From assembly GCA_013540605.1 (NCBI GenBank), contig JABVCK010000010.1, positions 1-60,923 on the forward strand: a stretch of DNA of 60,923 nucleotides. Reading direction: 5' to 3'. Shown here in pieces: positions 1-60,923 of this stretch (positions within the stretch are counted from its first letter, which is position 1; each line of letters opens with the position of its first letter). Position numbers and translations under genes: made by a program. A model generated the notes under the pieces. It saw only the letters and a program-made list of their open reading frames with translations. It had not been told where the DNA came from and did not search any database. The DNA is from Bacillota bacterium (GTDB lineage: Bacteria > Bacillota > Clostridia > Ch29).

Positions 1-1674
1 GCTGTGACTGCTATCGGAAGGTCTGCCGTATCAACGTCCATGTGGTCCGCAAGGGCTGTTACCAGCATGGAAATCCTGCCCGTATCGGTGCAGGTCCCGA
101 AACTGAGCACCGGCGGGATACCGAGGCTCTTGCATACCGCCTTCAGGCCGTCGCCGGCCAGTTCAACAGCATCCATATTGCAGAGGCCGGCAACCTCCAG
201 GGCATGGTTCCCGCAGCCTCCGCTGACCACCAGGATATCCCTCTTAATCAGCTCTTTGGTTACGTTTACCGTTACATAGTCCTGGGGGCCGTTCCTCAGA
301 GTCGAGCAGCTGGCAAGGGAAACCACTCCCTTGATGTTTCCCTTGGATATCACGTCAACCAGCGGGTCAAGGCTGTTTCCCAAAGCCTTAAGTACGGCTT
401 CGTTGGAAAAACCCGCCACCGCTTTCTGCTTTATTTGCGGCACAACAGGCCTCACTGCATCCTTTCTCTTTCTGAAGTTCTCAATGCCAAGCTCTATAAG
501 CCTGTTCGCTATGAAATCCGCCTCCGGCGGCTTATAGTCGTAAGCATACTTGAGACCGGGTATCCTCACTATATCGTTGACGCTTACAAGGGTTATCTGG
601 TACTTATCGGCGTATTGGCCTATTGCTGGAGGAGAACAGTTTTCCTCCATAGTGAACACGTCCACCGTCCCTGTTGCCAGCAGCGGTTCAATGGACAGCC
701 AGTTTCCCATTAGCCCTACAAAAACGTCATCCATTGCGAACCTTTGCACAAGCTCCTGACCCGTTTCAATGGAACCCACTATCCTGAGCCCCTTGGCCCC
801 GGCTGCCTTTGCACGGTCCTGTACCTCCTTCGTCCTGGCCTTAAGCAGGGTGGCAACCCCGGCCCAGGGCTGGTGGCCGTTGAATACTATATTCACGTAA
901 TCCGGGTCCATTATACCAAGGTTTACGTCAACCTCATGAGGCATAGGAGTTCCGAAGAGTATATCCTGAACCATTTTAAGTCCTATCTGCGCCGTGTATA
1001 TGGTGGCAAGACCGAGTCTCAGAGCTTTCTTTGCCAGGGATGTGTAATCACCGTCAACGTTTGTCAGACAGCTAGCAATGGCATCCTGAATTTCATAGAC
1101 GACCCCTGCCGGGTATATGGCCATTTCCCTCCATATCCTTTTCCTCTTCTGAGGGGCAAAGGCTTCCACCATCCTGTTGGGGCTGTCGAAATCCTTGTGC
1201 AGTTCTCCCTCGAGTAAATCCCCAAGCTGGATGGCGAGCTGATTTAGATCCTGATTTGTATCAATCCCAACCTTTTCGCACATCCACTTTAGTTTATCCG
1301 TATCGGTCAGTAAAAAGGGGGTTTTGCCCTCTCCCTGTTGATTTAAGACTCCTGAAGGCTTGGTATGCATGGTGGCCGTACGTCCCTGCCCCCATAATAT
1401 TTCTCATGAGTATATTCCGCATGGTCATTGCATCGGCTTCTATGCCGCAGACACCCCGTGATATTTCCGCCTTTTCACTAATCCGGCAGGGTCCGTGGGT
1501 ACACAGCTGACAGCTCAACCCCTGCAGGCAGAACTTGCATCTTATTTTCTCCTGGTCAATCCAGCGGTCAAAGGCATTGCTCAGGCCGTCCTCCCTTATC
1601 CTTTTAAGCATCTCTTCAACCGAGTCATGGTAACTGACGCGTCCTTCGGTTTTTTCCAGTATAGTCTCTGTCAT
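1..1674 (-). pseudogene. cooS: CooS-family carbon monoxide dehydrogenase homologue, frameshifted and cut by the window edge
   Basis: Reading leftwards from an ATG at 1674, the first 126 codons encode a CooS N-terminus with the cysteine pattern RCKFCLQGLSCQLCTHGPCRI-like (C-x2-C, then the C-x2-C-x4-C of cluster B). The frame closes at about 1294, but the next frame continues without stops to position 1 and is clearly the rest of CooS (HGHQPW-like His, and the conserved Cys segments ENCSPP, ASCSTL, GGCGNHAL, GTCTDTGR). One extra base in the homopolymer block 1311-1325 explains the break, so it may be a sequencing error. The C-terminus lies beyond the window. At the position of the second Cys of the usual CC-T-G-N-E motif (a cluster C ligand, Cys295 in C. 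hydrogenoformans CooS-II) this protein has Glu (codon 765-767), so ordinary CO oxidation is doubtful. RBS AAAGGAGG lies about 14 nt upstream, which is long. Confidence 0.85.
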
Positions 1675-1899
1675 AAAATCCGTAAAAACCTCCTTTTTGG
1701 TAATAGTTCAGTGTATCATGTGTAGTATTTCCTTCAACTGGGTAATTATGCTTTTCACATCATCCCTTTGGAAAACTGTATAACCCATGGAAATAATTAA
1801 AAATGTCCGCAGCAACAGGTGAAAAAAGTTTCAATTTAAGATAGTATAAAGTAAAGGCACCAGCGCTTATGCGTTGTGTATAAGATGGGAGGAATACAT

Positions 1900-3078
1900 A
1901 TGTTTGAAAGCATGTTTGCAGAAAAAATGCGAAATCTTGGTACCGAATCCGCTTTTGTTGTGTTTGCAAGGGCTAAACAGCTTGAAGCAGAGGGACATGA
2001 TGTAATACATTTCGAAATCGGCGAACCGGACTTCGACACTCCCGCAAATATAATAAGGGCTGCGGAGAAGGCCCTGAACAGCGGCTATACCCACTATACC
2101 CCGGCGGCAGGCATTCCGGCCGTAAGAGAAGCTATTGCCGGGTATATAAAGGACTATAAGGGGGTTGAGACCAACATTGATGAGATAGTGATAGTTCCGG
2201 GGGGAAAGCCCATCATGTTCTTCACCATTATGGCGCTGGTCAACCCCGGCGACGAGGTTCTGTATCCGGACCCCGGTTTCCCCATTTATGAATCGGTCAT
2301 ACGGTTTGTGGGAGGCGTGCCGGTACCGCTGCCCATCAGAGAAGAGAACGGGTTCCGGCTGGATGTTGCAGAGCTGCGGAAAAAGATAAGCCCCAAAACA
2401 AAGCTGCTTATTCTTAACTCACCTGCCAACCCGACCGGGGGTGTGCTTACGGGTGAGGATGTCCGTGGAATCGCCGATGCTGTCAGGGGGAAGAACATAT
2501 TCGTCCTGTCCGATGAAATCTATGACAGGATAATATACGAGGGGCAGCCGGTTTCAATCGCGTCGATGCCCGGCATGAAGGATTGGACCATTATACTGGA
2601 TGGCTTTTCAAAAACCTACGCAATGACGGGCTGGAGGCTGGGCTACGGAGTGATGCACCATGAGCTGGCCGATAAAGTAACACAGCTGATGATCAACTCC
2701 AATTCCTGCACCGCAGCTTTTATTCAGATGGCTGGAATGGAAGCCCTTACAGGGCCCCAGGACGAAGCCGGCAGGATGGTTGTGGAGTTTAAGAAAAGAA
2801 GAGATATAATGGTGGAAGGGATGAACTCGATTAAAGGTATTAGGTGCGCAAAACCCCAGGGGGCGTTTTACGTTTTCCCCAACATCACCGGAACAGGTAT
2901 GAGCAGTGACGAGCTTTCCACTTATCTTTTGAATGATGCAAAGGTAGCGACCCTGAGCGGAACCGCCTTTGGAAGATATGGAGAGGGATACCTGAGATTA
3001 TCCTATGCCAACTCGGTGGAGAACATCGAGAGAGCCCTTGAAAGGCTAAATAAGGCTGTAACGCAATTATTAAGATAG
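1900..3078 (+). CDS. Class I/II PLP-dependent aminotransferase (AspC-like)
   Basis: A 392-residue fold-type I aminotransferase. The protein shows the N-terminal GEPDFDTP segment, the substrate/PLP region NSPANPTGG, the SDEIYD aspartate-tyrosine motif and the PLP-lysine motif DGFSKTYAMTGWRLG (Lys about 238). This is the aspartate/aromatic aminotransferase superfamily, but substrate cannot be read from the sequence. I start at ATG 1900 because GGGAGGA sits 7 nt upstream; an in-frame GTG at 1876 lies ahead of that site and is unlikely. It is divergent from cooS across 225 bp and followed by the separate ABC-F transcription unit, so it looks monocistronic. Confidence 0.9.
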   Translation: MFESMFAEKMRNLGTESAFVVFARAKQLEAEGHDVIHFEIGEPDFDTPANIIRAAEKALNSGYTHYTPAAGIPAVREAIAGYIKDYKGVETNIDEIVIVPGGKPIMFFTIMALVNPGDEVLYPDPGFPIYESVIRFVGGVPVPLPIREENGFRLDVAELRKKISPKTKLLILNSPANPTGGVLTGEDVRGIADAVRGKNIFVLSDEIYDRIIYEGQPVSIASMPGMKDWTIILDGFSKTYAMTGWRLGYGVMHHELADKVTQLMINSNSCTAAFIQMAGMEALTGPQDEAGRMVVEFKKRRDIMVEGMNSIKGIRCAKPQGAFYVFPNITGTGMSSDELSTYLLNDAKVATLSGTAFGRYGEGYLRLSYANSVENIERALERLNKAVTQLLR

Positions 3079-3126
3079 GCGGTGTTTCGTTCTCCGATTA
3101 ACTTTGAAGAAAATTTGGTGTCAGAG

Positions 3127-3155
3127 TTGAACAGGGCTGTGCCGCATGTTATAAT
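3127..3155 (+). promoter_or_regulatory. SigmaA-type promoter of the ABC-F leader transcript
   Basis: TTGAAC at 3127-3132 and TATAAT at 3150-3155 are separated by exactly 17 bp. Transcription would begin near 3162, leaving a leader of about 280 nt before the ABC-F start at 3444. Confidence 0.75.
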
Positions 3156-3189
3156 TATTAGACAGAATCAAATGTTTATGAGGTGCGCG

Positions 3190-3213
3190 ATGAGGAAAGT
3201 GTTTTTTAACTAA
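3190..3213 (+). CDS. Putative 7-residue leader peptide MRKVFFN
   Basis: A short frame ATG-AGG-AAA-GTG-TTT-TTT-AAC-TAA follows the GAGGTG at 3180-3185 with about 4 nt spacing and sits about 28 nt after the predicted transcription start. Codons 3-7 form the left arm of a 14-bp inverted repeat (3197-3210), so a ribosome stalled here would control folding of the leader. This is the layout of leader peptides of antibiotic-inducible resistance genes. The peptide itself is not recognised and its role is inference. Confidence 0.5.
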   Translation: MRKVFFN

Positions 3214-3296
3214 TCGAAATCAATAATATCTTAAGGGTGCTGTAAATACCAAGGGATCAGTATGTGCCTTTAAGAGGTGATGGTTAAAAAACACTT
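3197..3296 (+). promoter_or_regulatory. Attenuator stem in the ABC-F leader (14-bp inverted repeat with nested hairpin)
   Basis: Bases 3197-3210 (AAGTGTTTTTTAAC) are an exact reverse complement of 3283-3296. Inside them, 3230-3240 can pair with 3264-3274 over 11 positions, three of them G-U. The outer left arm overlaps the leader peptide codons. With the terminator at 3355-3396 this makes a plausible ribosome-mediated attenuation device. Confidence 0.6.
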
Positions 3297-3354
3297 ACAG
3301 GGGAATTAATATCAGAGTCTATAAGTCTTATAGCTCATACATTTGCCTATTCGG

Positions 3355-3396
3355 CTGCAGTATAACACCCGGGTGTTTGCTGCAGTTTTGTTTTTT
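3355..3396 (+). terminator. Intrinsic terminator inside the ABC-F leader
   Basis: CTGCAG at 3355-3360 and 3380-3385 flank the palindrome AACACCCGGGTGTT (3364-3377). A run TTTTGTTTTTT follows directly. It lies about 50 nt before the ABC-F ribosome binding site and would stop transcription unless prevented. Confidence 0.7.
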
Positions 3397-3443
3397 GCGT
3401 TTGTATTTCTTAAAGCTGCGGAACAGGATAAGGAGATGATTGA

Positions 3444-5207
3444 ATGAATTTACACTTTTCAGGTCTTTGTAAAAGCTACATAGGAAAAAAGGTATTTGAG
3501 AATATCAGCGGGCAAATCAATCCCCAGGACAGAATAGGATTGATTGGTGCAAATGGCGTTGGGAAAACAACCCTTGCCAGGCTTTTAGCAGGACGGGAGG
3601 CCTGTGATACAGGCGAGATCAGCTATTCACCCTCTTATATGGAAACCCTGTATATTGAACAGTATCCCATATTTGATTCAGATATTTCAGTCTATGGGGA
3701 AGTTCCCCGAGTAGTTCCCAATGACAACAATAATATAAAGGATATAAAAACAATAGTTGAACGGGCCCTTAACAGGGTCGGTTTAAGCAAGGATAAATGG
3801 GAACAGAAGGCGGAAACCTTAAGCGGAGGCGAAAAAACAAAGCTGCTGCTTTGCAAAGCTATGGTCAGCCATTTTGATTTGCTTATCCTTGACGAGCCCA
3901 CCAATCACCTTGATATGGACAGCTATGGGTGGCTGGAGGAATTTGCCCAGGATATCGGTAAGCCCATGCTGGTCATATCCCATGACCGTTTTTCCCTTGA
4001 TAATGTTGTTAACAGGATATGGGAGTTAACTTCCCGGGGCTTAAAAGCGTATGAAGGTAATTACTCGGCTTATAGGATCCAAAAGGAAATCGAATTGGGA
4101 AGCCTAGCCAGGGAGTACGATAAACAGCAAACTAAAATTGAACATCTCAAACAGGTGATAAATCAGAGAAAGGGTTGGTATAACAGCGCTCACAAATCGG
4201 CGGGTCAAAATGATTTCTATAGAGCCAAGGCAAAAAAACATGCAAATGTGTTAAAGGCCAAGGAACGGGAACTGGAAAGAATAGAAAAAGCAAGGATAGA
4301 TAAACCGCAAAAACCGGTATCCCCCGCCTTTGAGGTTATCAATAAAAATATTACGGGCAGGAAACTTCCCCCATTCCTTGTCCAGGGCAAAAATCCATGT
4401 AAAAATTTCGGCGAAAAGCTGCTCCTTGATGATATTTCTTTCAATATAAAGCGCCGGGACAAAATAGCGCTTATCGGGCGAAACGGAGTGGGAAAGACAA
4501 CCTTTCTCAAAGTGGTATGCGGCATCGATAAAGACTATGGCGGGACTGTTACCATAAACCCCTCGGTTAAGATTGGCTATTTCGCCCAGGAATTTGATGA
4601 CCTGGATAATGGGGCTGCCATACTTGATGATGTCCTGGCTGTGGGGGCCGGCGCGGAAGATGCCAGACTGCTGCTTGCCGGCTTGCTTTTCCGCGGGGAC
4701 GATGTCTATAAAAGAATTGCAAACTTAAGTATGGAGGAAAAGGGCAGGGTAGCCTTTGCAAAGCTCATACTGTCGGGAGCCAATTTGCTTGTATTGGATG
4801 AGCCTACAAACTATATGGATATCCAGTCCAAAGAAAAAATTGAAAAGGTGCTGGATGAATTCGGTGGAAGCATTGTTTTTGTTACCCACGACAGGTATTT
4901 TATCAATGAGCTGGCAAACCGGATTTTTGTCATAGATAATCAGAAGCTTTACTGTTACGATGGCAGCTATGAATATTACATGACTAAACGCAGGGAACAA
5001 AAGGCAAAGGAAGAAATAGGCGTTGAATACAGGCATTTAGCCGACAACATCAGACGGTTGGAATGTGAACTGGCTTTTTTAGGCGGTAAATTAAATGAAA
5101 CCCAGGATGAAGAGGAAAAAGAAAGGCTGAACAGAAGATTTTTGGAAGCGGCAAAGGAGCTTAAAAGAAATAAGGAATACCTTAAGGGACCGGAGTTGAA
5201 TAATTGA
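3444..5207 (+). CDS. ABC-F family ATPase, probable ribosome-protection type
   Basis: A 587-residue protein with two ABC ATPase domains and no membrane segments, typical of ABC-F translation factors or antibiotic resistance proteins that act on the ribosome. Domain 1 has Walker A GANGVGKTT, signature LSGGEKTK and Walker B LLILDEPTNHLD; the charged interdomain linker is around residues 210-290; domain 2 has GRNGVGKTT and LLVLDEPTNYMD. The second signature is degenerate (LSMEEKGR instead of LSGGE). A Lys/Glu-rich coiled C-terminus ends the protein. AAGGAGAT precedes the ATG by 7 nt. The long leader with terminator argues for an inducible resistance gene, but no particular drug class can be assigned. 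Confidence 0.87.
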   Translation: MNLHFSGLCKSYIGKKVFENISGQINPQDRIGLIGANGVGKTTLARLLAGREACDTGEISYSPSYMETLYIEQYPIFDSDISVYGEVPRVVPNDNNNIKDIKTIVERALNRVGLSKDKWEQKAETLSGGEKTKLLLCKAMVSHFDLLILDEPTNHLDMDSYGWLEEFAQDIGKPMLVISHDRFSLDNVVNRIWELTSRGLKAYEGNYSAYRIQKEIELGSLAREYDKQQTKIEHLKQVINQRKGWYNSAHKSAGQNDFYRAKAKKHANVLKAKERELERIEKARIDKPQKPVSPAFEVINKNITGRKLPPFLVQGKNPCKNFGEKLLLDDISFNIKRRDKIALIGRNGVGKTTFLKVVCGIDKDYGGTVTINPSVKIGYFAQEFDDLDNGAAILDDVLAVGAGAEDARLLLAGLLFRGDDVYKRIANLSMEEKGRVAFAKLILSGANLLVLDEPTNYMDIQSKEKIEKVLDEFGGSIVFVTHDRYFINELANRIFVIDNQKLYCYDGSYEYYMTKRREQKAKEEIGVEYRHLADNIRRLECELAFLGGKLNETQDEEEKERLNRRFLEAAKELKRNKEYLKGPELNN

Positions 5208-5290
5208 ATTTATTGGGACAGTGGATAGGTCAAAACCACCGGAAAGCCCCGGCTGTGATTTTGCCTTCCTGTCTCTCATAAGAAGGAAAC

Positions 5291-5337
5291 TGAGCGCCTG
5301 TATAGAATACATAAAGGGCGCTTTATTCTTTAAGTAC
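5291..5337 (+). terminator. Probable terminator after the ABC-F gene
   Basis: GAGCGCC near 5291 can pair with GGGCGCT near 5327, followed by a T-rich stretch (TTATTCTTT). The loop is long, so this is a moderate call. Confidence 0.45.
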
Positions 5338-5386
5338 CGGTTCGACAGAGCGCATTGGATTATGGATAACAGGAGTATGAATAGAT

Positions 5387-6058
5387 ATGAAATTGCATGA
5401 AGGGCACAGGAAAAGGGTGAAAGACAGGTATCTGGCCGAAGGCCTGGATGCATTTGAGGACCATCAGGTCCTGGAAATGCTGCTCTTTTATTGTATCCCC
5501 AGGAAGGATACGAATGAACTTGCCCACAGGATGATCCGCGAGTTCGGCTCTCTGGCGGGATTATTCGAGGCGGACCCGAAGGATATAAGCCGAAGGTGCG
5601 GGGTGAGCGAAAACACCGCCATACTGGTATCGCTGATACCGTCGCTGGCAAGGAGGTATTTTAAAGGCAAATGGGGGGACAAGCCCGTTCTGAACGCTTC
5701 GTCAAAGGCCGGGGAATACTGTGTCTCCCTTTTTGCGGGGAGGACCTACGAGGCATTCTTTGCGATATGCCTGGATGCGCAGAAAAGGGTGAACTATGCC
5801 GCCCTGGTGCAGGAGGGCACCCTCACCGAGGCGCCGGTATATCCCAGGCTGATTGTCGAGGCTGCCCTGCGCCACCAGGCAAGCAGCGTGATACTGGCGC
5901 ACAACCACCCCGGGGGCAGCATGCAGCCCTCAAAGGCCGACGTAGAGGTGACGGGAAGGATAACCCAGGCCCTGGAGACAATATCGGTTAATGTGGTAGA
6001 CCATATCATTGTGGCAGGAGAGAGGTACTTCAGCTTTAAAGAGAATGGCTTGATTTAG
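5387..6058 (+). CDS. radC: RadC family JAB-domain protein
   Basis: A 223-residue RadC/YicR family protein. The N-terminal part (residues 1-90) holds a helix-hairpin-helix-like region; the C-terminal part is a JAMM/JAB metalloprotease-like domain with EAPVYPR, the zinc-binding AHNHPGG motif and the DHIIV strand. The family is widespread. Its old link to DNA repair is not firmly established, and a role on DNA is presumed. AGGAGT lies 11 nt before the chosen ATG. The gene stands alone, followed by the HNH nuclease 65 bp later. Confidence 0.88.
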   Translation: MKLHEGHRKRVKDRYLAEGLDAFEDHQVLEMLLFYCIPRKDTNELAHRMIREFGSLAGLFEADPKDISRRCGVSENTAILVSLIPSLARRYFKGKWGDKPVLNASSKAGEYCVSLFAGRTYEAFFAICLDAQKRVNYAALVQEGTLTEAPVYPRLIVEAALRHQASSVILAHNHPGGSMQPSKADVEVTGRITQALETISVNVVDHIIVAGERYFSFKENGLI

Positions 6059-6123
6059 GGAAGGCAAAAGTATTAATTGAAAGAAACTACCTGGAGAATT
6101 AGCCTGGTAAAGAGGGTATGACA

Positions 6124-7059
6124 ATGAAGTTCTTTGTTGGAGTTACGGACAATAACTGGTATAAATATCTGGCGAACGAAAAACCGGATGAAGTGAACTT
6201 CTGGCAGCCAGGAGGCAAACAGGCTTTTAGAGCAATAGAAACTTACAGCCTGTTTCTATTCAAACTGCACAGCCCTGCAAACTATATTGCCGGAGGTGGC
6301 TTCTTTGTCCGACATTCGTTTCTACCGGTTTCATTGGCATGGGAAGCGTTTGGGAATAAAAATGGAGCATCGGATTATTACAGCTTCTCAAACGCTATCC
6401 ACAGGTACCGCAGCACAAATCCAAGGACCGAGCCTGACCCGGTTATAGGCTGTATTATCCTGGCATCCCCATTCTTTTTTGAGGAAAGCGATTGGATACC
6501 TGTTCCGGATGACTGGAGCCCCAATATTGTCCAGGGCAAATCCTATGATACAGGTACTTTGGCTGGCAGAAGGCTTTACCAGCAGGTGCAGGAACGGCTA
6601 ACCAGAATGCAGCTTTCAACCAGTGAGTTTGAAAGGGTATGCGAAACAGATGACAGCAGATATGGGGCAGGACATATTGTCTATGCCAGGATTGGGCAGG
6701 GGGCATTCAAAGTATTGGTTACAGAGGCCTATCACCGCCGCTGTGCAGTATCGGGAGAACGAACACTCCCGGTGCTCGAAGCTGCGCATATCAAACCCTA
6801 TTCTCAGCAAGGACCACACAGCACAAATAACGGTCTGCTGCTGCGTAAAGACCTGCACACATTGTTTGACAGAGGATATATGACCATTAATGAGGATTTG
6901 CATATTGAAGTAAGCAAAAGAATAAAAGAGGATTATGGGAATGGCCGGGAGTACTATGCTTTCCACGGAAGAAAACTCATTGAAACGCCGGATAATATTA
7001 GGGATAGACCCTCTATTGAGTTTATCAGATGGCACAATGAAAACGTATACAGGGCATAG
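6124..7059 (+). CDS. HNH endonuclease, predicted restriction-type
   Basis: A roughly 311-residue protein whose C-terminal third has a clear HNH fold: CAVSGERTLPVLEAAHIKPYS (first His), NGLLLRKDLHTLFDRGYM (Asn and second His). It belongs to the family often labelled predicted restriction endonuclease. The N-terminal 180 residues are a family-specific recognition region without a name I can give. I prefer ATG 6124 over 6118 because AGAGGG then has a 7-nt spacing. No methyltransferase partner is nearby, so a self-restricting R-M system is not supported. Next to it lies an IS element and broken genes, so the locus looks accessory. Confidence 0.8.
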   Translation: MKFFVGVTDNNWYKYLANEKPDEVNFWQPGGKQAFRAIETYSLFLFKLHSPANYIAGGGFFVRHSFLPVSLAWEAFGNKNGASDYYSFSNAIHRYRSTNPRTEPDPVIGCIILASPFFFEESDWIPVPDDWSPNIVQGKSYDTGTLAGRRLYQQVQERLTRMQLSTSEFERVCETDDSRYGAGHIVYARIGQGAFKVLVTEAYHRRCAVSGERTLPVLEAAHIKPYSQQGPHSTNNGLLLRKDLHTLFDRGYMTINEDLHIEVSKRIKEDYGNGREYYAFHGRKLIETPDNIRDRPSIEFIRWHNENVYRA

Positions 7060-7239
7060 CAAGGCTACTTGATGTACTATTTATATGAGTAAACCAATTT
7101 TTTACGTGAACCTGCTTCTTTTTCATTCAGAATAGTATAAATATAAGCTTCCTATTTTATGCTATAATTATCATATGGAGTATATAAATGTAAAAGAAAC
7201 GGGAAAAAGCTGAAGCACAACAAATAGGTGTGGTTTAGT

Positions 7240-7895
7240 ATCAATGCACCAGGTCTAAACCCTTCGCCTTTCAGGCGAAAAGCTTTGAGCATTGACAAGG
7301 CAGGAACTGTCATATAAGATAGCGCTGAGGTGAGAGAGGTGAAGGAATACAGAAAAAACAGTCATGCAGTATACGATATAAAGTACCATGTAATCTGGAC
7401 AACAAAGTACAGATATAAAGTACTTAAAGGGGAAATAGCCAAAAGGGCAAGAGACCTCATAATACAAGGGTGCGAGGCAAGAAACATAGTGATAATTAAA
7501 GGTAGTGTGGGAAAAGACCATATACATATACTAATATCATGCCCACCTACTATAGCCCCAGCGAAGATAATGCAGTATTTAAAAGGGAGATCATCAAGGA
7601 TGCTACAGGATGATTTTCCAGAACTTAAGAAAAGATACTGGGGGCAGCATTTGTGGTCAAGAGGATATTTTTGTGCGACAGTAGGGAGCGTAACAGAAGA
7701 GATGATAAAGCAGTATATAGAGAATCAGGGAAGGCAGGAGAATAATGATTTTAAAATTGAAGAATGATTTCAGTCGTAAATTTAAGCTTGCATTTAGCAG
7801 ATGGTCTTTAAGTGGGCTTAAGCCTAAAAAGCGAGTTTCACTCGCACAAAATTTATTTTGTAACCCACCTGCTTCAGCAGGTGGTAGTTTAGTAT
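7240..7895 (+). mobile_element. IS200-type insertion sequence (IS200/IS605 family, tnpA only)
   Basis: A single Y1 transposase gene is flanked by subterminal hairpins rather than inverted repeats, as expected for IS200. On the left, TTCGCCT and AGGCGAA form a hairpin at 7263-7279; on the right, GCGAG/CTCGC (about 7830-7844) and CCACCTG/CAGGTGG (about 7864-7883) form two. The sequence GTTTAGTAT occurs at both outer edges. The exact ends are approximate. It abuts the truncated recQ. Confidence 0.75.
7339..7767 (+). CDS. tnpA: IS200/IS605 family Y1 transposase TnpA
   Basis: A small HUH-type single-strand transposase of about 142 residues. It has the conserved VYDIKYHVIWTTKYR N-terminus, the HUH motif HIHILIS for metal binding, and a C-terminal helix with the catalytic tyrosine in QYIENQ. 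GTG 7339 has GAGGTGAG at good distance; GTG 7330 upstream would overlap the binding site. The length is normal and no key residue is missing, so the enzyme may be active. There is no tnpB/IscB partner. Confidence 0.88.
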   Translation: MKEYRKNSHAVYDIKYHVIWTTKYRYKVLKGEIAKRARDLIIQGCEARNIVIIKGSVGKDHIHILISCPPTIAPAKIMQYLKGRSSRMLQDDFPELKKRYWGQHLWSRGYFCATVGSVTEEMIKQYIENQGRQENNDFKIEE

Positions 7896-7904
7896 ACAGA
7901 AGAG

Positions 7905-9033
7905 TTTTCTATTGGATGATGATGATGACTCGGTGAGAATTGTCTGCGCAACTAATGCTTTTGGATTGGGTATTGATAAGCAGAATAGGTTTGTAATACA
8001 CTATAGCATTCCGAGCTGTCTGGAAGAATATTATCAGGAAGCAGGAAGAGCCCGAAGAGACGGGCAAAAGGCTTATTGCGTGTTATTATATGATAAGAAT
8101 GATGTTGACCTGCAAGATTACCTTATAAGAGAAAGTATGATGTCGCCGACATTAATCAATAAAGTGATTAAAGAAATTCTAAGGTCACAAAGCTTTGGCA
8201 GTTATTATTTTTTCAACATGAAGAGTTTTGAACTCAAACATGGAGTAGAAGACAATAAGATAAAGGCAAGCATTTATGCTCTGGAAAAATTAGGATTTAT
8301 AGACAGGCTGTTCAACATTCCTGCCGATATTAGACTAACGTATCATACTGTGCCGAAATTAACCAAAAATTCATTATTAAGATTTATGTATCCAAAAACA
8401 GAAATAAACACTCATATTTTTTGCAATACATATAATATCAACCCTGATCATTTTGTTAATAAGCTGAACAGGCTCGCTTTGACAAAGGAGATCAACACTA
8501 TGGAACAGAAAATACTGTTTTGATTTATCTAAAGACGGCGCCAGAATTTTTCGGCGGTTTAAGCATTAGTAAGAATGAAATACGAAAGGCTTTGCTTATA
8601 AAAGATAAAGAAATTAAACTTCAGGACATGCTTTTTTATTGTACACAAGCTTTGTGTAGGAGTAGTTATATTAGAAAATATTTTAATGAAAGTGCAGAAG
8701 AGAATTGCGGCTGTTGCGACCTTTGTGATAGAAAGTACAAAGAGTTTGTCTCTGGGTTGACAGAGGAGCCGCTAACGCCATTATCATCTATAGTAAAACT
8801 TCATGGAAATTATATAGACATGGGGTATGCCTGCTCAACGTATAGTTTTTCAAGAGGGGAACTAGAAACTATCATGAGCTTGGAAGGCTGTTGTATGATT
8901 TTAAATACAAAAATCGAAAAGAAAATGTAATTAAAAAACTAGTGTTTATAAACGATGGTTCAACCGATGAACTAATGGAGAATATTAAAAGAGACAGTGT
9001 TGAAATATATGGGGAAATCGGGAGGGAGTTATG
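7905..9033 (+). pseudogene. recQ: Truncated, multiply frameshifted RecQ-type helicase (possibly fused to a ComF-like domain)
   Basis: Only the C-terminal half survives. It starts in helicase lobe 2 (VCATNAFGLGIDK, then IHYSIP and YYQEAGRARRDGQ: motifs V and VI) directly after the IS200 right end. The frame is lost between about 8480 and 8520 and resumes with the RecQ zinc module (C-R-S-S-Y-I-R-K-Y-F and CGCCDLC). A second shift near 8850-8880 leads to a tail HELGRLLYDFKYKNR that resembles the start of a ComF-type phosphoribosyltransferase, ending at TAA 9031-9033. Lobe 1 with Walker A and DEAH is absent. The gene is dead; the IS insertion or a linked deletion probably removed its 5' half. Confidence 0.82.
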
Positions 9034-11928
9034 GCATTAATAGAGTGCCCTGAGTGCAAAAATAAAATATCCGATAAAGCCCATGCCTGCCCCCACTGCG
9101 GACTGCCGGGCAGCTTCTTTAATTCCTGCATTGATGCAGAACATGATAGCACTTTGGGTCACAGGGAATCTGCAGATAACGATACTCGAACAGCACATCC
9201 GCAGGACAGCCATGTAAAGACCCGAGGGGAATCTCATTTAAACAAAGATTACAATGTCATAAGGGATGTTTTAATATCCTTTGAGAAGGACTATCTGGAG
9301 TTTTTTTCTGAGGACAGGTACATTTCTAATTCCGAACAGAGAAAGCTTTACGCGCGGTATGAAGATTACCTCAATATGCTCAAAGACCCCCTTGTGGAGC
9401 AGTACATAAAAACCAATTCAACAAAACTGGGTTTGGATATCCGGCAGATGTTTCGTTTCATAAACCGTATGGAGCGTATGGCAGCAGATGTTGATTCCTT
9501 TAACGAGAAGTTTGTTTCCAGGAAAATGGTCGAGTATAAGAGCTATTTTGACAGCATGCTGAAGAGGGTTGACCCCAATGTCCTGTTGGACGACGAGCAG
9601 CGGCGGGCTGTGCTGATAGATGATGACTACTGTCTGCTTATAGCGGGTGCGGGCGCCGGCAAAACCACCACCATGGCCGCAAAGGTGAAGTATCTTGTTG
9701 ATAAATGTGGAGTATGTCCGGAAGACATTATAGTTATTTCGTATACTAACAAAGCGGTTGACGAGCTTCGGGAGCGTATCTGTGACAAACTGGGCATACC
9801 TGCGAAGGTAACTACATTTCATGCCTTCGGATATGAATTGCTTAAAAAAGCCAGCGCAACACCTCCACAGGTTAATCCACACGCATACAACATCATATTC
9901 GAAATGCTCGAAAAGAGCATATTCCACAACAAAGCCTTGATGAAAAAGTTAATACTTTTTTTCGGTTATTATTTTGATATACCGGAAACTGCTTTGCAGT
10001 TCAACTCTCTTGATGAGTTTCATCAATATAAGGCTGATATGACCTTTGAGACCATCAAGAGCAGTATAGGGGAGTATATCAGGACGATAACCAATAGACG
10101 TACCAAGCAGGCGCGTACCATTCAGGGTGAATACCTTCGGTCGGTGCAGGAGGTGCAGATCGCCAATTTCCTCTATCTGAACGGTATCGACTACGAGTAT
10201 GAAAAGCCTTACCCCTTTGCCGTCAATGGCGCCAGGAAGCAGTATACTCCTGATTTTTATATCGAACAGGGCGAAAACAAATGCTATATAGAGCATTTTG
10301 GCATAACCCAGTCCCACAGGAGCTACGTCTATTCACCACAGGACCTGGCAAAATACATTAGGGGCATAAACTACAAGAAGCGTTTGCACGAACAGTATAA
10401 TACGCCATTGATAACGACATGGGCAGTGTACAATGACGGAAGACATCTGATAGAGCATCTTGAGGAGGAACTCAGGCAGCGTGGGTTTATTCTTGCACCC
10501 CGGAGCGATGAAGAAGTTTACCGGAGGCTGGTTGATTCCAGCAAAGACAAATATATAGTAAAGCTTATACTGTTTATGCTGGAGTTTATTGAAAAATACA
10601 AGACAAATGGGTATACCGCTTCCGGATTTGAAGTACTGCGAAGCAAAACGGATAATGTAAGGAACAGATTGTTCATTGATATTGCCGAGGAGGTTTATGA
10701 TTATTACCAGGAAAAGCTGAAACAGAAAAATGAGATTGACTTTGCAGATATGATAAATGATGCAGAGAAGCTGTTGAGTGAGATGGAGGATTCCCATGTA
10801 AAGCTGACCTATAAATATATTATTATTGACGAGTTTCAGGATATTGCGCGTCAGAGGTTCAATCTGACCAAACGCCTTGCCGATATCACCGGGGCGAAGG
10901 TTGTAGCCGTGGGAGATGACTGGCAATCCATATATGCCTTTGCAGGGTCTGATATTACCTTGTTTACAAGATTTCTTGAACTGATGGGTACAGGCAGAGA
11001 ATTGCAGATAACGCATACCTATCGAAACTCGCAGGAATTGATAGACATTGCAGGCGGCTTCATTCAGAAGAATCAGACACAGATAAAAAAGCGGCTTATC
11101 TCGCCAAAAAGGCTGGATAACCCTATTATTATTCATACCTATGATGATTCGATTAAACCTGCCATGAACAGAAGTTCTGCGGTAGTTGAAGTCATTGGAA
11201 AGATAATAGAGGAGTATGGTATAAGGTCAAGCATTCTGCTCATAGGCCGGTACGGGTTCGACAGATATGTTTTGCTGAATTCAGGCGAGTTTGAAGAACT
11301 GCCGAAGAACAGATTAAGGTGTAAAGCGCATCCGAAAGCGGATATTACGTTTATGACCGCCCATAGTTCAAAGGGCTTGGGCTTTGACAATGTCGTCATT
11401 ATCAATATGGTTGATAGCAAATATGGATTCCCGTCGCAGATTGACAATGACCCCATTATGAAATTGATTACCTATGACGATAAGAGTATACCCTTTGCCG
11501 AGGAAAGGCGATTGTTCTATGTTGCGTTAACACGTACGAAGAACAGGGTATACATAGTTGCCCCGCTGAATAAACCATCGCGGTTTCTGGTGGAACTGGT
11601 AAAGGAATACAATCTGCAGTGTGACCCTGCCCTTAACCGTCAGATTGTAGAGCATTTCAGCCATCGGTGTCCCATTTGCGGTTTTCCGCTAAAATATGAA
11701 TTCAACAAGAATTACGGGCTGCACTTGTACATGTGTACGAATGAACCGGAGGTCTGTGATTTTATGACAAACGACAGGGTTGCAAAGGGCGATATTTTCA
11801 AATGCCCCGAGTGTGTGGATGGATATATGATTGTCAAGAAGAGGAAAAAAGACAGCGGTCGTTTCTACGGCTGCACCAACTACAGCGAATCCGGCATCGG
11901 CTGCAATAATATGAAGCCGCTGGAATAG
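9031..11928 (+). CDS. UvrD/HelD-like SF1 DNA helicase with zinc ribbons and an embedded nuclease-like domain
   Basis: A 965-residue superfamily 1 helicase. In order: N-terminal zinc ribbon (C6-x2-C and C20-x2-C), a helical region, Walker A AGAGAGKTTT (about 205-214), YTNKAVDEL, an insertion (about 355-480) with TPDF...CYIEHFG that looks like a PD-(D/E)XK nuclease core, the DEFQD box (about 600-604), GDDWQSIYAF, TAHSSKGLGFDNV, LFYVALTRTK, and two C-terminal topoisomerase-type zinc ribbons (CPICG...; CPECVDGYM...CTN). GGGAGGGAG precedes the ATG. Helicase-nuclease fusions of this type act in DNA repair or defence; which applies here is not shown. It overlaps the stop of the recQ remnant by 3 nt. 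Confidence 0.85.
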   Translation: MALIECPECKNKISDKAHACPHCGLPGSFFNSCIDAEHDSTLGHRESADNDTRTAHPQDSHVKTRGESHLNKDYNVIRDVLISFEKDYLEFFSEDRYISNSEQRKLYARYEDYLNMLKDPLVEQYIKTNSTKLGLDIRQMFRFINRMERMAADVDSFNEKFVSRKMVEYKSYFDSMLKRVDPNVLLDDEQRRAVLIDDDYCLLIAGAGAGKTTTMAAKVKYLVDKCGVCPEDIIVISYTNKAVDELRERICDKLGIPAKVTTFHAFGYELLKKASATPPQVNPHAYNIIFEMLEKSIFHNKALMKKLILFFGYYFDIPETALQFNSLDEFHQYKADMTFETIKSSIGEYIRTITNRRTKQARTIQGEYLRSVQEVQIANFLYLNGIDYEYEKPYPFAVNGARKQYTPDFYIEQGENKCYIEHFGITQSHRSYVYSPQDLAKYIRGINYKKRLHEQYNTPLITTWAVYNDGRHLIEHLEEELRQRGFILAPRSDEEVYRRLVDSSKDKYIVKLILFMLEFIEKYKTNGYTASGFEVLRSKTDNVRNRLFIDIAEEVYDYYQEKLKQKNEIDFADMINDAEKLLSEMEDSHVKLTYKYIIIDEFQDIARQRFNLTKRLADITGAKVVAVGDDWQSIYAFAGSDITLFTRFLELMGTGRELQITHTYRNSQELIDIAGGFIQKNQTQIKKRLISPKRLDNPIIIHTYDDSIKPAMNRSSAVVEVIGKIIEEYGIRSSILLIGRYGFDRYVLLNSGEFEELPKNRLRCKAHPKADITFMTAHSSKGLGFDNVVIINMVDSKYGFPSQIDNDPIMKLITYDDKSIPFAEERRLFYVALTRTKNRVYIVAPLNKPSRFLVELVKEYNLQCDPALNRQIVEHFSHRCPICGFPLKYEFNKNYGLHLYMCTNEPEVCDFMTNDRVAKGDIFKCPECVDGYMIVKKRKKDSGRFYGCTNYSESGIGCNNMKPLE

Positions 11929-11992
11929 GACGTATTCGGAAATCATTTAAGAGTACCGGCAGCGTCAAGCAGCGGGAGAAACAATACAATGG

Positions 11993-12021
11993 TTAACATA
12001 AGCCTATAAATATGATATAGT
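11993..12021 (+). promoter_or_regulatory. SigmaA-type promoter for the DUF5050-like secreted protein gene
   Basis: TTAACA (11993-11998) and TATAGT (12016-12021) are 17 bp apart, about 75 nt upstream of the ATG at 12099. Confidence 0.55.
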
Positions 12022-12098
12022 TTAACTATGACAGAAAAGTCGATGCCATCGCATCTGCCTATGCCATTAAAAAATGTAGCAGCGAAAGGAGATATAAT

Positions 12099-13664
12099 AT
12101 GAAAAGGGAAATTGGGCTAGTATTCATTATTTCAGTATTGCTGGTTAGCATGGTGCCCGCTGCAGTGTCTGCTGAACCAGGCAGTGTGAAGGTTTCGCTG
12201 CCCGGCTTCAATGTATCTTTGAACGGGGTCCAGGTAGAAAATAGATATCGCCAATACCCATTGATCGTATATAAGGATATCACATATTTCCCTATGACCT
12301 ATTACGACTGCAGGTTTTTGGGGATAGAAACAAAATGGGACAGCGGCGAAGGCCTTGAAATAGATAAAACAGGAATCACCGGAGCCTACAGGGACTATAA
12401 TGGAAAGACTAAGAATGCAGGCACATATACAGCCACTGTCCCTGCATTTGATGTCAAGGTAAATGGAAAGGCCATCAATAATGCGGAGGAGGAATATCCC
12501 CTTTTGGTATTCCGGGATGTAACGTATTTCCCTATGACATGGAGATTTGGTGTAGAGGAATTCGGGTGGGAATACGGGTTTGACCCCCAGAATGGACTTG
12601 TTATCCAATCACCGAATCAGAAGCTTGAAAAGGTGATGCTTTCAGGCTATGCAGGTGGTCCCGTTATAGCCGCCGGCCAGTTTTATTACTACGGAGGTTC
12701 GGATGGCGCCATATACCAGACAAGCGTGTCCAGTCCGGAAAATGCAAAAAAAGTATACCAACTTCCTATGTGGAGCTACGGAGATTCATATGTTAACTAT
12801 GGGTTAACCAAAAAGGATGGAGAAGCGTGGCTAACCTATCATCAGGGCGGAGCCACTATGGGGAGCGACTATTATATCAGACTGAAGCCGGATGGTACAT
12901 CCCAAGTGGTTGAGAGTGGTTACCTGACATTCAGGACCTTCGGGGATATCACCGTTAAGATAAATCAAGGGGTGCCGCCGGGACGCAACAATCTAATGAT
13001 AAAATATGCGGGACAGGAATTTGAGCGCGTGGGAAATCCCGATTATCTATACGGCTGGGATTTTGAATTGAGGGAGACTTCGCAAGGCGGAAGCCCAAGC
13101 AGGGACTTGTACCTGAAGGATGATTATATCTATGTTCTGGCAGTAGACAAATCGAAGGATACGGATGAAAGCAGGATTCACAGGGTGAATATCCACACGG
13201 GTGAGACCTCAAGGGTAAGCGACCTAAGGGCTAATTCATTCAAGATGGATGGGGAGAATATCTACTTTATAAGTGAAGGAGAACTTTACAGGATGCCTAT
13301 AGACGGGGGTGGCGAGAGCCGGCTGGAAACGACGGGCCCGGTCAGCCGCGAATTTGACATTCAGGTTCTGGACGGCGCGGTATATTATGTTGGCAGCAAG
13401 GACAATGAATTATATAAAGCCGGTACAGACCAGTCCTTAAACCCCGGCGGCAAGGCAACCGGTTTGAAGATAGAGGATGGCTACCTCATTTGCACCTTTG
13501 AGGAGGAGAACAATAATCCATATAGAATTATGATATTCAATAAGGACGGCAAGGTGGTCTTTAAAACATCGGACGTTGCCCACATTACAGGTATATCCGT
13601 AGAAAACGGCAGGCTTTCCTATGTGGAAAGCACAAGCAAGAACATATATTCAACGGATCTATGA
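12099..13664 (+). CDS. Secreted protein with two amine-oxidase-N-like repeats and a DUF5050-like beta-propeller
   Basis: A 521-residue exported protein. A signal peptide spans about residues 1-25 (cleavage near VSA-EP). Residues 28-85 and 105-165 are two copies of a module containing PLIVYKDITYFPMTY and PLLVFRDVTYFPMTW, resembling the copper-amine-oxidase N-terminal domain common in Clostridia surface proteins. From about 175 on, repeated YYxGGSDGAIY, IYFISEGELYRMP and VYYVGSKDNELY strands suggest a DUF5050-type propeller. No enzymatic residues are recognised; an envelope or sensing role is a guess. AAAGGAG lies 8 nt before the ATG. It is monocistronic between a promoter and a terminator. Confidence 0.75.
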   Translation: MKREIGLVFIISVLLVSMVPAAVSAEPGSVKVSLPGFNVSLNGVQVENRYRQYPLIVYKDITYFPMTYYDCRFLGIETKWDSGEGLEIDKTGITGAYRDYNGKTKNAGTYTATVPAFDVKVNGKAINNAEEEYPLLVFRDVTYFPMTWRFGVEEFGWEYGFDPQNGLVIQSPNQKLEKVMLSGYAGGPVIAAGQFYYYGGSDGAIYQTSVSSPENAKKVYQLPMWSYGDSYVNYGLTKKDGEAWLTYHQGGATMGSDYYIRLKPDGTSQVVESGYLTFRTFGDITVKINQGVPPGRNNLMIKYAGQEFERVGNPDYLYGWDFELRETSQGGSPSRDLYLKDDYIYVLAVDKSKDTDESRIHRVNIHTGETSRVSDLRANSFKMDGENIYFISEGELYRMPIDGGGESRLETTGPVSREFDIQVLDGAVYYVGSKDNELYKAGTDQSLNPGGKATGLKIEDGYLICTFEEENNNPYRIMIFNKDGKVVFKTSDVAHITGISVENGRLSYVESTSKNIYSTDL

Positions 13665-13688
13665 TGTATTTAATATGCATCAATCAGC

Positions 13689-13720
13689 AGCCCACCCTTA
13701 AGGGTGGGCTACGCAATTTT
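13689..13720 (+). terminator. Bidirectional-looking terminator hairpin
   Basis: AGCCCACCCTTAAGGGTGGGCT (13689-13710) is a perfect palindrome followed after five bases by seven T. It separates the secreted protein gene from the convergent TetR gene. Confidence 0.65.
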
Positions 13721-13721
13721 T

Positions 13722-14468
13722 TTAATACGGTTTATTGCCGTAGAGCCTTTCCAGCCATTGATCTTCCAGACGTTTGATATCGCTTCTGAAATCCTGGGCT
13801 GTGCGACTCATTGCATCAGCCCAGATTTCGTCGAAGCACATTTGCCTCGGTTTGCGTTTTGCGGCGGATGAAATATTGTTGAAAAGCATATTGATGGCGG
13901 CGGCATTTTTATCGGTGATAATGTATGTGCCCCGTTTAATCTGCCAGTCAATATGGCAGCCGGTTATAAAAAAGTCGACAATATCCGCAATTTCCCGGAC
14001 AGAATAATCATCACGGATGCTTTTATCCCCCTGTCCCGCCTCAATCAACTCCATAATCAGCGGAAAATACGGTTTATCCTCGGGAACGGCGTTGGTTTCT
14101 TTCAAACGGTGTACGGTGAAAACGCGTCCGAATTCCTCGCCCACGGCGGCTAAAAGCTTCAGCACATGCACTGTTAGAGCCTGCAGCTTATCCAGCGCAT
14201 TCTTGTCGGCATAAGCGGCGTCGGATTGCAGGCGGCTGTAAAAGTTGCGGCAGTGGCCAAGCAACTCGTGCCGGTACGAAATCACCAGCTCATCCTTGCT
14301 GCCAAAATAGTTGTAAAAGGAACCTGTGGAGGAATTGGTGGCTATTACTATATCTTCAATCGAGACATTGTAATAGCCGTCTTCCTTAAAAAGACGGATG
14401 GCCGAGTGCAATATTTTTTTTATTTTTCTGCTGCTTCGTTCCGGTTTTTTTTCTGCCTGTTTTTCCAT
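13722..14468 (-). CDS. TetR/AcrR family transcriptional regulator (downstream copy)
   Basis: About 248 residues. The N-terminal helix-turn-helix is clear: AIRLFKEDGYYNVSIEDIV followed by NSSTGSFYNYFGSKDELV, the TetR hallmark. The C-terminal ligand domain is unassigned. ATG 14468 is used; TTG 14474 with AAGGA 4 nt before it is an equal alternative. It begins right after the stop of the second TetR gene on the same strand, so the two are probably co-transcribed paralogues. They are divergent from the LIV-type importer, which suggests that one or both control that operon. Confidence 0.85.
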   Translation of the reverse strand: MEKQAEKKPERSSRKIKKILHSAIRLFKEDGYYNVSIEDIVIATNSSTGSFYNYFGSKDELVISYRHELLGHCRNFYSRLQSDAAYADKNALDKLQALTVHVLKLLAAVGEEFGRVFTVHRLKETNAVPEDKPYFPLIMELIEAGQGDKSIRDDYSVREIADIVDFFITGCHIDWQIKRGTYIITDKNAAAINMLFNNISSAAKRKPRQMCFDEIWADAMSRTAQDFRSDIKRLEDQWLERLYGNKPY

Positions 14469-14481
14469 GCTCAATCTATCC

Positions 14482-15108
14482 TTATCCTAATTGCTCTGCA
14501 ATACTGTAGCAAAAAAATTCTATCATATAAGCATATTTTTCAGTAATGTTGAAGGAGCCTTTGGATACCTCCCAGTCGTACATGATGCCGTTGAAATACA
14601 GATATAAGCTGTCGACTATCTCATCGGTCGACAAATCCTTGCGAATACTCCCATCGGCTTTACCCATATTGATTAAATTGGGGAAAATCCTATGGTAGTT
14701 GTCCCTTGCGGGGGTTGGTACATAAAAGCCAACCTCATCCTTAAAAAGGCGCATATCGGAAATCCGTGCGAATTCATCGCCATTGGAGGACATGGTTTGC
14801 AGAGCAAACATGCTCATGAGATAGAATTTTTGCAAGCCGTTATGTTTTGCATAAGCAGGGTCCTGCAAAAGCTTTTCATAAAAATCCACACACTGAGCAT
14901 CCAAAGCCTGGCGATAGAATACAAATAATTCATCCTTGCTGCGAAAATAATTGTAGAAGGATCCTTTGGAAGAATTGGCCGCTTTGGCTATATCATCGAC
15001 GGAAACATTATCATAACCATGTTCGGCGAAAAGGCGCATGGCACAATTGACGATTTTCCTTTTATTCTCTTCGGATTTTTGTTGCCTTTTTGTTAGTTTT
15101 TTCGCCAT
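14482..15108 (-). CDS. TetR/AcrR family transcriptional regulator (upstream copy)
   Basis: About 208 residues with the TetR DNA-binding domain (AMRLFAEHGYDNVSVDDIA, NSSKGSFYNYFRSKDEL), closely similar over the first 80 residues to the neighbouring regulator, so the pair arose by duplication. The C-terminal domains have diverged and may bind different ligands. ATG 15108 has GGAGGG 4-5 nt upstream; the TTG at 15120 precedes that site and is rejected. It lies 223 bp divergent from the substrate-binding protein gene. Confidence 0.87.
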   Translation of the reverse strand: MAKKLTKRQQKSEENKRKIVNCAMRLFAEHGYDNVSVDDIAKAANSSKGSFYNYFRSKDELFVFYRQALDAQCVDFYEKLLQDPAYAKHNGLQKFYLMSMFALQTMSSNGDEFARISDMRLFKDEVGFYVPTPARDNYHRIFPNLINMGKADGSIRKDLSTDEIVDSLYLYFNGIMYDWEVSKGSFNITEKYAYMIEFFCYSIAEQLG

Positions 15109-15216
15109 ATTTCCCTCCAATAACTAAATGCAAAATCATTATATTCCATTTTTAGTATGCTGGCAAGTTTCAAAATAGGCTTAAATGCTTGTTTAACCGG
15201 GCTTATCGATATAATA

Positions 15217-15245
15217 TTGACACTAAAGTACGGTTATGATAGTAT
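15217..15245 (+). promoter_or_regulatory. Promoter of the LIV-type importer operon with a nearby possible operator
   Basis: TTGACA at 15217-15222 and TAGTAT at 15240-15245 are 17 bp apart. Just downstream, CAAGT-N4-ACTTG (near 15257-15270) is an inverted repeat that could be a TetR operator. GGCAAGTTT near 15169 is inverted as AAACTTGCC near 15263. The operator is a guess. Confidence 0.5.
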
Positions 15246-15331
15246 TTTATTGAAATCAAGTCTAAACTTGCCTCTAAAAATAGGGGCTGTATTTTTAGCA
15301 AAAAGGCTAAAAAAAATCGGAGGTGTAAAAA

Positions 15332-16627
15332 ATGAAATCTAAGTTAGTACTATTGCTTGTGGGGATTATGTTGGGTACCGCAATCTTTGCCGGCTGCACG
15401 CCTAAAGAACCGGCAGCATCTGATGAGCCTGGAAAGATTGAAGTCGTCAAAATCGGCGCTATCCTGCCCTTGACCGGCGGTGCCGCAGCTACAGGGGTAA
15501 AGCTGCAGGCAGCTATGGAAGTCGCTCAGGAGATTATTAACGGCGAGCATCCCGAAATCGCCATTCCGCTGGCAAAAGAAGCCGGTCTGCCAAATCTGGG
15601 CAATGCTAAAATACAGATCACCTTTGCAGACCATCAGGGCAATCCGGAAATGGCCAAGTCCGAGGCGGAAAGACTTATAGATGATGGAGTGGTGGGCTTA
15701 GTGGGCTGCTATCAGAGTTCCTCCACCAAGCCAGCCAGCCAGGCCGCCGAGCAATACGGCATACCCTTCGTGGCTGGGTCTTCCTCCTCCGCTGCGTTGA
15801 CCGAGCGCGGCCTCAAGTATTTTGTTCGTGTTGCTCCCAATGACGATATTGAAACCGCAATGTTCTTCGATTACTTAATGTATCTCAATGATAAATTTGA
15901 CGCCGGTATTAAAACCGTGGCCGTCGCTTATATCGACAATGAGTTCGGTGTCCACGCCAAGGATATGGTGGAAAAATGGATTAGCCAAAAGTACGGTGCT
16001 CTTGGATTTGAACTGGCAGGCACAGTGGGCTATGCCACAGATGTCACCAATGTGGATACCGAGGTGCAGCAGATTAAGAATCTGAACGCCGACGCTATTT
16101 TCCATGCCTCCTATATTGCCGACATCACCATGTTTGTCAATAAGTACAAGGAATTCGGCATTGCCCCGAAGGCTGTTCTGAATTACTGCGGCGGCTTCCA
16201 GGATACCCAGTTTGTAGTCAACCTGGGCAATGACGGCGATTATTTTGCCGGCGGCGCTGCATTTTCTGCTGAAAAACTCGCCGACATGCCTGAGCTTTCG
16301 GCCATCAATGAGCTTTACAAGGCCAAGACCGGCGCCAACCTCGATGGTCCCGCTCTGGAGGAATTCTCCTCGGTACTTGTGCTTGCCGAAGCCATCAACA
16401 TTGCCGGCAGCCTTGACGGCGACGCGATTATGGACGTGATTAAGAACACCACCTTCGACGCTCCTTACTATGCAGCCGGCGCGGTTAAATTCGATGCCAA
16501 AGGCCAGAATGAGATCCTTGCTTCCTATGTGGTGCAGACTCAGGATAAGAAATACCAGGCAGTATATCCTGCCGATGCCGCCACAGCCGATCCGGTTGTT
16601 CCTATTCCGGCCTGGGATAAGAGATAG
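15332..16627 (+). CDS. livJ: LIV-type ABC transporter substrate-binding lipoprotein
   Basis: A 431-residue extracytoplasmic receptor of the type I periplasmic binding fold (Peripla_BP_6). It has a lipoprotein signal with lipobox FAGC at about residue 22, followed by VKIGAILPLTGGAAATG. GYATDVTNVDTEVQQIKN and the ALEEFSSVLVLAEAI C-terminal part fit branched-chain amino acid or amide receptors. The substrate cannot be inferred; this family also takes urea, short amides and aromatic acids. GGAGGTG precedes the ATG. It is the first gene of a five-gene importer operon, separated from the permeases by an internal terminator. Confidence 0.9.
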   Translation: MKSKLVLLLVGIMLGTAIFAGCTPKEPAASDEPGKIEVVKIGAILPLTGGAAATGVKLQAAMEVAQEIINGEHPEIAIPLAKEAGLPNLGNAKIQITFADHQGNPEMAKSEAERLIDDGVVGLVGCYQSSSTKPASQAAEQYGIPFVAGSSSSAALTERGLKYFVRVAPNDDIETAMFFDYLMYLNDKFDAGIKTVAVAYIDNEFGVHAKDMVEKWISQKYGALGFELAGTVGYATDVTNVDTEVQQIKNLNADAIFHASYIADITMFVNKYKEFGIAPKAVLNYCGGFQDTQFVVNLGNDGDYFAGGAAFSAEKLADMPELSAINELYKAKTGANLDGPALEEFSSVLVLAEAINIAGSLDGDAIMDVIKNTTFDAPYYAAGAVKFDAKGQNEILASYVVQTQDKKYQAVYPADAATADPVVPIPAWDKR

Positions 16628-16705
16628 TATTAGTAAAATTTACACTATAGACTACACTATAGACGGCGGTCAACCTGTTTCCAGGGAGCCGTACCAAGCT
16701 TTGCC

Positions 16706-16736
16706 GGGGAGCGGGGCATTCTCCGCTCCCTTTTCT
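16706..16736 (+). terminator. Intra-operon terminator between livJ and livH
   Basis: GGGAGCGG (about 16707-16714) pairs with CCGCTCCC (about 16723-16730), followed by TTTTCTCTTT. Partial termination here would give more receptor than permease transcript. Confidence 0.65.
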
Positions 16737-16794
16737 CTCTTTAAGGGGGATAATTGTTTCGGACGGCCGTCTGTGATGTAAAGAAGGAGGACAT

Positions 16795-17652
16795 ATGATT
16801 ATAGGGCAGATAATAGCTAACGGAATACTCATGGGATTTATTTATGCTTTAGTGGCCGTAGGACTGACTCTTACCTGGGGCGTTATGGATATCATTAATT
16901 TTGCCCATGGTGAATTTTTGATGATAGGCATGTATACCGCCTTCTGGATGTTTATGCTTTTTGCCTTGGATCCGCTGGTATCACTGCCTATTTGCATAGC
17001 GGTGCTTTTTATATTGGGGGTATTGACCTATACGGGCATCATCAGCAGGGTCATCAACGCTCCCGGTCTGACGGCACTTTTGGCCACCTTCGGCTTCAGC
17101 ATGTTTTTGAAGAATTTCGCCCAGTATTTATGGACACCCAACTACAGATATATAAATGCCGCGGTGGTTTCGGGGAAAACGATTCAACTGGGCAGCATCG
17201 TTATAGGCCTGCCGCAGATCGTCGCGGCGGCTGCAAGTATTATTTTGACCATCGTAGTCATGGCTTTCATGGACAAAACCAGAACGGGCAAGGCCATTCA
17301 GGCCACCGCCTTAGACAAGAACACAGCCCTTTTAATGGGTATCAATACTAAAAGAATGTATGCCATAACCTTTGGATTTTCCGGCGCATGTGTGGGCGCA
17401 GCCGGCGCGCTGATGGCCACTTTTTTTCCCATCTATCCCGCGTCCGGCGCTCTGTACAGCGTTATTGCCTTCGTGATTGTCGCCCTGGGCGGTTTCGGCA
17501 ATATCAAGGGTGCGCTTTTCGGCGGCCTGATTATCGGGTTAACCGAGGCCCTGGGCGGTTATTTTCTCGGCACTCAATTTAAATATGCCCTTGTATTCCT
17601 GGTCTACCTGATAGTGATACAAGTTCGGCCGAAGGGGTTGTTCGGATGGTAA
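16795..17652 (+). CDS. livH: LIV-type ABC transporter permease LivH
   Basis: A 285-residue membrane protein with about eight hydrophobic segments. It starts with the family pattern GQIIANGILMGFIYALVAVGLTLTWGVMDIINFAHGEFLMIG and contains the EAA-like stretch near MGINTKRMYAITFGFSGACVGAAGAL. AAGGAGG stands 5 nt before the ATG. It forms the membrane channel with LivM and overlaps livM by 7 nt, so the two are translationally coupled. Confidence 0.9.
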   Translation: MIIGQIIANGILMGFIYALVAVGLTLTWGVMDIINFAHGEFLMIGMYTAFWMFMLFALDPLVSLPICIAVLFILGVLTYTGIISRVINAPGLTALLATFGFSMFLKNFAQYLWTPNYRYINAAVVSGKTIQLGSIVIGLPQIVAAAASIILTIVVMAFMDKTRTGKAIQATALDKNTALLMGINTKRMYAITFGFSGACVGAAGALMATFFPIYPASGALYSVIAFVIVALGGFGNIKGALFGGLIIGLTEALGGYFLGTQFKYALVFLVYLIVIQVRPKGLFGW

Positions 17653-18656
17653 GGAATAAAAAAGGATTATTCGTCTTAATTGCAGTACTGGCTTTACTGC
17701 CTCTTTTAACCCAGACCAAGGCGGTGCTTAACGCCATCATTCTCCTTTTGATTTTCGCCACTTTAGGTGAGGCCTGGAATCTGATTACCGGCTTTGCCGG
17801 GCAGACTTCTTTCGGTCATGCCGCCTTTTTCGGCATCGGCGCATATACCTCGGCGGTGATCTTTTACCGCTACGGCGTTACCCCCTGGCTGGGAATGGTT
17901 TTGGGCGGGATAATCGCCTCCATTGTTGCCGGAATTATGAGTTACCCATGCTTCAGACTCAAGGGGCATTACTTTGCCATCGCCACCCTGGCCGTAGCGG
18001 AAATCATCAAGCAGATTTTCGTCAGTTGGAACTACGTTGAGGGTGCCACCGGCATATCCGTGCCTATAATTCCCCGCTCGTCCGGCTTCGGCGAAAGGCT
18101 GTTTTATCTGCAGTTCACCGATAAGCTGCCATGGGTGTATATCTGTCTGGCGCTGTTTGCGGCAGTGATCTTTTTCTGCAATTACCTGGAAAACTCCAAA
18201 ATGGGGTATTATCTGAAGGCGGTGCGCGAAAGCCATGAGGTGGCGGAATCCATCGGCATCAACCCCACCAACTACAAGCTGTACGCGATGATTATCTCCG
18301 CCTTTATCTCCGCCATTTGCGGCTCGATATACGCTCAATATATACTATATATCGACCCCTTCATGATTTTCTCGCTGGATATTTCGATGAAAATTGTTCT
18401 GCTGACGGTTTTAGGCGGTATAGGCAATGTCTTCGGGCCGATTATCGGTGCGGCCATCTTCATCCCGCTTTCCGAATTTACGCGCATAAAGCTTGGCGGC
18501 TCCGGCACAGGGATCGACCTGATGATATACGGTCTCTTGATCGTCTTGATTACCTGTTTCCAGCCCAAGGGTGTTATCGGCATAGTGGAAACGCTTGCCG
18601 GCAAATTTAAACGGCAGAAAAACGGAGGTGAGGGTAAAGTTGAAGCCGCTTCTTGA
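17646..18656 (+). CDS. livM: LIV-type ABC transporter permease LivM
   Basis: A 336-residue permease with multiple membrane spans. The family motif ITGFAGQTSFGHAAFFGIGAY is at about residues 47-67, and AVRESHEVAESIGINPTNYKLYAM marks the loop that contacts the ATPases. AAGGGG is 8 nt upstream of the ATG. Its 3' end overlaps livG by 17 nt. Confidence 0.9.
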   Translation: MVRNKKGLFVLIAVLALLPLLTQTKAVLNAIILLLIFATLGEAWNLITGFAGQTSFGHAAFFGIGAYTSAVIFYRYGVTPWLGMVLGGIIASIVAGIMSYPCFRLKGHYFAIATLAVAEIIKQIFVSWNYVEGATGISVPIIPRSSGFGERLFYLQFTDKLPWVYICLALFAAVIFFCNYLENSKMGYYLKAVRESHEVAESIGINPTNYKLYAMIISAFISAICGSIYAQYILYIDPFMIFSLDISMKIVLLTVLGGIGNVFGPIIGAAIFIPLSEFTRIKLGGSGTGIDLMIYGLLIVLITCFQPKGVIGIVETLAGKFKRQKNGGEGKVEAAS

Positions 18657-19380
18657 AATTAAAAATATAACCATGAAATTCGGCTCGCTGGTAGCCAATG
18701 AGAACGTGTCCTTCACCATTCATGAGAACGAAATAGTCAGCCTAATCGGGCCCAACGGCGCGGGTAAAACCACGCTGTTTAACTGCATCACCGGCTTCTA
18801 CAAGCCCTTCAGCGGCAATGTCATTTATGACGGCAAGGATATTACCGGAATGACTTCTTATCAGATTTGCAGTCTCGGCATCACCCGCACCTTCCAGATA
18901 GTTAAAACCTTGAATGAAATGACGGTTGAAGAAAATGTGATGACCGGCGCTTTCCTTAATACCCGCAGCCGCAAAAAGGCCGCGGAAATCACCGCGGATA
19001 TCCTTGAGAACACCGGTCTGATGCCAAAGAAGAATATTCTCGGTGCGAATCTGACCATTGCAGATAGAAAAAGGGTGGAGATTGCCCGGGCGCTGGCTAC
19101 CAATCCCAGGATTTTGATGCTCGATGAATGCATGGCGGGCTTGAACCAGACCGAAATCAAAGACGTGATGACGCTTTGCCTCGAGCTCAAGAGAAAAGGG
19201 CTGTCTCTCCTGATTGTCGAGCATATCATGGAGGCCATCATGCCTATTTCTGACAATATCGTGGTTTTGAACGCGGGTAAAAAGATTACCGAAGGCGTAC
19301 CGCAGGATGTTGTCAATAATGAAGAGGTCATTAAAGCGTATTTGGGGGATAGATATCATGCTAAAAGTAAAAAATCTTAA
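18640..19380 (+). CDS. livG: LIV-type ABC transporter ATPase LivG
   Basis: An ATPase of about 246 residues: Walker A GPNGAGKTTLFNCITGF, Q-loop region TRTFQ, Walker B ILMLDECMAGLNQTE, H-loop VEHIMEAI. The usual LSYG signature is replaced by LTIADRKR, a mild deviation. TTG 18640 is used because GGAGGTG lies 9 nt upstream; GTG 18628 would fall inside that site. It pairs with LivF to power the importer and overlaps livF by 23 nt. Confidence 0.87.
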   Translation: MKPLLEIKNITMKFGSLVANENVSFTIHENEIVSLIGPNGAGKTTLFNCITGFYKPFSGNVIYDGKDITGMTSYQICSLGITRTFQIVKTLNEMTVEENVMTGAFLNTRSRKKAAEITADILENTGLMPKKNILGANLTIADRKRVEIARALATNPRILMLDECMAGLNQTEIKDVMTLCLELKRKGLSLLIVEHIMEAIMPISDNIVVLNAGKKITEGVPQDVVNNEEVIKAYLGDRYHAKSKKS

Positions 19381-20059
19381 GGTAGGATATGGCAATGTCC
19401 CGGTCATCTTCGATTTTTCCTTCGAGGTGAAGCAGGGCGAGGTGGTGTCGATAGTAGGCTCCAACGGGGCGGGCAAATCGACGCTGCTCAAAACCATATC
19501 CGGCATATTGAAGCCCACCGCCGGGGAAATTGAGTTTTTGGGCGAGCGTATTGATACCATTCCCGCATACAAGATTGTGGAAAAAGGTATTTCCCATGTA
19601 CCGGAGGGGCGTCACGTTTTCGGCAAGATGAGCATTAAGGACAACTTGCTTTTGGGCGCCTTCGTCATCCGCTCCGAGGCGGAGAAGGCGGCGCGCTTGA
19701 AGGAGGTTTATGAATTATTCCCGATTTTACGGGAAAGGGAAAACCAGAAGGCGGAAACCTTAAGCGGCGGGGAGCAGCAAATGCTGGCCATAGCCCGCGG
19801 CTTGATGTCCAATCCCAAGCTGCTGATGGTCGATGAAATGTCGCTGGGTCTGGCTCCCTTTTTGGTAGACAAGGTCATGGATACCTTGAAGTTGATCAGT
19901 GATAAGGTAACCGTGCTCCTGGTCGAGCAAAAGGTGCAGGAGGCTCTGGAAATCGCTGACCGCGGCTATGTGCTGCAAAACGGCCGCCTCGTTATCGAGG
20001 GCAGCGGTGAGGAGCTTTTGGAATCGGATATAGTCAAGAAAGCCTATTTAGGCCTGTAA
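19358..20059 (+). CDS. livF: LIV-type ABC transporter ATPase LivF
   Basis: A 233-residue ATPase with Walker A GSNGAGKSTLLKTISG, signature LSGGEQQMLAIARGLM, Walker B LLMVDEMSLGLAP and H-loop VEQKVQEAL. ATG 19358 has GGGGGAT about 7 nt upstream. It is the last gene of the operon, followed by a strong terminator shared with the convergent tRNA gene. Confidence 0.9.
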   Translation: MLKVKNLKVGYGNVPVIFDFSFEVKQGEVVSIVGSNGAGKSTLLKTISGILKPTAGEIEFLGERIDTIPAYKIVEKGISHVPEGRHVFGKMSIKDNLLLGAFVIRSEAEKAARLKEVYELFPILRERENQKAETLSGGEQQMLAIARGLMSNPKLLMVDEMSLGLAPFLVDKVMDTLKLISDKVTVLLVEQKVQEALEIADRGYVLQNGRLVIEGSGEELLESDIVKKAYLGL

Positions 20060-20094
20060 ACAATTTTGCACAAGTCTATATGTAACGCAAAAAT

Positions 20095-20130
20095 AAAGCC
20101 CTTGCAAATCGGCATTTGCAAGGGCTTTTT
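20095..20130 (+). terminator. Bidirectional terminator between livF and tRNA-Thr
   Basis: AAAGCCCTTGCAAAT and ATTTGCAAGGGCTTT form a 15-bp stem with a short loop, followed by a T run on the + strand. Upstream A residues give a T-containing tail on the other strand too. Confidence 0.85.
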
Positions 20131-20131
20131 C

Positions 20132-20207
20132 TGGAGCCAACGATGGGATTCGAACCCACGACCTACGCATTACGAGTGCGTCGCTCTACCGGCTGAGCTA
20201 CGTCGGC
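20132..20207 (-). tRNA. tRNA-Thr (anticodon CGU)
   Basis: On the minus strand a 76-nt cloverleaf with encoded CCA: acceptor GCCGACG pairs with CGTTGGC, D-arm TAGCTCAGCCGGTAGAGC, anticodon loop CTCGTAA (anticodon CGT, threonine ACG codons), T-arm GTGGGTTCGAATCCCA-like. All stems pair. Confidence 0.95.
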
Positions 20208-20227
20208 GCATTTATTCCTACCTTATC

Positions 20228-20256
20228 ATTATAATGATAAGGTTCTTTTTATGCAA
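20228..20256 (-). promoter_or_regulatory. Promoter of tRNA-Thr
   Basis: On the minus strand TTGCAT (20251-20256) and TATAAT (20228-20233) are spaced by 17 bp, about 20 nt before the tRNA 5' end. Confidence 0.75.
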
Positions 20257-20456
20257 GTTTAAAATGACGGATTAATGTCAGCAGATTCACCTTCTTCGAA
20301 GTAATGGTTGCCGATACACAAAAATTTACATACAGTTAACATAAATAAAGCTTAAAGTGTAAGGTAAACTGTGTTATACTAGAAATAACTTTTTGCAAGC
20401 GCAAAACAACGAAGAAAACAAATGTCACAGGACAAATAAAAACAAGGAGAAAGTCA

Positions 20457-21164
20457 ATGAGCGTGAATGTTTTGGGCCATTCGTACCTGACCTATGGTGC
20501 GAGGTGGATAATGGAGGCTACAAGCGCACTGCAGCCGGCTAAGACCAACGTGAACTACTGCCACCAGTTTCTGATCAGCCAGGCGGTGGAAATCCTGAGA
20601 AACGATGGGCACGATAATTACGCCAATATATTGGATTACTATACCGAAGATCTGAACAGGGGTGTGAACTGGGCCGATATCGGGTGGAAGAATATCACCC
20701 ATTATTTTGACCCCGCGAAGGGCAAGGGAATGCTGAAATTTGCCAATGCAGTCGATGAAACGGTGAAGTATTTCAATCTGGCGGTCCGTCACTGGAAGAG
20801 GAAAAACATGAAAAATGCCATGTTTTACCTGGGTGTGGCAGCCCATATCGTGCAGGATATGTGCGTTCCCCACCATGCGACCAATACAATGTCGCCCGGC
20901 CACAGGCGGTATGAGCAGTGGGTCAAGAAGAGATTCACGGACTATGGTGTGAGCTGTGGCGCCGACTACGGAAGGTATGAGAGCCCTGCGGATTTTGCGT
21001 ATATGAACGCATCTATAGCATCGGGCTTCAAAAACAAGGTGAAACTCCACAAGACTAAAAAGTCATACGAGGAGATTACCAGAATCATTGCACCCTTGGC
21101 ACAATACAGCACAGCGGAATTTTTCCATTTCTTTTTTAATCACGTTGACAGCAAGGAAGAATAA
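20457..21164 (+). CDS. Zinc-dependent phospholipase C family protein
   Basis: A 235-residue protein of the zinc phospholipase C/alpha-toxin catalytic fold. Likely metal ligands are in NYCHQFLISQAVEIL, WADIGWKNITHYF, and AAHIVQDMCVPHHATN (the HxxxD-type helix), and FHFFFNH. Unlike secreted clostridial enzymes there is no signal peptide: the chain begins MSVNVLGHSYLTYG. It may act inside the cell or leave by another route; the substrate is unknown. AAGGAGAAAG precedes the ATG. It is monocistronic and convergent with pgpA. Confidence 0.82.
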   Translation: MSVNVLGHSYLTYGARWIMEATSALQPAKTNVNYCHQFLISQAVEILRNDGHDNYANILDYYTEDLNRGVNWADIGWKNITHYFDPAKGKGMLKFANAVDETVKYFNLAVRHWKRKNMKNAMFYLGVAAHIVQDMCVPHHATNTMSPGHRRYEQWVKKRFTDYGVSCGADYGRYESPADFAYMNASIASGFKNKVKLHKTKKSYEEITRIIAPLAQYSTAEFFHFFFNHVDSKEE

Positions 21165-21185
21165 TAGTGGAGAAAGGGAGCAAAA

Positions 21186-21692
21186 TCAATCCGGCTCCCT
21201 TTCTTTTTTTGATTTTCCTTCCTGCTCTCTGACAAAGTTGTGCGCAAGTTTGGAGCATCCGGCTGAAGCGATTGCCGAAACCAGGTCGTCGAGGAAGGTA
21301 TTGCACTGGTGGTTTTTGTGTTCATTGATAACTCCGACGATGCCCATTTTTGTCTTGTCGATGTAGCCATAGTTGGTGAAAGCGATTGAACCGTATATGT
21401 TTGTTATGCTTAAGGCTAAAATTTCATCAACGCCGTAAAGCGGCTCATCTGTGAGCAGCATGGAAAGGAGCGGTTCCTCCATATGTCCCTTTTCCGCTGC
21501 CATATCCAAGCAGATGCCTGTCAACACCGCGTTCTGCACCTCGCGTTTTTCGAGAACGCTGTCCACGACCTCCAGGCACATATCCATCGTAATGGGAAGG
21601 TATTTGGTTTGAAGTTCAAAAACCAGCTTTGCAATATCTTCTATCTTCACTCCGCGTTTTTGGATCAGTTCTTTAACCAGCTCTTTCAACAC
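21186..21692 (-). CDS. pgpA: Phosphatidylglycerophosphatase A-type protein (YutG-like)
   Basis: A 168-residue member of the PgpA family as found in Bacillota (YutG): C-terminal motifs DEILALSITNIYGSIAFTNYGYIDK and CNTFLDDLVSAIASAG with the conserved acidic pair. The family removes phosphate from phosphatidylglycerol phosphate in membrane lipid synthesis; soluble YutG-type members do the same or a related reaction. The N-terminal 60 residues form a short helical extension. GGAGGGAATC lies before the ATG. It is transcribed toward the phospholipase gene. Confidence 0.8.
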   Translation of the reverse strand: MLKELVKELIQKRGVKIEDIAKLVFELQTKYLPITMDMCLEVVDSVLEKREVQNAVLTGICLDMAAEKGHMEEPLLSMLLTDEPLYGVDEILALSITNIYGSIAFTNYGYIDKTKMGIVGVINEHKNHQCNTFLDDLVSAIASAGCSKLAHNFVREQEGKSKKEREPD

Positions 21693-21731
21693 GATTCCCT
21701 CCTACTATTTGGGGATATTCCTTAATCAAGA

Positions 21732-21779
21732 GGGGACATTCCGCGGCAAGAAATACCCGGGCAGCAGCGGTGTGTCTTC
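21732..21779 (+). repeat. Dispersed palindrome GGGGACA-type, copy 1
   Basis: Begins GGGGACATTCCGCGGCAAG and ends GCAGCGGTGTGTCTT. The ends are nearly inverse (GGGGACA against TGTCYYC), with an inner CCGC/GCGG pair. It lies in the pgpA-mtnA intergenic region. Related copies are at 32076-32262, 43191-43221 and 46515-46562. Confidence 0.8.
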
Positions 21780-21944
21780 TTTCAACTAAATTATTTCCAT
21801 TTTACTATAGTTTTACGATATACTCAAACGGGGGAGTTATATTCTATTATATTTTTTCTGCCATATTAGTTGCATACAAAGTAATAAAAAGGATTCCGGG
21901 GAAAATTGTTGTATATACTATAAGAGGAAAAGGAGGGGTGGTTG

Positions 21945-22976
21945 GTGAGAACCGTTGCATTAGAGAACGGCAAAGTAAAGCTGATTGACCAGAGAAAGCT
22001 GCCGCTGTATCTGGAATATAAGACATGCGGGAATTATAAGGAGGTTGCGGAGGCCATAAGGGATATGGCGGTAAGGGGTGCGCCGGCCATAGGCGCTACG
22101 GCTGCTTACGGTATGGTACTGGCGGCAAGGGAGTTTATGGGACTGGGCAAGGAGGAATTTCTCTCGTCGCTGCTGGCAGCTTCAAGGGAGCTTGCGGCTA
22201 CCCGGCCAACAGCGGTGAATCTATTCTGGGCGCTCAGGGAGATCGAGCAGGTTATCAATGAACACAGAGCGGATAATATTGAGGCAATCTGCCGCAGCAT
22301 ACTTGAGACAGCTGAGAAGATCGCCGGTGATGATATAGAGACAAACAAAAAAATCGGTGAGTATGGAAACACACTGGTTCCCAGGGATGCCAACATCCTT
22401 ACCCATTGCAATACGGGGAGTCTTGCAACCGTTGAATTTGGCACCGCTTTAGGGGTGATAAGGGCTGCCCATGGTGACGGCAAGAGCATCCATGTCTACG
22501 CCGACGAGACAAGGCCAAGGCTGCAGGGGGCCAGGCTCACGGCCTGGGAGCTTGTTCAGGAAGGCATACCGGCAACCCTTATCCCCGATTCGGCAGCCGG
22601 AACACTGATGAGGCAGGGCAGAATCGACCTGGTCCTGGTCGGAGCCGACCGGATAGCCCTCAACGGCGATACAGCGAACAAGATCGGAACCTACAGCGTC
22701 GCGGTTCTTGCAAAGGAGAACAATGTACCCTTCTATGTGGCGGCGCCTACGACTACAATAGATTTTATGATAGATACGGGAGAACAGATCGAGATAGAAG
22801 AGAGGGACAGGAGCGAGGTTACCCATATAGACGGCGTACAGATTGCCCCTGATGGCATAGGCGTATACAATCCGGCCTTTGATGTGACGCCGGCGGAATA
22901 TATCACTGCTATAATCACGGAAAAGGGCGTTGTTGGATACCCCTATGAGGAAAAGCTCAGAAACCTTAAGGTTTAA
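21945..22976 (+). CDS. mtnA: S-methyl-5-thioribose-1-phosphate isomerase
   Basis: About 344 residues. MtnA converts methylthioribose-1-phosphate to methylthioribulose-1-phosphate. Diagnostic segments are MAVRGAPAIGATAAYG, THCNTGSLATVEFGTALGV, VYADETRPRLQGARLTAWEL, LVGADRIALNGDTANKIGTYSVAVLAKE and the late NPAFDVTPAEYI. GTG 21945 gives the standard MRTV start and has AGGAGGGG 7 nt away; TTG 21942 is the alternative. It is the first gene of an operon with mtaD, the phosphorylase and a class II aldolase, a complete route for methylthioadenosine breakdown. Confidence 0.93.
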   Translation: MRTVALENGKVKLIDQRKLPLYLEYKTCGNYKEVAEAIRDMAVRGAPAIGATAAYGMVLAAREFMGLGKEEFLSSLLAASRELAATRPTAVNLFWALREIEQVINEHRADNIEAICRSILETAEKIAGDDIETNKKIGEYGNTLVPRDANILTHCNTGSLATVEFGTALGVIRAAHGDGKSIHVYADETRPRLQGARLTAWELVQEGIPATLIPDSAAGTLMRQGRIDLVLVGADRIALNGDTANKIGTYSVAVLAKENNVPFYVAAPTTTIDFMIDTGEQIEIEERDRSEVTHIDGVQIAPDGIGVYNPAFDVTPAEYITAIITEKGVVGYPYEEKLRNLKV

Positions 22977-22994
22977 TATATGGGAGGGAGCATG

Positions 22995-24287
22995 ATGAAG
23001 ATATTGATAAAAAACTGCAGCATTCTGACTCTGCAGGAGCCCGACATGATATATACGGTGGGTCAGATAGAGACAGAAGATGACCGGATTACATATGCCG
23101 GTACGGTAAGGGAAACCTCCGGAGAATACGATAGAGTCATTGACGGTGCCGGGATGCTGGCCATTCCTGGCTTGATAAACTGCCACACCCATTCTGCCAT
23201 GTCCCTTATGCGGGGATATGGAGACGACATCCCGCTGATGAAATGGCTGAACGAGAGGATCTGGCCTATTGAGGAAGGGCTGACGGGGGAGGATGTTTAC
23301 TGGGGCGCTGCCCTAAGCATCGCCGAAATGCTGAGGACGGGGACCACAACCTTTGTCGACATGTACTTCTTTATGGATGAGGTCGCCAGGGCCGTCGAAG
23401 AAGCGGGTATCAGGGCGGACCTGTCCTTCGGGATGACGAGCTTCAACGATGACTGGAACGACAGAATGGCCAACTGCAGGAGGTTTTTCAGCGAGTGGAA
23501 CGGCAAAGGGGATGGCAGGATTAGCGTTTCTCTGGGTCCCCATGCTCCGTATACCTGCGTTCCTGAGTTCCTGGGGATGGTTAAATCCACTGCGGAGGAG
23601 TTGGGGGCAAAGATACATATACACCTTGCAGAGACGCTGGATGAGATAAGCCAGATCAAGGAGAAATACGGTAAAACGCCCTTTGAATACGTGGATGGCC
23701 TGGGACTTCTGGACCTCAGGGTTATCGGAGCCCACTGCGTGCATGTCTCGGACGGAGACATGGAGATAATCAAAGCAAAAGGGTTGAATGCTGTGCACAA
23801 TCCCGAGAGCAATATGAAGCTGGCAAGCGGGATATGCCCCGTTGACAGGATGATTAAAGAGGGAGTCAACGTGGCTCTGGGTACCGACAGCTCATGCAGC
23901 AACAATAACCTGGATATGATAAGCGAAATGAGGAGCGCTGCCCTGCTTCAGAAGGTCGGCAGCATGGAGGCGACTGCGCTTCCGGCCTTCAGGGCTGTTG
24001 AGATGGCAACGGTCAACGGCGCCAGGGCCCTCGGGCTGGATGACCGTATAGGACAGATCAAACCGGGGATGAAAGCGGATCTTGTGCTTGTTGATATGAA
24101 TAAACCCTATCTGTATCCGCAGCACGACCTTATATCAAACCTTGTGTATGCGGCCAGCGGGGCAGACGTGGCCTATACACTGGTAGATGGGAAGGTGCTG
24201 GTGGATAAGGGTGAATTGGTGACGCTGGACCAGGAAAAAATATTTTACGAGATAGACAGGAGCCTCAAGAGGCTGTTCAACAGGTAA
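22995..24287 (+). CDS. mtaD: Amidohydrolase: 5'-methylthioadenosine / S-adenosylhomocysteine deaminase type
   Basis: About 430 residues of the amidohydrolase superfamily. Metal and substrate residues: INCHTHSAMSLMRGYGDD (HxH), SLGPHAPYTC, HIHLAETLDEI, GAHCVHVSD, HNPESNMKLASG and the ALGTDSSCSNNNLDM aspartate. The family deaminates methylthioadenosine, S-adenosylhomocysteine or 5'-deoxyadenosine to the inosine form; relatives act on aminodeoxyfutalosine in menaquinone synthesis. Its place between mtnA and a phosphorylase with oxopurine-type residues favours methylthioadenosine or 5'-deoxyadenosine. ATG 22995 is best spaced (6 nt) from GGGAGGG; 22992 is possible. Confidence 0.87.
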   Translation: MKILIKNCSILTLQEPDMIYTVGQIETEDDRITYAGTVRETSGEYDRVIDGAGMLAIPGLINCHTHSAMSLMRGYGDDIPLMKWLNERIWPIEEGLTGEDVYWGAALSIAEMLRTGTTTFVDMYFFMDEVARAVEEAGIRADLSFGMTSFNDDWNDRMANCRRFFSEWNGKGDGRISVSLGPHAPYTCVPEFLGMVKSTAEELGAKIHIHLAETLDEISQIKEKYGKTPFEYVDGLGLLDLRVIGAHCVHVSDGDMEIIKAKGLNAVHNPESNMKLASGICPVDRMIKEGVNVALGTDSSCSNNNLDMISEMRSAALLQKVGSMEATALPAFRAVEMATVNGARALGLDDRIGQIKPGMKADLVLVDMNKPYLYPQHDLISNLVYAASGADVAYTLVDGKVLVDKGELVTLDQEKIFYEIDRSLKRLFNR

Positions 24288-24299
24288 GGAGGTAACCGG

Positions 24300-25070
24300 A
24301 TGGTAGAGTATGCGATTATCGGAGGAACAGGAGTATACGGCTTGGACGGGGACAGCAGGGAGGAAGTGGTGGACACAAGATATGGCAGTGTGAAGGTATA
24401 CGTACAGAAGCACGGTGAGAAGGAAATAGCTTTCCTTCCAAGGCACGGAGCCGGACATTCGACCCCTCCTCATATGATAAACTACAGGGCAAACATTAAA
24501 GCACTGGAAAGCATTGGGGTTAAAAAGATACTGGCTACAGCGGCGGTTGGGTCCCTTAATTTCAGTTATCCTCCGGGCAGCCTTGTGGTGCTCGAACAGT
24601 TTGTTGATTTTACCAGGTTCAGGCCCCATACTTTTTACGACGGTGAAGAAGGGGTAATACATGTGGATATGGCAGACCCGTATTGCCGGGACCTCTCAAG
24701 GGCTCTGGAGGATACGGCGCCCACTGCCGGCACAATCATCAGCGGCAGGGGCACCTATATCTGCGTTGAAGGACCGAGGTTTGAGACCAGAGCGGAAATA
24801 TCATTCTACAGGTCCATAGGAGGTGACCTTGTCGGCATGACCAACGTGCCGGAAGTTGTGCTTGCGCGGGAGCTGGGCATTTGCTACAGCGCCGTCGGAA
24901 TAGTAACCAACTGGTGCAACGGAATGGTGAGTTCCCATATTTCCCATAGTGAAATCAAGACAATAATGGATACAGGAAGGGAGCAGCTGCTCAAACTCTT
25001 TATTAAAGTATTCAACAACGCCGGATCCGATGGAAACTGCGGGTGCGGCGAAGGAATAATAAGAATATGA
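24300..25070 (+). CDS. Methylthioadenosine phosphorylase family, probably S-methyl-5'-thioinosine phosphorylase
   Basis: A 256-residue nucleoside phosphorylase: IIGGTGVYGL, FLPRHGAGHSTPPHMINYRAN, GPRFETRAEI, GMTNVPEVVLARELGI. At the purine-binding motif, where human MTA phosphorylase has TDYDCW with two Asp that read the 6-amino group, this protein has TNWCNG (Asn204, Cys206). Asn at this site is typical of 6-oxopurine enzymes, so the likely substrate is methylthioinosine made by the upstream deaminase. Products would be methylthioribose-1-phosphate and hypoxanthine. A Cys-rich tail CGCGEG ends the protein. Thirteen bases separate it from mtaD and GGAGGT stands before ATG. Confidence 0.85.
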   Translation: MVEYAIIGGTGVYGLDGDSREEVVDTRYGSVKVYVQKHGEKEIAFLPRHGAGHSTPPHMINYRANIKALESIGVKKILATAAVGSLNFSYPPGSLVVLEQFVDFTRFRPHTFYDGEEGVIHVDMADPYCRDLSRALEDTAPTAGTIISGRGTYICVEGPRFETRAEISFYRSIGGDLVGMTNVPEVVLARELGICYSAVGIVTNWCNGMVSSHISHSEIKTIMDTGREQLLKLFIKVFNNAGSDGNCGCGEGIIRI

Positions 25071-25101
25071 ATATTTAGGACCTTAAAAGGAGGACAGCCC
25101 A

Positions 25102-25764
25102 TTGGACAGGATAAAAGAAGCAAGATTGCTGGTAAAAGAGGCTGGTGTCCGGATGCTTACGTCCAATCTGGTGACGGCCACATGGGGAAATATCAGCTGC
25201 AGGGTTTCAGGAGAGGAACTGATAGCGATCACACCGAGCGGGATGGATTATAACGAGCTGGATGAGGAGGATATTGTTATCCTTGATATGGAGGGAAACA
25301 AGGTATGCGGTGACCGCAAGCCGTCCACCGAGGTGCCTATGCATCTATACATTTACAGGAGCCGGAAGGACATCAATGCGATAATCCATACCCACAGCAC
25401 TTACGCTACCGCCCTTGCCTGCGTGCACAAGCCGATAGCCCCGATAGTAGAGGAGTTGGTGCAGGTAGTTGGAGGAGACGTAAGGGTAGCAAAATATGCA
25501 TTGCCCGGAACCAATGAACTGGCTGCCAATGTATTGGCCGCTGCGAAGGACAGAAACGCGGTGCTTCTGGCGAACCACGGGATGATAGGAATGGCAAAGG
25601 ACATGAAGGAGGCCTTCAAGATATGCAGCGTTGTGGAAAAAGGGGCAAAGATTACGATATTAAGCAATGCTGTCGGACAGCCGGTACCAATATCCTTCGA
25701 GGATGTGCAGATTATGAGGGAAAACTATAGAAAGAGTTACGGGCAGCCCGTGGACGAAAACTGA
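25102..25764 (+). CDS. Class II (zinc) aldolase, probable methylthioribulose-1-phosphate / 5-deoxyribulose-1-phosphate aldolase
   Basis: 220 residues of the fuculose-aldolase/AraD/MtnB family. Visible sites: SGNIS-like TWGNISCR, TPSGMDY, KPSTE (catalytic Glu77), zinc ligands His96 and His98 in IIHTHST and His159 in ANHGM. In the DHAP shunt, aldolases of this family split methylthioribulose-1-phosphate into DHAP and methylthioacetaldehyde. Operon position after mtnA, mtaD and the phosphorylase supports that role; an MtnB dehydratase role is less likely because no mtnW/X/C/D follow. TTG start with AAGGAGG 8-9 nt upstream. Ends before a strong terminator. Confidence 0.85.
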   Translation: MDRIKEARLLVKEAGVRMLTSNLVTATWGNISCRVSGEELIAITPSGMDYNELDEEDIVILDMEGNKVCGDRKPSTEVPMHLYIYRSRKDINAIIHTHSTYATALACVHKPIAPIVEELVQVVGGDVRVAKYALPGTNELAANVLAAAKDRNAVLLANHGMIGMAKDMKEAFKICSVVEKGAKITILSNAVGQPVPISFEDVQIMRENYRKSYGQPVDEN

Positions 25765-25776
25765 CGGCAGTCCGCC

Positions 25777-25818
25777 GCGGTGAAAGCGCAGTCCAACGCT
25801 TTCACCGTATTTTTTTTG
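25777..25818 (+). terminator. Terminator of the mtnA-aldolase operon
   Basis: CGGTGAAAGCG (25778-25788) and CGCTTTCACCG (25797-25807) form an 11-bp stem followed by a run of T (ATTTTTTTT). Confidence 0.88.
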
Positions 25819-25850
25819 GTTGAAGGGGGAAGCTACTGTTGCCAGGATAT

Positions 25851-26023
25851 AGTTATCAGTTACCAGATGACAGATCACAGACGTCAGGGCAAGGCTAGAG
25901 GGTAAAAACCCAAAGGCCTCAACCGAAAGTCTGCGAAATGTGATCTATGATCTATGATCTGCGAACTGCGATCTGCCAACTGTGATCTATCACCTGCGAA
26001 CTACGAACTACCAACTACGAACT
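25851..26023 (+). repeat. Heptamer-built dispersed repeat, copy A
   Basis: The left arm runs in 7-bp steps (AGTTATC AGTTACC AGATGAC AGATCAC AGACGTC), then a core AGGGCAAGGCTAGAGGGTAAAAACCCAAAGG-like, then a right arm of degenerate 7-bp units (TGATCTR, CGAACTR, CCAACTR). Right-arm units are reverse complements of left-arm units. The copy fills the gap between the aldolase terminator and the RBS of the GGR-type gene. Copies B and C are at 32101-32246 and 51029-51166. Confidence 0.88.
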
Positions 26024-26040
26024 GAAAGGAATGCATATAT

Positions 26041-27213
26041 ATGCCGGTTCATTTCGATTGTATTGTTGTCGGAGCAGGTCCTTCTGGATCCACCGCTGCC
26101 GGATGCCTTGCTGAGGGCGGGATGAGGGTCCTGCTGCTGGAAGGCGATAAACTTCCCAGAGAGAAACTGTGCGGAGGGCTTTTGTCCAGGAGGGCCAGGG
26201 AACAGATACCCTTTGACATCGACTATTACCTTACGGAGAACCGGAAAGTCAGGGATATAGAATACCATTCCGGATGGGGAATGGATGAATACAGAGGCAG
26301 GCTTGAACTTGGGTATATTATTGATAGAAGAACCTTTGACTATGAGCTGTCCAGGAAGGCAGAGGACCTTGGTGTTGAAGTGCTGGATTCGATGAAGGTA
26401 GACAGTGTCCGGCAAAAGGACTCATACTATATTGTCAGAAGCGGCAGGTATTCCTTTTCGTCCAGGTATATAATAGGGGCAGACGGCAGCCACAGCATTG
26501 TGTCAAGGGACCTGGGGTTTGGAACATATCTGGACAGCTATTTCTACGGGTTCGCCCTGGGCGTAAATATATCTTCGGAATCGGGAATTCCGAGCAGGTG
26601 CAGGATATATTCCCTGCCCATACCTACCGGCCTGGGCTGGTGTTTTAACGGGCCCCGCGAAATGAATGTAGGTTTGGGCGCCTGTACGCAGTTCAGTAAA
26701 AGGCTGACGAAAATGACCGAAGAATTCATCTCAGGAGTCCGAAAATCTACGGGCATGGACATCCCTTTCAGCAAACTTAAGGGCGGATTTCTTAAAACAG
26801 GAGGATGGAAAAGACGCATAGCTCATAGAGGCGCGTTTCTGGTAGGCGACGCCGCCGGGCTTGCCGAGCCCTTTTCGGGGGAAGGCCTTTATGCGGCAGT
26901 GATGAGCGGCAGGGAGGCAGCCGGTTTTATATTGAACCGCGAAAAGGGAGAAGGGGAAAACCACAAGGAGGAGTATTCCAGGACCATTTACAGGAGGCTG
27001 CTTAAGGAATACAGGCACTCAATCATCCTGTCTCTGTTCAGGCGGAGGCTGGAGGATATGGGATTGTGGGGGCAGGGCTACATAGGGGCAGGGATGATAG
27101 CAGGGATTATGCGGGGAGAGGAGTGCTACAGTTCAATAAACAAAACACTTCTTACGGGTCTTCTGAACAGGCAAAACCGGTGTTCTTTGAATGACAAGAG
27201 GCAGGATATATAA
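26041..27213 (+). CDS. Geranylgeranyl reductase family FAD-dependent oxidoreductase
   Basis: A 390-residue flavoprotein: N-terminal dinucleotide fold VVGAGPSGSTAAGCLAEGG, the CGGLLSRR segment of this family, the GADGSHSIVSRDLG motif, and GAFLVGDAAGLAEPFSGEGLYAAVMSG for FAD. Members reduce isoprenoid double bonds (archaeal lipids, chlorophyll tail, menaquinone side chain). With a UbiA/UbiD pair next to it, saturation of a quinone side chain is plausible but unproven. GAAAGGA before the ATG lies directly after repeat copy A, so any promoter must be inside or before that repeat. Confidence 0.83.
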   Translation: MPVHFDCIVVGAGPSGSTAAGCLAEGGMRVLLLEGDKLPREKLCGGLLSRRAREQIPFDIDYYLTENRKVRDIEYHSGWGMDEYRGRLELGYIIDRRTFDYELSRKAEDLGVEVLDSMKVDSVRQKDSYYIVRSGRYSFSSRYIIGADGSHSIVSRDLGFGTYLDSYFYGFALGVNISSESGIPSRCRIYSLPIPTGLGWCFNGPREMNVGLGACTQFSKRLTKMTEEFISGVRKSTGMDIPFSKLKGGFLKTGGWKRRIAHRGAFLVGDAAGLAEPFSGEGLYAAVMSGREAAGFILNREKGEGENHKEEYSRTIYRRLLKEYRHSIILSLFRRRLEDMGLWGQGYIGAGMIAGIMRGEECYSSINKTLLTGLLNRQNRCSLNDKRQDI

Positions 27214-27297
27214 TAATATTTATCCGTTAAATATAGTTTTCCTTTATGGCTTTAAAAATGGTAAAATATTTATTGTTAGTGGAAAAGGGGTGAGAAA

Positions 27298-28746
27298 ATG
27301 GCGTATAAAGACCTTCAACATTTCATAAGGGTTCTCGAAAAGGATGGTCAGTTGGTCCGAATCAAGACCGAGGTCGACCCCGTTCTTGAAATAACCGAGA
27401 TTACCGATAGGGTCAGCAAGAGCAATGGGCCGGCTTTGCTGTTCGAAAAGGTTAAGGGCTCGGACTATCCGGTCTTGATTAACTCTATGGGTTCATACGA
27501 GAGGATGAACCTCGCCCTGGAAGTGGACAGACTGGATGATATAGCGGAAGAGATAGAAGGGTTAATCAGTGAAGTCAGCCGCGATAGTCTCCTTGGCAAG
27601 ATCAAAATGCTGCCGAAGGCTATGCAGCTTGCGGGCATCTTTCCGAGGAGGGTTAAGGAAGCGCCCTGCCAGGAGGTTATTGAGCATGAGCCGGATTTGA
27701 ACAAGCTGCCCATACTTAAATGCTGGCCCGGTGACGGCGGCAGGTTCATCACGCTGCCCCTGGTTATAACCCGGGACCCTGATAGGGGAACCCTGAATAT
27801 GGGTATGTATAGGATGCAGGTTTATGATTCCCGGACAACCGGAATGCACTGGCACCTTCACAAGGACGGCAGGCGGAATTTTGAAAACCAGAAGAAAGCA
27901 GGGGACAGGAAGGTTATGGACGTATCCGTAGCTCTGGGGTGTGACCCGGCTGTCATCTATGCGGCCACCGCACCGCTGCCGGGAGAAATAAGTGAATTCC
28001 TCTTTGCGGGATTTTTGAGGAAGAAACCGGTAGAGCTGGTGAGGTGTGTAACCAACGACCTGGAAGTGCCCGCAAACGCCGAGTTTGTCCTCGAGGGATA
28101 CGTGGATTTTGACGACCTGAGGCTGGAGGGGCCCTTTGGAGACCATACGGGATATTATTCTCTTACCGACTACTATCCGGTTTTTCATGTGGAATGCATA
28201 ACCAGGAGAAAAAATCCCGTATACCCGGCAACGGTTGTCGGAAAGCCACCTATGGAGGACTGTTATCTTGGCAAGGCGACCGAAAGGATTTTTTTGCCTC
28301 TGTTGAAACTGTATCTGCCCGAGGTGCTGGACATCAACCTGCCGCTGGAGGGAGTATTTCACAACTGTGCCATAGTCTCCATAGACAAGAGATTTCCGGG
28401 TCAGGCAAAAAAGGTTATGAATGCAATATGGGGAATGGGACAGATGATGTTTACAAAAATGATAGTGGTGGTGGACAGGGATGTTGACCCCCATGACCTT
28501 TCTACGGTCGCGTGGAAGGTTTTCAACAACATTGATGCGGAAAGGGACCTTGTAATAATGGAAGGCCCTCTGGACGCCCTGGATCATTCGTCCCCTCTGC
28601 CCCATTACGGCCACAAGCTTGGGATCGATGCTACAAAGAAGTGGCCAGAGGAAGGACACACCAGGGAGTGGCCTGACGACATTGAAATGAGCTGGGAGAT
28701 AAAGGAAATGGTGGACAGGAAGTGGAAGGAATATGGTATTGAATAA
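27298..28746 (+). CDS. ubiD: UbiD family decarboxylase (menaquinone-type)
   Basis: A 482-residue prenylated-FMN-dependent decarboxylase. Recognised from LPILKCWPGDGGRFITLP, GMYRMQVYDSRTTGMHWHLHKDG, LEGPFGDHTGYYSLTDYYPVFHV and the C-terminal AMNAIWGMGQMMFTKMIVVVD. UbiD enzymes remove a carboxylate from aromatic or unsaturated acids; close relatives serve ubiquinone or futalosine-pathway menaquinone synthesis (MqnL). The direct overlap with a ubiA-type prenyltransferase supports quinone synthesis. A ubiX partner that makes the cofactor is not in the window. GGGGTGAG lies 5 nt before the ATG. Confidence 0.9.
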   Translation: MAYKDLQHFIRVLEKDGQLVRIKTEVDPVLEITEITDRVSKSNGPALLFEKVKGSDYPVLINSMGSYERMNLALEVDRLDDIAEEIEGLISEVSRDSLLGKIKMLPKAMQLAGIFPRRVKEAPCQEVIEHEPDLNKLPILKCWPGDGGRFITLPLVITRDPDRGTLNMGMYRMQVYDSRTTGMHWHLHKDGRRNFENQKKAGDRKVMDVSVALGCDPAVIYAATAPLPGEISEFLFAGFLRKKPVELVRCVTNDLEVPANAEFVLEGYVDFDDLRLEGPFGDHTGYYSLTDYYPVFHVECITRRKNPVYPATVVGKPPMEDCYLGKATERIFLPLLKLYLPEVLDINLPLEGVFHNCAIVSIDKRFPGQAKKVMNAIWGMGQMMFTKMIVVVDRDVDPHDLSTVAWKVFNNIDAERDLVIMEGPLDALDHSSPLPHYGHKLGIDATKKWPEEGHTREWPDDIEMSWEIKEMVDRKWKEYGIE

Positions 28747-29599
28747 GATAAAAACGATGGGGGAACTTGTTATGTTCAGGCATACTATATTTGCTCTGCC
28801 CTTTGCCCTTGTGGCGATGCTGGCGGCGGCCAGGGGCATTCCGCCTGCGGACAAGTTCTTCTGGATAATGGTGGCTATGATTGGGGCCAGGAACGGTGCC
28901 AACGCATTGAACAGGATCGTTGACAGGGAAATCGACGCGAAGAACCCTAGGACTGCCGGCAGGCATATTCCCCGCAAGGAAGTGAAGACATGGGAAGCAG
29001 CCCTGCTGACAGCGGTATGTTTTGCACTGCTTGCTGTCGCTGCTTATATGCTCGACCCCCTGTGCCTGAAGCTGCTTCCGGTTGCGCTGTTCATATTCTT
29101 TATCTACAATTACTCCAAGAGGTTTACATGGCTCAGTCATATGATACTGGGAGCAGCGCTGGGTGGAGCCCCCGTAGGCGCATGGATAGCCATAAGGGGT
29201 GTGATAGAGCTTCCGGTCCTGGTAATGGCGGCGGCTGTTACTTTGTGGGTTGCCGGTTTCGATATAATATATGCAACACAGGACATAGAATTTGACAGGA
29301 AAGAGGGGCTGCATTCGGTACCTGCCAGGTTTGGGCTGGACGCTGCTTTGAGAATAGCAGCTGCGTTTCACCTTATTTCTGTTGCAATGATGTTTAGCCT
29401 GGTATATTTTATGGACATGGGTATTATTTATGTAATAGGCATGGTGATTACCGGCGGCCTGTTTCTTTACGAACACCGTATAATTTCACCGGACAACCTG
29501 GAAAAGGTGAAGATTGCATCCTATAATGTCAATGAGCTGGTGGGCGTCGTATTTCTGATCTTCGGCTCCCTTGACGTATTATACCGGTTTGTTTTTTAG
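28733..29599 (+). CDS. ubiA: UbiA family prenyltransferase (4-hydroxybenzoate / MqnP / DmkA-like)
   Basis: A 288-residue membrane enzyme with about eight hydrophobic spans. The two Asp-rich sites that hold Mg and the prenyl diphosphate are visible: NRIVDREIDAKNPRTAGR (about 63-80) and YATQDIEFDRKEGLHSVPARFG (about 180-201). It joins a polyprenyl tail to an aromatic ring acid. It starts inside ubiD (14-nt overlap; GGAAGG upstream), so it is translationally coupled. It could supply the naphthoquinone used by the electron-transfer locus at 43-50 kb, where the DmkB-like prenyl synthase lies but no UbiA protein is found. Confidence 0.9.
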   Translation: MVLNKIKTMGELVMFRHTIFALPFALVAMLAAARGIPPADKFFWIMVAMIGARNGANALNRIVDREIDAKNPRTAGRHIPRKEVKTWEAALLTAVCFALLAVAAYMLDPLCLKLLPVALFIFFIYNYSKRFTWLSHMILGAALGGAPVGAWIAIRGVIELPVLVMAAAVTLWVAGFDIIYATQDIEFDRKEGLHSVPARFGLDAALRIAAAFHLISVAMMFSLVYFMDMGIIYVIGMVITGGLFLYEHRIISPDNLEKVKIASYNVNELVGVVFLIFGSLDVLYRFVF

Positions 29600-29623
29600 A
29601 AGAAAAAAGGAGGAATGTTTATT

Positions 29624-30571
29624 ATGTGGATGAAATATCTGTTTTTGACTGTAACTTTTATGCTTCTGGCGGGATTGACCGCCGCCTGCTATGGTCCTGG
29701 TGCATCGGATAAAAATGCCGCTCCGGCGCAGTTGAGCGTCGCCGTTATGCCGGATGTGGATTCCCTTCCGATTCTGCTGGCTGAAGAGCTTGGCTATTTC
29801 AATGAAGAGGGAGTGGATGTCCGGGTGGAGATGTTCACCAGTCCGGTGGAACGGGACAGCGCACTGCAGGCGGGACAGCTGGACGGGGCTATTTCGGATA
29901 TACTGGCGGTGGCATTTTTTGCAGATAAGGGATTTGACGTGAGGATAACATCAATGAGCGACGGCAGGTACTGCATTCTTGCCTCCAGGGACAGCGGCAT
30001 AACAAAAGCCGAAGACCTGAAGGGAGTTGAGATAGCGATGTCATCAAACACGATTATAGAATACGAGGTTGATAAGCTTCTTACGTCCGCAGGCCTTGAC
30101 AGCAGTGAGATAGCAAAGATTGCAATACCGAATATGCAGGTAAGAATGCAGATGCTGGAGGAGGGGAAGGTCAAGGCGGCCGGGATGCCCGAACCCCTTG
30201 CGACCCTGCAGATGTCGAAGGGTGCAAGGCTGATCGCGAGCAGCGAGGATATCGGGGAAGCCCCGGGGATAATCCTTTTTACCGGAGATGCAGTTGGCGG
30301 GAGAAAGGATGCGATAACGAAGTTTTATAGGGCGTACAACAGGGCCGCTGCTGAGATTAACAGCAACGGTGAAAAGCACAGGGAAATGCTGGTGAAGAAG
30401 GCCGGGTTTCCTGAGCAGGTCAGGGATACGATAGAGTTCCCGGAGTACAGGGAAGCGGAACTGCCTTCGGAGAAGCTGGTAAACGAGGTTATCGCCTGGA
30501 TGGTCGGCAAGGAGCTTATTGCCAACAGGCTCAACTATAATCAACTGGTAGACGAAAGCATACTGGAGTAG
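29624..30571 (+). CDS. ABC transporter substrate-binding lipoprotein (NitT/TauT, NMT1-like)
   Basis: About 315 residues. Lipoprotein signal with lipobox TAAC, then LSVAVMPDVDSLPILLAEELGYFNEEGVDV, the typical start of SsuA/ThiY/NMT1-type receptors, and GQLDGAISDILAV. ATG 29624 is best placed 9 nt after AGGAGGA; ATG 29615 touches the binding site. It belongs to one operon with ubiD-ubiA and its own ATPase and permease. The ligand is unknown: known relatives bind taurine, nitrate, thiamine precursors or aromatic acids. Position with ubiD/ubiA suggests an aromatic or quinone precursor; this is inference. Confidence 0.84.
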   Translation: MWMKYLFLTVTFMLLAGLTAACYGPGASDKNAAPAQLSVAVMPDVDSLPILLAEELGYFNEEGVDVRVEMFTSPVERDSALQAGQLDGAISDILAVAFFADKGFDVRITSMSDGRYCILASRDSGITKAEDLKGVEIAMSSNTIIEYEVDKLLTSAGLDSSEIAKIAIPNMQVRMQMLEEGKVKAAGMPEPLATLQMSKGARLIASSEDIGEAPGIILFTGDAVGGRKDAITKFYRAYNRAAAEINSNGEKHREMLVKKAGFPEQVRDTIEFPEYREAELPSEKLVNEVIAWMVGKELIANRLNYNQLVDESILE

Positions 30572-30575
30572 GACC

Positions 30576-31289
30576 ATGCTTGAGGTAAAGAACGTAACGG
30601 TTTCTTACGGAGAATTTACCGCCCTGGGGGACATAAGCCTGAAGCTCAACAGGGGCGAAATATGTACGCTGCTTGGACCTTCCGGGTGCGGTAAGACCAC
30701 CCTTTTGTATACTATCGCGGGGCTGGTTAAGCAGAAGGCAGGAGAAATTGTTAAGGATGACAATGCCCTGAGAATGAGCCTCATTCCACAGCATTACGGA
30801 TTGCTGCCCTGGAAAAGGGCTGTTGATAACGTTGCACTCAGCCTGATAATTAAAGGCTGCGACAGAAGGAGTTCAAGGTTAAAAGCCCGGGGGTTATTGG
30901 CGGAGATGGGCTTATCGGGAGTTGAAGACAGGTTTCCGGGTCAGATGAGCGGCGGACAGAAGCAGAGGGTTGCCCTTGCACGCTCCCTTGTGTTTCAGCC
31001 CGACCTGCTTCTGATGGACGAGCCTTTCTCTTCCCTTGACCAGCTGACAAGGGAAGAGCTTCAGGAATTCCTGCTCATGCTCCACGAAAAGAATGAATTC
31101 ACCGTTTTAATGGTCACCCACAGCATAGAAGAAGCAGTCTATCTGGGTCAGAGGATAATAGTCATGGGCGGTGAACCGGGAAGGATACGGAGGGCGCTGC
31201 AGAACCCGCTGTGGGGAGTAAAGGATAAAAGGACCTCAGCCATGTACTACGAAGTATGCCGGCAAGTCAGGGGGTGCCTTGAGGTATGA
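30576..31289 (+). CDS. ABC transporter ATPase (SsuB/TauB/ThiZ-like)
   Basis: 237 residues: Walker A GPSGCGKTTLLYTIAGL, Q-loop SLIPQHYGLLPWK, signature MSGGQKQRVALARSLV, Walker B LLLMDEPFSSLD, H-loop VTHSIEEAV. It is the energy subunit of the importer formed with the receptor just upstream (4-bp gap) and the permease downstream (4-nt overlap). Confidence 0.9.
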   Translation: MLEVKNVTVSYGEFTALGDISLKLNRGEICTLLGPSGCGKTTLLYTIAGLVKQKAGEIVKDDNALRMSLIPQHYGLLPWKRAVDNVALSLIIKGCDRRSSRLKARGLLAEMGLSGVEDRFPGQMSGGQKQRVALARSLVFQPDLLLMDEPFSSLDQLTREELQEFLLMLHEKNEFTVLMVTHSIEEAVYLGQRIIVMGGEPGRIRRALQNPLWGVKDKRTSAMYYEVCRQVRGCLEV

Positions 31290-32026
31290 AGAGGATAGCC
31301 GTATACGGTTTAACGGGTATAATAATACTCCTGTTCTGGCACTTTCTGTCCATAATGGTGAATTCTCCGGTGATACCACGCCCTGTGGAAGTGGCCGGCG
31401 TCCTCAGCGGGAAGTTTGTTTCCAAGCTGATGCTCCATATTCTTTCCAGCACAAGAAGGATAATAATAGCCATAGCGGCAGCCTTTATCGTAGCGCTGCC
31501 TCTGGGTATCGGCGTAGGAAGGGTTAAGGTCCTTGACAGGGTCCTATCGCCGGTGCTGTACTTCTTCTATCCTGTGCCAAAGATTGCCTTTTTGCCCATT
31601 ATCCTTATCCTTGCCGGGCTTGGGGAAGCTTCAAAGCTGATACTTATTGGCATAATCGTTTTTTTTCACCTTGTAATAGCTGTAAGGGATGCGGCGGCGG
31701 GAACAAGCGATGAGCTTTTTTACATCCTTAGGGTCATGGGAGCAGGGTGGGAGCATTCAATTTTCCACATTATTATTCCTTCAATACTTCCGGCGGTATT
31801 TACAGCGCTCAGAATAAGCCTTGGGACAGCAATAGCCGTGCTGTTTTTTTCCGAGACCATCGTTACGAATACGGGTATAGGCTATTTGATTATGGACAGC
31901 TGGGTCAGGGTCAATTATCCGGAAATGTACGCTTCGATAGCAGGATTGAGTTTAATGGGGCTTTTGCTGTTCGGACTGTTGGACCTGTTGGAGGCAAAGC
32001 TTTGCGGATGGAAGCAGCATAGCTGA
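31286..32026 (+). CDS. ABC transporter permease (SsuC/TauC/ThiX-like)
   Basis: 246 residues with about six membrane spans. The EAA loop that docks on the ATPase reads ELFYILRVMGAGWEHSIFHIIIPSILPAVFTALRISLG. ATGA overlap with the ATPase gene shows coupling. It ends the ubiD-ubiA-importer operon; the two dispersed repeat families fill the space to fixC. Confidence 0.9.
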   Translation: MKRIAVYGLTGIIILLFWHFLSIMVNSPVIPRPVEVAGVLSGKFVSKLMLHILSSTRRIIIAIAAAFIVALPLGIGVGRVKVLDRVLSPVLYFFYPVPKIAFLPIILILAGLGEASKLILIGIIVFFHLVIAVRDAAAGTSDELFYILRVMGAGWEHSIFHIIIPSILPAVFTALRISLGTAIAVLFFSETIVTNTGIGYLIMDSWVRVNYPEMYASIAGLSLMGLLLFGLLDLLEAKLCGWKQHS

Positions 32027-32075
32027 CCTGCAGGTGGTATATAATCCCTCAGTGGAACCATACTAAAGTTATATT

Positions 32076-32262
32076 GGGGACATTCCGCAGTTCAGTTTTT
32101 AGTTACCAGTTCCCAGTTGCCAGATGACAGACGTCAGAGCAAAGCTATAGGGTAAAAACCCAAAGGCATAACTCGGATACCTGTGATCTGTGATCTACGA
32201 ACTACCAACTACGAACTACGAACTACCAACTACCAACTACGAACTAGCAGCGGTGTGTCCCC
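32076..32262 (+). repeat. Dispersed palindrome GGGGACA-type, copy 2, split by heptamer repeat copy B
   Basis: The left half GGGGACATTCCGCAG (32076-32090) and right half GCAGCGGTGTGTCCCC (32247-32262) match the two ends of copies 1 and 4. Between them lies heptamer repeat B, so one mobile-like sequence is nested in the other. Confidence 0.75.
32101..32246 (+). repeat. Heptamer-built dispersed repeat, copy B
   Basis: Same architecture as copy A: AGTTACC AGTTCCC AGTTGCC AGATGAC AGACGTC, core with AGGGTAAAAACCCAAAGGC, then TGATCTG and a long run of CGAACTA/CCAACTA units. The core has changes (CAGAGCAAAGC, GGCATAACTC) that break the short stem possible in copy C. Confidence 0.88.
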
Positions 32263-32296
32263 TGACATTAATATGGTTTCACGGAGGGATTTTTTG

Positions 32297-33613
32297 ATGG
32301 GAAATGATAGATATGATGTTGTGGTGGTGGGCGCCGGGCCTGCCGGCAGTTCTGCAGCACTGCTCATGGCAAATAACAACCTTTCTGTAGCTATGCTGGA
32401 AAGGGGACCTTATCCCGGGAGCAAGAATATGAGCGGTGGCACCATTGCAAGCATGCCCTTCCAGGAGATTTTACCCGAATACTGGAATATAGATGGGATT
32501 CCCCTGGAAAGAAAGATTGTATCAGACGAGTTGTGGATGCTGGATAACGATTCAGCCGTAAAGATGGGGTTTAGCGGCAAGAAGTTCGGTTATGCCCCCT
32601 ATAATAAGTTCTCGATACTCCGGTACAAGTTTGACAAATGGTATGCAGATCAGGCTGTAGCCGCAGGAGCTAAGCTGTTCAACAACTGTCTTGCAATTGA
32701 CCTTGTGTACCATAAAACGGGACTGCTGTCAAAAAAGGTGGATGGGGTGGTTCTGGAGGGCGGAGATATAATTCATGCTGACCTCGTGGTGCTGGCAGAG
32801 GGTTCATCTGCCGCACTGACCCAAAAAATCGGTCTGAGGCAAAGGCTCAACCCTGCTGATATGACGCTTTATGTTAAAGAGGTCCTAGAGTTACCCTCGG
32901 GTAAAATAGAAGAGAGATTTAGTCTGGAAGGGGATGAGGGAGCGGTTATCGGAATGGTGGGATATCCCACTTCCCCGGCCATAGGCAAGGGTGGTATTTG
33001 GACCAATAAGGACTCCCTTTCCATAGTAGTGGGAGCATACTTGAATCAAATCGTAAATAAGGGGCTTAACCCACTGCAGTTGATGGAAAGGTTTAAAAGT
33101 CATCCCATGATAAAGAAGCTAATCGAAGGGGCAAAGCCGATAAAATATCTGGCGCATACCATACCAAAGGGTGGGTTCAAAAAAATCCCGACCCTAGTGG
33201 ATGACGGAGTGATTGTTGTCGGAGACGCAGCCGAGATGATAAGCGGTCGGAGGGGTATAGACCTTGCTATGATAACCGGTAAATTTGCTGCAGAAGCTGC
33301 CGCTCAGGCCTGCGCCCTGGACGATTACAGCAGGGAAACCCTTTCTTCCTATGTGAAAAGAATAAAGGGCTCGTTCTTCTATGAGAACATGAGAAAGGGC
33401 AAGAATGTAGAGGAGTATTTTAATACATACCAGGACTCGGATTTTCTAATAACCAAAGCGATGAACGACCTTGCCTTCAAATATTTCAAGCAGGACCTGG
33501 AAAACAACAAAATCAGGCTAAGAAAGATGATAGAGGAACTGAAGAACATGCAGCCGCTGCAAAAGACCGGCAAGGACTTATTGTATGGATTGCAAAACTG
33601 GGAGGTATGGTGA
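32297..33613 (+). CDS. fixC: FixC-like electron-transfer flavoprotein:quinone oxidoreductase
   Basis: About 438 residues of the ETF-QO/FixC family: FAD fold VVVVGAGPAGSSAALLMA, PGSKNMSGGTIA, GVIVVGDAAEMISGRRGIDLAMITGKFAAEAAAQA. FixC takes electrons from ETF (FixAB) and passes them to quinone, together with FixX. FixA/FixB are not in the window. ATG 32297 follows ACGGAGGGA by 6-7 nt; an upstream in-frame extension is only translated repeat B and is rejected. It overlaps fixX by one base. Confidence 0.9.
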   Translation: MGNDRYDVVVVGAGPAGSSAALLMANNNLSVAMLERGPYPGSKNMSGGTIASMPFQEILPEYWNIDGIPLERKIVSDELWMLDNDSAVKMGFSGKKFGYAPYNKFSILRYKFDKWYADQAVAAGAKLFNNCLAIDLVYHKTGLLSKKVDGVVLEGGDIIHADLVVLAEGSSAALTQKIGLRQRLNPADMTLYVKEVLELPSGKIEERFSLEGDEGAVIGMVGYPTSPAIGKGGIWTNKDSLSIVVGAYLNQIVNKGLNPLQLMERFKSHPMIKKLIEGAKPIKYLAHTIPKGGFKKIPTLVDDGVIVVGDAAEMISGRRGIDLAMITGKFAAEAAAQACALDDYSRETLSSYVKRIKGSFFYENMRKGKNVEEYFNTYQDSDFLITKAMNDLAFKYFKQDLENNKIRLRKMIEELKNMQPLQKTGKDLLYGLQNWEVW

Positions 33614-33894
33614 TGGGTAATTTTGCCAAATCCGATACAAACCCGCTGGAATATGTCAAAATAATACCCGATAGCAAATCCCACATCTTTATTAAGGACG
33701 ATGGTATATGCATAGAGGAATGCGAGAACAAACCGTGCACCTATTACTGCCCGACGAGGGTTTTCTACTGGGAGGATGACAGCATAAAAATCCTGTACAA
33801 GAGGTGTATAGAGTGCGGAGCGTGTCCCTTTGGCTGTCCCTATGACAACATTGCTTGGGAGAATCCCAGGGGAGGGTATGGCGTGGTTTATTGA
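33613..33894 (+). CDS. fixX: FixX-like ferredoxin
   Basis: About 93 residues, the small iron-sulfur partner of FixC. The pattern C-x3-C-x3-C near residues 33-46 (CIEECENKPCTYYCPTRVF) is followed by the 4Fe-4S set CIECGACPFGCP. ATG 33613 overlaps the fixC stop and has GGAGG at 7 nt; ATG 33607 lies too close to the same site. Confidence 0.92.
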   Translation: MGNFAKSDTNPLEYVKIIPDSKSHIFIKDDGICIEECENKPCTYYCPTRVFYWEDDSIKILYKRCIECGACPFGCPYDNIAWENPRGGYGVVY

Positions 33895-33961
33895 CCGGCG
33901 GGTGTTTTAAGGGGTGATGAAGGGGTATTAGGTTACTATAATAATGAAGGGTGGGGTGCCG

Positions 33962-34789
33962 ATGTCCTATGTATTCTGGCTGTTATTTCTTGCATATACG
34001 CTAGTGCCAATGTTTAGGCAGAGAATGGTTGAACATGAAAGAATTAGGCTCATTAGAGAACTGGAGAAGAAGCGGGGAACACGGGTTATAGTCATGATAC
34101 ACAGGCAGGAGTCCATAAACCTGCTGGGTTTGCCCATTAGCCGGTACATAAATATTGAGGACTCAGAGCAAGTATTAAGGGCGATCAGGTTAACTCCTGA
34201 TGATATGCCCATCGATATAATCCTTCACACCCCCGGAGGTTTGGTTCTGGCTGCGGAGCAGATTGCTATGGCGATTAAGGGGCATCCCGCAAAGGTGTGT
34301 GTATTCGTGCCCCATTACGCTATGTCGGGGGGAACAATGCTGGCACTGGCGGCGGACGAGATTAACATGGATGAAAACGCCGTGCTGGGTCCGGTCGACC
34401 CGCAACTGGGCAGTTATCCCGCAGCATCGCTGTTGAAGGTTCTCCAGCGAAAGGATATAAACGAAGTGGACGATGAAACCCTTGTACTCGCAGATATTGC
34501 AGAAAAGGCAATAAACCAGGTCAGAAAGACCGTATATGAAATAATCAAACCCAAGATGGAGGAGGACGAGGCCTGCCGTATTGCAAGGCTTTTTACCGAA
34601 GGAAAATGGACACATGATTATCCGATAGACTACGATGAACTAAAATCCATGGGGCTGCCCGTGAACAAGGGTATACCGAGAGAAATATACCAGTTGATGG
34701 AACTGTATCCCCAACCCCAGCAAAGAAGACCTTCGGTTCAATATGTACCAGTCCCCTACGAAGGGAACAAACCGAAAAACAGGGGTTAA
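33962..34789 (+). CDS. Membrane-anchored ClpP-like serine protease (SDH proteinase family)
   Basis: About 275 residues. An N-terminal membrane segment (VFWLLFLAYTLVPMF) is followed by a ClpP/SppA-type fold: IILHTPGGLVLAA, then VPHYAMSGGTMLALAADEI with the presumed catalytic Ser in MSGGT. The C-terminus is proline-rich. This is the serine dehydrogenase proteinase family (PF01972 type). Substrates are unknown; membrane quality control is likely by analogy. ATG 33962 with GGTGGGG is used rather than 33944. It is monocistronic, ended by a hairpin. Confidence 0.83.
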   Translation: MSYVFWLLFLAYTLVPMFRQRMVEHERIRLIRELEKKRGTRVIVMIHRQESINLLGLPISRYINIEDSEQVLRAIRLTPDDMPIDIILHTPGGLVLAAEQIAMAIKGHPAKVCVFVPHYAMSGGTMLALAADEINMDENAVLGPVDPQLGSYPAASLLKVLQRKDINEVDDETLVLADIAEKAINQVRKTVYEIIKPKMEEDEACRIARLFTEGKWTHDYPIDYDELKSMGLPVNKGIPREIYQLMELYPQPQQRRPSVQYVPVPYEGNKPKNRG

Positions 34790-34794
34790 AAAAC

Positions 34795-34826
34795 CAAGCC
34801 CACCGTTATATATGGTGGGGCTTGAT
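34795..34826 (+). terminator. Terminator between protease and surface cluster
   Basis: AAGCCCACC and GGTGGGGCTT form a stem with an AT-rich loop at about 34796-34823. It serves convergent genes on both strands; T-richness is modest. Confidence 0.55.
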
Positions 34827-34845
34827 TTACAGGCGAAAGCAGCTT

Positions 34846-35709
34846 CTATACCTGCGATTGAATGTATATATCGGCAACTGTACTGCTCCCCGGCCGGGAC
34901 GATTTATATGCCAGTCTTGTATACTTTGAAAATATCTTCGGTACTAAGCTTACCATTTCCCCGGGTTCAACGGCAAACAATGCTGAATCATCAATCCAGT
35001 CAACACCATTAGGGCTTACCTGGATGACCGTATCGCATGTATTTATTGCGCCTGTGTTTTTTACAAACCATGTATAATTTGAAACGTATGAGACATCGTA
35101 CACCTTGCTGTATTCATATATGTCAGAAGTAAGCAGGTTATTTTCTGCCGAAGAATTAAACAGCCTGTCGTCAAGCCTCAGCGGGTCTTCAATATAAATT
35201 TCTACCCTCGGCGTATATCTGTAATTGCCGGCATCCTTACTGTAGAATGCTACAAGCGAACCCAGGTTCTCATCAGCAGCCTTAATCATGAGACCGTAAT
35301 TGGGGAACTCACCATTATACCATTGATTGAACAAATCGGTAATGTCAAAGTTGATGAATGTATTAACTTCATCTGTTATTTCGAACTGGGCCATGGGGGT
35401 AGGATAAATGGCAGGCTGATTCACATAGTTTACCGTATTTTCGTCAAAACCTTCTTGCAGGTTATATACATTATATATCTTGGAGTATGTGGAATCGTCA
35501 TTCCTGATGATATAAAGTATTAAATCCACTCTCGTGATTATTTTTCCTTCCGGGATACCGGAGGTATCGATTTTTAGCAGGGTCCTGTATATAACATTGG
35601 TAAGGTACTTGCCAATGAACAGAGCATAGTAATTTCCAAAGTTTCTATATGGAATATTGCTGTCCACACAAGTATCCATAGATGCCAGTTTTGTTATCTT
35701 AGCCGCCAT
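34846..35709 (-). CDS. DNRLRE-domain plus DUF6385-like surface protein
   Basis: 287 residues. Residues 1-180 form a DNRLRE-type beta domain (MDTCVDSNIPYRNFGNYYALFIGKY, TRVDLILYIIRND, FDITDLFNQWYNGEFPNYGLMIKA, then LVAFYSKDAGNYRYTPRVEI). The last 100 residues match the DUF6385-like domain also seen at 39435 (NTGAINTCDTVIQVSPNGVDW ... KYTRLAYKS). No signal peptide is seen, as is common for spore-coat or phage-like surface proteins. It ends a minus-strand operon with TPR and glycosyltransferase genes. Function is unknown; a structural, glycosylated surface component is my guess. Confidence 0.7.
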   Translation of the reverse strand: MAAKITKLASMDTCVDSNIPYRNFGNYYALFIGKYLTNVIYRTLLKIDTSGIPEGKIITRVDLILYIIRNDDSTYSKIYNVYNLQEGFDENTVNYVNQPAIYPTPMAQFEITDEVNTFINFDITDLFNQWYNGEFPNYGLMIKAADENLGSLVAFYSKDAGNYRYTPRVEIYIEDPLRLDDRLFNSSAENNLLTSDIYEYSKVYDVSYVSNYTWFVKNTGAINTCDTVIQVSPNGVDWIDDSALFAVEPGEMVSLVPKIFSKYTRLAYKSSRPGSSTVADIYIQSQV

Positions 35710-35738
35710 TGTTCCCTCTCCCTTTATTTTCCATTATA

Positions 35739-37553
35739 TTAAGGGCATATCTCCTTGGTTATATGTTTGGGAGAACTTTTGGAAACGATTCTATTAAGCA
35801 TCTTTATGCCTTCACGGTCGATTTTGCCAAACATCTTTATGGACCTCATGAATTCCTGGTAAGCCAGACTGTAATAGCCGTTGCTATAATAGAGCTTTGC
35901 AAGCCTGAGAAGCACTTCGTCGTTCTCTATGAGGTTGAGAAGCTGAAGGGATTTTTCGAAGGTTTCAGGGGGGCCTGCGGTAAGAACAATGCTTAAAAGG
36001 TCGAATATAATGTTTACAAACCTCCCGGATTCTTCCCTGTTACTGTTTATGGGTTCACACTTCTTACCCTCCAGTATCTCTACAAAAGTTTTATATACAG
36101 TCCTGGTATCGTCATCTTTATACTCATTGGTTTTTTCAAGCAGTTGGGAGGCTTTATACATGTTACCCTTCAAGGCTTCGCAAAGGGCTATTCTAAACCG
36201 TGCCATCTCGTAGAATTCCCCCGGCTTTACGCTGTCAAAGCATTCTACAGCCCTGTCAAACTCCTTAAGGTACAGGAGGCACATTCCCTTGCGGTACAGT
36301 ATATCGGCTGAGTCCCTATCAGTTTTTTCAGCCAGAACAAAATAATCCAGAGCAATATCATATTTCCGGGACATTATGAATATATCAGCAATCGTCATTA
36401 ACGAGGATCTATTTATACTACCCCTAAAAAAGCTCTCAACTGATGATTTGATATAACCTATGCCATTATGCATTTCCAGCAGTATGGGAACGATTTTATA
36501 AAGCGCTTCGGTAAAATCCGGTTTTAGCCGCAGGGCTTCCATGCAGTACCTGTAGGCCCTATCGTAATCTTCCAGCTCAAAATACAGTTCGGAGAGAGCA
36601 TAGTGAGCCCTATAGCTGCCCGAACCCGGTATAAACCTTTGATTTGATGGTGGGTCGCCCATTGCCAGGCATTTTTCGAAACCCTTTACAGCCAGGGAGA
36701 TTTTACCCTGGCTAAGCAAAAGTTCTGACCGTATATATTCCAGGTCGGTAAATTCCGGATAGAATTCAAGCCCACAAGAAATTACCTCGAGTCCTTCTTC
36801 AACAAGGTCCAATTCATTCAATACCTTCACCAGCATGAGTACAAGCTTTGGCCCATATTGTGCACCGGGATCAAAACACTCATATGCCTTTTTATAGTAT
36901 TTTAAAGCCTTGTTTAAATCATCGTCAGTAAAATACTCGTTTCCCATGAAGAAATATATTTCAGAAGGGTTACCGATACTATATCCGTTTGATCCGTTTG
37001 AAGTGCGTGTCTCGTCCTCAATTGCAAGGCTCTTCCTAAGTTTTACTTCCAACCTTGGCGCGAATATCATGTTTTCAAACTCTTTGCTATAAAATGCTAC
37101 AAGGGAATCCCTGCTTTCATCCGAAGATTTGAGCATTACCCCGCAGTTGGGGAACTGCCCCTGCCGCCATCCATTGTAGAGTTTTGTAATGTCTATCCTT
37201 ATAAATGTGTTTATTTCATCCCTGATTGTCAGGATAGCATAGGGTCTTTCATCAAAAATGGGTTGGTTGTCATAGCTTACAGTTTTTTGCTCAAAACTTT
37301 CAGTTAACCTATGAATACTGAATTTTTTAGGACAATCGGAGCTGTCGTTTCGCATTATATACAGTACAAGTTCCACTTTTGCAATGTTCCCGGAGGGTAG
37401 GATCGGTACTTCGAACAGGAACAAACTTCTATAGACAGCCTGACCCTGGAATCTACCTAAAAACAGGGCATAATAGTCACTGAAGTTCCGGTCGGGCATA
37501 TCGCTGTTGATGCTGCAATTAGCCGCAGGAAGTTGAATTATTGTTTGCGCCAT
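35739..37553 (-). CDS. DNRLRE-domain protein with C-terminal TPR repeats
   Basis: About 604 residues. The N-terminal 190 residues are a DNRLRE-type domain like that of the downstream gene (NCSINSDMPDRNFSDYYALFLGRF ... LVAFYSKEFENMIFAPRLEV). The rest is a chain of TPR units (EYFTDDDLNKALKYYKKAYECF, YALSELYFELEDYDRAYRYCMEAL, ADILYRKGMCLLYLKEFDRAVECFDS). The final 180 codons are nucleotide-identical to the upstream glycosyltransferase gene. ATG 37553 is chosen because GAGG lies 9 nt away. It overlaps the upstream gene by 35 nt. It looks like a fusion between a surface domain and the TPR tail of the glycosyltransferase. Confidence 0.75.
   Translation of the reverse strand: MAQTIIQLPAANCSINSDMPDRNFSDYYALFLGRFQGQAVYRSLFLFEVPILPSGNIAKVELVLYIMRNDSSDCPKKFSIHRLTESFEQKTVSYDNQPIFDERPYAILTIRDEINTFIRIDITKLYNGWRQGQFPNCGVMLKSSDESRDSLVAFYSKEFENMIFAPRLEVKLRKSLAIEDETRTSNGSNGYSIGNPSEIYFFMGNEYFTDDDLNKALKYYKKAYECFDPGAQYGPKLVLMLVKVLNELDLVEEGLEVISCGLEFYPEFTDLEYIRSELLLSQGKISLAVKGFEKCLAMGDPPSNQRFIPGSGSYRAHYALSELYFELEDYDRAYRYCMEALRLKPDFTEALYKIVPILLEMHNGIGYIKSSVESFFRGSINRSSLMTIADIFIMSRKYDIALDYFVLAEKTDRDSADILYRKGMCLLYLKEFDRAVECFDSVKPGEFYEMARFRIALCEALKGNMYKASQLLEKTNEYKDDDTRTVYKTFVEILEGKKCEPINSNREESGRFVNIIFDLLSIVLTAGPPETFEKSLQLLNLIENDEVLLRLAKLYYSNGYYSLAYQEFMRSIKMFGKIDREGIKMLNRIVSKSSPKHITKEICP
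35792..36333. repeat. 542-bp direct repeat, copy 1
   Basis: Identical, as far as I can compare by eye, to 37602-38143 (offset 1810 bp). It encodes the same TPR tail in two neighbouring genes. Flanks are related but diverged, which points to recent gene conversion. Confidence 0.9.
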
Positions 37554-39369
37554 TATCTTTAACCTCACTTACCATAATCCTGCGGGGAAGGATGAAGATT
37601 TTATTAAGCATCTTTATGCCTTCACGGTCGATTTTGCCAAACATCTTTATGGACCTCATGAATTCCTGGTAAGCCAGACTGTAATAGCCGTTGCTATAAT
37701 AGAGCTTTGCAAGCCTGAGAAGCACTTCGTCGTTCTCTATGAGGTTGAGAAGCTGAAGGGATTTTTCGAAGGTTTCAGGGGGGCCTGCGGTAAGAACAAT
37801 GCTTAAAAGGTCGAATATAATGTTTACAAACCTCCCGGATTCTTCCCTGTTACTGTTTATGGGTTCACACTTCTTACCCTCCAGTATCTCTACAAAAGTT
37901 TTATATACAGTCCTGGTATCGTCATCTTTATACTCATTGGTTTTTTCAAGCAGTTGGGAGGCTTTATACATGTTACCCTTCAAGGCTTCGCAAAGGGCTA
38001 TTCTAAACCGTGCCATCTCGTAGAATTCCCCCGGCTTTACGCTGTCAAAGCATTCTACAGCCCTGTCAAACTCCTTAAGGTACAGGAGGCACATTCCCTT
38101 GCGGTACAGTATATCGGCTGAGTCCCTATCAGTTTTTTCAGCCCTTAAAAGGTATTCCAGAGCTATATCATGTCTTTTCAGTCCTGAAAAAACCCTTTCA
38201 AGGGTAATAAACGGTGTCCTGTCCGGTATCGCCTCAAAAAAGTTTTCCAGTTTGGATTTTATAACATCCATTTTTACACCTTTTTTATCCAGAACCTGGG
38301 CAATCCTATTGAGCGGCAGAGTAAAGTCAGGGTTCATCCTTATGGCTTCAACACAGTGGTTGTAGGATGCATTGTAATCCCCCAGTTCAAAGTATATTTC
38401 CGAAAGGGCGTGGTGAGCCCTGAAGTTACCGGCTCCAAGAATAAAGCTTTGATATAGCGGAGGTTCGCCCATCGATAAGCATTTCTTATATGCCCTTATG
38501 GCCAGGGTAAATTTATCTTGGTGATGGAATAGAGATGCCTTCAAGTACTCAAGGTCAGTGAAATCCGGGTAATATTCCAGGCCCTCATTAATAATTTTTA
38601 GTTCTTCCTCATATAGGCCAAGCGCATTCATGGAAAGAGCCATTCTGAAGAACAGCCTGGGGCCGTAACCCGTATCCGGGTGAAAATTGCTGTAGGCTCT
38701 TCCGTAATACTCAAGGGCTTTTATATGGTTATCCAGAGCTGTGAATTCATTTCCCACGTTGAAGAGGGTAAAAGCGTCATCAGGATTATCCTCCAGTACT
38801 TTTTGAAGTATTCTTATGTTCCTGCTCCGTTTATTTTTCTCTATGACATTTTGGTGAAGGTAACCGTGATGGTGAAATTTCACCCTTTCCGAGCGTATCC
38901 TGCCTTTGCTGAAATCAGGATTTTCATTTGTTATCTGTTCATGTATTTCCCCCTCAAACCTGTAGCCCCTGCAATTTCTTATAAGCCTTACATTCAAGTT
39001 GCACACCACGTCAAGGCCGGGTTTATTTCCAACGTAGTTGAGGGTTTGCAGCAGGTAAACATCAACGTTTTTATTTGTCATCAGCTCCAAAAGCTTTGGT
39101 TTGTCTGACTGCTCAAGTTCATCATCTGCATCCATTATTAATATCCAATCACCGGTTGCATGCTTTAGGGAATAGTTCCTGGCTGCACTGAAGCTGTCGT
39201 CCCACTTGTAAAAGAGCACTTTGGCTCCATAACTCCTCGCAACTGCTACCGTTGAATCGGTGGACCCGGTATCCACAATAATCATTTCGTCAACAATGTC
39301 ATTGACGCTTTCAAGGCACCTTGCGAGGGTTTTTTCTTCATTTTTTACAATCATGCACAGGCTGAGCAT
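37519..39369 (-). CDS. Glycosyltransferase family 2 with C-terminal TPR repeats
   Basis: 616 residues. Residues 1-230 are a GT-A glycosyltransferase: LSLCMIVKNEEKTLARCLES, EMIIVDTGSTDSTV, FSAARNYSLKHATGDWILIMDADDEL (DxD site), and the EGEIHEQI loop of the SunS/TPR-glycosyltransferase group. The remainder is a TPR superhelix. Enzymes like this glycosylate surface proteins or peptides. The adjoining DNRLRE proteins may be substrates (inference). The last 16 or so residues (RRIMVSEVKDNGANNNSTSCG) run into the start of the next gene. GGGGGG lies about 10 nt before ATG. Confidence 0.82.
   Translation of the reverse strand: MLSLCMIVKNEEKTLARCLESVNDIVDEMIIVDTGSTDSTVAVARSYGAKVLFYKWDDSFSAARNYSLKHATGDWILIMDADDELEQSDKPKLLELMTNKNVDVYLLQTLNYVGNKPGLDVVCNLNVRLIRNCRGYRFEGEIHEQITNENPDFSKGRIRSERVKFHHHGYLHQNVIEKNKRSRNIRILQKVLEDNPDDAFTLFNVGNEFTALDNHIKALEYYGRAYSNFHPDTGYGPRLFFRMALSMNALGLYEEELKIINEGLEYYPDFTDLEYLKASLFHHQDKFTLAIRAYKKCLSMGEPPLYQSFILGAGNFRAHHALSEIYFELGDYNASYNHCVEAIRMNPDFTLPLNRIAQVLDKKGVKMDVIKSKLENFFEAIPDRTPFITLERVFSGLKRHDIALEYLLRAEKTDRDSADILYRKGMCLLYLKEFDRAVECFDSVKPGEFYEMARFRIALCEALKGNMYKASQLLEKTNEYKDDDTRTVYKTFVEILEGKKCEPINSNREESGRFVNIIFDLLSIVLTAGPPETFEKSLQLLNLIENDEVLLRLAKLYYSNGYYSLAYQEFMRSIKMFGKIDREGIKMLNKIFILPRRIMVSEVKDNGANNNSTSCG
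37602..38143. repeat. 542-bp direct repeat, copy 2
   Basis: Second copy of the segment at 35792-36333, inside the glycosyltransferase-TPR gene. Beyond both edges the two genes still align but differ, so only the central block has been made uniform. Confidence 0.9.
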
Positions 39370-39434
39370 TAAAAGTTGTTCCCCCCTTTTATCTTTATGT
39401 ATGCCGCCGGCATAAAACCGGCAGCAAATATTTT

Positions 39435-40007
39435 TTAAGCATGAGCATTATAGTAAACTTCAATGGAGGTTGTATCACTGGCGTTATAATACACTCTTGT
39501 ATACCTGAGGAATTTCTGTGCAACCAGCACATCCATATTGTCAGCAGCGATTAAAGTTTCATTGCTTGGATCGTCTGTAAAATAGTCGTCTACATCAGTC
39601 GGTGATATCTGGAGTTTTACTGAAACGGCAGCAGCACCGGTATTTTTTACATAGAATGAATAAATATCCTGCTGGGAGTTGTCTATTGTCAGAGCTATAC
39701 CGGTAGAAGTGATATTTGGTAGCGTGATGATGCTTTCACTGAAATACGAACCCGCTTTTATCACGCTGTCCCGGGTCCCGGAAAGGTCCCTGATATCCAG
39801 GTCTGCTGCGGTTACGGCAACCGTATCCGGTATAGTTACCGTTACAGGATCCGCTATGGATACCGGTATTGTATCCCCGGATACGCCTACTATTTTGATA
39901 TTTCCACTGGCATCAGTCATGATGGGTACGACCGAACTGCCGTCGTAACCATACAACTGTGTCTTTAACTGGCTGGCTACATTATTGAAAACAATGTTGT
40001 TTGGCAC
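39435..40007 (-). CDS. DUF6385-like domain protein
   Basis: 190 residues. Begins PNNIVFNNVASQLKTQLYGYDGSSVVPIMTD, then a beta-rich middle with repeated VTI/VTV strands, and ends in SFYVKNTGAAAVSVKLQISPTDVDD ... KFLRYTRVYYNA, the DUF6385-like domain. There is no signal peptide or membrane segment. GTG start with GGGAG about 10 nt upstream. It is the first gene of the minus-strand surface operon. Biochemical function is unknown; the repeated SGNIKIVGVSGDTIPVSI style resembles fibre or coat proteins. Confidence 0.68.
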   Translation of the reverse strand: MPNNIVFNNVASQLKTQLYGYDGSSVVPIMTDASGNIKIVGVSGDTIPVSIADPVTVTIPDTVAVTAADLDIRDLSGTRDSVIKAGSYFSESIITLPNITSTGIALTIDNSQQDIYSFYVKNTGAAAVSVKLQISPTDVDDYFTDDPSNETLIAADNMDVLVAQKFLRYTRVYYNASDTTSIEVYYNAHA

Positions 40008-40155
40008 GGATTACTCACTCCCTTTTTAAGGCTTTTTCAATATACAATATGAAGAATACTGCTTTTGTGCAAACGATATTTTAACAAGAAAAATGCGTAC
40101 GCAAGATTTTCAAGATGAATATACTGAAAATGAAATGGGAAAGGGGGAAATATAT

Positions 40156-40716
40156 ATGCCTACAAGCTTTCACGGTCAAATATCCACAATCCTTGACTTC
40201 ATCCTGAAGGAAAGGCCCAGGACAATATTGGATGTCGGCATCGGTTTCGGTAAATACGGTGTCTTATGCAGGGAGTTTTTGGATATCATGCCGGGAAGAT
40301 ATGAAAAAAAGGACTGGCAGGTCAGGATTGACGGCATAGAAGGATTTAGCGAATATAGGAATCCAATTCATGATTATGTCTATGACAGGGTCTATTATGG
40401 GTTAATCCAGGAAGTGTTTGATAAATTGGAGGTAAGGTATGATTTCGCGTTGATGATCGATGTTCTGGAACATTTCAACAAAGAAGAAGGCTATATATCA
40501 GTTAACGGACTTCTGAAAAAATGCAGGCTGCTTCTCATTTCGGTACCGGCGATTCCCTGTGACCAGAGCTATTTGTCCAACGAATTGGAGAAACATAGGA
40601 GCATTTGGAAACCGGGGGATTTCAAAAGGTTTAAGGTTAAAAGGGTAGATGTTATCCCCATGACTGTATATAACTCAGCAATAATAGCGCTGTTGAAGGG
40701 AGAAGACGAAATATGA
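40156..40716 (+). CDS. Class I SAM-dependent methyltransferase-like protein
   Basis: About 186 residues. RTILDVGIGFGKYGVLCREFL is a SAM-binding motif I; FALMIDVLEHFNKEEG is the acidic post-motif; LLISVPAIPCDQ follows. The gene belongs with the adjoining GT4 glycosyltransferase (4-nt overlap), so a sugar or glycan methyl transfer is plausible. ATG 40156 follows AAAGGGGGA by 7 nt; ATG 40093 further upstream lacks a binding site. It is divergent from the DUF6385 operon. Confidence 0.75.
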   Translation: MPTSFHGQISTILDFILKERPRTILDVGIGFGKYGVLCREFLDIMPGRYEKKDWQVRIDGIEGFSEYRNPIHDYVYDRVYYGLIQEVFDKLEVRYDFALMIDVLEHFNKEEGYISVNGLLKKCRLLLISVPAIPCDQSYLSNELEKHRSIWKPGDFKRFKVKRVDVIPMTVYNSAIIALLKGEDEI

Positions 40717-41975
40717 AAAGCTATGAGCGGCTTCTAGGGTACCATTACATCAGGAGGATTAGAGAGCTTGCAAAGCTGTTCGATGGGAAAAGTCCTATTT
40801 TCGACTTAAACACGGGAATAATTGAAAAGGATAATGAAAAAATCAACATTAATAAAGCTAAACTGGATATGCTCGGCTGCGAGTATTCCATTGAATGTTT
40901 TGATTATCTAAAAGCAAAGAAAAAACTGGATATCTCTTACCTGCTCCCGCACAGTCGTGTTACAGGGGGGTTAAAAATATTGATTGAACAGGCAAACCGC
41001 CTGCAGTCGAGAGGGCATAATGTTTCGCTGTATGGCCATTCACCTAAACCCGAGTGGATTGAGATCAAATGCGGTTATTTTCATGTGCCACCCGATGAGG
41101 ACCTTCATGAAGCGGTTCTTAACACAGATGTTGTTATCGCAGGGTATTGGGATTTGGTTGTTGATGCCGTCAGAAGCTGTGCACCGTTAAAATATCTTAG
41201 TGAGCAGGGAGGACGGTATATTTTTGAGTACGAAAACATGCAACCTTTTTATAGAAATGTAGTCACAGTCGCCTTTAAACTCCCTGTAAAGATTTTTACG
41301 GTTTCAGGGCAGATGCAGGAAAAAATTAAGAATCTGTACGGGAGAAAATCCGTCTTAATTCCAAACGCCATAGATAATGAACTATTCCATCCTTTGCGAA
41401 ACAGACAAAACAATATCCCGGAAATACTGGTGGTGGGATACGATAGCTTACAGTTTAAAGGGCATGACGATATAATAAAGGCATTGGCCATTCTTAAAAA
41501 AGAGGGTTATAATTTTAGGATTAGGTGGGCCATTGCTGCCTCGCCCCAAAAGAATTATGCTGATACGGGAGTTGATATTCAATACCATATTGCTCCTTCA
41601 CAGGAAGAGCTTGGCCGGTTATACCGGATGTCCGATATATACGTTTCCGGATCCTACTACGAATCTTTTTCGCTTCCACCCCTTGAGGCAATGGCAAGCG
41701 GGACAGCGGTTATAACTGCTTCAAATGAAGGGGTGAGGGAATATGCTTTGGACGGAAAGAATTGTCTTATGTATAAACCAGGGGCAGTGGAAGAACTTGT
41801 TTCAAAGCTAAAACTGTTAATCGGTTCATATAAGCTGAGGGAAGATCTGATATATAAAGGTTTGAAAACCGCAGAAAAATTCAGGTGGGAAAAATCCATT
41901 GATATGTTTGAGGGAGAACTCATTAAAAGCAAGAATAGCTTCCGGATAGCACTTATTGAACGGATGGGTAATTAA
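40713..41975 (+). CDS. Glycosyltransferase family 4
   Basis: 420 residues of the GT-B fold. The N-terminal domain has SYLLPHSRVTGGLKILIEQANRLQSRGHNVSLYG; the C-terminal nucleotide-sugar domain has LIPNAIDNELFHP, VGYDSLQFKGHDDIIKAL, and the E-x7-E signature SYYESFSLPPLEAMASGTAVI. Donor and acceptor are not predictable. ATGA overlap with the methyltransferase-like gene shows coupling. Convergent with the next glycosyltransferase. Confidence 0.85.
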   Translation: MKSYERLLGYHYIRRIRELAKLFDGKSPIFDLNTGIIEKDNEKININKAKLDMLGCEYSIECFDYLKAKKKLDISYLLPHSRVTGGLKILIEQANRLQSRGHNVSLYGHSPKPEWIEIKCGYFHVPPDEDLHEAVLNTDVVIAGYWDLVVDAVRSCAPLKYLSEQGGRYIFEYENMQPFYRNVVTVAFKLPVKIFTVSGQMQEKIKNLYGRKSVLIPNAIDNELFHPLRNRQNNIPEILVVGYDSLQFKGHDDIIKALAILKKEGYNFRIRWAIAASPQKNYADTGVDIQYHIAPSQEELGRLYRMSDIYVSGSYYESFSLPPLEAMASGTAVITASNEGVREYALDGKNCLMYKPGAVEELVSKLKLLIGSYKLREDLIYKGLKTAEKFRWEKSIDMFEGELIKSKNSFRIALIERMGN

Positions 41976-41978
41976 GTA

Positions 41979-43052
41979 TCAGTCGGAATTTGTTAAATTT
42001 CGCCATAATATCTTGAGTTTATTTTTCCGGGTTTTTGCGATTAACTCCTTTTCAATAATTTCAGCAACCAAGGAAGCCCGTCTTTTCCATGAATTATTTT
42101 CTGCAAACTTAACCCTCTCAAGTATTTTGTCCTCATCAAACCTTTTCCTGAGAGCTTCCACGATTTTTTGGCTGAATTCTTTTTTAGTAGCAGCCGTATG
42201 CACGACCCCAATATCTGAAACTTCAGGAATGCAAGTTGAAACAACCGGTTTTCCGGAACTTAAATATTCGTATATTTTGATGGGATTGCAGGCTTCGGTC
42301 ATCGAGGTGACCCTGAAAGGTATTATGCATACGTCGAAGTACTGCAAATACGCAGGGAGGATTGAATAGTCTTTCCTACCCAGGTAGTAGATGTTGTCCG
42401 ACCTGACCATGTTTCTAAAGTTGCCGTAAAACGGCCCTATCATGACAAAATTCAGATGTCTATTCAGCCTGCTTAAATAATATATCAACTCCCAGTCCAG
42501 CCATGGGGCCAGAGCGCCGAAATAACCTATGATTGGCTTATGGTTTTTAGGAAGATCGGCGGGCCTTTCAGTGAAAATCCTTTGTGCTTTGGAAAAATGT
42601 TCAAAGTCCGCTCCGTTCGGGCACAGGTATACATTATTATGTCGCTTTGCATGATAGGAATACAGCTTTTTTGATGTTGTGAAAATAATATCTGCCATTA
42701 GAGATATCTGGTCAACGTACACTGCCCAGTCTTCAAATTCCTCACTACCCTCATCGACTGCATCGAATACAACCAGATCTTCGTTGTACTTCCCCACTTG
42801 GAAAACATGAGGCGGATATGTAATCCAGTTGACCACCGGTCCCTCAGCCCTGAGGTATTTAACCGGGATGTCTGACTTGCACAGCCAAAAGTTCGGATAA
42901 GGTTCAGCTATACTGCCCTTTTGCTCCACATAAACTTCATTGTTATAGAATATAACCTTGTATCCAAATGTAGCGATTTCTTTGAGAAGCTGCTGAGGCC
43001 TTTGATACAGCCATGAGTAATCTATTGTGGGCGGGTAGATAATTGTTGGCAT
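41979..43052 (-). CDS. Glycosyltransferase family 4-like (TuaH type)
   Basis: 357 residues. IDYSWLYQRPQQLLKEIATFG is the characteristic N-terminus of TuaH-like GT-B enzymes; VYLCPNGADFEHF, PIIGYFGALAPWLDWELIYYL and PIKIYEYLSSGKPVVST follow. Probably adds sugars to a cell-surface polymer. The preceding AGGAGGAAAG is a good RBS. Ends 3 bp from the convergent GT4 stop. Confidence 0.83.
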   Translation of the reverse strand: MPTIIYPPTIDYSWLYQRPQQLLKEIATFGYKVIFYNNEVYVEQKGSIAEPYPNFWLCKSDIPVKYLRAEGPVVNWITYPPHVFQVGKYNEDLVVFDAVDEGSEEFEDWAVYVDQISLMADIIFTTSKKLYSYHAKRHNNVYLCPNGADFEHFSKAQRIFTERPADLPKNHKPIIGYFGALAPWLDWELIYYLSRLNRHLNFVMIGPFYGNFRNMVRSDNIYYLGRKDYSILPAYLQYFDVCIIPFRVTSMTEACNPIKIYEYLSSGKPVVSTCIPEVSDIGVVHTAATKKEFSQKIVEALRKRFDEDKILERVKFAENNSWKRRASLVAEIIEKELIAKTRKNKLKILWRNLTNSD

Positions 43053-43158
43053 AACTTTCCTCCTAATTCAATTATACAGTATTATATTATTCCACCTCTT
43101 TTTCCGGTGTTACTTTGCGAAACGGGTTCACAAAATTAATCAATATTAATAATGCTAC

Positions 43159-43180
43159 AGCCCACCATTTTGGTGGGCTG
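43159..43180 (-). terminator. Hairpin of the AGCCCACC type downstream of ndh2
   Basis: CAGCCCACC and GGTGGGCTG pair across a short AT loop. No long T run follows on either strand, so termination strength is uncertain. Similar stems occur at 13689 and 34796. Confidence 0.4.
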
Positions 43181-43190
43181 GCTAATGAAA

Positions 43191-43221
43191 GGGGACACAC
43201 CTTTTGCAAAGGAATGTCCCC
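43191..43221 (+). repeat. Dispersed palindrome GGGGACA-type, copy 3
   Basis: GGGGACA-CA-CCTTT-TGC-AAAGG-AA-TGTCCCC is a compact hairpin with an inner CCTTT/AAAGG stem different from the CCGC/GCGG inner stem of other copies. Seven bases from the ndh2 stop, it may also work as the ndh2 terminator (T run on each side). Confidence 0.8.
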
Positions 43222-43227
43222 TTTTGA

Positions 43228-44964
43228 TTATCTGTTATGCCATATTCTTTTTGTGACATTCCTCAGGAACGGAATCACATAGTGGTCAAGTCCAAAGGCC
43301 CTTCCTGCTCCGCCCATGCATGCAATTGAAGCTGCAAGGAACCAGTAGTCGTTAAGCCCGGTACTGAGGATGAAGTTAATATTCATCGCAACTCCTACAG
43401 CGGCGGCTATGAAGGTGAACAAACCTGCTATAAGCGCAAGGCCTATGCCTACTTCGGTGAATACTATCAGCTTCTGGAACAGCATGGCATTTGGAACAAG
43501 TATAGTGTCCACAATCCATGCGTACCAGCCCGGAGTATGGTCGCTTATCAACTGCATCATCGAAGCGCCGCTTGCAGCGTCTGCGGTTCCGGCGAGCATC
43601 TGATACTGGAACCACCCGTTGTGGTACTTTTCAAGACCGGACATAACCCACATGTATCCCAGGTACAGCCTCAGGGGCACCAGCCAGAAGTTGGCGGATT
43701 TAGCCGTAAAGTGTGGTCCCAGGAAGGTGGATTTTCTGGTGTTGTGAAGCAGTTGATGGTTTATATATTCAGCTATCAAAGTAAATCCGCCTATCCCGAA
43801 CAGGTAGTGCATGTTGACGATGTGTTTGAGCGCCGTTGCCAGGTATCCGGAAAGCTGTGGCATACCGCTCACCTTGGCGACAGCATACCTGCTCCCTATC
43901 GATACCATTACGCCGTGAAGGTTGAGTTTCATAGGCTTTTTATTCTTACCATCTATGTCAGCCAGCACATTATGTGCTGCACATTGAGCGGATTGCAGGG
44001 CTGATTCTACTAAAGCAGGCATTGGGCCCTTGCCTTCCTCGGGTTCAAAGTAGCAGTTATCGCCCACCGCGTAGACATTTGGATAATCTACGGTCTGCAT
44101 GAACTCGTTTACATCAAGCCTGCCCCTCCGGTTTGTCTTCAATCCCAGGTTAGCAGCGAAAGAGTTGCACTGGACTCCGCCGTTCCATATCAGGGTAAGA
44201 GTTTTAATTACCTCTCCGGACTTAAGGGTCAGGGAGTCTTCTTTAACCTCGGTGATTGGTGAACTTGTCAGAATCCTTACGCCTTTCCTTTCCAGGAAAG
44301 CAGCCGCTTTCTTTATCAGAGGATCGGGGAGGTTCGGAAGTATTTTGTCAAGGGCTTCAATAACGTACAGTTTTACTTCATTGCGGTTGATTCCATATTC
44401 ACGGCAAAGCTCATCCGCCCACTGGACCAACTCACCAACCGTTTCAATTCCGGTAAAACCTCCGCCGCCCACAACAAAGGTGAGAAGCTTTGCACGTTCC
44501 TCGGGATCCTTCTCTATGCTGGCCTTTTTAAACATCTTTTTAATATGGTCGTTAATCTTCAGTGCGTCCTCCATGGACCACAGTGTGAAAGAATGTTCTT
44601 CCATCCCGGGAATCCCGAAGAAGGTTGGTTCACTGCCGGTACCAAGAATCAGGTAGTCATATTCATAAGAACTATCTCCCGATTTCAGCACCTGATTAGC
44701 AAAATCTATGTTTTCGATTTTATCCTTTACGACCTTGACCTTGGTGTATTCAAATATCCTTTCAAGATTTATCATAAGTCCGTCCGGCGTCACCCTGTTA
44801 CCGGCAACCTCATGAAGTTCTGTCAGCAGGGTATGATATTCGTTTTTGTCGATAATTGTAACTTCAATATCGTTTCTCTTCTTGCTGTGGCGGTATATAT
44901 CAAGGGCTGCTTCAATACCGCCGTACCCTGCACCAAGAACAACAATTTTTTTTACTTGGCTCAT
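43228..44964 (-). CDS. ndh2: Type II NADH:quinone oxidoreductase with C-terminal DoxX-like membrane domain
   Basis: 578 residues. The N-terminal 400 are NDH-2: FAD site IVVLGAGYGGIEAALDI, NAD site FVVGGGGFTGIETVGEL, and VYAVGDNCYFEPEEGKGPMPALVESALQSAQ. From about 440 on, four hydrophobic segments (LYLGYMWVMSGLEKY..., VGIGLALIAGLFTFIAAAVGVAMNINFIL) resemble DoxX-type membrane proteins. It oxidises NADH and reduces membrane quinone without pumping. Listeria Ndh2 of the extracellular electron-transfer locus also carries a membrane tail. Divergent from the PplA-like lipoprotein gene, with GGAGGGAAT before its ATG. Confidence 0.88.
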   Translation of the reverse strand: MSQVKKIVVLGAGYGGIEAALDIYRHSKKRNDIEVTIIDKNEYHTLLTELHEVAGNRVTPDGLMINLERIFEYTKVKVVKDKIENIDFANQVLKSGDSSYEYDYLILGTGSEPTFFGIPGMEEHSFTLWSMEDALKINDHIKKMFKKASIEKDPEERAKLLTFVVGGGGFTGIETVGELVQWADELCREYGINRNEVKLYVIEALDKILPNLPDPLIKKAAAFLERKGVRILTSSPITEVKEDSLTLKSGEVIKTLTLIWNGGVQCNSFAANLGLKTNRRGRLDVNEFMQTVDYPNVYAVGDNCYFEPEEGKGPMPALVESALQSAQCAAHNVLADIDGKNKKPMKLNLHGVMVSIGSRYAVAKVSGMPQLSGYLATALKHIVNMHYLFGIGGFTLIAEYINHQLLHNTRKSTFLGPHFTAKSANFWLVPLRLYLGYMWVMSGLEKYHNGWFQYQMLAGTADAASGASMMQLISDHTPGWYAWIVDTILVPNAMLFQKLIVFTEVGIGLALIAGLFTFIAAAVGVAMNINFILSTGLNDYWFLAASIACMGGAGRAFGLDHYVIPFLRNVTKRIWHNR

Positions 44965-45029
44965 TGTATTCCCTCCTAAAATACTATAATATACGAAGTA
45001 ATAGTGATTATTAGTTAAAAACCATAATA

Positions 45030-45060
45030 ATTATAACATAATATTCACAAACATTGTCAA
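45030..45060 (-). promoter_or_regulatory. Possible promoter of ndh2
   Basis: On the minus strand TTGACA (45055-45060) and TATAAT (45030-45035) are separated by 19 bp, longer than optimal. The 410-bp AT-rich divergent region 44965-45374 holds no other feature I can identify besides this and the pplA promoter. Confidence 0.45.
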
Positions 45061-45281
45061 ATATATTTATCAAATTATTATTTGTAGCAGCATAAAAATT
45101 ATACGATATCTAGCAGATTTGTTATATTAGTGACAGTGAAATTACGCATACAATGAAATATTTGGTGTTTTCTTATAAGCATATACCCTGCATAGAAGCG
45201 GATAAACCTAAAATATAATACAGATGGTATATAATAAATGAAAATTAAATAATAAACATTCTTAACAGCAAATTTCTACTC

Positions 45282-45310
45282 TTGAAAAAATGGTGTTAAA
45301 ATGTTATCAT
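45282..45310 (+). promoter_or_regulatory. Promoter of the PplA-like lipoprotein gene
   Basis: TTGAAA (45282-45287) and TATCAT (45305-45310) are 17 bp apart, about 65 nt before the start codon. Confidence 0.6.
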
Positions 45311-45374
45311 TATAAAGTAGCTTGGAAAAACCTATATAGAACTATATTTTAATTTTAAAAATGGAGGAGAAACC

Positions 45375-46496
45375 ATGAAAAAAGTATTATCAATTTTTCT
45401 TGTACTTATTTTAACGCTTGCTGCGTTGGCCGGCTGTTCTTCACCGAGCACGCCTTCAAATCAACCACCCGCAGATCAAACACCGGCAGCCGGCACACCT
45501 GCAAATGGCGATGGCATTGTAAAAATGGGTCTCGGACACATAACCTCAATTGCCAAATCCGTGGATCTTGGAGTGGACAAGGATGGCAAGGATGTTCTCC
45601 CTGTAGGTCAGGTTGATACCGTTATTGCAGCCGTTGGCTTTGACAAGGACGGCAAAGTTGTCAAAGTGACCATTGACAATGCTCAGACCAGGGTGAATTT
45701 TGACAAGAACCTTCAGGTTACTTCCGACCTGGCTGCTGAATATAAAACAAAGGTTGAGCTTGGCGACGCATACGGCATGATCAGCGCTTCCCAGATTAAA
45801 AAGAACTGGTATCAGCAGATCGCCGAGCTTGAGAAGTGGATGATCGGTAAGACAGTGGATGAGATAAAGGCTATGAAGGTTAAGCAGCGTGACGATGCTC
45901 ACCCGGCCGTACCGGATGTTCCTGAGCTTACATCCCTTGTTACTATAACCGTTCATGAGTATATTGAAGCTGTTGAAGAGGCATATCATAATGCCGTTGA
46001 GGTTCAAGGGGACGCTGTGGAACTGGGCCTCGGACATGTAGTATCCATTGGAAAATCCAAAGGTTACAGTATGAAGGATGGCACCGAAACTCTGCCGGTT
46101 GCACAGGTTGATACCGTAATGGCTGCTACTGCATTCGACAAGGATGGCAAGGTTGTTCGCACTATTATAGACAATGCACAGACTAAAGTTGAATTCAGCA
46201 AGGAAGGCAAGGTAACCACAGACAAGAAGGGTGAATTCAAAACAAAGGTTGAGCTTGGCGACGCATACGGCATGATCAGCGCTTCCCAGATTAAAAAGAA
46301 CTGGTATCAGCAGATCGCCGAGCTTGAGAAGTGGATGATTGGCAAGACAGTGGATGAGATAAAGGCTATGAAGGTTAAGCAGCGTGACGATGCTCACCCG
46401 GCCGTACCGGATGTTCCTGAGCTTACATCCCTTGTTACTATAACCGTTCATGAGTATATTGAAGCTGTTGCGGAATCCTATGATAACGCAAAATAA
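45375..46496 (+). CDS. pplA: PplA-like lipoprotein with two tandem FMN-carrier domains
   Basis: 373 residues. Lipobox LAGC (Cys about 21), a Pro/Ala/Gln-rich linker to about 50, then two 165-residue repeats: GLGHITSIAKS...DTVIAAVGFDKDGKV...VELGDAYGMISASQIKKNWYQQ...ELTSLVTITVHEYIEAV. Each repeat ends with a Ser/Thr motif at the place where FMN-binding domains carry a threonine-linked FMN added by ApbE. This is the domain pattern of Listeria PplA, an extracellular flavoprotein that hands electrons to outside acceptors. Two apbE genes follow, in accord. GGAGGAG before the ATG. DNA of the two domains is nearly identical in their second halves. Confidence 0.83.
   Translation: MKKVLSIFLVLILTLAALAGCSSPSTPSNQPPADQTPAAGTPANGDGIVKMGLGHITSIAKSVDLGVDKDGKDVLPVGQVDTVIAAVGFDKDGKVVKVTIDNAQTRVNFDKNLQVTSDLAAEYKTKVELGDAYGMISASQIKKNWYQQIAELEKWMIGKTVDEIKAMKVKQRDDAHPAVPDVPELTSLVTITVHEYIEAVEEAYHNAVEVQGDAVELGLGHVVSIGKSKGYSMKDGTETLPVAQVDTVMAATAFDKDGKVVRTIIDNAQTKVEFSKEGKVTTDKKGEFKTKVELGDAYGMISASQIKKNWYQQIAELEKWMIGKTVDEIKAMKVKQRDDAHPAVPDVPELTSLVTITVHEYIEAVAESYDNAK
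45744..45975. repeat. 232-bp internal repeat of pplA, copy 1
   Basis: Matches 46239-46470 with two silent differences (offset 495 bp, 165 codons), although the first halves of the two domains have clearly diverged. Confidence 0.9.
46239..46470. repeat. 232-bp internal repeat of pplA, copy 2
   Basis: Second copy of 45744-45975. The sharp boundary between diverged and near-identical DNA suggests gene conversion between the two FMN-carrier domains. Confidence 0.9.
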
Positions 46497-46514
46497 GCAG
46501 TGATAGAAAGGTCA

Positions 46515-46562
46515 GGGGACACACCGCTGCTATGCAGGTATTCCTTGCCGCGGAATGTCCCC
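46515..46562 (-). repeat. Dispersed palindrome GGGGACA-type, copy 4
   Basis: In reverse orientation it reads GGGGACATTCCGCGGCAAGG ... GCAGCGGTGTGTCCCC and aligns along its whole length with copy 1 at 21732-21779. It lies 18 bp after the pplA stop. Confidence 0.85.
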
Positions 46563-46574
46563 ATTATACGCATT

Positions 46575-46609
46575 AAAACTCCCCCACTTGCAATGGGGGA
46601 GTTTTGTTT
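46575..46609 (+). terminator. Terminator after pplA
   Basis: AAAACTCCCCCA and TGGGGGAGTTTT form a 12-bp stem with a 7-nt loop and a following GTTT tract. The downstream apbE genes therefore need their own promoter or read-through. Confidence 0.82.
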
Positions 46610-46661
46610 GGGCTCTTGTTTAAGAGGGCGTCTTCTATTATTATAGATAAGGGTGATGTGT

Positions 46662-47753
46662 ATGAGAAGATTAACCGCAAAATTTATAGTAGTACTTTTG
46701 CTAGCGCTTCTTTTAACAGGCTGCCAGACAGAACCGAAAAACGAGTACAGCAAATATAGTGAAAGCTTTTTTGATACCTTTGACACCCTGGTAAATGTTG
46801 TTGCCTACACTAAAAGTGAGCAGGAGTTTAATGCCTATTTCCAGGAAATTCATGCACGATTTCAAGAACTTCATAAGATGTATGATATATATAACGATTA
46901 TGAGGGTATAAACAATATTAAGACGATAAACGATAATGCAGGCATAAAACCTGTAAAGGTTGACAGGGAGATAATAGACCTCATCCTTTTTGCCAAAGAG
47001 TGGTATAAACGCACGGACGGTCAAACAAATATCGCTATGGGTTCTGTACTGCGGATATGGCATGAATACCGCGAGCAAGGGCTATATGACCCCCCAAACG
47101 CCAAATTGCCTCCTATGGAGGACCTGCTGGATGCTGCGAAACATACGGATATAGATAAGGTAATAGTGGATGAAGAAAACAGTACGGTGTATCTCGCCGA
47201 TAAAAGGATGAGCCTTGACGTCGGTGCGGTGGCAAAGGGTTATGCAGTCGAGACCGTGGCAAAGGAAGTCATGGCTCAAGGGCTTGAATCAGGGATCATA
47301 AATGCGGGCGGTAATATACGGGTGATTGGGAAACCCCTTGATGGCATTCGTGAACGCTGGGGTATAGGCATACAGAATCCTGATAAGTCGATAATTTCCA
47401 ATAATGATGATAATCTTCTTGATACCGTTTTTGTCAATAACGCTTCGGTAGTCAGCAGCGGCGATTATCAAAGGTATTACATCGTGGACGGTAAGCTTGT
47501 TCACCATCTTATTGACCCAAAAACCCTTATGCCCGGAGAATATTACAGTGCGGTGACTATAGTAACAGAAGATTCAGGCCTGGCGGACCTGTTATCAACC
47601 GCTGTGTTCTTAATGCCCTACGAGCAAGGCCGTGCGCTTGTGGACAGCCTTGACGGGGTTGAGGCCGTATGGGTTATGCATGATGGAAAAACAGAGGCAA
47701 CCGACGGCATGAAAAAAATAATGAAAAGCAATGGCGCAACAGGTGCAAAATAG
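46662..47753 (+). CDS. fmnB: ApbE/FmnB FAD:protein FMN transferase lipoprotein (first copy)
   Basis: About 363 residues. Lipobox LTGC near residue 19, then the ApbE fold: FFDTFDTLVNVVAY, SLDVGAVAKGYAVETVAKEV, INAGGNIRVIG, VVSSGDYQRYY and HHLIDPKTLMPGEYYSAVTIV. ApbE proteins use FAD to attach FMN to a Thr of target proteins outside the membrane. The obvious target is the PplA-like lipoprotein just upstream. ATG 46662 has AAGGGTG 6 nt before it; GTG 46653 and ATG 46656 lie too near that site. Confidence 0.9.
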   Translation: MRRLTAKFIVVLLLALLLTGCQTEPKNEYSKYSESFFDTFDTLVNVVAYTKSEQEFNAYFQEIHARFQELHKMYDIYNDYEGINNIKTINDNAGIKPVKVDREIIDLILFAKEWYKRTDGQTNIAMGSVLRIWHEYREQGLYDPPNAKLPPMEDLLDAAKHTDIDKVIVDEENSTVYLADKRMSLDVGAVAKGYAVETVAKEVMAQGLESGIINAGGNIRVIGKPLDGIRERWGIGIQNPDKSIISNNDDNLLDTVFVNNASVVSSGDYQRYYIVDGKLVHHLIDPKTLMPGEYYSAVTIVTEDSGLADLLSTAVFLMPYEQGRALVDSLDGVEAVWVMHDGKTEATDGMKKIMKSNGATGAK

Positions 47754-47817
47754 GGGTATTAGTATTTAGTATTGACAATAATAATTAAGGACTATCGTAA
47801 AAAACGGGAGAAAAGCA

Positions 47818-48867
47818 ATGAAAATATGTATCAGGTTTTTTTTGATCTTTATATGCCTGTGCTTGCTTTTGACGACAGGGTGCCGGAGGGAGGAAGCCGC
47901 TCCGGGATATGAAAAGGTAGAGAAGACCGGCTATATGATGGGAACGGTGGTGACCCTCAAGGTCTATGTTGCTGACGCCGGTAAGGGCAATGAGGCAATT
48001 GACAAGGCCTTTGCAAGGATCGGAGAAATTGAGAGCCTTATGAGTCTGAATTCGGAAAACAGCGAAGTGGGCAGGATAAATGAAATGGCCGGTATAGAAC
48101 CGGTAAAGGTCAGCGATGACACCTTGAAGGTCATTCAAAAGGGCATTTACTATGGGGAGCTGTCAAACGGACTCTTTGACATCAGTGTGGGCCCCCTGGT
48201 CCAGCTGTGGGGAATAGGCACCGAGCATCCTAAGGTGCCCGGTGGATCTGACCTTGAGAAGGCGATAAGTCTGGTCGATTACAGGGATATAAAGGTTGAT
48301 GAAAAAAGCAGAGAGATATTCCTTGGCAAAGCGGGTATGGTAGTTGACCTTGGAGGGATTGCCAAAGGATATGCGGCGGATGAGGTAAAGAAAATAATGG
48401 TCGACGAAGGCATAGAATACGCTATAATCAATCTCGGTGGAAATGTGCTTGCCGTAGGGGGAAAATATGACGGTGGACCCTGGAATATCGGAATACAGGA
48501 CCCCTACGCACCCACCGGCAGTTCCATGGGAGTTGTAAGAATCGAGGACAAAACGGTTGTTACCTCAGGGGATTATGAGAGGTATTTTGAAGAAAACGGC
48601 AAACGTTATCATCATATACTGAATCCTAAAACCGGTTATCCGGAGGAAAACAGGATAAAGGGAGTTACAATCATCGCTTCTTCTTCCTTTGACGCCGATG
48701 CCCTTTCAACAACGGTGTTCCTGCTGGGAGTTGACAGAGGCTTAGAGCTGGTGGAGAAGCTGGATGGTGTTGAGGCCATTATGATTACCCACGATAGGGA
48801 AGTAATCGTATCCTCCGGCATCGGAGACACGTTCAGTATACAGAACAATAAATACAAAATGAAATAG
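47818..48867 (+). CDS. fmnB2: ApbE/FmnB FAD:protein FMN transferase lipoprotein (second copy)
   Basis: 349 residues, lipobox TTGC near residue 21. Motifs: GYMMGTVVTLKVYV, VDLGGIAKGYAADEVKKIM, INLGGNVLAVGG, VTSGDYERYFEENGKRYHHILNPKTGYPEEN, DADALSTTVFLLG. It is closer to typical ApbE sequences than the first copy, from which it is well diverged, so this is an old duplication or separate recruitment. Two enzymes may serve different acceptors or domains. GGGAGAAAAG precedes the ATG; 10 bp separate it from the eetB-like gene. Confidence 0.9.
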   Translation: MKICIRFFLIFICLCLLLTTGCRREEAAPGYEKVEKTGYMMGTVVTLKVYVADAGKGNEAIDKAFARIGEIESLMSLNSENSEVGRINEMAGIEPVKVSDDTLKVIQKGIYYGELSNGLFDISVGPLVQLWGIGTEHPKVPGGSDLEKAISLVDYRDIKVDEKSREIFLGKAGMVVDLGGIAKGYAADEVKKIMVDEGIEYAIINLGGNVLAVGGKYDGGPWNIGIQDPYAPTGSSMGVVRIEDKTVVTSGDYERYFEENGKRYHHILNPKTGYPEENRIKGVTIIASSSFDADALSTTVFLLGVDRGLELVEKLDGVEAIMITHDREVIVSSGIGDTFSIQNNKYKMK

Positions 48868-48877
48868 GTGAGGCATA

Positions 48878-49387
48878 ATGAAGGGCACTAAAAAACTTGC
48901 CGTGCTGGCCTTGTTTGTCTCTATGGCACTGGTACTTCATGTGGTGGAGAACCTTCTACCAATTCCATATATTGCTCCGGGCGTAAAACTGGGCCTTGCG
49001 AATATAGTGTCGCTGATGACTATAATTATATTCGGGTTTAAAGAGGCAATTGCTGTTGTGCTCCTACGTACTTTCCTGGGCTCCCTCCTCGGCGGAGTGC
49101 CGTCAGGCTTCTTCTTTAGCGCCGCCGGAGGTGTCCTGAGCACAGTAGTCATGTACATTATGTATACTTGGGTTGGAACGAAATTCAGCCTGGTCGGTAT
49201 AAGCGTTGTTGGGGCTATAGCCCACAATATCGGGCAGCTGTTTGTTGCAAGTCTTATTGTAGAAAATTTCGGATTATATGTCTATCTTCCGGTTCTAATG
49301 ATCTCCGCAGTAATTACAGGAACTTTCATAGGTATTACGGCAAATTATGCAGTGGGATTTATAAACAAGAATGTTGACTATGATTAA
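48878..49387 (+). CDS. eetB: Gx transporter family membrane protein (EetB-like; formerly heptaprenyl diphosphate synthase component I)
   Basis: 169 residues with about five hydrophobic segments. The family signature is LVLHVVENLLPIPYIAPGVKLGLANIVSLMTIIIFG, then LRTFLGSLLGGVPSGFFFSAAGG and SVVGAIAHNIGQLFVASLI. The old enzyme label came from its neighbour, the true prenyl synthase; the fold is that of a small transporter S-component-like protein. In Listeria the related EetB is needed for electron transfer to the cell surface. No NusG-II domain protein (EetA) is found beside it. AGGTGAGG is before the ATG. Confidence 0.82.
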   Translation: MKGTKKLAVLALFVSMALVLHVVENLLPIPYIAPGVKLGLANIVSLMTIIIFGFKEAIAVVLLRTFLGSLLGGVPSGFFFSAAGGVLSTVVMYIMYTWVGTKFSLVGISVVGAIAHNIGQLFVASLIVENFGLYVYLPVLMISAVITGTFIGITANYAVGFINKNVDYD

Positions 49388-49404
49388 AGGCGCAGGTGAT
49401 TATA

Positions 49405-50373
49405 TTGAATTTTTGGGAACAATATCCCTATTTATATAAAGGGCTTGACCGGGTGGAGAAAAAACTAAAACGCGAAGTGCGCTCCAGGAATGCAACAATT
49501 GAATCAATATTAGTCAGATTGGTTGATGCGGGGGGGAAACGCCTCCGGCCTGCATTGGTGCTTCTATGCGGCGGATATGGCGGTGTTGATGAGGACAAGC
49601 TTATATCGTTGGCCGCTTCTGTAGAGATGGTGCATATGGCTACATTAATCCACGACGATGTGATTGATAATGCAGATTACAGGCGGGGAATCGAAACGAC
49701 GCATAAGAAATGGGATACCCATACAGCCATATTTGCCGGGGATTATCTTTTGAGCAAAGCCTTTGGTATCATTACAGGGAATACGGTATTTGAAGATGCT
49801 TTCTTCGCAGCCAGGTCCTTCAGGCTGATATGTGAAGGCGAGATCGAACAATACTATTCAAGGAATAACGTAAATACAGATGTGAAGAGATACCTTGCAC
49901 GCATAAGGTATAAAACAGCGATGCTTTTTGCAATGGCTTGCAGTATTGGGGCAAACATTTCAGAGGTATCGAAAAGGGAAAAAATAGCGATGAAAAATTA
50001 TGGTCTCCATCTGGGGATGGCCTTCCAGATTAAAGATGATTTGCTTGATTTTCTATCCAGCCACGAGGCGCTGGGCAAACCCGTTATCAATGATCTGAAA
50101 CAGGGCATTTTTACCCTGCCGGTAATCTATGCCTTAAAGGACAGGAAGAATGGGAACAGGTTGAGAACAATCTTGGAAAATGGCGAATTGGACGAAGGAA
50201 GTATAACCGAAATAATCGAAATCATCAAGCAGGGGCATGCGATTGAAAAAACCATATCCTTGCAGGACAGGTTCAAAAAAAAGGCTGAAGCTGATATAAA
50301 ACAGCTCAGGCAGTGCGAGCATACCCGGATTATGGGTGACCTTCTTGAATACGTCACGGGAAGACACAACTAA
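49405..50373 (+). CDS. dmkB: Polyprenyl diphosphate synthase (heptaprenyl synthase large subunit / DmkB-like)
   Basis: About 322 residues of the trans-prenyltransferase family. First Asp-rich motif in LIHDDVIDNADYRRG, lysine/arginine segment GGKRLRPALVLLCGG, and second Asp-rich motif in FQIKDDLLDFL. It makes the long prenyl chain for quinone. In the electron-transfer locus this corresponds to DmkB. TTG 49405 lies 6 nt after AGGTG; GTG 49396 overlaps that site. It closes the operon with the eetB-like and apbE genes. Confidence 0.88.
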   Translation: MNFWEQYPYLYKGLDRVEKKLKREVRSRNATIESILVRLVDAGGKRLRPALVLLCGGYGGVDEDKLISLAASVEMVHMATLIHDDVIDNADYRRGIETTHKKWDTHTAIFAGDYLLSKAFGIITGNTVFEDAFFAARSFRLICEGEIEQYYSRNNVNTDVKRYLARIRYKTAMLFAMACSIGANISEVSKREKIAMKNYGLHLGMAFQIKDDLLDFLSSHEALGKPVINDLKQGIFTLPVIYALKDRKNGNRLRTILENGELDEGSITEIIEIIKQGHAIEKTISLQDRFKKKAEADIKQLRQCEHTRIMGDLLEYVTGRHN

Positions 50374-50425
50374 AGGTTGTCATTTTTAGCAGGTTGTTAT
50401 ATAATATACTAAAAAGTTGATTAGG

Positions 50426-50450
50426 GAGCCGTTTTGGCTCTTTATTCATT
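50426..50450 (+). terminator. Weak terminator after dmkB
   Basis: GAGCC and GGCTC pair across GTTTT, followed by TTTATTC. Only a 5-bp stem. Confidence 0.45.
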
Positions 50451-50545
50451 TTTGATAAAATATGACCAATTTAGAGAGTTTATAAAAAATTTTTAACATG
50501 GGAGTGCTCAGGTAGCCAAAGAATCGATTTTAGGGGAGGTTAGGG

Positions 50546-51025
50546 ATGGCCTTGGATAAGGAGCTTGTTGAGTTTTACAGGAGGCTGAAGAGAAATGAGA
50601 TTAGGAGGCTGGTTGAGATTACCCGCAAATTGCAGCAGAAATACGGCCCCCAGGTTGCAGACGACATTGCTGAAGTGCTGACAGAGAGGGCCCATGAAAA
50701 ATGGAACAGTATGAACAAGGGAGATGCCAATCTTAACGCGCTGTACGATCTGATGTGGGCAAACAGGGAAGGTATAGTGGACAAGGTTATTGAGGCTAAA
50801 GAGGATAATAAATTGAAAATAAGGGTTACAAAATGTTTTTATGCAGACGAGTATAAAAAACTAAACGCCCAGGACCTCGGATATAAGTTTTCCTGCATGT
50901 GCGAATATCCGGCGGTAGATGTATTCAACCCGCGTATAAGTTTCAGGCGCCACAGGACCTTGATGCAGGACTGCGAGCATTGCGACCACTGCTATATAAT
51001 TGTTGAACAGGATGAACAGGAATAA
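50546..51025 (+). CDS. L-2-amino-thiazoline-4-carboxylate hydrolase-like protein
   Basis: 159 residues. The C-terminal half shows the ATC-hydrolase family pattern: KCFYADEYKKLNAQDLGYKFSCMCEYP, then VFNPRISFRRHRTLMQDCEHCDHCYI with conserved Cys residues. The N-terminal half is helical. Founding members hydrolyse a thiazoline intermediate on the way to cysteine, but most members are uncharacterised, and this one has extra Cys that could bind metal. GGGGAGG precedes the ATG. Repeat copy C begins 3 bp after its stop. Confidence 0.72.
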   Translation: MALDKELVEFYRRLKRNEIRRLVEITRKLQQKYGPQVADDIAEVLTERAHEKWNSMNKGDANLNALYDLMWANREGIVDKVIEAKEDNKLKIRVTKCFYADEYKKLNAQDLGYKFSCMCEYPAVDVFNPRISFRRHRTLMQDCEHCDHCYIIVEQDEQE

Positions 51026-51028
51026 TTC

Positions 51029-51166
51029 AGTTACCAGTTATCAGATGCCAGATGACAGACGTCAGGGCAAGGCTATAGGGTAAAAACCCAAAGGCCTGAC
51101 CCGGACGCCTGTGATCTGCGAACTGCGATCTGCCAACTGCAAACTACGAACTACGAACTACCAACC
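51029..51166 (+). repeat. Heptamer-built dispersed repeat, copy C
   Basis: AGTTACC AGTTATC AGATGCC AGATGAC AGACGTC, core GTCAGGGCAAGGC...GGCCTGAC in which GTCAGG/CCTGAC and GGGT/ACCC can pair, then TGATCTG CGAACTG CGATCTG CCAACTG and CGAACTA units. It overlaps the last codons of the convergent alaX gene and supplies its stop codon. Confidence 0.88.
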
Positions 51167-52359
51167 AGCACCTTCGCTAGTGCCTCAATAGTTTCGTCAA
51201 TTACAATCTGGGCTTTTTCAGGTGTTTCTACGCCGCCCTGCACAACGGCGCTGCTCCCGCCGCCTTTTCCGCCTGCCAGGGTCATGGTTTCCTTGAAGAC
51301 AGGCCTCAGGTCTATGGGAACATCCGGCGAGCGGCTGATGATTAACTGCGCTTTTACGTTGGATGTGCACAGCAATGCGATACATCCGCCGTGTTCCGTA
51401 ATCTTGGATGCCAGCAGCTTGATTTCATCAAAGGGTTTTTTATAGAACATGAACCGGACGATTTTATAGGGTCCGATTTCCCGGGCATCACGCACCATCG
51501 CTGCTGCTTCCAGTGAGTAATACTGTTCCCGCAATTCCTCAACGGCCTTGGAAAGGCACTTGTTCTCGGCTGCAATTCTTTCTACTGCCCCAAGAGCTTC
51601 ATGGTCTCTTACCGATAGAAGCGACGAGATCTTATTAATGCTTGTATTTTTATCCCGGAAATCCCGCAGCGCGCGCTTGCCGCAAACAAACTCCAATCTG
51701 AGGCCATCCTTGTTTTTCTCCCATTTCCGTATTTTGATTATTCCTACGCTGCCTGTTCCGGCTGGATGAGTGCCTCCACACGGGCAAAAATCAAAGCCGT
51801 CAATTTCCACAATACGGATATCCTCAGTGACAGACGGAGGTTTTCTCAACGGAATTCCGGGCAGGTCTTCCCAGCTTACAATATAAGTCTTTACTGCAAG
51901 GCTGCGGAAAACAATCTCATTGGCCATGTCCTCCGCCCGGTAGATAGTTTCTTCCGGCAAGTCAGGTCTGTTAAGGTCAATATAGACATATTGGGATCCC
52001 AGATGGAACCCTACCGTATCTGCATCGGCCAATTTTTCAAAGCAAGATGACAGGATGTGCTGGCCCAGATGCTGCTGCATGTGGTCAAAGCGCCTTTCCC
52101 AGTCGATTTTTCCGGTGACACGCTCCACCTGTATGGGCTGCGACAGTATGTGGACAATCGTACCGTTCTCTTCAACGACATCGATGACCGGTGAGTCATC
52201 AAGCCAGCCGGTATCGTTGGGCTGACCTCCACCCGTAGGATAAAAGGCCGTCCGGTCGAGGACAACCTCATACCCCCTGGCGGTCTTTTCCCGGCTCAAG
52301 ACGCGGGCTTCGAAAATGTTTTCATAAGGGTTGTACAGGAATAGTCTACCTTCATTCAA
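51151..52359 (-). CDS. alaX: Alanyl-tRNA editing protein AlaX-L with DHHA1 domain
   Basis: About 402 residues. Freestanding editing factor that clears Ser or Gly from tRNA-Ala. N-terminal part FYPTGGGQPNDTG, zinc sites HMQQHLGQHILS and FCPCGGTHPAGTGSVG, then a coiled region and a C-terminal DHHA1 domain ending GGKGGGSSAVVQGGV. This matches the long AlaX type. TTG 52359 is best supported (AAGAGGTG at 6 nt); GTG 52395 upstream has none. The last residues (GSS-stop) are encoded by heptamer repeat C, so the natural C-terminus may have been slightly altered. Confidence 0.9.
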   Translation of the reverse strand: MNEGRLFLYNPYENIFEARVLSREKTARGYEVVLDRTAFYPTGGGQPNDTGWLDDSPVIDVVEENGTIVHILSQPIQVERVTGKIDWERRFDHMQQHLGQHILSSCFEKLADADTVGFHLGSQYVYIDLNRPDLPEETIYRAEDMANEIVFRSLAVKTYIVSWEDLPGIPLRKPPSVTEDIRIVEIDGFDFCPCGGTHPAGTGSVGIIKIRKWEKNKDGLRLEFVCGKRALRDFRDKNTSINKISSLLSVRDHEALGAVERIAAENKCLSKAVEELREQYYSLEAAAMVRDAREIGPYKIVRFMFYKKPFDEIKLLASKITEHGGCIALLCTSNVKAQLIISRSPDVPIDLRPVFKETMTLAGGKGGGSSAVVQGGVETPEKAQIVIDETIEALAKVLVGSS

Positions 52360-52501
52360 CAAAAACACCTCTTCATCATTTGATAAGCAAAACACAAAGC
52401 CGTGGTTCCATTAGTAGTTTACCAGTATTTTTTAGTAAGATACAAGACTTAAATATGGCAACTGGGATTCAGTTGACATAATATATATTGGAGGTGATTG
52501 G

Positions 52502-53197
52502 ATGAAGATATGCATTGACCCTGGGCACGGAGGCAATGATGAAGGTGTTCAGGCCTTTGGCCTTTTGGAGAAGAACATAACCCTGGATATTGCTGTTAAG
52601 CTGAAGAACTTTCTTGAACAGGAGGGTGTCGAAGTAGTTCTGACCAGGGAAAAGGATGAGACGGTTGAACTAAAGGACAGAATAGGAATAATAAACGAGT
52701 CCGGGGCAAATTATATTATATCGATACATTGTAATAGCGGGCATGTATCCGATAAGGGTGCTGAAACCATATACAAACACGGATCAGAAGAGGGGGAAGA
52801 ACTCGCGAACAATATCCTAAAAGAGATATCAAAACTGGAGATATCCTCCCGAAGGGCCTACTATAAATTGAACGCACAGCGGGACGACTACTTCTTGTTG
52901 ACAAGAGAAGCGAATCCGGTTTCCGTAATAGTTGAAGTGGCATTCATCACCAATCCTTCAGATAATCATCTGCTTTCCCAGAACTCATACAGGAAGAAAA
53001 TTGCCAATGCAATTGCGATAGGCGTTTTTCATACTATGAACATTAATAAGCAGAAAGCCCACTGGGCACAAAAGCATTTTTCCAGGATGAAAGAAAGTGG
53101 AATAGTAGTGGAGGACCACCCCCTCGATTCCAAGGTTACATGGGGGGAGCTGTCCATGGTAATTTCCAGGCTTATGGATAGGTTAGGCAAAAAGTAA
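52502..53197 (+). CDS. N-acetylmuramoyl-L-alanine amidase (Amidase_3) with C-terminal SLH-like tail
   Basis: 231 residues. KICIDPGHGGNDEG (first zinc His), LLEKNITLDIA (Glu), ISIHCNSG (second His) and VIVEVAFITNPSDN (catalytic Glu) define the peptidoglycan amidase fold. Residues about 185-231 (HWAQKHFSRMKESGIVV...VTWGELSMVISRLM) resemble a single S-layer-homology unit. There is no signal peptide, odd for a wall enzyme; a role in the mother cell or as a lysis enzyme is possible. GGAGGTG precedes ATG. Confidence 0.85.
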   Translation: MKICIDPGHGGNDEGVQAFGLLEKNITLDIAVKLKNFLEQEGVEVVLTREKDETVELKDRIGIINESGANYIISIHCNSGHVSDKGAETIYKHGSEEGEELANNILKEISKLEISSRRAYYKLNAQRDDYFLLTREANPVSVIVEVAFITNPSDNHLLSQNSYRKKIANAIAIGVFHTMNINKQKAHWAQKHFSRMKESGIVVEDHPLDSKVTWGELSMVISRLMDRLGKK

Positions 53198-53223
53198 AAG
53201 CTGGGAAGAGGTTCCCAGCTTTA
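53198..53223 (+). terminator. Terminator of the amidase gene
   Basis: AAAGCTGGGAA and TTCCCAGCTTT flank a 4-nt loop, a clean 11-bp stem ending in TTT. The next promoter begins 5 bp later. Confidence 0.75.
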
Positions 53224-53227
53224 AGTA

Positions 53228-53256
53228 TTGGCAATAATATGCTACAATGATATAAT
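53228..53256 (+). promoter_or_regulatory. Promoter of the ECF S-component gene
   Basis: TTGGCA (53228-53233) and consensus TATAAT (53251-53256) are 17 bp apart. The leader is about 30 nt, which leaves no room for a riboswitch. Confidence 0.8.
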
Positions 53257-53293
53257 CTATTTGATTCAAGTAATGCTAAGGAGGCAAACAACT

Positions 53294-53803
53294 ATGAGCA
53301 ATACTCAGAAGCTTGTAATAGCAGCACTCTTGACCGCCTTAGTTACGGTGGCAACTATGGCTTTTCAGGTGCCGATTCCTGCGACCAAGGGTTATATAAA
53401 CTTAGGAGACACGGTAATATTTATAGCTGCTCTGCTGCTGGGACCGAAGTACGGCGCTCTGGCCGGGGGAGTGGGTTCAGCACTGGCAGACCTCCTTTCA
53501 CCATACGCCGCATGGGCTCCCTTTACCCTTGTAATCAAGGGGATCGAAGGCTTTATTGTCGGATATATTCTATATAAAGCGTTCTCGGGTGAGAGCAATT
53601 TGAAATCCAGGGTTGCCGCAATGGCGTTGGGCGGTCTGTGGATGGTCGTGGGCTATTTTGCTGCGGAAGTACTGCTGTACGGTACCCCCGCTGCAATAGT
53701 TGAACTGCCCGGCAATCTGGTGCAGGCTTCGGGCAGCGCCCTTATAGCACTGCCTGTTGTTGCAGTAATGTCGAGGATCAACGTATTTAAAAGTGTAAAC
53801 TAG
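53294..53803 (+). CDS. ECF transporter S component
   Basis: 169 residues with about five or six membrane spans: KLVIAALLTALVTVATMAFQVPIPATKGYINLGDTVIFIAALLLGPKYGALAGGVGSALADLL, the typical substrate-binding subunit of energy-coupling factor vitamin importers (HmpT/ThiW/PanT-like). The ligand is not predictable, and no ECF ATPases are nearby, so it would use a shared module. AAGGAGG lies 9 nt before ATG 53294. Confidence 0.85.
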   Translation: MSNTQKLVIAALLTALVTVATMAFQVPIPATKGYINLGDTVIFIAALLLGPKYGALAGGVGSALADLLSPYAAWAPFTLVIKGIEGFIVGYILYKAFSGESNLKSRVAAMALGGLWMVVGYFAAEVLLYGTPAAIVELPGNLVQASGSALIALPVVAVMSRINVFKSVN

Positions 53804-53828
53804 CAGAAAATAGTGGTTGGTGATTGGA

Positions 53829-54560
53829 ATGAAGCTGACGGTTCTTGGAAACAACGGACCCTATCCCGGGCCGGGAGGAGCATGTTCCGGATACCTGGTT
53901 GAGAAGGGTAATACAAAAATACTGTTGGACTGCGGCAACGGTGTCATAAGCAGGCTGCAGCGTATTATAGGATTGGAAGCTCTGGACGGAATCATTGTAA
54001 CCCATCTTCACAGCGACCACATGTCCGATTTATTGGTCTTAAGGTATGCGCTTGATATAATGCTGAGCAAGGGCATGCTGGACGCACCCATGAAGCTTTA
54101 TGCGCCTGGGAATCCTGCAGAAGTCTTGAAAAGCCTGCAGTATAAGAACGTATTCGATATCAATCTTATCAGTGAAGATACAACAGCGAGCCTGGGAGAG
54201 CTGGAGTTTTGCTTCAAACCGATGGTACATCCGGTTCCTACCTATGCCGTAAGGGTTTCCGGCGGAGATAAGAGCATTGTGTACTCAGCCGACACATCGT
54301 ACAACAGCCGGCTTGTCGAGTTCGGTTCAGGGTGTGACCTCTTCCTCTGCGAATGCGCACTGATGGAAAAGGATAGGGGAGATAACCCGGTACACCTTAC
54401 GGCGTTTGAGTGTGGGGAGATAGCCGTAGCTGCTTCCGCGAAGAGGTTTTTAGTGACCCATCTATGGCCGGGTTATGATTCCGGAGAGGTTTTGAGTGAA
54501 GTGAAAGCCAGGTACCCGGATGCAGAACTGTCGGTTGAGATGAACGCATACAATGTATAG
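53829..54560 (+). CDS. MBL-fold metallo-hydrolase
   Basis: About 243 residues. Metallo-beta-lactamase fold of the RNase Z-like group: KLTVLGNNGPYPGPGG, metal motif THLHSDHMSDL, VHPVPTYAVRV, SADTSYN and LVTHLWPGYD. The substrate is unknown. Only 50 bp separate it from comEC, whose own MBL domain is missing here. RBS is weak (GGTGATTGG). An operon with comEC is plausible. Confidence 0.83.
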   Translation: MKLTVLGNNGPYPGPGGACSGYLVEKGNTKILLDCGNGVISRLQRIIGLEALDGIIVTHLHSDHMSDLLVLRYALDIMLSKGMLDAPMKLYAPGNPAEVLKSLQYKNVFDINLISEDTTASLGELEFCFKPMVHPVPTYAVRVSGGDKSIVYSADTSYNSRLVEFGSGCDLFLCECALMEKDRGDNPVHLTAFECGEIAVAASAKRFLVTHLWPGYDSGEVLSEVKARYPDAELSVEMNAYNV

Positions 54561-54610
54561 TTACCACAAAGGGGAGGACAGCATAAGCCGTAAACGATAG
54601 GAAGATACAA

Positions 54611-56092
54611 ATGAAAAGAAATTTAATGTTCTGTATACTCTCATTTATTGGAGGCGGAGGTTTGTATATTATCGGCGCAACCCCATTACCTTTTCTGGTC
54701 ATCGGTACGCTGTGTGCAATCCTTCTTTTTATAATACAGCCTTTGAACTTCCGGTATCTATTATTAATAGTACTGGTAATTTTGGGCTTTATATTTGCCA
54801 GCCTGAGGGGCAGCATGATGGGCATGATTTGCAGCTATGAGGGCAGGCAGGTTGCTGCCGAAGGAATTGTCGTTTCAACGCCCAACGACAGCGACTTTCT
54901 GGTCAGCGTGGACAGGCTTTTCTACAGAGGTACAGATACCGGGTACAGTGGGAAGCTCTTGGTCAGGACCTACGATACGCGGAAATGTATGGAAGGAAAC
55001 AGGGTCAGGGTAGAGGGAGTAGTGACTTTGCCAGCGGATGAGGGATATATGAGTTACCTGAAGGGCATCGGATCCTGGGCTGTTCTACTATCCTCTTCCA
55101 AGAGCACTGTCGTATTAGAGGAAAGGGCAAGCCCGGTCAGGTTTTTTGCCAGCAGGACTGCGGCATGGATAAGGGATGCTATTGATAACAGTTTTTCCAC
55201 CGATGAAGGCCCGGTCATTAAGGGCCTCATTTTGGGAGGTAAGGAAAGCGGCAAGGATATCAGGGAGAAATTTGCCAGGGTAGGGATATCACACCTGCTT
55301 GCAGTGTCCGGCCTGCATGTCGGGATAATCGCGGGAACGCTTGCCTGGGCTATGGAGAAAACGTATATATCCCCAACGGCGAAATTTCTCTCCGTATCGG
55401 GTTTTCTCGCATTCTTTTGTTTTGTCACCGGGTTAAGCCCTTCGGTGATTAGAGCTTCAATCATGGCTGCGGTCGTGCTCTACTCCGCCGTTGTAGTGAG
55501 AAAACAGGATGCGCTTACTTCCCTTGCTTTCACCGCGCTGATCGTGTATCTGGCCAACCCCTTCATCGTTTATAATCTATCCTTCCAGCTTTCCTTCCTT
55601 TCATGCTTGGGCATTATTCTTTTCTACCCGGGGTTGAGAAAACTAACGCGGTATGCCGGTGCATACGTAAGCAGCGCTGTCTCAGTGACCCTCTCCGCCC
55701 AGGTGCTTCTGGTGCCGGTTCTTATAAACAGTTTCCAGAGCGTTGTCCCTGTGTCGGTAATAACAAATCTTGCGGCTGTGCCGTTGGCCTCGGTTCTCCT
55801 GGTTTCCTCCCTGCTGTTTCTTGTGCTCAATGCATTGAGCATACCGCTGTATATGATACCTGCCGGTATTAGTGTTATAATAATAAGGATGATGAATTTA
55901 TTAATCGACACGGTGGAGAAAATCCCCTACGGGACTATCCAAATACGGGCAATCAGCGGGTGGATGTTCTGGGGATACTACGGGTTGATTTCAGCGGCGC
56001 TTATATATAGTAATCTTTATAAGGGTTTTCACAATGACAGGGGTACCCTTTACCCCGAAATAAGTAAGGAGGGAAATCATGATACTGGTTAA
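54611..56092 (+). CDS. comEC: ComEC/Rec2 competence channel protein lacking the MBL domain
   Basis: 493 residues. N-terminal membrane spans, an OB-like extracellular domain (DUF4131-type; about 70-165), then the Competence domain: GLILGGKESGKDIREKFARVGISHLLAVSGLHVGII, GLSPSVIRASIMA, NPFIVYNLSFQLSFLSCLGIILFYPGL. ComEC forms the channel for single-stranded DNA uptake. B. subtilis ComEC is about 780 residues because of a C-terminal MBL domain; this one stops before it. The small ORF at 56079 overlaps its end. Confidence 0.87.
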   Translation: MKRNLMFCILSFIGGGGLYIIGATPLPFLVIGTLCAILLFIIQPLNFRYLLLIVLVILGFIFASLRGSMMGMICSYEGRQVAAEGIVVSTPNDSDFLVSVDRLFYRGTDTGYSGKLLVRTYDTRKCMEGNRVRVEGVVTLPADEGYMSYLKGIGSWAVLLSSSKSTVVLEERASPVRFFASRTAAWIRDAIDNSFSTDEGPVIKGLILGGKESGKDIREKFARVGISHLLAVSGLHVGIIAGTLAWAMEKTYISPTAKFLSVSGFLAFFCFVTGLSPSVIRASIMAAVVLYSAVVVRKQDALTSLAFTALIVYLANPFIVYNLSFQLSFLSCLGIILFYPGLRKLTRYAGAYVSSAVSVTLSAQVLLVPVLINSFQSVVPVSVITNLAAVPLASVLLVSSLLFLVLNALSIPLYMIPAGISVIIIRMMNLLIDTVEKIPYGTIQIRAISGWMFWGYYGLISAALIYSNLYKGFHNDRGTLYPEISKEGNHDTG

Positions 56093-56180
56093 CACAAACG
56101 ATGTGAGGTTTTCCACATCCTCTGTGATGCAGGGAGCGGCAGAGCTCCTAGTCTATGGTACAGCGGTAAGGGTTGAATAA
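56079..56180 (+). CDS. Putative 33-residue small protein between comEC and holA
   Basis: ATG 56079 is preceded by AAGGAGGG at ideal distance and the frame runs 33 codons to TAA 56178-56180, two bases before the holA ATG. The product starts MILVNTNDVRFSTSSVMQG and ends VYGTAVRVE. It overlaps the comEC stop by 14 nt. It is not recognised; it may be a real small protein or only a translation-coupling ORF for holA, which has no strong RBS of its own. Confidence 0.45.
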   Translation: MILVNTNDVRFSTSSVMQGAAELLVYGTAVRVE

Positions 56181-56182
56181 CA

Positions 56183-57241
56183 ATGGATTATGTGAAGTTT
56201 TTCAGCGGATTGAACAAAGAGGAACTGCATAACCTATATCTGTTTTATGGAGAAGAGGAGTTCCTGAAGAGGGAAGCGGTAAACAGGGTAAAGGAACTCG
56301 CGGTGCCTCCTTCAATGGAAGAAATGAACTTTACGGTGTTTGAAGGCGGCAGGGCTGCCGCCGAGCAGATGGCCGCTGCGGTGGAGACCCTTCCCTTTAT
56401 GTCCGGGAAAAGGGTTATCCTCGTAAGGGATATAAACCTGAGCGCTTCAGGTAAGGACAGGCTCAAGCAGGAGGAGATGGAGAGGCTTGAAAACTGTTTC
56501 GCCGGTATCCCGGAGTTCTCATGTGTCCTTTTGACTACCAAACACCCGGTGGACTCAAGGATGAAACTGGTCAAGACCATTAAAGCCAATGGAACGGTCA
56601 TAGAATTTACCAAGCTTAAACCGGACATGTTTGAAAAATGGGTAAAAAAACAGTTTGAGATCAGGGGGAAAAAACTCAAAACAACTGCAATAAAAGCATT
56701 TGCTGCCTCGATAGGATATTTTGACAAAAACTCATCGAAGACCCTCGATGACGTTGTGAATGAAATAGATAAACTGACAGAGTATTGTAAAGATAAGGTT
56801 TATATCGAGGAATCCGACTTTGAGAAAGTAATCCCTAAAACCCTTGATGTTAATGTGTTCAGGCTTGTGGATGCTGTCGGCTACAGGGATACCGCCACAG
56901 CCGTGAAAGTGCTTGAAGATATGAGGCAGGCAGGGGAGCCGGGGCTCAGGATACTGTTCATGATATCAAGGCAGTTCAGACTGCTCTACCAGTCCAAACA
57001 ACTGATAGATTCAGGCTATTCAAGCAAGGCTGTTGCCGCAAAGTTAAGGATTCAACCCTTTGTTGCGGCATCGGTCCTGAAACAGGCTTCCAGCTTTGAC
57101 GGAGAAGAATTGAGGGAAGCATTGAAAGCTTGCAGCGACACCGATTTCAGGATAAAATCCGGCAAGCTTGACCAGTGGCTTGCCCTTGAACTTCTAATAA
57201 TCGGACTGGGCAACAAGGGCAGCAAAAAAAGCGTACTGTAA
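56183..57241 (+). CDS. holA: DNA polymerase III subunit delta
   Basis: 352 residues. HolA opens the sliding clamp in the clamp loader. NLYLFYGEEEFLKREAV at the N-terminus, ILVRDINLSASGK, the DVNVFRLVDAVGYRDTATAVKVL helix region and GLRILFMISRQFRLL are diagnostic. Length is usual. The common Bacillota order comEC-holA-rpsT-gpr is kept here, with rpsT inverted. Confidence 0.93.
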   Translation: MDYVKFFSGLNKEELHNLYLFYGEEEFLKREAVNRVKELAVPPSMEEMNFTVFEGGRAAAEQMAAAVETLPFMSGKRVILVRDINLSASGKDRLKQEEMERLENCFAGIPEFSCVLLTTKHPVDSRMKLVKTIKANGTVIEFTKLKPDMFEKWVKKQFEIRGKKLKTTAIKAFAASIGYFDKNSSKTLDDVVNEIDKLTEYCKDKVYIEESDFEKVIPKTLDVNVFRLVDAVGYRDTATAVKVLEDMRQAGEPGLRILFMISRQFRLLYQSKQLIDSGYSSKAVAAKLRIQPFVAASVLKQASSFDGEELREALKACSDTDFRIKSGKLDQWLALELLIIGLGNKGSKKSVL

Positions 57242-57258
57242 CAGGTACGCTTGTTTTC
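57227..57258 (+). terminator. Bidirectional terminator between holA and rpsT
   Basis: AGCGTACTG and CAGGTACGCT form a stem; A residues before it and T residues after it provide tails for both strands. Confidence 0.8.
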
Positions 57259-57284
57259 TTCATGCGGGCAAATGTGGCGCTAAG

Positions 57285-57548
57285 CTACATAGCTTTATTC
57301 AGCTTGGAAGCGAGTTGGGATTTTTTTCTGGCAGCCGAGTTCTTATGGATAACTCCCTTGGATACTGCCATATCCAGCTGCTTTTCTGCCTTTGCAAATG
57401 CGGCCTTTGCATCATCTATGTTACCGGCTTCCAAAGCCAGTTCAAATTTCTTGATTGAAGTTTTTACAGATGATTTATAGCTTTTATTCCTCAGGGTATT
57501 TACCCTGGCTATCTTTGCCCTTTTTTCAGCAGATTTGATGTTTGCCAA
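57285..57548 (-). CDS. rpsT: Ribosomal protein S20
   Basis: About 87 residues, all Lys/Ala-rich helix: ANIKSAEKRAKIARVNTLRNKSYKSSVKT ... GVIHKNSAARKKSQLASKLN. S20 binds 16S rRNA early in 30S assembly. TTG 57548 gives the standard MANIKSA start with GGGGGTG 6 nt away; GTG 57557 would add MKG and lies in that site. It is transcribed opposite to holA and gpr. Confidence 0.95.
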   Translation of the reverse strand: MANIKSAEKRAKIARVNTLRNKSYKSSVKTSIKKFELALEAGNIDDAKAAFAKAEKQLDMAVSKGVIHKNSAARKKSQLASKLNKAM

Positions 57549-57710
57549 TCCTTTCACCCCCTTCGCTGCGGATTAACAAGTGATATTTTACCATGATTGA
57601 ATTTAAAAAGCAAGACGTGTTGAATAAAAACCACTTTCTTAGCCAAACCTATATTCAGTATTAATATTTTGATAATACCCGTGTTTTATTCTATCGTTTG
57701 GAGGTGCACG

Positions 57711-58685
57711 ATGCTGAATATAAGGACAGACCTGGCTATTGAAGCCAGGGAGATGTACAGAGAAGAAAAACAGCAGGAGATTCCCGGAGTTAAGGTCGAT
57801 GTTTCGGAGGACAAGGGTGTAAAGGTGACAAGGGTGGAGGTGTTTGAAGAGGTAGGGGCTAGGATAATGGGCAAGCCGAAGGGCAATTACATAACCATTG
57901 AAGCAAAGGAGATCAAGAACAGAGACAGGGATGTCTATGAAGATACAAGCAGGACTGTTGCACAGGAACTTTCAAGGATCGCCCAGGTGGACGAGAACAG
58001 CACAACGCTGGTGGTGGGTCTGGGAAACTGGAACGTTACCCCGGACTCCCTCGGGCCAAAGGTAGTATCACATCTGATGGTGACCCGCCACATATTCGAA
58101 TACCTTCCCGACCAGGTGGATGAAGGCGTAACCCCTGTATGCGCAATCTCACCGGGGGTGCTGGGCATTACGGGCATCGAAACCGGAGAGATCATCGAGG
58201 GGCTGGTGGACAGGATAAAGCCGAGCAGGGTCATCGCAATAGACGCCTTGGCGTCGAGAAAACTGGACCGGATCAACACTACCATCCAGATATCCGATAC
58301 CGGCATCAGCCCGGGGTCTGGGGTGGGAAACAAGAGGAAAGAGCTGAGCAAGCAAACCCTCGGGGTCCCGGTTATTGCGGTGGGGGTGCCCACCGTGGTC
58401 GATGCCGCCACCATGGCAAGCGATACGATAGATATGATGATTGACGCCATGATAAAGCAGGCCCACCAAGGCCAGGAGTTCTTCGAGGTGTTGAAGAACA
58501 TGAAGAACGAAGACAAGTACAACCTGATCAGGGAGGTTTTGACGCCCTATGTCGGGAATCTCGTGGTAACCCCAAAGGAGATAGATGATATGATAAGGGA
58601 TATGTCGAAAATACTGGCCAACGGCCTGAACATATTTCTGCACCCATCCATCGGTCCCGATGACGTGGATAGATATATAAACTGA
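57711..58685 (+). CDS. gpr: Spore germination protease GPR
   Basis: About 324 residues. GPR degrades small acid-soluble spore proteins at germination. NIRTDLAIEAREMY marks the pro-region, TLVVGLGNWNVTPDSLGPKVVSHLMVTRH the core, and SPGVLGITGIETGEII and AIDALASRKLDRINTTIQISDTGI the conserved acidic residues. Its presence shows an endospore former. TGGAGGTG precedes ATG 57711. Expression in the forespore would be expected, but I cannot find a convincing sigmaF/G promoter. Confidence 0.95.
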   Translation: MLNIRTDLAIEAREMYREEKQQEIPGVKVDVSEDKGVKVTRVEVFEEVGARIMGKPKGNYITIEAKEIKNRDRDVYEDTSRTVAQELSRIAQVDENSTTLVVGLGNWNVTPDSLGPKVVSHLMVTRHIFEYLPDQVDEGVTPVCAISPGVLGITGIETGEIIEGLVDRIKPSRVIAIDALASRKLDRINTTIQISDTGISPGSGVGNKRKELSKQTLGVPVIAVGVPTVVDAATMASDTIDMMIDAMIKQAHQGQEFFEVLKNMKNEDKYNLIREVLTPYVGNLVVTPKEIDDMIRDMSKILANGLNIFLHPSIGPDDVDRYIN

Positions 58686-58687
58686 TT

Positions 58688-58710
58688 AAGACCGGCCAAC
58701 CGGTCTTTTA
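58688..58710 (+). terminator. Terminator of gpr
   Basis: AAGACCGG and CCGGTCTT pair across CCAA, followed by TTATTT. Confidence 0.85.
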
Positions 58711-58860
58711 TTTGTATATTCTCACTCATTTTAACTTCCATCTCAATAACAGCAATCGGATAATCAAAAAATTTTCTTAAAAAATTTCCAAAAAAGTGAA
58801 ACCTTTTTTGCTTCTCAGTTGTGTATATAGTAGAGGATGGTTGAGAGGCGGCAATGCAAA

Positions 58861-58948
58861 TAAAAACCCCTGCCGGCGTACAAGCTCTAGCCAAGACCGA
58901 CACCGACAGGGACCAACCCTTTACCTGCCAGAGACAGGCTGGGAGTTA
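58861..58948 (-). ncRNA. Candidate small RNA with own promoter and terminator
   Basis: On the minus strand a promoter (58954-58982) is followed by about 88 nt without an ORF, ending in a hairpin (58867-58879 against 58900-58911, 10 of 12 positions paired, plus an apical region TTGGCTAGAGC) and a GTTTTTATTT tract. A smaller CCTG/CAGG hairpin lies near its 5' end. Place next to gpr would fit a sporulation-related RNA such as CsfG, but I cannot confirm identity. It could instead be an unrelated regulatory RNA. The remaining bases of the 430-bp gap to 59118 hold no gene I can support. Confidence 0.55.
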
Positions 58949-58953
58949 AGTCT

Positions 58954-58982
58954 ATTATACCTCCCTCTCCAGTCTCTGTAAA
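58954..58982 (-). promoter_or_regulatory. Promoter of the candidate small RNA
   Basis: On the minus strand TTTACA (58977-58982) and TATAAT (58954-58959) are exactly 17 bp apart. Confidence 0.6.
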
Positions 58983-59117
58983 GGTAAAGGAGATTGGGAG
59001 AGGGGAGTGGTGTGTTATGAAGGTGTGAGATGCTACGCGCACGGATGTCGTTATAGGTTAAATAAGTGTGATATAACCAGACGCGAGAACGGATTAACTA
59101 CGAAGGAGTGAATAGTA

Positions 59118-60479
59118 ATGAAATTTCTAAAATTATGGGTTCCAATGTTCCTAATTGTAATGATGATAAGTGCACCGTTTATAGGTCGTGCCGAGCAAGA
59201 ACCAATAACTCATATACAAGAAATTTTCACGATTACCTATGGTTGTACTTTAGACTTATCGGTTGCTTCTAGCGAGAAAGATGTCGAATTGGTTTATAAA
59301 AACTATAACGAAACAGAATGGAACACCCTTCAAATGATGAAAGACACCAAAAACGAAAATTTCATAGGAACATTGCCGGTTGATGCTCTCACACCTCCAG
59401 GCGTTGAATATTATTTCAGATCACCTGGCTATAAAACGGATATATATAAAATCAGGACCGAGTATGATCCAATAAGCGGTAACCCTCATGAAATCGGAAT
59501 CATGGCAGCAACAGGAGAAGTAATTGGATATGACTTGCAATATCATTCTGGGAAACTTCCAAATGGTAAAACAGTATCTATCTCTACTCAAACACCGACA
59601 GGGAACTACCCATCAGTTACAAGCAAGTTATGGGAGCTTAGATCAACAGGTTCTAATCCGCATATGGGAATTGATTTGAATGTTTATATGGTTAATGTTT
59701 ATGCAATGGCAAATGGAAGAATAGATTTTGTAAATACTAATTCATCAAATGATGCGGGTATATATATAAGAATTGTGCATAATGCTGATGGCACAACACC
59801 CAATTCATCTATCGCGGGTACTTTAAATGGCGATTTGTATTCACACTATTTTCACTTGAATAATGTTACAAATAATCCAAGCACAGGAGAGATGTGGAAG
59901 CAGGGAGACATTGTTAGTAGAGGTGACCTTATAGCTGTTTCTGGAGATACAGGAATTGGTGGCTATCATTTGGACTTCGGATGGGATATGTATACGAGTT
60001 CAAAAAGAATACCTTTACCAGGCAAATATTTCTTTGATACATCATCATGGAATAATGGGATGGACTTAGATTTTATTCAACCGCCTAGAACATGGTATGA
60101 TAGTAAGTATGGTACTATGCTGGAAATATATATTTATCCAAAAGGTACTACTGATTCGAGCACTGTAAATCCAATACTTTATATTGGATCAACTACAGGC
60201 ACTCCAACAAAGCAAATAACTGTATTTCGAGATCCAAATAATTCTAAGAGATTTTATGCATACTTAGCTGGAGCAGGATACGATAATGGATATGCAAATT
60301 TATATATTTCTGTTACGAGAAACGGAATAAGTGGATACGTTACTAGACCTATAGAGAAGTTTAACGCAATTCCAAGTAAATTTTACAAAGTATATATCCA
60401 GCCAGGAAGCATTACCTTAAATCAGATGCCGGATGAAGAACCTGTAGAATCTGTTGACGCAGTTGAATTAACAGAATAA
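59118..60479 (+). CDS. Secreted M23/LytM-like metallopeptidase with altered zinc motif
   Basis: 453 residues. Signal peptide about 1-25 (GRA-EQ). An N-terminal beta domain is followed by an M23-like core: NPHMGIDLNVY (His182, Asp186), YAMANGRIDFV, LYSHYFHLN (His243), VSRGDLIAVSGDTGIGGYHLDFGW. The last motif is normally HxH; here it is H284-L-D286, so the second His that binds zinc in LytM is Asp. The C-terminal 120 residues are an extra beta domain. Base composition is more AT-rich than genes before 58.7 kb, which may mean transfer. GAAGGAGTG precedes the ATG. It could be an envelope-binding, non-catalytic protein. Confidence 0.78.
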   Translation: MKFLKLWVPMFLIVMMISAPFIGRAEQEPITHIQEIFTITYGCTLDLSVASSEKDVELVYKNYNETEWNTLQMMKDTKNENFIGTLPVDALTPPGVEYYFRSPGYKTDIYKIRTEYDPISGNPHEIGIMAATGEVIGYDLQYHSGKLPNGKTVSISTQTPTGNYPSVTSKLWELRSTGSNPHMGIDLNVYMVNVYAMANGRIDFVNTNSSNDAGIYIRIVHNADGTTPNSSIAGTLNGDLYSHYFHLNNVTNNPSTGEMWKQGDIVSRGDLIAVSGDTGIGGYHLDFGWDMYTSSKRIPLPGKYFFDTSSWNNGMDLDFIQPPRTWYDSKYGTMLEIYIYPKGTTDSSTVNPILYIGSTTGTPTKQITVFRDPNNSKRFYAYLAGAGYDNGYANLYISVTRNGISGYVTRPIEKFNAIPSKFYKVYIQPGSITLNQMPDEEPVESVDAVELTE

Positions 60480-60489
60480 ATGTGGGATA

Positions 60490-60516
60490 TGGGGCAGTTA
60501 TCTGCCCCTTTTTAAT
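60490..60516 (+). terminator. Terminator of the M23-like gene
   Basis: GGGGCAG and CTGCCCC pair across TTAT, followed by TTTTT. Confidence 0.85.
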
Positions 60517-60530
60517 ATATGTGTATAATA

Positions 60531-60559
60531 TTTCCATAGCAGTTAAAATAGTCTATAAT
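60531..60559 (+). promoter_or_regulatory. Possible promoter of the last lipoprotein gene
   Basis: TTTCCA (60531-60536) and TATAAT (60554-60559) are 17 bp apart. The -35 box is weak. Confidence 0.45.
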
Positions 60560-60623
60560 AGATGTATAGTATCCCGGATTAAGAGGTCCATTAAAGATAA
60601 TCGATGAAAATTGGAGGGATAAA

Positions 60624-60923
60624 AATGAAAGCAATAAATATAGTCTTTATATTTGTGCTCACAATCAGCCTTGCAGGTTGCTCCATAATGGGCAGCAATG
60701 CGGTTGAACCGGAAAACGCCGAACAAAACCAAGACGGCGAAAATCAAGATGAAAAAAGCGACATGTCTTTGTCTGATAGTATAGACCTGTATGACATGGA
60801 CATGCAAACAAGAATAGAACTGGGAATCGCCTTAGACTATTCTCCTGACGGAAGACATTTCTTCATAAAGGATAAATATGGGTCTAATTTTATAAAAGTT
60901 TTTCTGTATGAAGACGGGGAAAA
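60624..60923 (+). CDS. Lipoprotein, 3' end outside the window
   Basis: The first 100 codons are visible. Signal sequence KAINIVFIFVLTISLAGC with lipobox LAGC (Cys about 19), then an acidic, Asn/Gln/Glu-rich linker, then ALDYSPDGRHFFIKDKYGSNFIKVFLYED, which looks like the beginning of a beta-propeller strand set. GGAGGGAT stands before the ATG. Family and function are not recognised. Confidence 0.75.

Follow-up and report, generated by a model that had tools for sequence, protein, structure and literature searches.

The gene and its copy in this assembly

Positions 1-1674 of the window, that is, of the whole 60,923-nucleotide stretch that was analysed, encode a CooS-type protein on the minus strand, in two overlapping frames (1674..1294 and 1370..3). 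The N-terminal part of a CooS-V/D-1 protein occupies the first of these (P0002, 126 aa; 1294..1674, minus strand; match to the CooS-V structure 7b7q at E 1.5e-38), which starts in its native frame, with the start codon at 1674, and leaves that frame at ~1332. The remainder (P0001, 456 aa; 3..1370, minus strand; 7b7q match E 6e-188) reaches the contig start with no stop codon and lacks ~80 C-terminal amino acids; base 1 of the window is base 1 of contig C12, and the gene is truncated there. Against an alignment of four close relatives, a single extra base, either a frameshift or a sequencing error, is called at 1330..1332 (~1332, minus strand), where the window has CAGGGAGAGGG and the relatives have GGGGAGGG. 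The initial annotation, which described 1-1674 as a CooS homologue, was right about the type of protein but overlooked the two frames and the extra base near 1332 together with the contig truncation. Its suggestion that the gene be completed from flanking sequence failed for this assembly: the ~80 C-terminal codons, among them the equivalents of Glu556 and Lys558, were found in no other contig, in a search whose query gave matches in three related genomes.

The frameshifted and truncated copy in this assembly may be either a pseudogene or an assembly error. A gene split between two frames by a single extra base, on a contig that terminates within it, and with a degenerate counterpart in the related genome G034, could be one that has decayed, the frameshift being real and the protein not made in this organism. 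This reading has appreciable weight but is the less probable one, since dN/dS is 0.03-0.08 for both gene halves, on either side of the shift, much as among intact relatives (0.045), so that any decay would be very recent, and since every ligand and the promoter of this copy are intact. Such strong constraint on both sides of the shift suggests that the frameshift is a sequencing error or a very recent event. Decay would in any case concern this copy alone, and can be compatible with the explanation preferred below for the family.

Further along the plus strand, the window holds an IS200-like transposase (Y1_Tnp; 7330-7767), the C-terminal half of a RecQ-type helicase spread over two frames (Helicase_C, then RecQ_Zn_bind; 7912-8930), which looks like a decayed recQ, and a UvrD-type helicase of 965 aa that carries a zinc ribbon at its N-terminus and a zinc finger of the topoisomerase type at its C-terminus (9031-11928).

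Cluster ligands and family membership

The initial annotation had drawn attention to a Glu in place of an active-site Cys, and the full alignment bears it out. The codon at 765..767 (minus strand), within IVGSI[E]TGQEL, aligns when read 767-765 with CooS-V (7B7Q) Glu295 and, in true CODHs, with the second of the two Cys in GxCCTGNE, and the Glu at this cluster C position, that of Cys295, is kept in 80/80 relatives. The five Cys and one His that define cluster C of a canonical Ni,Fe-CODH are therefore not all present. The His and four other Cys ligands named in the same annotation are retained, and their codons could be located on the minus strand from the alignment and the 80 relatives: the His259 equivalent at 873..875, the Asn337-Cys338 equivalents at 636..641 (Cys338 codon 638-636), the Cys449 equivalent at 306..308, the Cys480 equivalent at 213..215 and the persulfide cysteine equivalent to Cys521 at 90..92. 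The Glu and all other cluster ligands within reach of the window are invariant across the 80 relatives, which come from public genomes.

Toward the N-terminus, the short C-x2-C motif was likewise correctly recognized; it lies at 1539-1528 (1528..1539, minus strand) and corresponds by alignment to Cys38/Cys41 of the type III D-cluster, a subunit-bridging [2Fe-2S] center (PMC6344411 Table 2). The longer type III signature C-x2-C-x5-C is present as well, with cysteines at 1539, 1530 and 1512 (minus strand), and the B-cluster cysteines C-x2-C-x4-C-x12-C, for a [4Fe-4S] cluster, align at 1447..1512 on the same strand (PMC9311411). Tyr takes the position of the acid-base His (GTYGHH in P0002), as it does in 80/80 relatives. 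The Lys and extra Glu typical of D-1 proteins fall in the missing C-terminus of the window copy; this Glu-x-Lys, corresponding to Glu494 and Lys of the hybrid cluster protein (HCP), is found in 79/80 relatives, the remaining one being truncated.

A search of the PDB returned CooS-V 7b7q as the closest solved structure (E 6e-188, with 61% identity where the two overlap), followed by true CODHs at E 3e-86. In the CODH/HCP tree that the initial annotation had called for, built from D-1 relatives, other clostridial CODHs, three PDB CODHs and HCPs, the window protein and CooS-V fall in one D-1 clade (support 100/99), apart from true CODHs and HCPs; several long branches are uncertain elsewhere in the tree, and this clade is unaffected by them. 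Over the part of the protein that the window covers, the signature matches structural group D-1 (Inoue 2019, PMC6344411), with the type III D-cluster, the H-E-C-C-C-C ligand row and Tyr for the acid-base His, and within the testable part no difference was found. Judged by its sequence, then, the window protein belongs to a side-branch of the CODH family that is already known, CooS-V / Ni-CODH structural group D-1. Beside D-1 in the tree, with weak support at that node, stands a branch of 708-728 aa CODH-like proteins (L118-L123) whose active-site segment reads GHVCEGQQL, with a single Cys before EGQQ in comparison with CCTGNE.

The likeness to CooS-V of Carboxydothermus hydrogenoformans extends from the overall identity and the shared clade to Glu 295 and the His, Cys, B- and D-cluster ligands; the window copy differs in its frameshift and truncation, and its genome differs in having no other CODH, against four true CODHs in C. 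hydrogenoformans. With HCP (hydroxylamine reductase) it shares the hybrid-cluster Glu and His ligands and the cluster chemistry to be expected from them, but it has a CooS fold with a D-cluster, matches HCP very weakly in sequence and belongs to a separate clade. Against the HCP model TIGR01703 it scores 38 bits, far below the cut-off of 360.8 (an intact relative scores 46 bits). The NCBIfam model TIGR01702, an equivalog for the CODH catalytic subunit, places D-1 proteins far above its cut-off (scored on P0001 and on an intact relative, L086:1165-3084). That name is misleading for D-1 proteins and amounts to a systematic misannotation, the prototype having no CO activity.

Distribution, predicted upstream promoter and co-occurrence with spore genes

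A D-1 gene, called at an identity of 61% or more, is present in 26/393 class members sampled at a completeness of at least 90%. Two of the 26 copies are incomplete, one cut by a contig end (G004) and one degenerate with stops (G034); the latter (L093, G034:C9:10024-10698) has two stops, and G034 still has spore genes. The window genome carries only two Prismane-family genes, the D-1 gene and its own HCP (C35:90773-92398). Other CODH matches are absent from 19/26 clostridial carriers, the window genome included; all candidates were scored in ten carriers, with the same result, and four candidates in the others, so that a second CODH may have escaped notice in a few of them. Across 80 loci no gene family is widely found next to D-1, in agreement with published work in which 64% of clade D genes were solitary. 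A genomic-context study of 2026 saw no clear neighbor pattern, and proposed an auxiliary role next to active CODHs.

The carriers have sporulation in common. SpoIVA is present in 24/26 of them, and the two without it carry genes for SASP, gpr and SpoVT, which together gives spore markers in 26/26. Among genomes with other CODHs, 18/62 are without SpoIVA and one of those 18 has gpr, leaving spore markers in 45/62; a Fisher test of the difference between the two groups gives p = 0.002, a value that is indicative only, since the genomes are non-independent and some of them, a few, contain D-1 as well as another CODH. The gene for the spore germination protease, gpr, also lies on this contig, at 57735-58676 (plus strand).

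Upstream of the D-1 gene a forespore promoter is predicted by motif, pattern and matrix analyses, with a -35 element GCATA at 1747..1751 and a -10 element GGAAATACTA at 1723..1732 (both minus strand). A de novo motif search of 71 non-redundant D-1 upstream regions returned a single element, GGnnAnAnT, which in most cases precedes the start codon by 35-60 bases and has a log-likelihood of 202, compared with at most 69 in shuffles. A -35 of the form RYATW, which played no part in finding the -10 motif, stands 13, 14 or 15 nt from it at 48/62 sites, while 18 other spacings total 24. The strict -35/-10 pattern occurs before 32/80 D-1 genes, 7/524 neighboring genes and 6/800 shuffles (Fisher 1e-24), a contrast that is partly circular because the pattern was tuned on the same D-1 sites. 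Around a quarter of D-1 loci have a weak site or none, in part because of uncertain start codons.

An independent control was drawn from the gpr, spoVT and SASP upstream regions of 25 D-1 carriers, on which alone a two-block model, seeded with the literature consensus, was trained. It converged on a -35 of tGtATA, similar to that of D-1 and at the same spacing, ranked the window site at the 99.6th percentile among neighboring genes, and separated D-1 genes from neighbors moderately (AUC 0.77). In the opposite direction, a model trained on D-1 sites with the window left out (-35 Tg.ATA, -10 tGGacAtACTtA) recognized spoVT (AUC 0.87) and gpr (0.77), and SASP only at 0.60. Scanned over both strands of the 60.9-kb window, this model found its best match in the site before this gene, at 17.7 bits, with the next at 15.1. 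The moderate separation and the poor recognition of SASP suggest that the D-1 promoter is a distinct sub-type, with a -10 ending in ..ACT versus ..AAT. It would thus share the -35/-10 architecture and spacing of gpr, spoVT and SASP promoters in the clostridial forespore (sigma F/sigma G) regulon, and differ from them in the -10 variant GGnnAnACT.

The promoter consensus of C. difficile is very similar to that of B. subtilis, and in C. difficile a G kept upstream of the -10, as seen in sigma F promoters, together with an A not kept downstream of it, is characteristic of sigma F as opposed to sigma G (PMC3789822). In D-1 promoters the upstream G is conserved and the downstream A is not, and the window site (GCATA-N14-GGAAATACTA) has the same pattern. 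On these features the D-1 promoter would be of the forespore sigma F/G type, and closer to sigma F. Matches to a vegetative sigma A promoter upstream of the gene were weak (9 of 12 only), and this candidate was rejected; an Rfam search of the same region gave no match to an RNA element. Scored with the forespore-trained matrix, the HCP gene of the same genome reaches 3.6 bits, short of a good forespore site.

Sigma B, F and G have related, GG-rich -10 sequences, and the -35 of sigma B is GTTTWA. This kinship lends something to the reading that D-1 is a hybrid-cluster protein for vegetative nitrosative or oxidative stress with no special link to sporulation, the element being a sigma B-like promoter or an operator, and nitrosative stress is indeed the setting in which HCP acts. 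Moreover, CD0174, another CooS of C. difficile, lies in an operon with two oxidoreductases and is strongly induced by sigma B (PMC7494833). Such a role is nevertheless distinctly unlikely for D-1, whose -35 is RYATA, unlike that of sigma B, and is spaced as in the gpr, spoVT and SASP promoters of the same genomes, and whose carriers are all sporulators, unlike the carriers of other CODHs.

Cluster chemistry and proposed role

The chemistry to be expected of these proteins is best known from CooS-V of C. hydrogenoformans (PDB 7B7Q), which contains a [4Fe-3S-nO] hybrid cluster without Ni, catalyzes neither CO oxidation nor CO2 reduction, and reduces hydroxylamine slowly, with a kcat of 0.13 per s (Jeoung 2022, PMC9311411). 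Redox restructuring of the cluster was shown by others for this prototype, and its potentials are ~300 mV lower than those of E. coli HCP, which would favor a low-potential donor. The initial annotation proposed a hybrid-type Fe-S-O cluster and no action on CO, as in CooS-V, and the alignment, the tree and the data on the prototype speak for that proposal; the hybrid-cluster interpretation of the CooS-V type is right, and already published. The reading that D-1 proteins are active or residual CO dehydrogenases, the Glu tolerating a Ni,Fe cluster, has behind it the CooS fold and family and an NCBIfam name (anaerobic CODH catalytic subunit) that an intact relative earns above cut-off, but is scarcely credible given that exchanging Cys295 for Glu leaves CODH-II Ni-deficient and without activity on CO, that CooS-V itself has neither Ni nor CO activity (PMC9311411), that the relatives carry the hybrid-cluster Glu-x-Lys, and that HCP is the only other gene of its family in the window genome.

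There is good reason to think that the window gene specifies a CooS-V-type hybrid-cluster reductase, most likely made in the forespore of spore-forming Firmicutes. The protein would be a homodimeric iron-sulfur protein in which Glu for Cys295 leads the active site to be assembled as a nickel-free [4Fe-3S-nO] hybrid cluster, and it would work as a low-potential reductase, not a CO dehydrogenase; hydroxylamine-like compounds and other small N/O oxidants are candidate substrates. In spore-forming Firmicutes the stand-alone gene would be transcribed from its forespore promoter (sigma F/G type), which would most likely place the protein in the forespore; there, or at germination, it may give the spore or the germinating cell redox or nitrosative/oxidative protection. 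It seems probable, if a little less so than for the reductase itself, that CooS-V (D-1) in spore-forming Firmicutes is a forespore-specific, Ni-free and CO-independent branch of the CODH/HCP family, and usually the sole CODH-like gene. Because archaea without spores also have D-1 or clade D proteins (PMC6344411, PMC13056359), a spore role cannot cover the whole group.

The accessible literature on sporulation regulons held nothing relevant on CODH or CooS, and neither is mentioned in the papers on the C. difficile sigma regulons; in C. tyrobutyricum an 'anaerobic CODH', its clade not given, decreases in late culture (PMC4916380). New here are the predicted forespore-type promoter, the sole-CODH distribution, the lack of conserved neighbors and the co-occurrence of D-1 with spore genes. 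The forespore promoter was not found in the freely readable literature searched, and prior notice is possible.

That D-1 genes have a conserved promoter of forespore type and often stand in genomes with no other CODH argues for a part in sporulation rather than for assistance to active CODHs. In C. autoethanogenum, growing cells are described as little affected when the clade D CODH is deleted (Liew 2016, as summarized in PMC13056359), which is consistent with a role at the sporulation stage; such a role, if true, would explain that result. CooS-V/D-1 proteins are widespread and annotated as CO dehydrogenases, an annotation that wrongly implies CO metabolism in many clostridia.

Follow-up and report, generated by a model that had tools for sequence, protein, structure and literature searches.

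In a 60,923-nt stretch of a clostridial Bacillota genome, hereafter the window, a resistance-type ABC-F gene is very probably controlled by a ribosome-mediated transcription attenuator of the vmlR/cplR/msrD kind; we put the probability of this reading at about 85%. It is carried by the elements themselves, their conservation, the co-variation of their pairings, the association with the gene and the predicted folding, from which we infer ribosome stalling, read-through, the class of inducing drug and protection by the ABC-F protein. The initial annotation, made from the window alone, had proposed that the ABC-F gene is preceded by a leader-peptide attenuator. That remains the best reading, and comparative data add to it a conserved antiterminator pairing and, in relatives, a further switch acting on the Shine-Dalgarno sequence.

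The observed arrangement of elements (Table 1) is correct and far beyond chance, and the 241-nt leader has a folding energy of -67 kcal/mol (z = -3.1 against shuffles, with 2 of 200 as good). The seven-codon leader ORF with its ribosome-binding site and the T-tailed terminator stand as first described, and both recur in relatives. The promoter, which had been called strong, is present and also recurs, most of 22 leaders having an extended -10 that ends about 27-36 nt 5' of the ATG, but on their own such promoter-type matches are no commoner than in shuffles (4 found, 5.1 expected). The reported 14-bp inverted repeat was correctly placed, with its left arm inside the leader codons, but it is 16 bp long: this helix, P1, contains one G-U pair, and its left arm begins in leader codon 3 and extends into the stop codon. 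The predicted antiterminator is extended by GGG at 3300-3302 pairing with CCC at 3368-3370. The terminator hairpin occupies about 3353-3387 and is followed by the tract TTTTGTTTTTT at 3386-3396; a simple terminator scan missed it because its stem is interrupted. Beyond the terminator, 3404-3415 can pair with 3268-3279 or, through TTTCTTA, with the ABC-F Shine-Dalgarno (SD) sequence.

Table 1. Elements of the leader and the gene that follows it (window coordinates).
Feature	Position	Strand	Remarks
Promoter TTGAAC-17-TATAAT with TG extension (extended -10)	3127..3155	+	
Leader SD GAGGTG and spacer	3180..3189	+	kept in the alignment of relatives
Leader ORF MRKVFFN, 7 codons and TAA (ATG AGG AAA GTG TTT TTT AAC TAA)	3190..3213	+	
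P1 left arm AAGTGTTTTTTAACTA (leader codons and stop)	3197..3212	+	pairs with 3281-3296
P1b apical hairpin TCTTAAGGGTGC / GTGCCTTTAAGA	3229..3275	+	arms 3229-3240 and 3264-3275; permutation p = 5e-5
P1 right arm TGGTTAAAAAACACTT	3281..3296	+	3' half, 3289-3296, is the antiterminator left arm
Antiterminator AAACACTT (3289-3296) with GGGTGTTT (3371-3378)	3289..3378	+	predicted; prefix folding and pairing test
Intrinsic terminator hairpin GGCTGCAGTATAACACCCGGGTGTTTGCTGCAGTT and U tract	3353..3396	+	folding; 5' arm : 3' arm p = 5e-5
Possible anti-SD region TATTTCTTAAAG	3404..3415	+	weak in the window's lineage
ABC-F SD region (AAGGAG)	3432..3438	+	
ABC-F gene, 587 aa, ribosomal-protection-like	3444..5207	+	NCBIfam NF000355

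To compare pairings among relatives, duplex energies of segment pairs within species were set against those between species by permutation; the relatives are phylogenetically non-independent and the pairs were chosen after seeing the data. P1, P1b and the two arms of the terminator each gave p = 5e-5, as did the segment flanking the right arm on its 5' side (an anti-anti-SD) against the post-terminator anti-SD. The antiterminator pairing, between right arm and terminator 3' arm, gave p = 1.5e-4 to 3e-4 with a modest difference in energy (-8.5 versus -7.6 kcal/mol), and the anti-SD with the ABC-F SD gave p = 8.5e-4 to 3.5e-3. Control pairs were mostly not significant, a few reaching p of 0.01-0.04. 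We rejected an antiterminator built from an upstream segment and the terminator 5' arm: the right arm, the P1b left strand, the leader and the middle region all gave p of 0.11-0.65 in that role. RNAalifold on the MAFFT alignment alone was likewise set aside, returning 13 pairs with little co-variation, because changes in run length misregister the arms in the alignment.

Prediction of alternative folds had been suggested at the outset, and the outcome depends on how the RNA is folded. At equilibrium, with the hairpin complete, the terminator wins in every relative whether or not a ribosome is stalled on the leader. We therefore rejected equilibrium folding as proof of antitermination, which would have to rest on timing. 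When prefixes of the growing RNA were folded with a ribosome footprint masking the leader AUG, the antiterminator formed 8-14 pairs and the terminator almost none in all 20 relatives, taking the best of the lengths tested; this occurred with RNA 3' ends at -8 to -4 relative to the U tract. With the leader unmasked the antiterminator stayed low and the terminator built up in nearly all relatives, and shuffling the right arm usually abolished the antiterminator. Loci L116, L137, L136 and L138, which include copies linked to a major facilitator superfamily (MFS) transporter, behaved likewise. Prefix folding and co-variation thus both yield a mutually exclusive antiterminator that is freed by occupation of the leader.

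These results suggest the following mechanism. Without drug, the leader would be translated or free, its codons would be held by the right arm in P1, which stacks on P1b, the terminator would form and the RNA would end near 3396. The P1 inverted repeat would thus act as an anti-antiterminator, the antiterminator being a separate pairing between the right arm and the terminator 3' arm. A drug that holds the ribosome at the leader start or first codons would leave the P1 left arm covered. The freed right arm, AAACACTT, could then pair with the emerging terminator 3' arm, GGGTGTTT, before the closing CTGCAG arm is available, and RNA polymerase would read through into the ABC-F gene. Many relatives have a predicted second layer, in which the stretch immediately 5' of the right arm takes up the anti-SD and so frees the ABC-F SD; in the lineage of the window it is weak or displaced.

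This second layer raises an alternative, which we consider unlikely: that the leader is mainly a translational attenuator, with a leaky constitutive terminator and control exerted by the anti-anti-SD releasing the ABC-F SD. Co-variation of anti-anti-SD and anti-SD is strong in relatives, about 10 of 19 relatives switch from a sequestered SD to a captured anti-SD when the leader is blocked in folding, and the terminator at equilibrium is indifferent to the ribosome. Against it, L009, L089 and the window show the switch weakly or not at all. The window and its closest relatives lack the CTATCATC-type anti-SD, for which 3404-3415 may be a weaker substitute, and the MFS-linked copies retain P1, antiterminator and terminator with no obvious anti-SD. 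Antitermination, by comparison, is backed by prefix folding in all relatives.

The leader ATG is invariant among relatives and the ribosome-binding site is conserved, and the P1 left arm always lies inside or directly after the leader ORF. The P1 helix is found in all relatives, with compensatory changes (GCG/CGC in L104, TTC/GAA in L018) and changes in length, and with a mismatch in a few (L088, L120). Its U-run and A-run lengths covary (6/6, 5/5 and 4/4; the arms are TTTTTAAAC/GTTTAAAAA in G538, G775, G778 and G779): a U run of 5 or 4 instead of 6 goes with an equally short A run and a changed leader reading frame. The encoded peptides include MRKVFFN, MRIVFFN, MRTVFFN, MRRVFFN, MKQVFFN, MKKVFFN, MRKVFFS, MKRVFFNY, MNIMFLTNK, MKQVFLTK, MRNVF, MSISVF, MDNCFLTNN, MRSVL, MRKVFFNLV, MKKAFFNL, MKKVFLN and MKRVFLN, and in G779 the ORF is reduced to two codons (ATG AAG TAA, MK-stop). 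The C-terminus is thus frame-shifted or truncated in relatives and not conserved. Matched substitutions and run-length changes beside an invariant start codon argue that the helix, not the peptide, is the conserved thing, and the peptide beyond its first residues looks like a by-product of the RNA helix.

The competing view, quite unlikely in our estimation, is that the exit tunnel recognises MRKVFFN itself in the presence of a particular drug, in the manner of MYLIFM in msrD. Peptide-specific arrest is how msrD acts, and MRKVFFN or one-residue variants of it occur in many relatives. However, the conserved residues are those forced by the pairing, and the helix is kept with MNIMFLTNK, MKQVFLTK, MRNVF, MSISVF, MRSVL and MK leaders. 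The peptide had been called unfamiliar, and a literature search for MRKVFFN found nothing. Recognition of this peptide as such is improbable: its C-terminal residues follow from the RNA helix. Constraint on the attenuator acts mainly on the RNA, and what it senses is probably an early stall. Conservation of helix over peptide fits drugs that halt ribosomes at or just after initiation, as has been argued for vmlR and cplR (PMC10201436). An amino-acid attenuator sensing phenylalanine supply through the two adjacent UUU codons of the seven-codon leader is very improbable, since several relatives have fewer of these codons or none and the downstream genes encode an ABC-F protein or a drug pump rather than biosynthesis; a ligand-binding riboswitch with an incidental short ORF, which the long, structured leader might suggest, is equally so, given the invariant ATG, the conserved ribosome-binding site, the fixed position of the left arm relative to the ORF, a highly variable central loop and no match to Rfam covariance models apart from one chance mir-30 hit at E 0.5.

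The downstream ORF is the ABC-F ATPase that was originally called: it scores 457.6 bits against the model for 'ribosomal protection-like ABC-F' (cut-off 380) and has two ABC domains and an ABC_tran_Xtn linker, without a membrane domain. It falls far below the NCBIfam cut-offs for the CplR, Vga, Sal, Lsa, Msr and OptrA families (298 bits for CplR, cut-off 780), and its best-scoring solved relative is Neobacillus VmlR2 (PDB 8buu, 292 bits). The scan of species genomes found 79 ABC-F loci, about 23 of which, at 44-70% identity, form a separated group. In a tree the leader-bearing proteins are a clade (support 97/90) apart from the CplR-like, Msr, Lsa, OptrA, PoxtA, Sal and VmlR2 rows; in this tree, which holds no VmlR row, VmlR2 falls outside the clade and its branch is long. 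The window's protein is thus an uncharacterised member of an unnamed clostridial ABC-F clade. Its ARD linker (105 aa) is as long as in pleuromutilin/lincosamide/streptogramin A protectors (Sal 102, LsaE 111, VmlR2 114), while OptrA (83), PoxtA (87) and the other ABC-F protein of the window's genome (84) have shorter ones. We infer a protective (resistance) function for the clade. Among possible inducers, a peptidyl-transferase-centre drug of the pleuromutilin/lincosamide/streptogramin A class is the likeliest.

We searched 391 genomes of the class, 398 of the phylum and 10 of one family with R1, a covariance model built from the leader. R1 matched in 25 genomes, once in each. Members of the window's ABC-F clade follow 22 of these matches; contig ends or gaps truncate some of them, and one of the genes is broken; one match (G436) precedes an internally deleted ABC-F remnant. 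The remaining two (G538, G779) precede a transporter whose best scores are to TIGR00900 and Mef macrolide pumps, below the cut-offs of those models. The sister genome G775 (L151) has the order attenuator, ABC-F, MFS and the same upstream ABC exporter gene. The same MFS gene directly follows ABC-F there, so we rejected a swap of the attenuator onto an unrelated pump; most likely ABC-F was lost from the operon in G538 and G779, leaving the pump gene directly behind the attenuator. The leader may be a largely peptide-independent stall sensor, in which only the start codon region and the helix count, that reports any initiation-freezing drug and was kept on an ABC-F and Mef-like pump operon after ABC-F loss, an idea to which we give slightly less than even odds.

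Nearly all of the roughly 23-member ABC-F group has the leader. In one clade member (L016) a right arm and terminator are present, with no leader in the 336 nt of upstream sequence. The sister group L026/L029/L032 differs from the main leader clade; its Fervidicella member (L029, 895-1019) has a MIN leader whose stop codon marks the start of the helix. MIN is the vmlR tripeptide, and a common origin of the two leader types is possible. Among individual loci, the attenuator lies directly 5' of the Mef-like pump at L116 1513-3027 (G538) and L137 1513-3022 (G779), and is retained beside a broken or internally deleted ABC-F gene at L138 1776-2976 (G778) and L120 (G436, minus strand, about 1140-1340). 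Four Clostridium loci (L036, L054, L068 and L081, about 3714-4944) likewise carry this type of MFS gene 3' of a CplR-like ABC-F gene, and ABC-F and Mef-like MFS genes are a recurring pair.

Elsewhere the window holds three arrays of short 7-nt-based repeats such as CTACGAACTACCAACTACGAACT (25924-26037, 32167-32259, 51088-51180) and a dispersed, partly inverted element with core TAGCAGCGGTGTGTC (21732-21797, 32245-32280, 46503-46562), one copy of which adjoins a repeat array. Identical 300-nt stretches in neighbouring minus-strand ORFs (35787-36086 and 37597-37896) are a recent duplication or conversion. An IS200-like transposase ORF is followed by ORFs that, by eye, resemble fragments of a RecQ-type helicase (7330-8930).

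On this reading, drug-inducible control of ABC-F genes would extend to an unnamed clade whose hosts are mostly uncultured and environmental Clostridia. Natural variants (frame-shifted leaders, the two-codon leader and the copies on Mef-like pumps) can separate peptide from RNA requirements and bear on how ARE-ABCF leaders sense early-acting drugs. R1 and the anatomy of the element could help in annotating genes for intrinsic, inducible resistance.

The design of the attenuator is known, with experimentally shown analogues in vmlR (PMC9226507), cplR (PMC10201436) and msrD (PMC10314930), and the leader sequence family appears to be undescribed, as we found no Rfam family or paper describing it. 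The Bacillus subtilis vmlR leader combines the uORF MIN, an anti-antiterminator hairpin, an alternative antiterminator and an intrinsic terminator (Takada 2022, PMC9226507). It shares with the window a uORF in the anti-antiterminator hairpin, the antiterminator, the terminator and an ARE-ABCF target, but its uORF has three codons rather than seven, a vmlR-like SD-sequestering hairpin with competing pairing is weak in the window, and in our tree, where VmlR2 has a long branch, the window's ABC-F protein does not appear to group with VmlR2. For Neobacillus VmlR2 the reported uORF consensus is MK[L/Q], whereas the window encodes MRKVFFN. In the Clostridioides difficile cplR leader, with the uORF MRI, premature termination and induction by retapamulin and lincomycin have been shown (Obana 2023, PMC10201436). 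The window resembles it in being clostridial, in a uORF starting MR and in its predicted premature termination, but in cplR the terminator stem itself sequesters the SD, whereas here terminator and SD hairpin are separate, and the protein is not CplR. In msrD, a ribosome stalled on the leader MsrDL (MYLIFM) prevents an intrinsic terminator, and arrest needs both the peptide and the stop codon (PMC10314930). The likeness lies in the leader of 6-7 codons, a terminator that would be prevented by a stalled ribosome, and the link to a Mef pump. The differences are that arrest in msrD depends on a peptide while the window's leader peptide is not conserved, and that in G775, unlike msrD, the ABC-F gene precedes the Mef-like gene.

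Follow-up and report, generated by a model that had tools for sequence, protein, structure and literature searches.

The window, by which we mean the whole stretch of 60,923 bases that was analysed, contains three plus-strand copies of a repeat built from degenerate heptamers, with element lengths of 138-182 bases. Copy 1 (25843-26024; 86.2 bits with the covariance model R1) comprises a 5′ arm of seven units (25843-25891), a core at approximately 25878-25936 and a 3′ arm of 12 units (25941-26024). Copy 2 (32093-32246; 98.9 bits with R1) has a 5′ arm of seven units (32093-32141), a core at approximately 32128-32182 and a 3′ arm of ten units (32177-32246). Copy 3 (51028-51165; 102.5 bits with R1) has a 5′ arm of six units (51028-51069), a core at approximately 51056-51111 and a 3′ arm of eight units (51105-51165); R1 covers the core and innermost heptamers of this copy (51047-51125, plus strand). 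All three had been reported by an earlier, sequence-only reading, and their extents became slightly wider than first stated when set by heptamer phase. A scan of the entire window for at least four consecutive YAGNNNN or NNNNCTR units returned six arrays, namely the three left and three right arms and no others, compared to one array in total across 20 first-order Markov shuffles. The sequence AGGGTAAAAACCCAAAGGC is exact in all three copies and is found at six genome places without mismatch, or at 22 places with up to three mismatches versus six for the backwards control.

No homologue of the gene that follows copy 1 was found in the relatives at E 1e-20. The 3′ arm of copy 2 is an open frame that extends the N-terminus of an ETF-QO-like gene from a GTG (32183-33613; named by eye), and a 3′ arm elsewhere (L055:1-1515) likewise extends that of a methionyl-tRNA synthetase, also named by eye, from a GTG. 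Since these 3′ arms are open reading frames, the automatic start calls at both places may be wrong. Copy 3 lies between two convergent genes, one ATC_hydrolase-like and the other alanyl/threonyl-tRNA-editing-like (Pfam), and gives the latter, a minus-strand gene at 51151-52395, its stop codon and last residues. The window also holds an IS200-type Y1 transposase (7330-7767), one of four equal-scoring copies in the genome, and REP-like GGGGACAYWCC ... TGTCCCC repeats at 43191-43221, 46515-46562, 21732 and 32076-32262. The last of these are palindromic ends that enclose copy 2 at the foot of its hairpin, with GGGGACATTCC at 32076 and GGTGTGTCCCC at 32252.

The earlier reading had taken the three copies for a dispersed repeat family, and the genome of origin (G000; 3.35 Mb) contains far more of them. 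A 90-nt element query gave 43 BLAST matches in this genome, and a search with a covariance model of the core, as that reading had suggested, yielded 110 rows that merge to 81 non-redundant sites; the model was built from 29 copies, which match by construction. Seventy-four of the 81 sites were read, the remaining seven, all among the weakest rows, being left out. Identity across the 29 aligned copies has a median of 77% and a maximum of 94%, so the family is old. No Rfam family reached its gathering score on the element; across the window the scan returned a single tRNA above threshold, and relaxed thresholds, applied to copy 3, returned just eukaryotic miRNA models far below the cut-off. Neither of the outcomes that the earlier reading had named as refuting it, a genome holding these three copies alone or a match to an existing Rfam entry, was observed. 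A riboswitch or other known RNA was rejected on this basis.

On either DNA strand, the element reads 5′ (YAGNTNN)n - centre - (NNANCTR)n 3′; it is an imperfect palindrome whose arms face inwards. Among arm pairs no more than 200 bp apart in the genome of origin, a set chosen by core matches, the 5′ arm preceded the 3′ arm (LR) in 56 and followed it (RL) in none; 19 LL and 23 RR pairs in the same count represent interrupted arms. An unselected 400-kb sample contained ten clusters, again without an RL case. One LR cluster in this sample passed a strict unit filter, which drops opposite-arm units such as the CAGTGNN seen in coreless hairpins, and most of the other clusters were judged by eye to be coreless hairpins. 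The centre itself is not uniform. At least four unlike core forms, grouped by eye, were recognized, namely A (CAGACGTCAGGGCAAGGCTATAGGGTAAAAACCCAAAGGCCTAACCC), B (CAGGGAAGTGCTTATGGGAAAAACCTATAAGCCTTACCC), C (CAGAATGAAAACTTCAGAGACCTACCC) and D (CAGGCTTCAGCGAAGTCCTAGGG...), in addition to the hairpins that have no core. The earlier proposal of a fixed, selected centre is not supported, and the existence of several unlike cores and of coreless hairpins leaves the conservation of core A explained by descent.

The family is dispersed, predominantly intergenic, and represented by occupied as well as empty sites. According to crude ORF calls, 70 of the 74 copies lie between ORFs, three lie inside an ORF and one at a contig edge. 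Fifty of the intergenic copies are flanked by co-directional genes (27 on the coding strand, 23 on the opposite strand), 12 by convergent and eight by divergent genes. The comparison of occupied and empty sites, which the sequence-only reading had named as a check, was informative at two loci within the family of six genomes formed by G000 and its relatives G001-G005. The gene pair flanking copy 3 is element-free in syntenic G001, G002 and G005, a comparison that leaves out G003 because its locus (L149) ends before the junction. The same junction carries a REP-like repeat in G002 and another insert in G005. At the fumarase alpha/beta junction, the element is located at the same base in contig C11 of G000 and in G004, which belongs to another genus, and the site is empty in a G000 paralogue, G002 and G003. 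Here the stop codon TAG comes from the element. No target-site duplication was seen at the two resolved loci, where the relatives are strongly diverged outside genes, nor was there a terminal consensus, and the outer ends vary between element copies.

The two arms use different units, their units duplicate locally, and their lengths differ at an orthologous site. Units were counted in the first 50 listed copies, oriented by core, with those of the 3′ side reverse-complemented. Characteristic of the 5′ side are CAGATGA (43:0, 5′:3′), CAGTTAC (25:0), CAGTTGC (23:1) and CAGTTAT (20:0), and of the 3′ side CAGATCA (9:59), TAGTTCG (4:58), CAGATCG (2:43), TAGTTGG (3:34) and CAGTTCA (0:34). Thus, YAG and, for the most part, T5 are common to both arms, and positions 6-7 give nearly disjoint units. 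The earlier description of heptamer arms in two opposing orientations was accurate, and its claim that the right arm mirrors the left applies to positions 1-5 (YAG and largely T5) but not to positions 6-7, so that in the majority of its 7-nt steps the hairpin is mismatched at the latter. Arms contain 2-18 (5′) and 3-21 (3′) units, with a rank correlation of 0.37 between the sides. Identical neighbouring units made up 24 of 240 pairs in 5′ arms (10.0%, versus 4.8% +/-1.1 in within-array shuffles) and 58 of 391 in 3′ arms (14.8% versus 9.8% +/-1.1). This excess above shuffle level in both arms supports the replication slippage suggested by the sequence-only reading. The orthologous fumarase-site copies of G000 C11 and G004, with cores of types B and A, differ strongly in unit number. 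Co-evolution of the arms, as expected from selection on arm pairing in each copy, was rejected as not significant: the pairing of native arms was not significantly stronger than that of arms exchanged among copies (44 copies, four settings, P 0.06-0.18). The separate vocabularies and the lack of per-copy arm covariation indicate that units are copied within their own arm, and nothing points to copying from one arm to the other.

Beyond the genome of origin the element is rare. The family-level search found two places in G004, two in G005 and one weak match in G003, and the covariance model returned no element in G001 or G002. Strong core matches at E<=1e-6 were present in three of 391 genomes of the class, searched under strict filters with 12 candidates scored per genome. 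In a set of 84,980 named genomes, which may leave out the genome of origin, an exact core pattern matched two contigs, both from the metagenome-assembled genome JAENYD01, the same sequence as G004. No match to the element was found among phages and plasmids, and the exact core pattern was absent from viral contigs, seven of which carried TAGTTGG arrays matching the bare heptamer pattern with no core. With two mismatches allowed, the bare pattern occurred in six of 398 genomes of the phylum. One of these, G478 from another class, gave 98 matches compared to none for the control. Its arrays (L198-L211) are often found in pairs, without a conserved centre or order. A core search in five phylum genomes with the bare pattern gave rows only in G478, all weak (best E 8e-4); of nine such rows, four were inspected, two being heptamers without a core and two partial.

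G478 bears on the possibility that slippage alone produces such elements where they stand, with no movement, their apparent kinship coming from a favoured unit. Over 235 kb this distant genome has abundant TAGTTCR and CAGCTRT arrays in no preferred order (LR 16, RL 15) and with loops unlike each other, and both the local duplication of units and the existence of coreless hairpins agree with an origin of this kind. However, a 50-nt core is common to dozens of unrelated sites in the genome of origin, the LR order is strict (56:0) and orthologous sites are empty. We therefore consider slippage alone unlikely as a general account, and it is already refuted for the core-bearing copies; coreless arrays may have arisen in this way.

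The copies have clear hairpin potential. Across the 74 copies, the matched stretch folds with a mean z of -3.5 (54 below -2), slightly favoured by the use of a structured model to find the matches, versus a mean of -0.5 for the flanks; 47 of the 74 have their better fold on the minus strand, which we do not take as a sign of function. Copy 2 as single-stranded DNA reaches a fold z of only -1.9. A transcribed, cis-acting RNA hairpin selected for mRNA stability, translation control or riboregulation would be compatible with the stability of copy 3 (-52.4 kcal/mol; z -7.0 on the plus and -5.6 on the minus strand), with the position of copy 1 immediately 5′ of a ribosome-binding site, and with the core, where 9 of 25 named pairs changed on both sides compared to 5.0 +/-1.4 in shuffles (reached in 4 of 500) and six in the best slid control. 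This core covariation lends modest support to a maintained hairpin; RNAalifold recovered just 11 pairs, with almost no covariation term. Such an RNA is nevertheless quite improbable, considering that orientation to genes is unbiased (27 versus 23), that convergent and divergent sites occur, that cores are of several unlike kinds or missing, that the arms do not covary, and that neither an Rfam match nor, at copy 3, a match resembling a terminator or promoter was found. A strand-specific RNA was rejected because of the unbiased orientation. Least credible of all is a platform of inverted 7-bp sites recognized by a host protein, for nucleoid organisation or attC-like folded-strand recombination, since the strict inward order and arm-specific units that would suit it are accompanied by highly variable unit numbers (2-18 and 3-21 per arm).

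The motif GGGGACAYWCC is itself abundant in the genome of origin, with 313 matches versus ten for the backwards control, and exact 11-mers of this REP are enriched near the 74 copies (60 versus 4.2 expected from genome density), an enrichment due in part to the intergenic habit common to both repeats. The exact GGGGACA-type motif is present in 25 of the 74 copy excerpts and missing from most. Exact motifs occur on both sides in palindromic order in nine copies and in reverse order in none; with up to one mismatch, GGGGACA-type ends flank 18 copies, compared to two for the reversed arrangement. A second REP, of the CCGTCCCC/GGGGACGG type, occupies the hairpin tip in two of the 74 copies (L029, at G000:C35:384257-384385, and G000:C19:113755-113842), with a third site noted by eye at L213:10877-11048, and the CCGTCCCC type also flanks a RAYT-like gene in L103. 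REPs at the foot and tip of hairpins are as expected if folded-back DNA is their landing place. Y1 transposase genes are present in all six family genomes, at 20 loci in total. Since none of the 20 carries a heptamer triplet array, we identified no mover, and a RAYT in this role was rejected.

The explanation we favour, and hold to be rather probable, is an old MITE/REP-like repeat family, dispersed and non-coding, in which each member is an imperfect hairpin and slippage alters the arms by 7 nt at a time. Bacterial MITEs are small, non-coding, dispersed inverted repeats with occupied and empty sites. The present element resembles them in each of these respects (cf. PMC4853749). In contrast to MITEs, terminal repeats are not common to most copies, no duplication was seen at two loci, and no autonomous parent was found among the Y1 transposases searched. 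REPs, described as 20-40 bp long (PMC3733652), and REPINs are likewise dispersed intergenic palindromes, and a Y1 transposase is encoded in every family genome; however, at 138-182 bases the element is far longer, and unlike RAYT-associated REPs it flanks none of the 20 Y1 loci in six genomes. In the MITE/REP-like scenario, the ancestor would have been an inverted repeat of inward-facing YAGNTNN heptamers around a core tipped by GGG-AAAA-CCC. This repeat may have spread to intergenic sites, mainly in this lineage, probably as a non-autonomous element for which a single-strand (Y1/IS200-type) transposase would be the natural candidate mover. Copies would afterwards have been immobile and diverged in place, while each arm lengthened or shortened by 7 nt through local slippage that copies own-arm units only. 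The family could be neutral in essence, the supply of stop codons being one of its side effects.

Heptamer repeats have precedents, and STRR repeats occur in the RNase P RNA of cyanobacteria. In architecture, the nearest known counterpart is the P6b stem-loop of the Nostocalean trnL group I intron, with degenerate heptanucleotide repeats of Class I (TDNGATT) and Class II (NNTGAGT) (PMC4476775, PMC3488679). These cyanobacterial hairpins also have two degenerate-heptamer arms folding around a central loop, two repeat classes and a length that varies by whole 7-nt units; they differ in sitting inside the intron of one tRNA gene, whereas the present element forms dozens of stand-alone intergenic copies, and in having a shorter core. 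Among known units the closest is TAACTGA, which MacGregor 2015 (PMC4679880) presents, for Beggiatoaceae, Cyanobacteria and Bacteroidetes, as one exact unit in 2-6 direct intergenic copies without a hairpin. On the opposite strand it reads TCAGTTA, a phase of the 5′-arm unit CAGTTAT, but units of the present element are degenerate and stand in inverted arms around a core. Among the three copies in the window, TDNGATT and NNTGAGT (also TGAGT) had no match and TAACTGA formed no doublet, occurring as one single unit at 25856. With the motif tests for both systems negative, we liken the element to both and file it under neither. A literature search, with most subscription papers outside its reach, found no description of it. 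Heptamer hairpins in cyanobacteria and TAACTGA arrays in Beggiatoaceae are already known; the stand-alone heptamer-hairpin family represents a novel variation on them. It is undescribed for this bacterial group, and its members look like old, mostly immobile, small mobile-type repeats.

A broader and decidedly speculative idea, to which we give little chance, is that arrays of the YAGNTNN type are built in unrelated bacteria by one general 7-nt process that has gone unrecognised. It might embrace this bacterium's lineage, G478 and, judging by sequence likeness, the TAACTGA arrays known from Beggiatoaceae and cyanobacteria. Within this bacterium's lineage it would act on a folded strand, which would then keep two arm vocabularies and a permanent mismatch at every 7-nt step.

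The MITE/REP-like family, with its dozens of copies from one ancestor, individual arm lengths and an orthologous pair in two genera, provides a countable system for the growth of 7-nt repeats. Copying within each arm bears on how long imperfect palindromes survive in bacterial chromosomes. Moreover, as seen at the fumarase and copy 3 junctions, such repeats can supply stop codons and gene ends.

Follow-up and report, generated by a model that had tools for sequence, protein, structure and literature searches.

A FLEET-type electron-export locus in a Clostridia genome and a linked quinone block with a candidate precursor importer

The flavin-based extracellular electron transfer (FLEET) locus of Listeria monocytogenes comprises Ndh2, PplA, FmnA/B, EetA/B and DmkA/B (Light et al., 2018, as given in PMC9973259 and PMC8906456), of which the EetB family functions as an ECF S-like FAD exporter subunit (PMC9973259). 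Lactiplantibacillus plantarum is a quinone auxotroph that relies for extracellular electron transfer (EET) on quinone precursors of other microbes, and its quinone uptake pathway is unidentified (PMC10746273). Transporters for menaquinone precursors should exist and remain to be annotated according to the study in which the late futalosine-pathway enzymes MqnP, MqnL and MqnM were predicted (PMC4746308).

Gene content and conservation of the FLEET locus

The window, i.e., the whole stretch of 60,923 nucleotides analyzed here, contains at positions 43228 to 50373 what is, judged by its sequence, a FLEET locus of a widespread and already known kind, which extends the known electron-export system to another anaerobe. 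Six contiguous genes were found, namely ndh2, a lipoprotein gene, two apbE genes, eetB and a polyprenyl synthase gene, all of them where the initial annotation had placed them. Its assignment of these genes to a Listeria-type electron-export set is upheld by gene-by-gene homology and conserved linkage, and the spore-forming host of the class Clostridia that it proposed agrees with a germination protease gene at 57669. The genes of the locus and its neighbors are as follows:

32183..33613, plus strand: fixC, ETF-quinone-oxidoreductase-like flavoprotein (ETFQO_UQ-bd 4.1e-7; FixC subfamily 242 bits)
33607..33894, plus strand: fixX, ferredoxin-like partner of fixC (identified by its translation and PF05187 8.6e-8)
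43228..44964, minus strand: ndh2, type II NADH dehydrogenase (Pyr_redox_2 7.8e-42; NDH-2 structure 4nwz, E=1.7e-75)
45375..46496, plus strand: lipoprotein with two FMN-bind2-like domains of about 165 aa, predicted FMN sites T190 and T355
46653..47753, plus strand: apbE1, FAD:protein FMN transferase (Pfam ApbE 2.8e-67)
47818..48867, plus strand: apbE2, FmnB-like flavin transferase (Pfam ApbE 2.9e-95)
48878..49387, plus strand: eetB, ECF S-like FAD exporter subunit (PF07456 1.4e-50)
49396..50373, plus strand: polyprenyl diphosphate synthase, DmkB-like (PF00348 1.5e-68)
53228..53803, plus strand: RibU-type ECF riboflavin transporter S component (PF07155 4.8e-47)

The matches of the FLEET genes to Pfam profiles and to 4nwz are far above chance level. 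Like the Listeria locus, the set contains a tailed Ndh2, a lipoprotein with two flavin domains, an FmnB-like ApbE, EetB and a prenyl synthase. The membrane tail that had been claimed for Ndh2 is present at about residues 427-568, carries hydrophobic segments and resembles DoxD/DoxX (DoxD 1.9e-6). The Pfam matches listed above likewise bear out the proposed EetB-like transporter and DmkB-like synthase, the latter scoring 280 bits against GerC3_HepT, which is under the cut-off of that model. In contrast to Listeria, the second ApbE belongs to another clade, EetA is encoded elsewhere, UbiA and UbiD occur instead of a linked DmkA, and FixCX is found nearby. The earlier statement that EetA is missing holds for the locus itself but not genome-wide, as the host's own genome encodes a NusG_II protein, only at G000:C11:169353. 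Since Listeria can carry out EET without EetA (PMC9973259), linkage of this gene was not counted as essential. No ECF-T gene (FmnA) was identified within the FLEET locus, and three CbiQ-family proteins are encoded elsewhere in the genome.

The FLEET gene set is kept in sequenced relatives with its order preserved across genera. The relative L056 retains the series fixC-fixX-ndh2-lipoprotein-apbE1-apbE2-eetB-pps as well as the linkage to ribU, and fixC stands beside ndh2 also in L036 and L037. In the window a 9-kb block with glycosyltransferase genes separates fixX from ndh2, and the two lipoprotein domains contain a 300-nt repeat of 90% identity, which indicates recent recombination. Both observations would fit a decayed or silent remnant, but this reading is extremely improbable given that all reading frames are intact, the motifs are conserved and the gene order is kept between genera.

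Among 79 loci with the lipoprotein-apbE1 pair, 64 have no ndh2 within the stretch seen, and the pair can therefore serve other electron donors. This count would also suit a role of lipoprotein and ApbE in a cell-surface redox enzyme or in redox protection, with ndh2 as a chance neighbor. Such a role was considered rather improbable, as the pair lies inside an ndh2-pps-UbiA-family-eetA-eetB cluster in 14-15 of the loci and the ndh2 next to it shows 83-88% conservation in close relatives. In Ruminiclostridium and Caproiciproducens, for example, lipoprotein and apbE1 adjoin ndh2, a polyprenyl synthase, a UbiA-family (DmkA-like) enzyme, EetA and EetB.

A divergent, putatively flavin-carrying lipoprotein and two ApbE subfamilies

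The lipoprotein had been described as PplA-like with two domains. Its two domains and its lipobox are confirmed, whereas the domain type differs, with none of 28 homologues matching Pfam FMN_bind (PF04205). The window's protein is not among the FMN_bind matches of its own genome, which encodes a canonical two-domain FMN_bind lipoprotein elsewhere, and scans of the lipoprotein with Pfam and NCBIfam gave chance-level matches only. The similarity to FMN-binding domains that the initial annotation expected is thus not detectable with Pfam alone but emerges from profile and structure comparisons with the FMN_bind protein 2kzx. The lipoprotein profile matched 2kzx with E=0.001, with SSVT aligned on SGAT, and the aligned piece of 2kzx corresponds to PF04205. 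For the AF2 model of the lipoprotein (pLDDT 89.7), 2kzx was also the best structural match in VIA-align, with a Z score of 8.1 over 117/131 residues, a value that is modest by the tool's own note. A Foldseek search with the two-domain model gave no match at E<=0.001. Structural matches to IscU (Z 5-7) were taken as a common arrangement only.

The canonical motif [S/T]GA[S/T] does not occur in the lipoprotein family and is replaced by [S/T]xVT, of which the T is invariant. Among the 28 homologues the lipobox C21 as well as V189/T190 and V354/T355 are invariant, and V142/T143 are invariant across 52 aligned lipoprotein domains. From these alignments, T190 and T355 are predicted to be the FMN acceptors:

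45942..45944, plus strand: T190 codon, domain 1 (SLVT), predicted FMN acceptor, at the final position of SGAT in the 2kzx alignment
46437..46439, plus strand: T355 codon, domain 2 (SLVT), predicted FMN acceptor, at the final position of SGAT in the 2kzx alignment

The lipoprotein is a remote relative of FMN_bind that fits, by description, the FMN-bind2 tandem proteins, which have an even number of ~160-aa domains (Huang et al., 2024, PMC10979944). Its two domains with a spacing of 165 aa agree with this type, and the homologue of Sedimentibacter (L092), with 786 aa, is consistent with four domains. The SxVT sites are accordingly 165 residues apart, whereas T143 and T265 of Listeria PplA are 122 apart. 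The accessible part of PMC10979944 gives for FMN-bind2 neither an SxVT motif nor a link to a separate ApbE clade. A PplA role is suggested by the lipobox, the two domains and the linkage to FLEET genes elsewhere, with a different domain subtype and a predicted flavin. Such a divergent flavin carrier would be overlooked by Pfam-based surveys. Among the best 80 genome matches listed there is no named PplA of Listeria, Enterococcus or Lactobacillus, and a plasmid search for lipoprotein relatives returned Acetoanaerobium only.

Both transferases, annotated earlier as ApbE/FmnB, are ApbE proteins, but only apbE2 is FmnB-like. It matches Listeria FmnB (7esa) with E=2.6e-85, has the catalytic residues kept and falls into a 9-member clade with a support of 1.0. 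apbE1 belongs to a separate clade of 76 sequences that accompany the lipoprotein and adjoins it in most loci. The genes thus represent two distinct subfamilies and not the duplicated fmnB that had been claimed.

The quinone block and a candidate precursor importer

The prenyltransferase UbiA, looked at for the role of DmkA, had been located about 14 kb from the locus. The distance of 13.6 kb agrees with this, but the gene belongs to a separate six-gene block:

26041..27213, plus strand: ggr, geranylgeranyl-reductase-family protein, first gene of the block (TIGR02032 above cut-off)
27298..28746, plus strand: ubiD/mqnL, prenylated-aromatic decarboxylase (TIGR03701, 663.7 bits, cut-off 495.9)
28733..29599, plus strand: ubiA/mqnP-like prenyltransferase (PF01040 8.5e-58; TIGR01475 above cut-off)
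29615..30571, plus strand: ssuA-like lipoprotein, the substrate-binding component of the candidate importer of quinone precursors (NMT1 1.1e-21)
30576..31289, plus strand: ssuB-like ABC ATPase (PF00005 1.6e-29)
31286..32026, plus strand: ssuC-like permease (PF00528 8.4e-18)

The linked quinone block matters more than the electron-export locus itself. The module ubiD-ubiA-(ubiX)-ssuABC recurs in other Clostridia, where the transporter is present in 19 of 20 UbiA loci and electron-export genes in nine of the 20. SsuA orthologues (group A2, 30 invariant columns) occur in 16 of the 20 UbiA loci vs. 0 of 77 other loci. As for MqnP/MqnL/MqnM, UbiA-, UbiD- and UbiX-type genes stand in one cluster; no UbiX was seen within the window. 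In contrast to the futalosine pathway, the early enzymes MqnA/D are absent, and an SsuABC-like transporter is found instead. Among 23 genomes that have ubi-ssu loci or are related to such genomes, none has a credible MqnA/MqnD or a MenB above the curated cut-off, and weaker MenB-like matches of 34-169 bits were obtained in some. Weak PF02621 matches were seen in eight of these genomes. Five of them were not taken as MqnA/MqnD because they read with lipoprotein-type signal peptides; the other three, in L180, L182 and L183, gave a less clear picture. The host's own genome lacks MqnA/D and MqnE and has no MenB reaching the curated cut-off, so that these markers reveal none of the known routes to the quinone head group in it. 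At E<=1e-40, no UbiA was detected in the two closest relatives, both of which keep the FLEET locus; quinone must therefore be obtained otherwise there.

A different quinone might be made by ubiD-ubiA-ubiX, starting from a benzoic acid (4-hydroxybenzoate, for example) that is either made locally or imported, and not from a naphthoic acid. 4-Hydroxybenzoate is the substrate of UbiA/UbiD enzymes in ubiquinone synthesis. This possibility appears unlikely, since UbiD exceeds the curated cut-off of the futalosine-pathway model TIGR03701, as expected for MqnL, and UbiA scores near the MqnP models, yet under their strict cut-offs.

The transporter could also be a flavin importer like RibXY or take up a thiamine precursor, in which case its position beside ubiA/ubiD would reflect the need of UbiD for prenylated FMN and of ApbE for FAD. 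The flavin-binding RibY is likewise a member of the COG0715 sulfonate/nitrate/taurine class (PMC4418817), and Thi5 and PqqT are, besides SsuA, among the nearest structures of the ssuA-like protein by Foldseek; its own model has a pLDDT of 72.8 (medium confidence) and was not used for ligand inference. Against such a function, which seems improbable, neither the window nor any of 17 ubi-ssu loci yielded an FMN or TPP riboswitch, and RibU is already encoded in the window. Moreover, in many ubi-ssu loci the visible stretch is free of electron-export genes, which makes a special flavin demand less likely.

Taken with the FLEET genes, the block points to a FLEET-type system with salvage of the quinone head group by the SsuABC-like importer, UbiA and UbiD, which is considered probable. 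Ndh2, possibly together with FixCX, would pass electrons to a membrane (demethyl)menaquinone, and the quinol would reduce the surface lipoprotein, whose two covalently bound FMNs would deliver them to outside acceptors, which may include the iron oxides proposed in the initial annotation. FAD would be exported by EetB with ECF partners encoded elsewhere, and FMN attached to T190 and T355 by apbE1 and perhaps apbE2. The polyprenyl synthase would provide the tail of the quinone. Because the genome has no known way of making the head group, this is probably imported as a soluble aromatic acid via the SsuABC-like transporter; UbiA would then prenylate it and UbiD would decarboxylate it.

More tentatively, it is proposed that Clostridia which do not make quinone themselves use ubiD-ubiA-ubiX and the SsuABC-like importer to take up a soluble quinone precursor released by their neighbors, perhaps 1,4-dihydroxy-6-naphthoate, and to provide it with a tail for use in flavin-based electron export. 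Electron export would then depend on the quinone precursors of other microbes as in L. plantarum, with the difference that here the ubi genes are linked to a candidate ABC importer. If this is true, the SsuABC-like transporter is the missing quinone-precursor importer. An ABC importer linked to these genes in Clostridia without known head-group synthesis is a concrete candidate gene set, by which quinone cross-feeding among anaerobes becomes directly testable.

A plasmid search with UbiA returned distant proteins only, with at most 32.6% identity among the matches listed. The block is flanked on both sides by copies of one repeat:

25848..25987, plus strand: palindromic repeat of ~140 bp, family D4, left edge of the block
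32098..32237, plus strand: second copy of the ~140-bp palindromic repeat, right edge of the block

No known RNA was found in this repeat with Rfam, and its miRNA matches were attributed to chance. Its 40-base core has an expected chance occurrence of 0, and the six genes between the copies are missing at the corresponding spot in close relatives.

The export locus and its predicted flavin lipoprotein

The genome has a size of 3.35 Mb (36 contigs, 99.55% complete), in which the window is contig C12. All six genes of the electron-export locus named in the initial annotation were recovered from the window in uninterrupted order. The closest structures to the ndh2 product (578 aa), 4nwz and YjlD (E about 1e-75), identify it as a genuine type II NADH dehydrogenase, and it carries a DoxD/DoxX-like tail at its C-terminus. 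Downstream of the lipoprotein gene come two apbE genes, eetB (PF07456) and the gene for a polyprenyl synthase. Directly 3′ of the latter lies an ATC-hydrolase-family gene (50546-51025), conserved in the relative L056, and the riboflavin transporter gene ribU follows 3 kb beyond the locus, a linkage also retained in L056.

The lipoprotein (373 aa) carries the cysteine of a lipobox; its two domains, spaced by about 165 residues, contain a 300-nt repeat (90% identical). Pfam FMN_bind gave no match to this protein or to 28 homologues of it. A profile built from 52 single domains found one PDB sequence, 2kzx (E = 0.001), onto whose S-G-A-T the invariant S-x-V-T of the domains was aligned; the aligned segment of 2kzx is in turn a match to FMN_bind. 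When the confident AlphaFold model (pLDDT 89.7) was compared with a set of structure chains, 2kzx again ranked first (Z 8.1, rmsd 4.3, 117 residues). Because this Z score is modest, the assignment as a divergent flavin carrier, with predicted FMN attachment sites at T190 and T355, is based on sequence and modeled structure jointly. In their size and their occurrence as a pair, the domains agree with the FMN-bind2 subtype of Huang et al. (PMC10979944). A homologue in Sedimentibacter hydroxybenzoicus (L092, 9.6 kb) has 786 aa, roughly double the normal length, which would suit a protein with four flavin domains. A more literal PplA equivalent is a second lipoprotein of the same genome (L003:937-1767, contig C1), which has two canonical FMN_bind domains with TGAT sites and is encoded far from the export locus.

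Conservation and composition of the locus

Of 245 Clostridia-class genomes, about 25 encode a homologue of the lipoprotein, and homologues were detected at at least 79 named loci. Among the matches listed, 76 loci have a recognised lipoprotein gene; in 63 of them an ApbE gene is located nearby, in most cases directly downstream. Lipoprotein and ApbE genes are clustered with those for Ndh2, polyprenyl synthase, a UbiA-family enzyme, EetA and EetB in 14-15 loci, among them loci of Ruminiclostridium, Sinanaerobacter and Caproiciproducens. The order fixC-fixX-ndh2-lipoprotein-apbE1-apbE2-eetB-pps is retained in L056. Due to this linkage, these clusters and this gene order, the proposed FLEET-type function was accepted. 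The lack of EetA applies to the locus and not to the genome, which encodes a NusG_II protein elsewhere; it is no obstacle to this assignment, since EetA is dispensable in Listeria, where EetB is a FAD-exporting ECF subunit (PMC9973259). ECF-T proteins are likewise encoded elsewhere in the genome. The locus is a real and intact FLEET-type locus; the kind is known, but its flavin carrier is unusual.

The assumed duplication of fmnB was not upheld. In a tree of 85 ApbE sequences, 76 including apbE1 are separated from nine including apbE2 (support 1.0 for the nine). Loci of the apbE1 clade carry the divergent lipoprotein, and those of the apbE2 clade are mostly ndh2/pps/ubiD/ubiA clusters, some with canonical FMN_bind lipoproteins (L165). 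Listeria FmnB matches apbE2 at 2.6e-85, with the active-site serine, histidine and aspartate (PMC8906456) conserved, versus 4.7e-35 for apbE1. Therefore, the locus joins two modules.

The quinone block and proposed precursor salvage

The previously noted UbiA gene is part of ggr-ubiD-ubiA-ssuA-ssuB-ssuC (26041-32026). In the relatives L036, L037 and L056, the aldolase gene preceding this block is directly followed by fixC, which makes the block an extra of this genome. Both its edges carry copies of an imperfect palindromic repeat of ~140 bp with degenerate 7-base tails, for which no Rfam family was found; all copies have the same orientation:

25848-25987, first copy, flanking the quinone block
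32098-32237, second copy, flanking the quinone block
51026-51165, third copy

UbiA carriers account for 19 of 291 Clostridia-class genomes, this one included. The 18 other loci share a recurrent set of ubiD, ubiA, in many cases ubiX, and genes for an SsuABC-like transporter. Among 97 loci, 16 of the 20 that have UbiA also encode an SsuA orthologue, versus 0 of the 77 that lack UbiA; the p-value of 6e-15 is descriptive, as each of the two locus sets was collected around a different gene and short contigs make up some of the loci. SsuA or SsuC is present in 19 of the 20. No published report of this module was found in the limited literature collection searched. Electron-export genes accompany it in seven of the 18 loci (L165, L166, L169, L171, L172, L174, L178), and also occur at L058 and L132. 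The two closest relatives possess the export locus, and UbiA was not found in them, so the block cannot be a general requirement.

UbiD scores above the threshold set for the decarboxylase family of the futalosine pathway. No match to MqnA/MqnD or MqnE was obtained in this genome. Among 23 genomes (this one, two relatives, 18 UbiA carriers, L058 and L132), several of them single-contig, MenB exceeded the curated cut-off in none, and PF02621 (MqnA/MqnD) gave few, weak matches in eight, five of which read as signal-peptide-bearing binding proteins. The simplest reading is the import of an aromatic acid by SsuABC, which UbiA would prenylate and UbiD decarboxylate; from the UbiD family, 1,4-dihydroxy-6-naphthoate is the best guess for this acid. 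The main rival, import of flavin or thiamine by SsuABC, is disfavored by a search of 17 ubi-ssu loci, which yielded neither an FMN nor a TPP riboswitch. Importers of quinone precursors have been predicted to exist without being annotated (PMC4746308), and the route by which L. plantarum takes up quinones has, according to PMC10746273, yet to be identified. The hypothesis of a linked salvage of quinone precursors is the part worth testing.

Neighbouring regions

The fixC-fixX genes (32183-33894) directly adjoin ndh2 in L056, a gene order that suggests a second electron entry into the quinone pool via ETF. In the window, fixX and ndh2 are separated by a ~9-kb block (33944-43052) including glycosyltransferase, DNRLRE/DUF6385 and methyltransferase genes, which is missing at this place in relatives and contains a 300-nt direct repeat (100% identical; copies at 35787 and 37597). 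A nucleoside-salvage set (21942-25764), comprising mtnA, a deoxyadenosine/MTA deaminase-like amidohydrolase, MTA phosphorylase and a class II aldolase, stays next to fixC-ndh2 in L036, L037 and L056.
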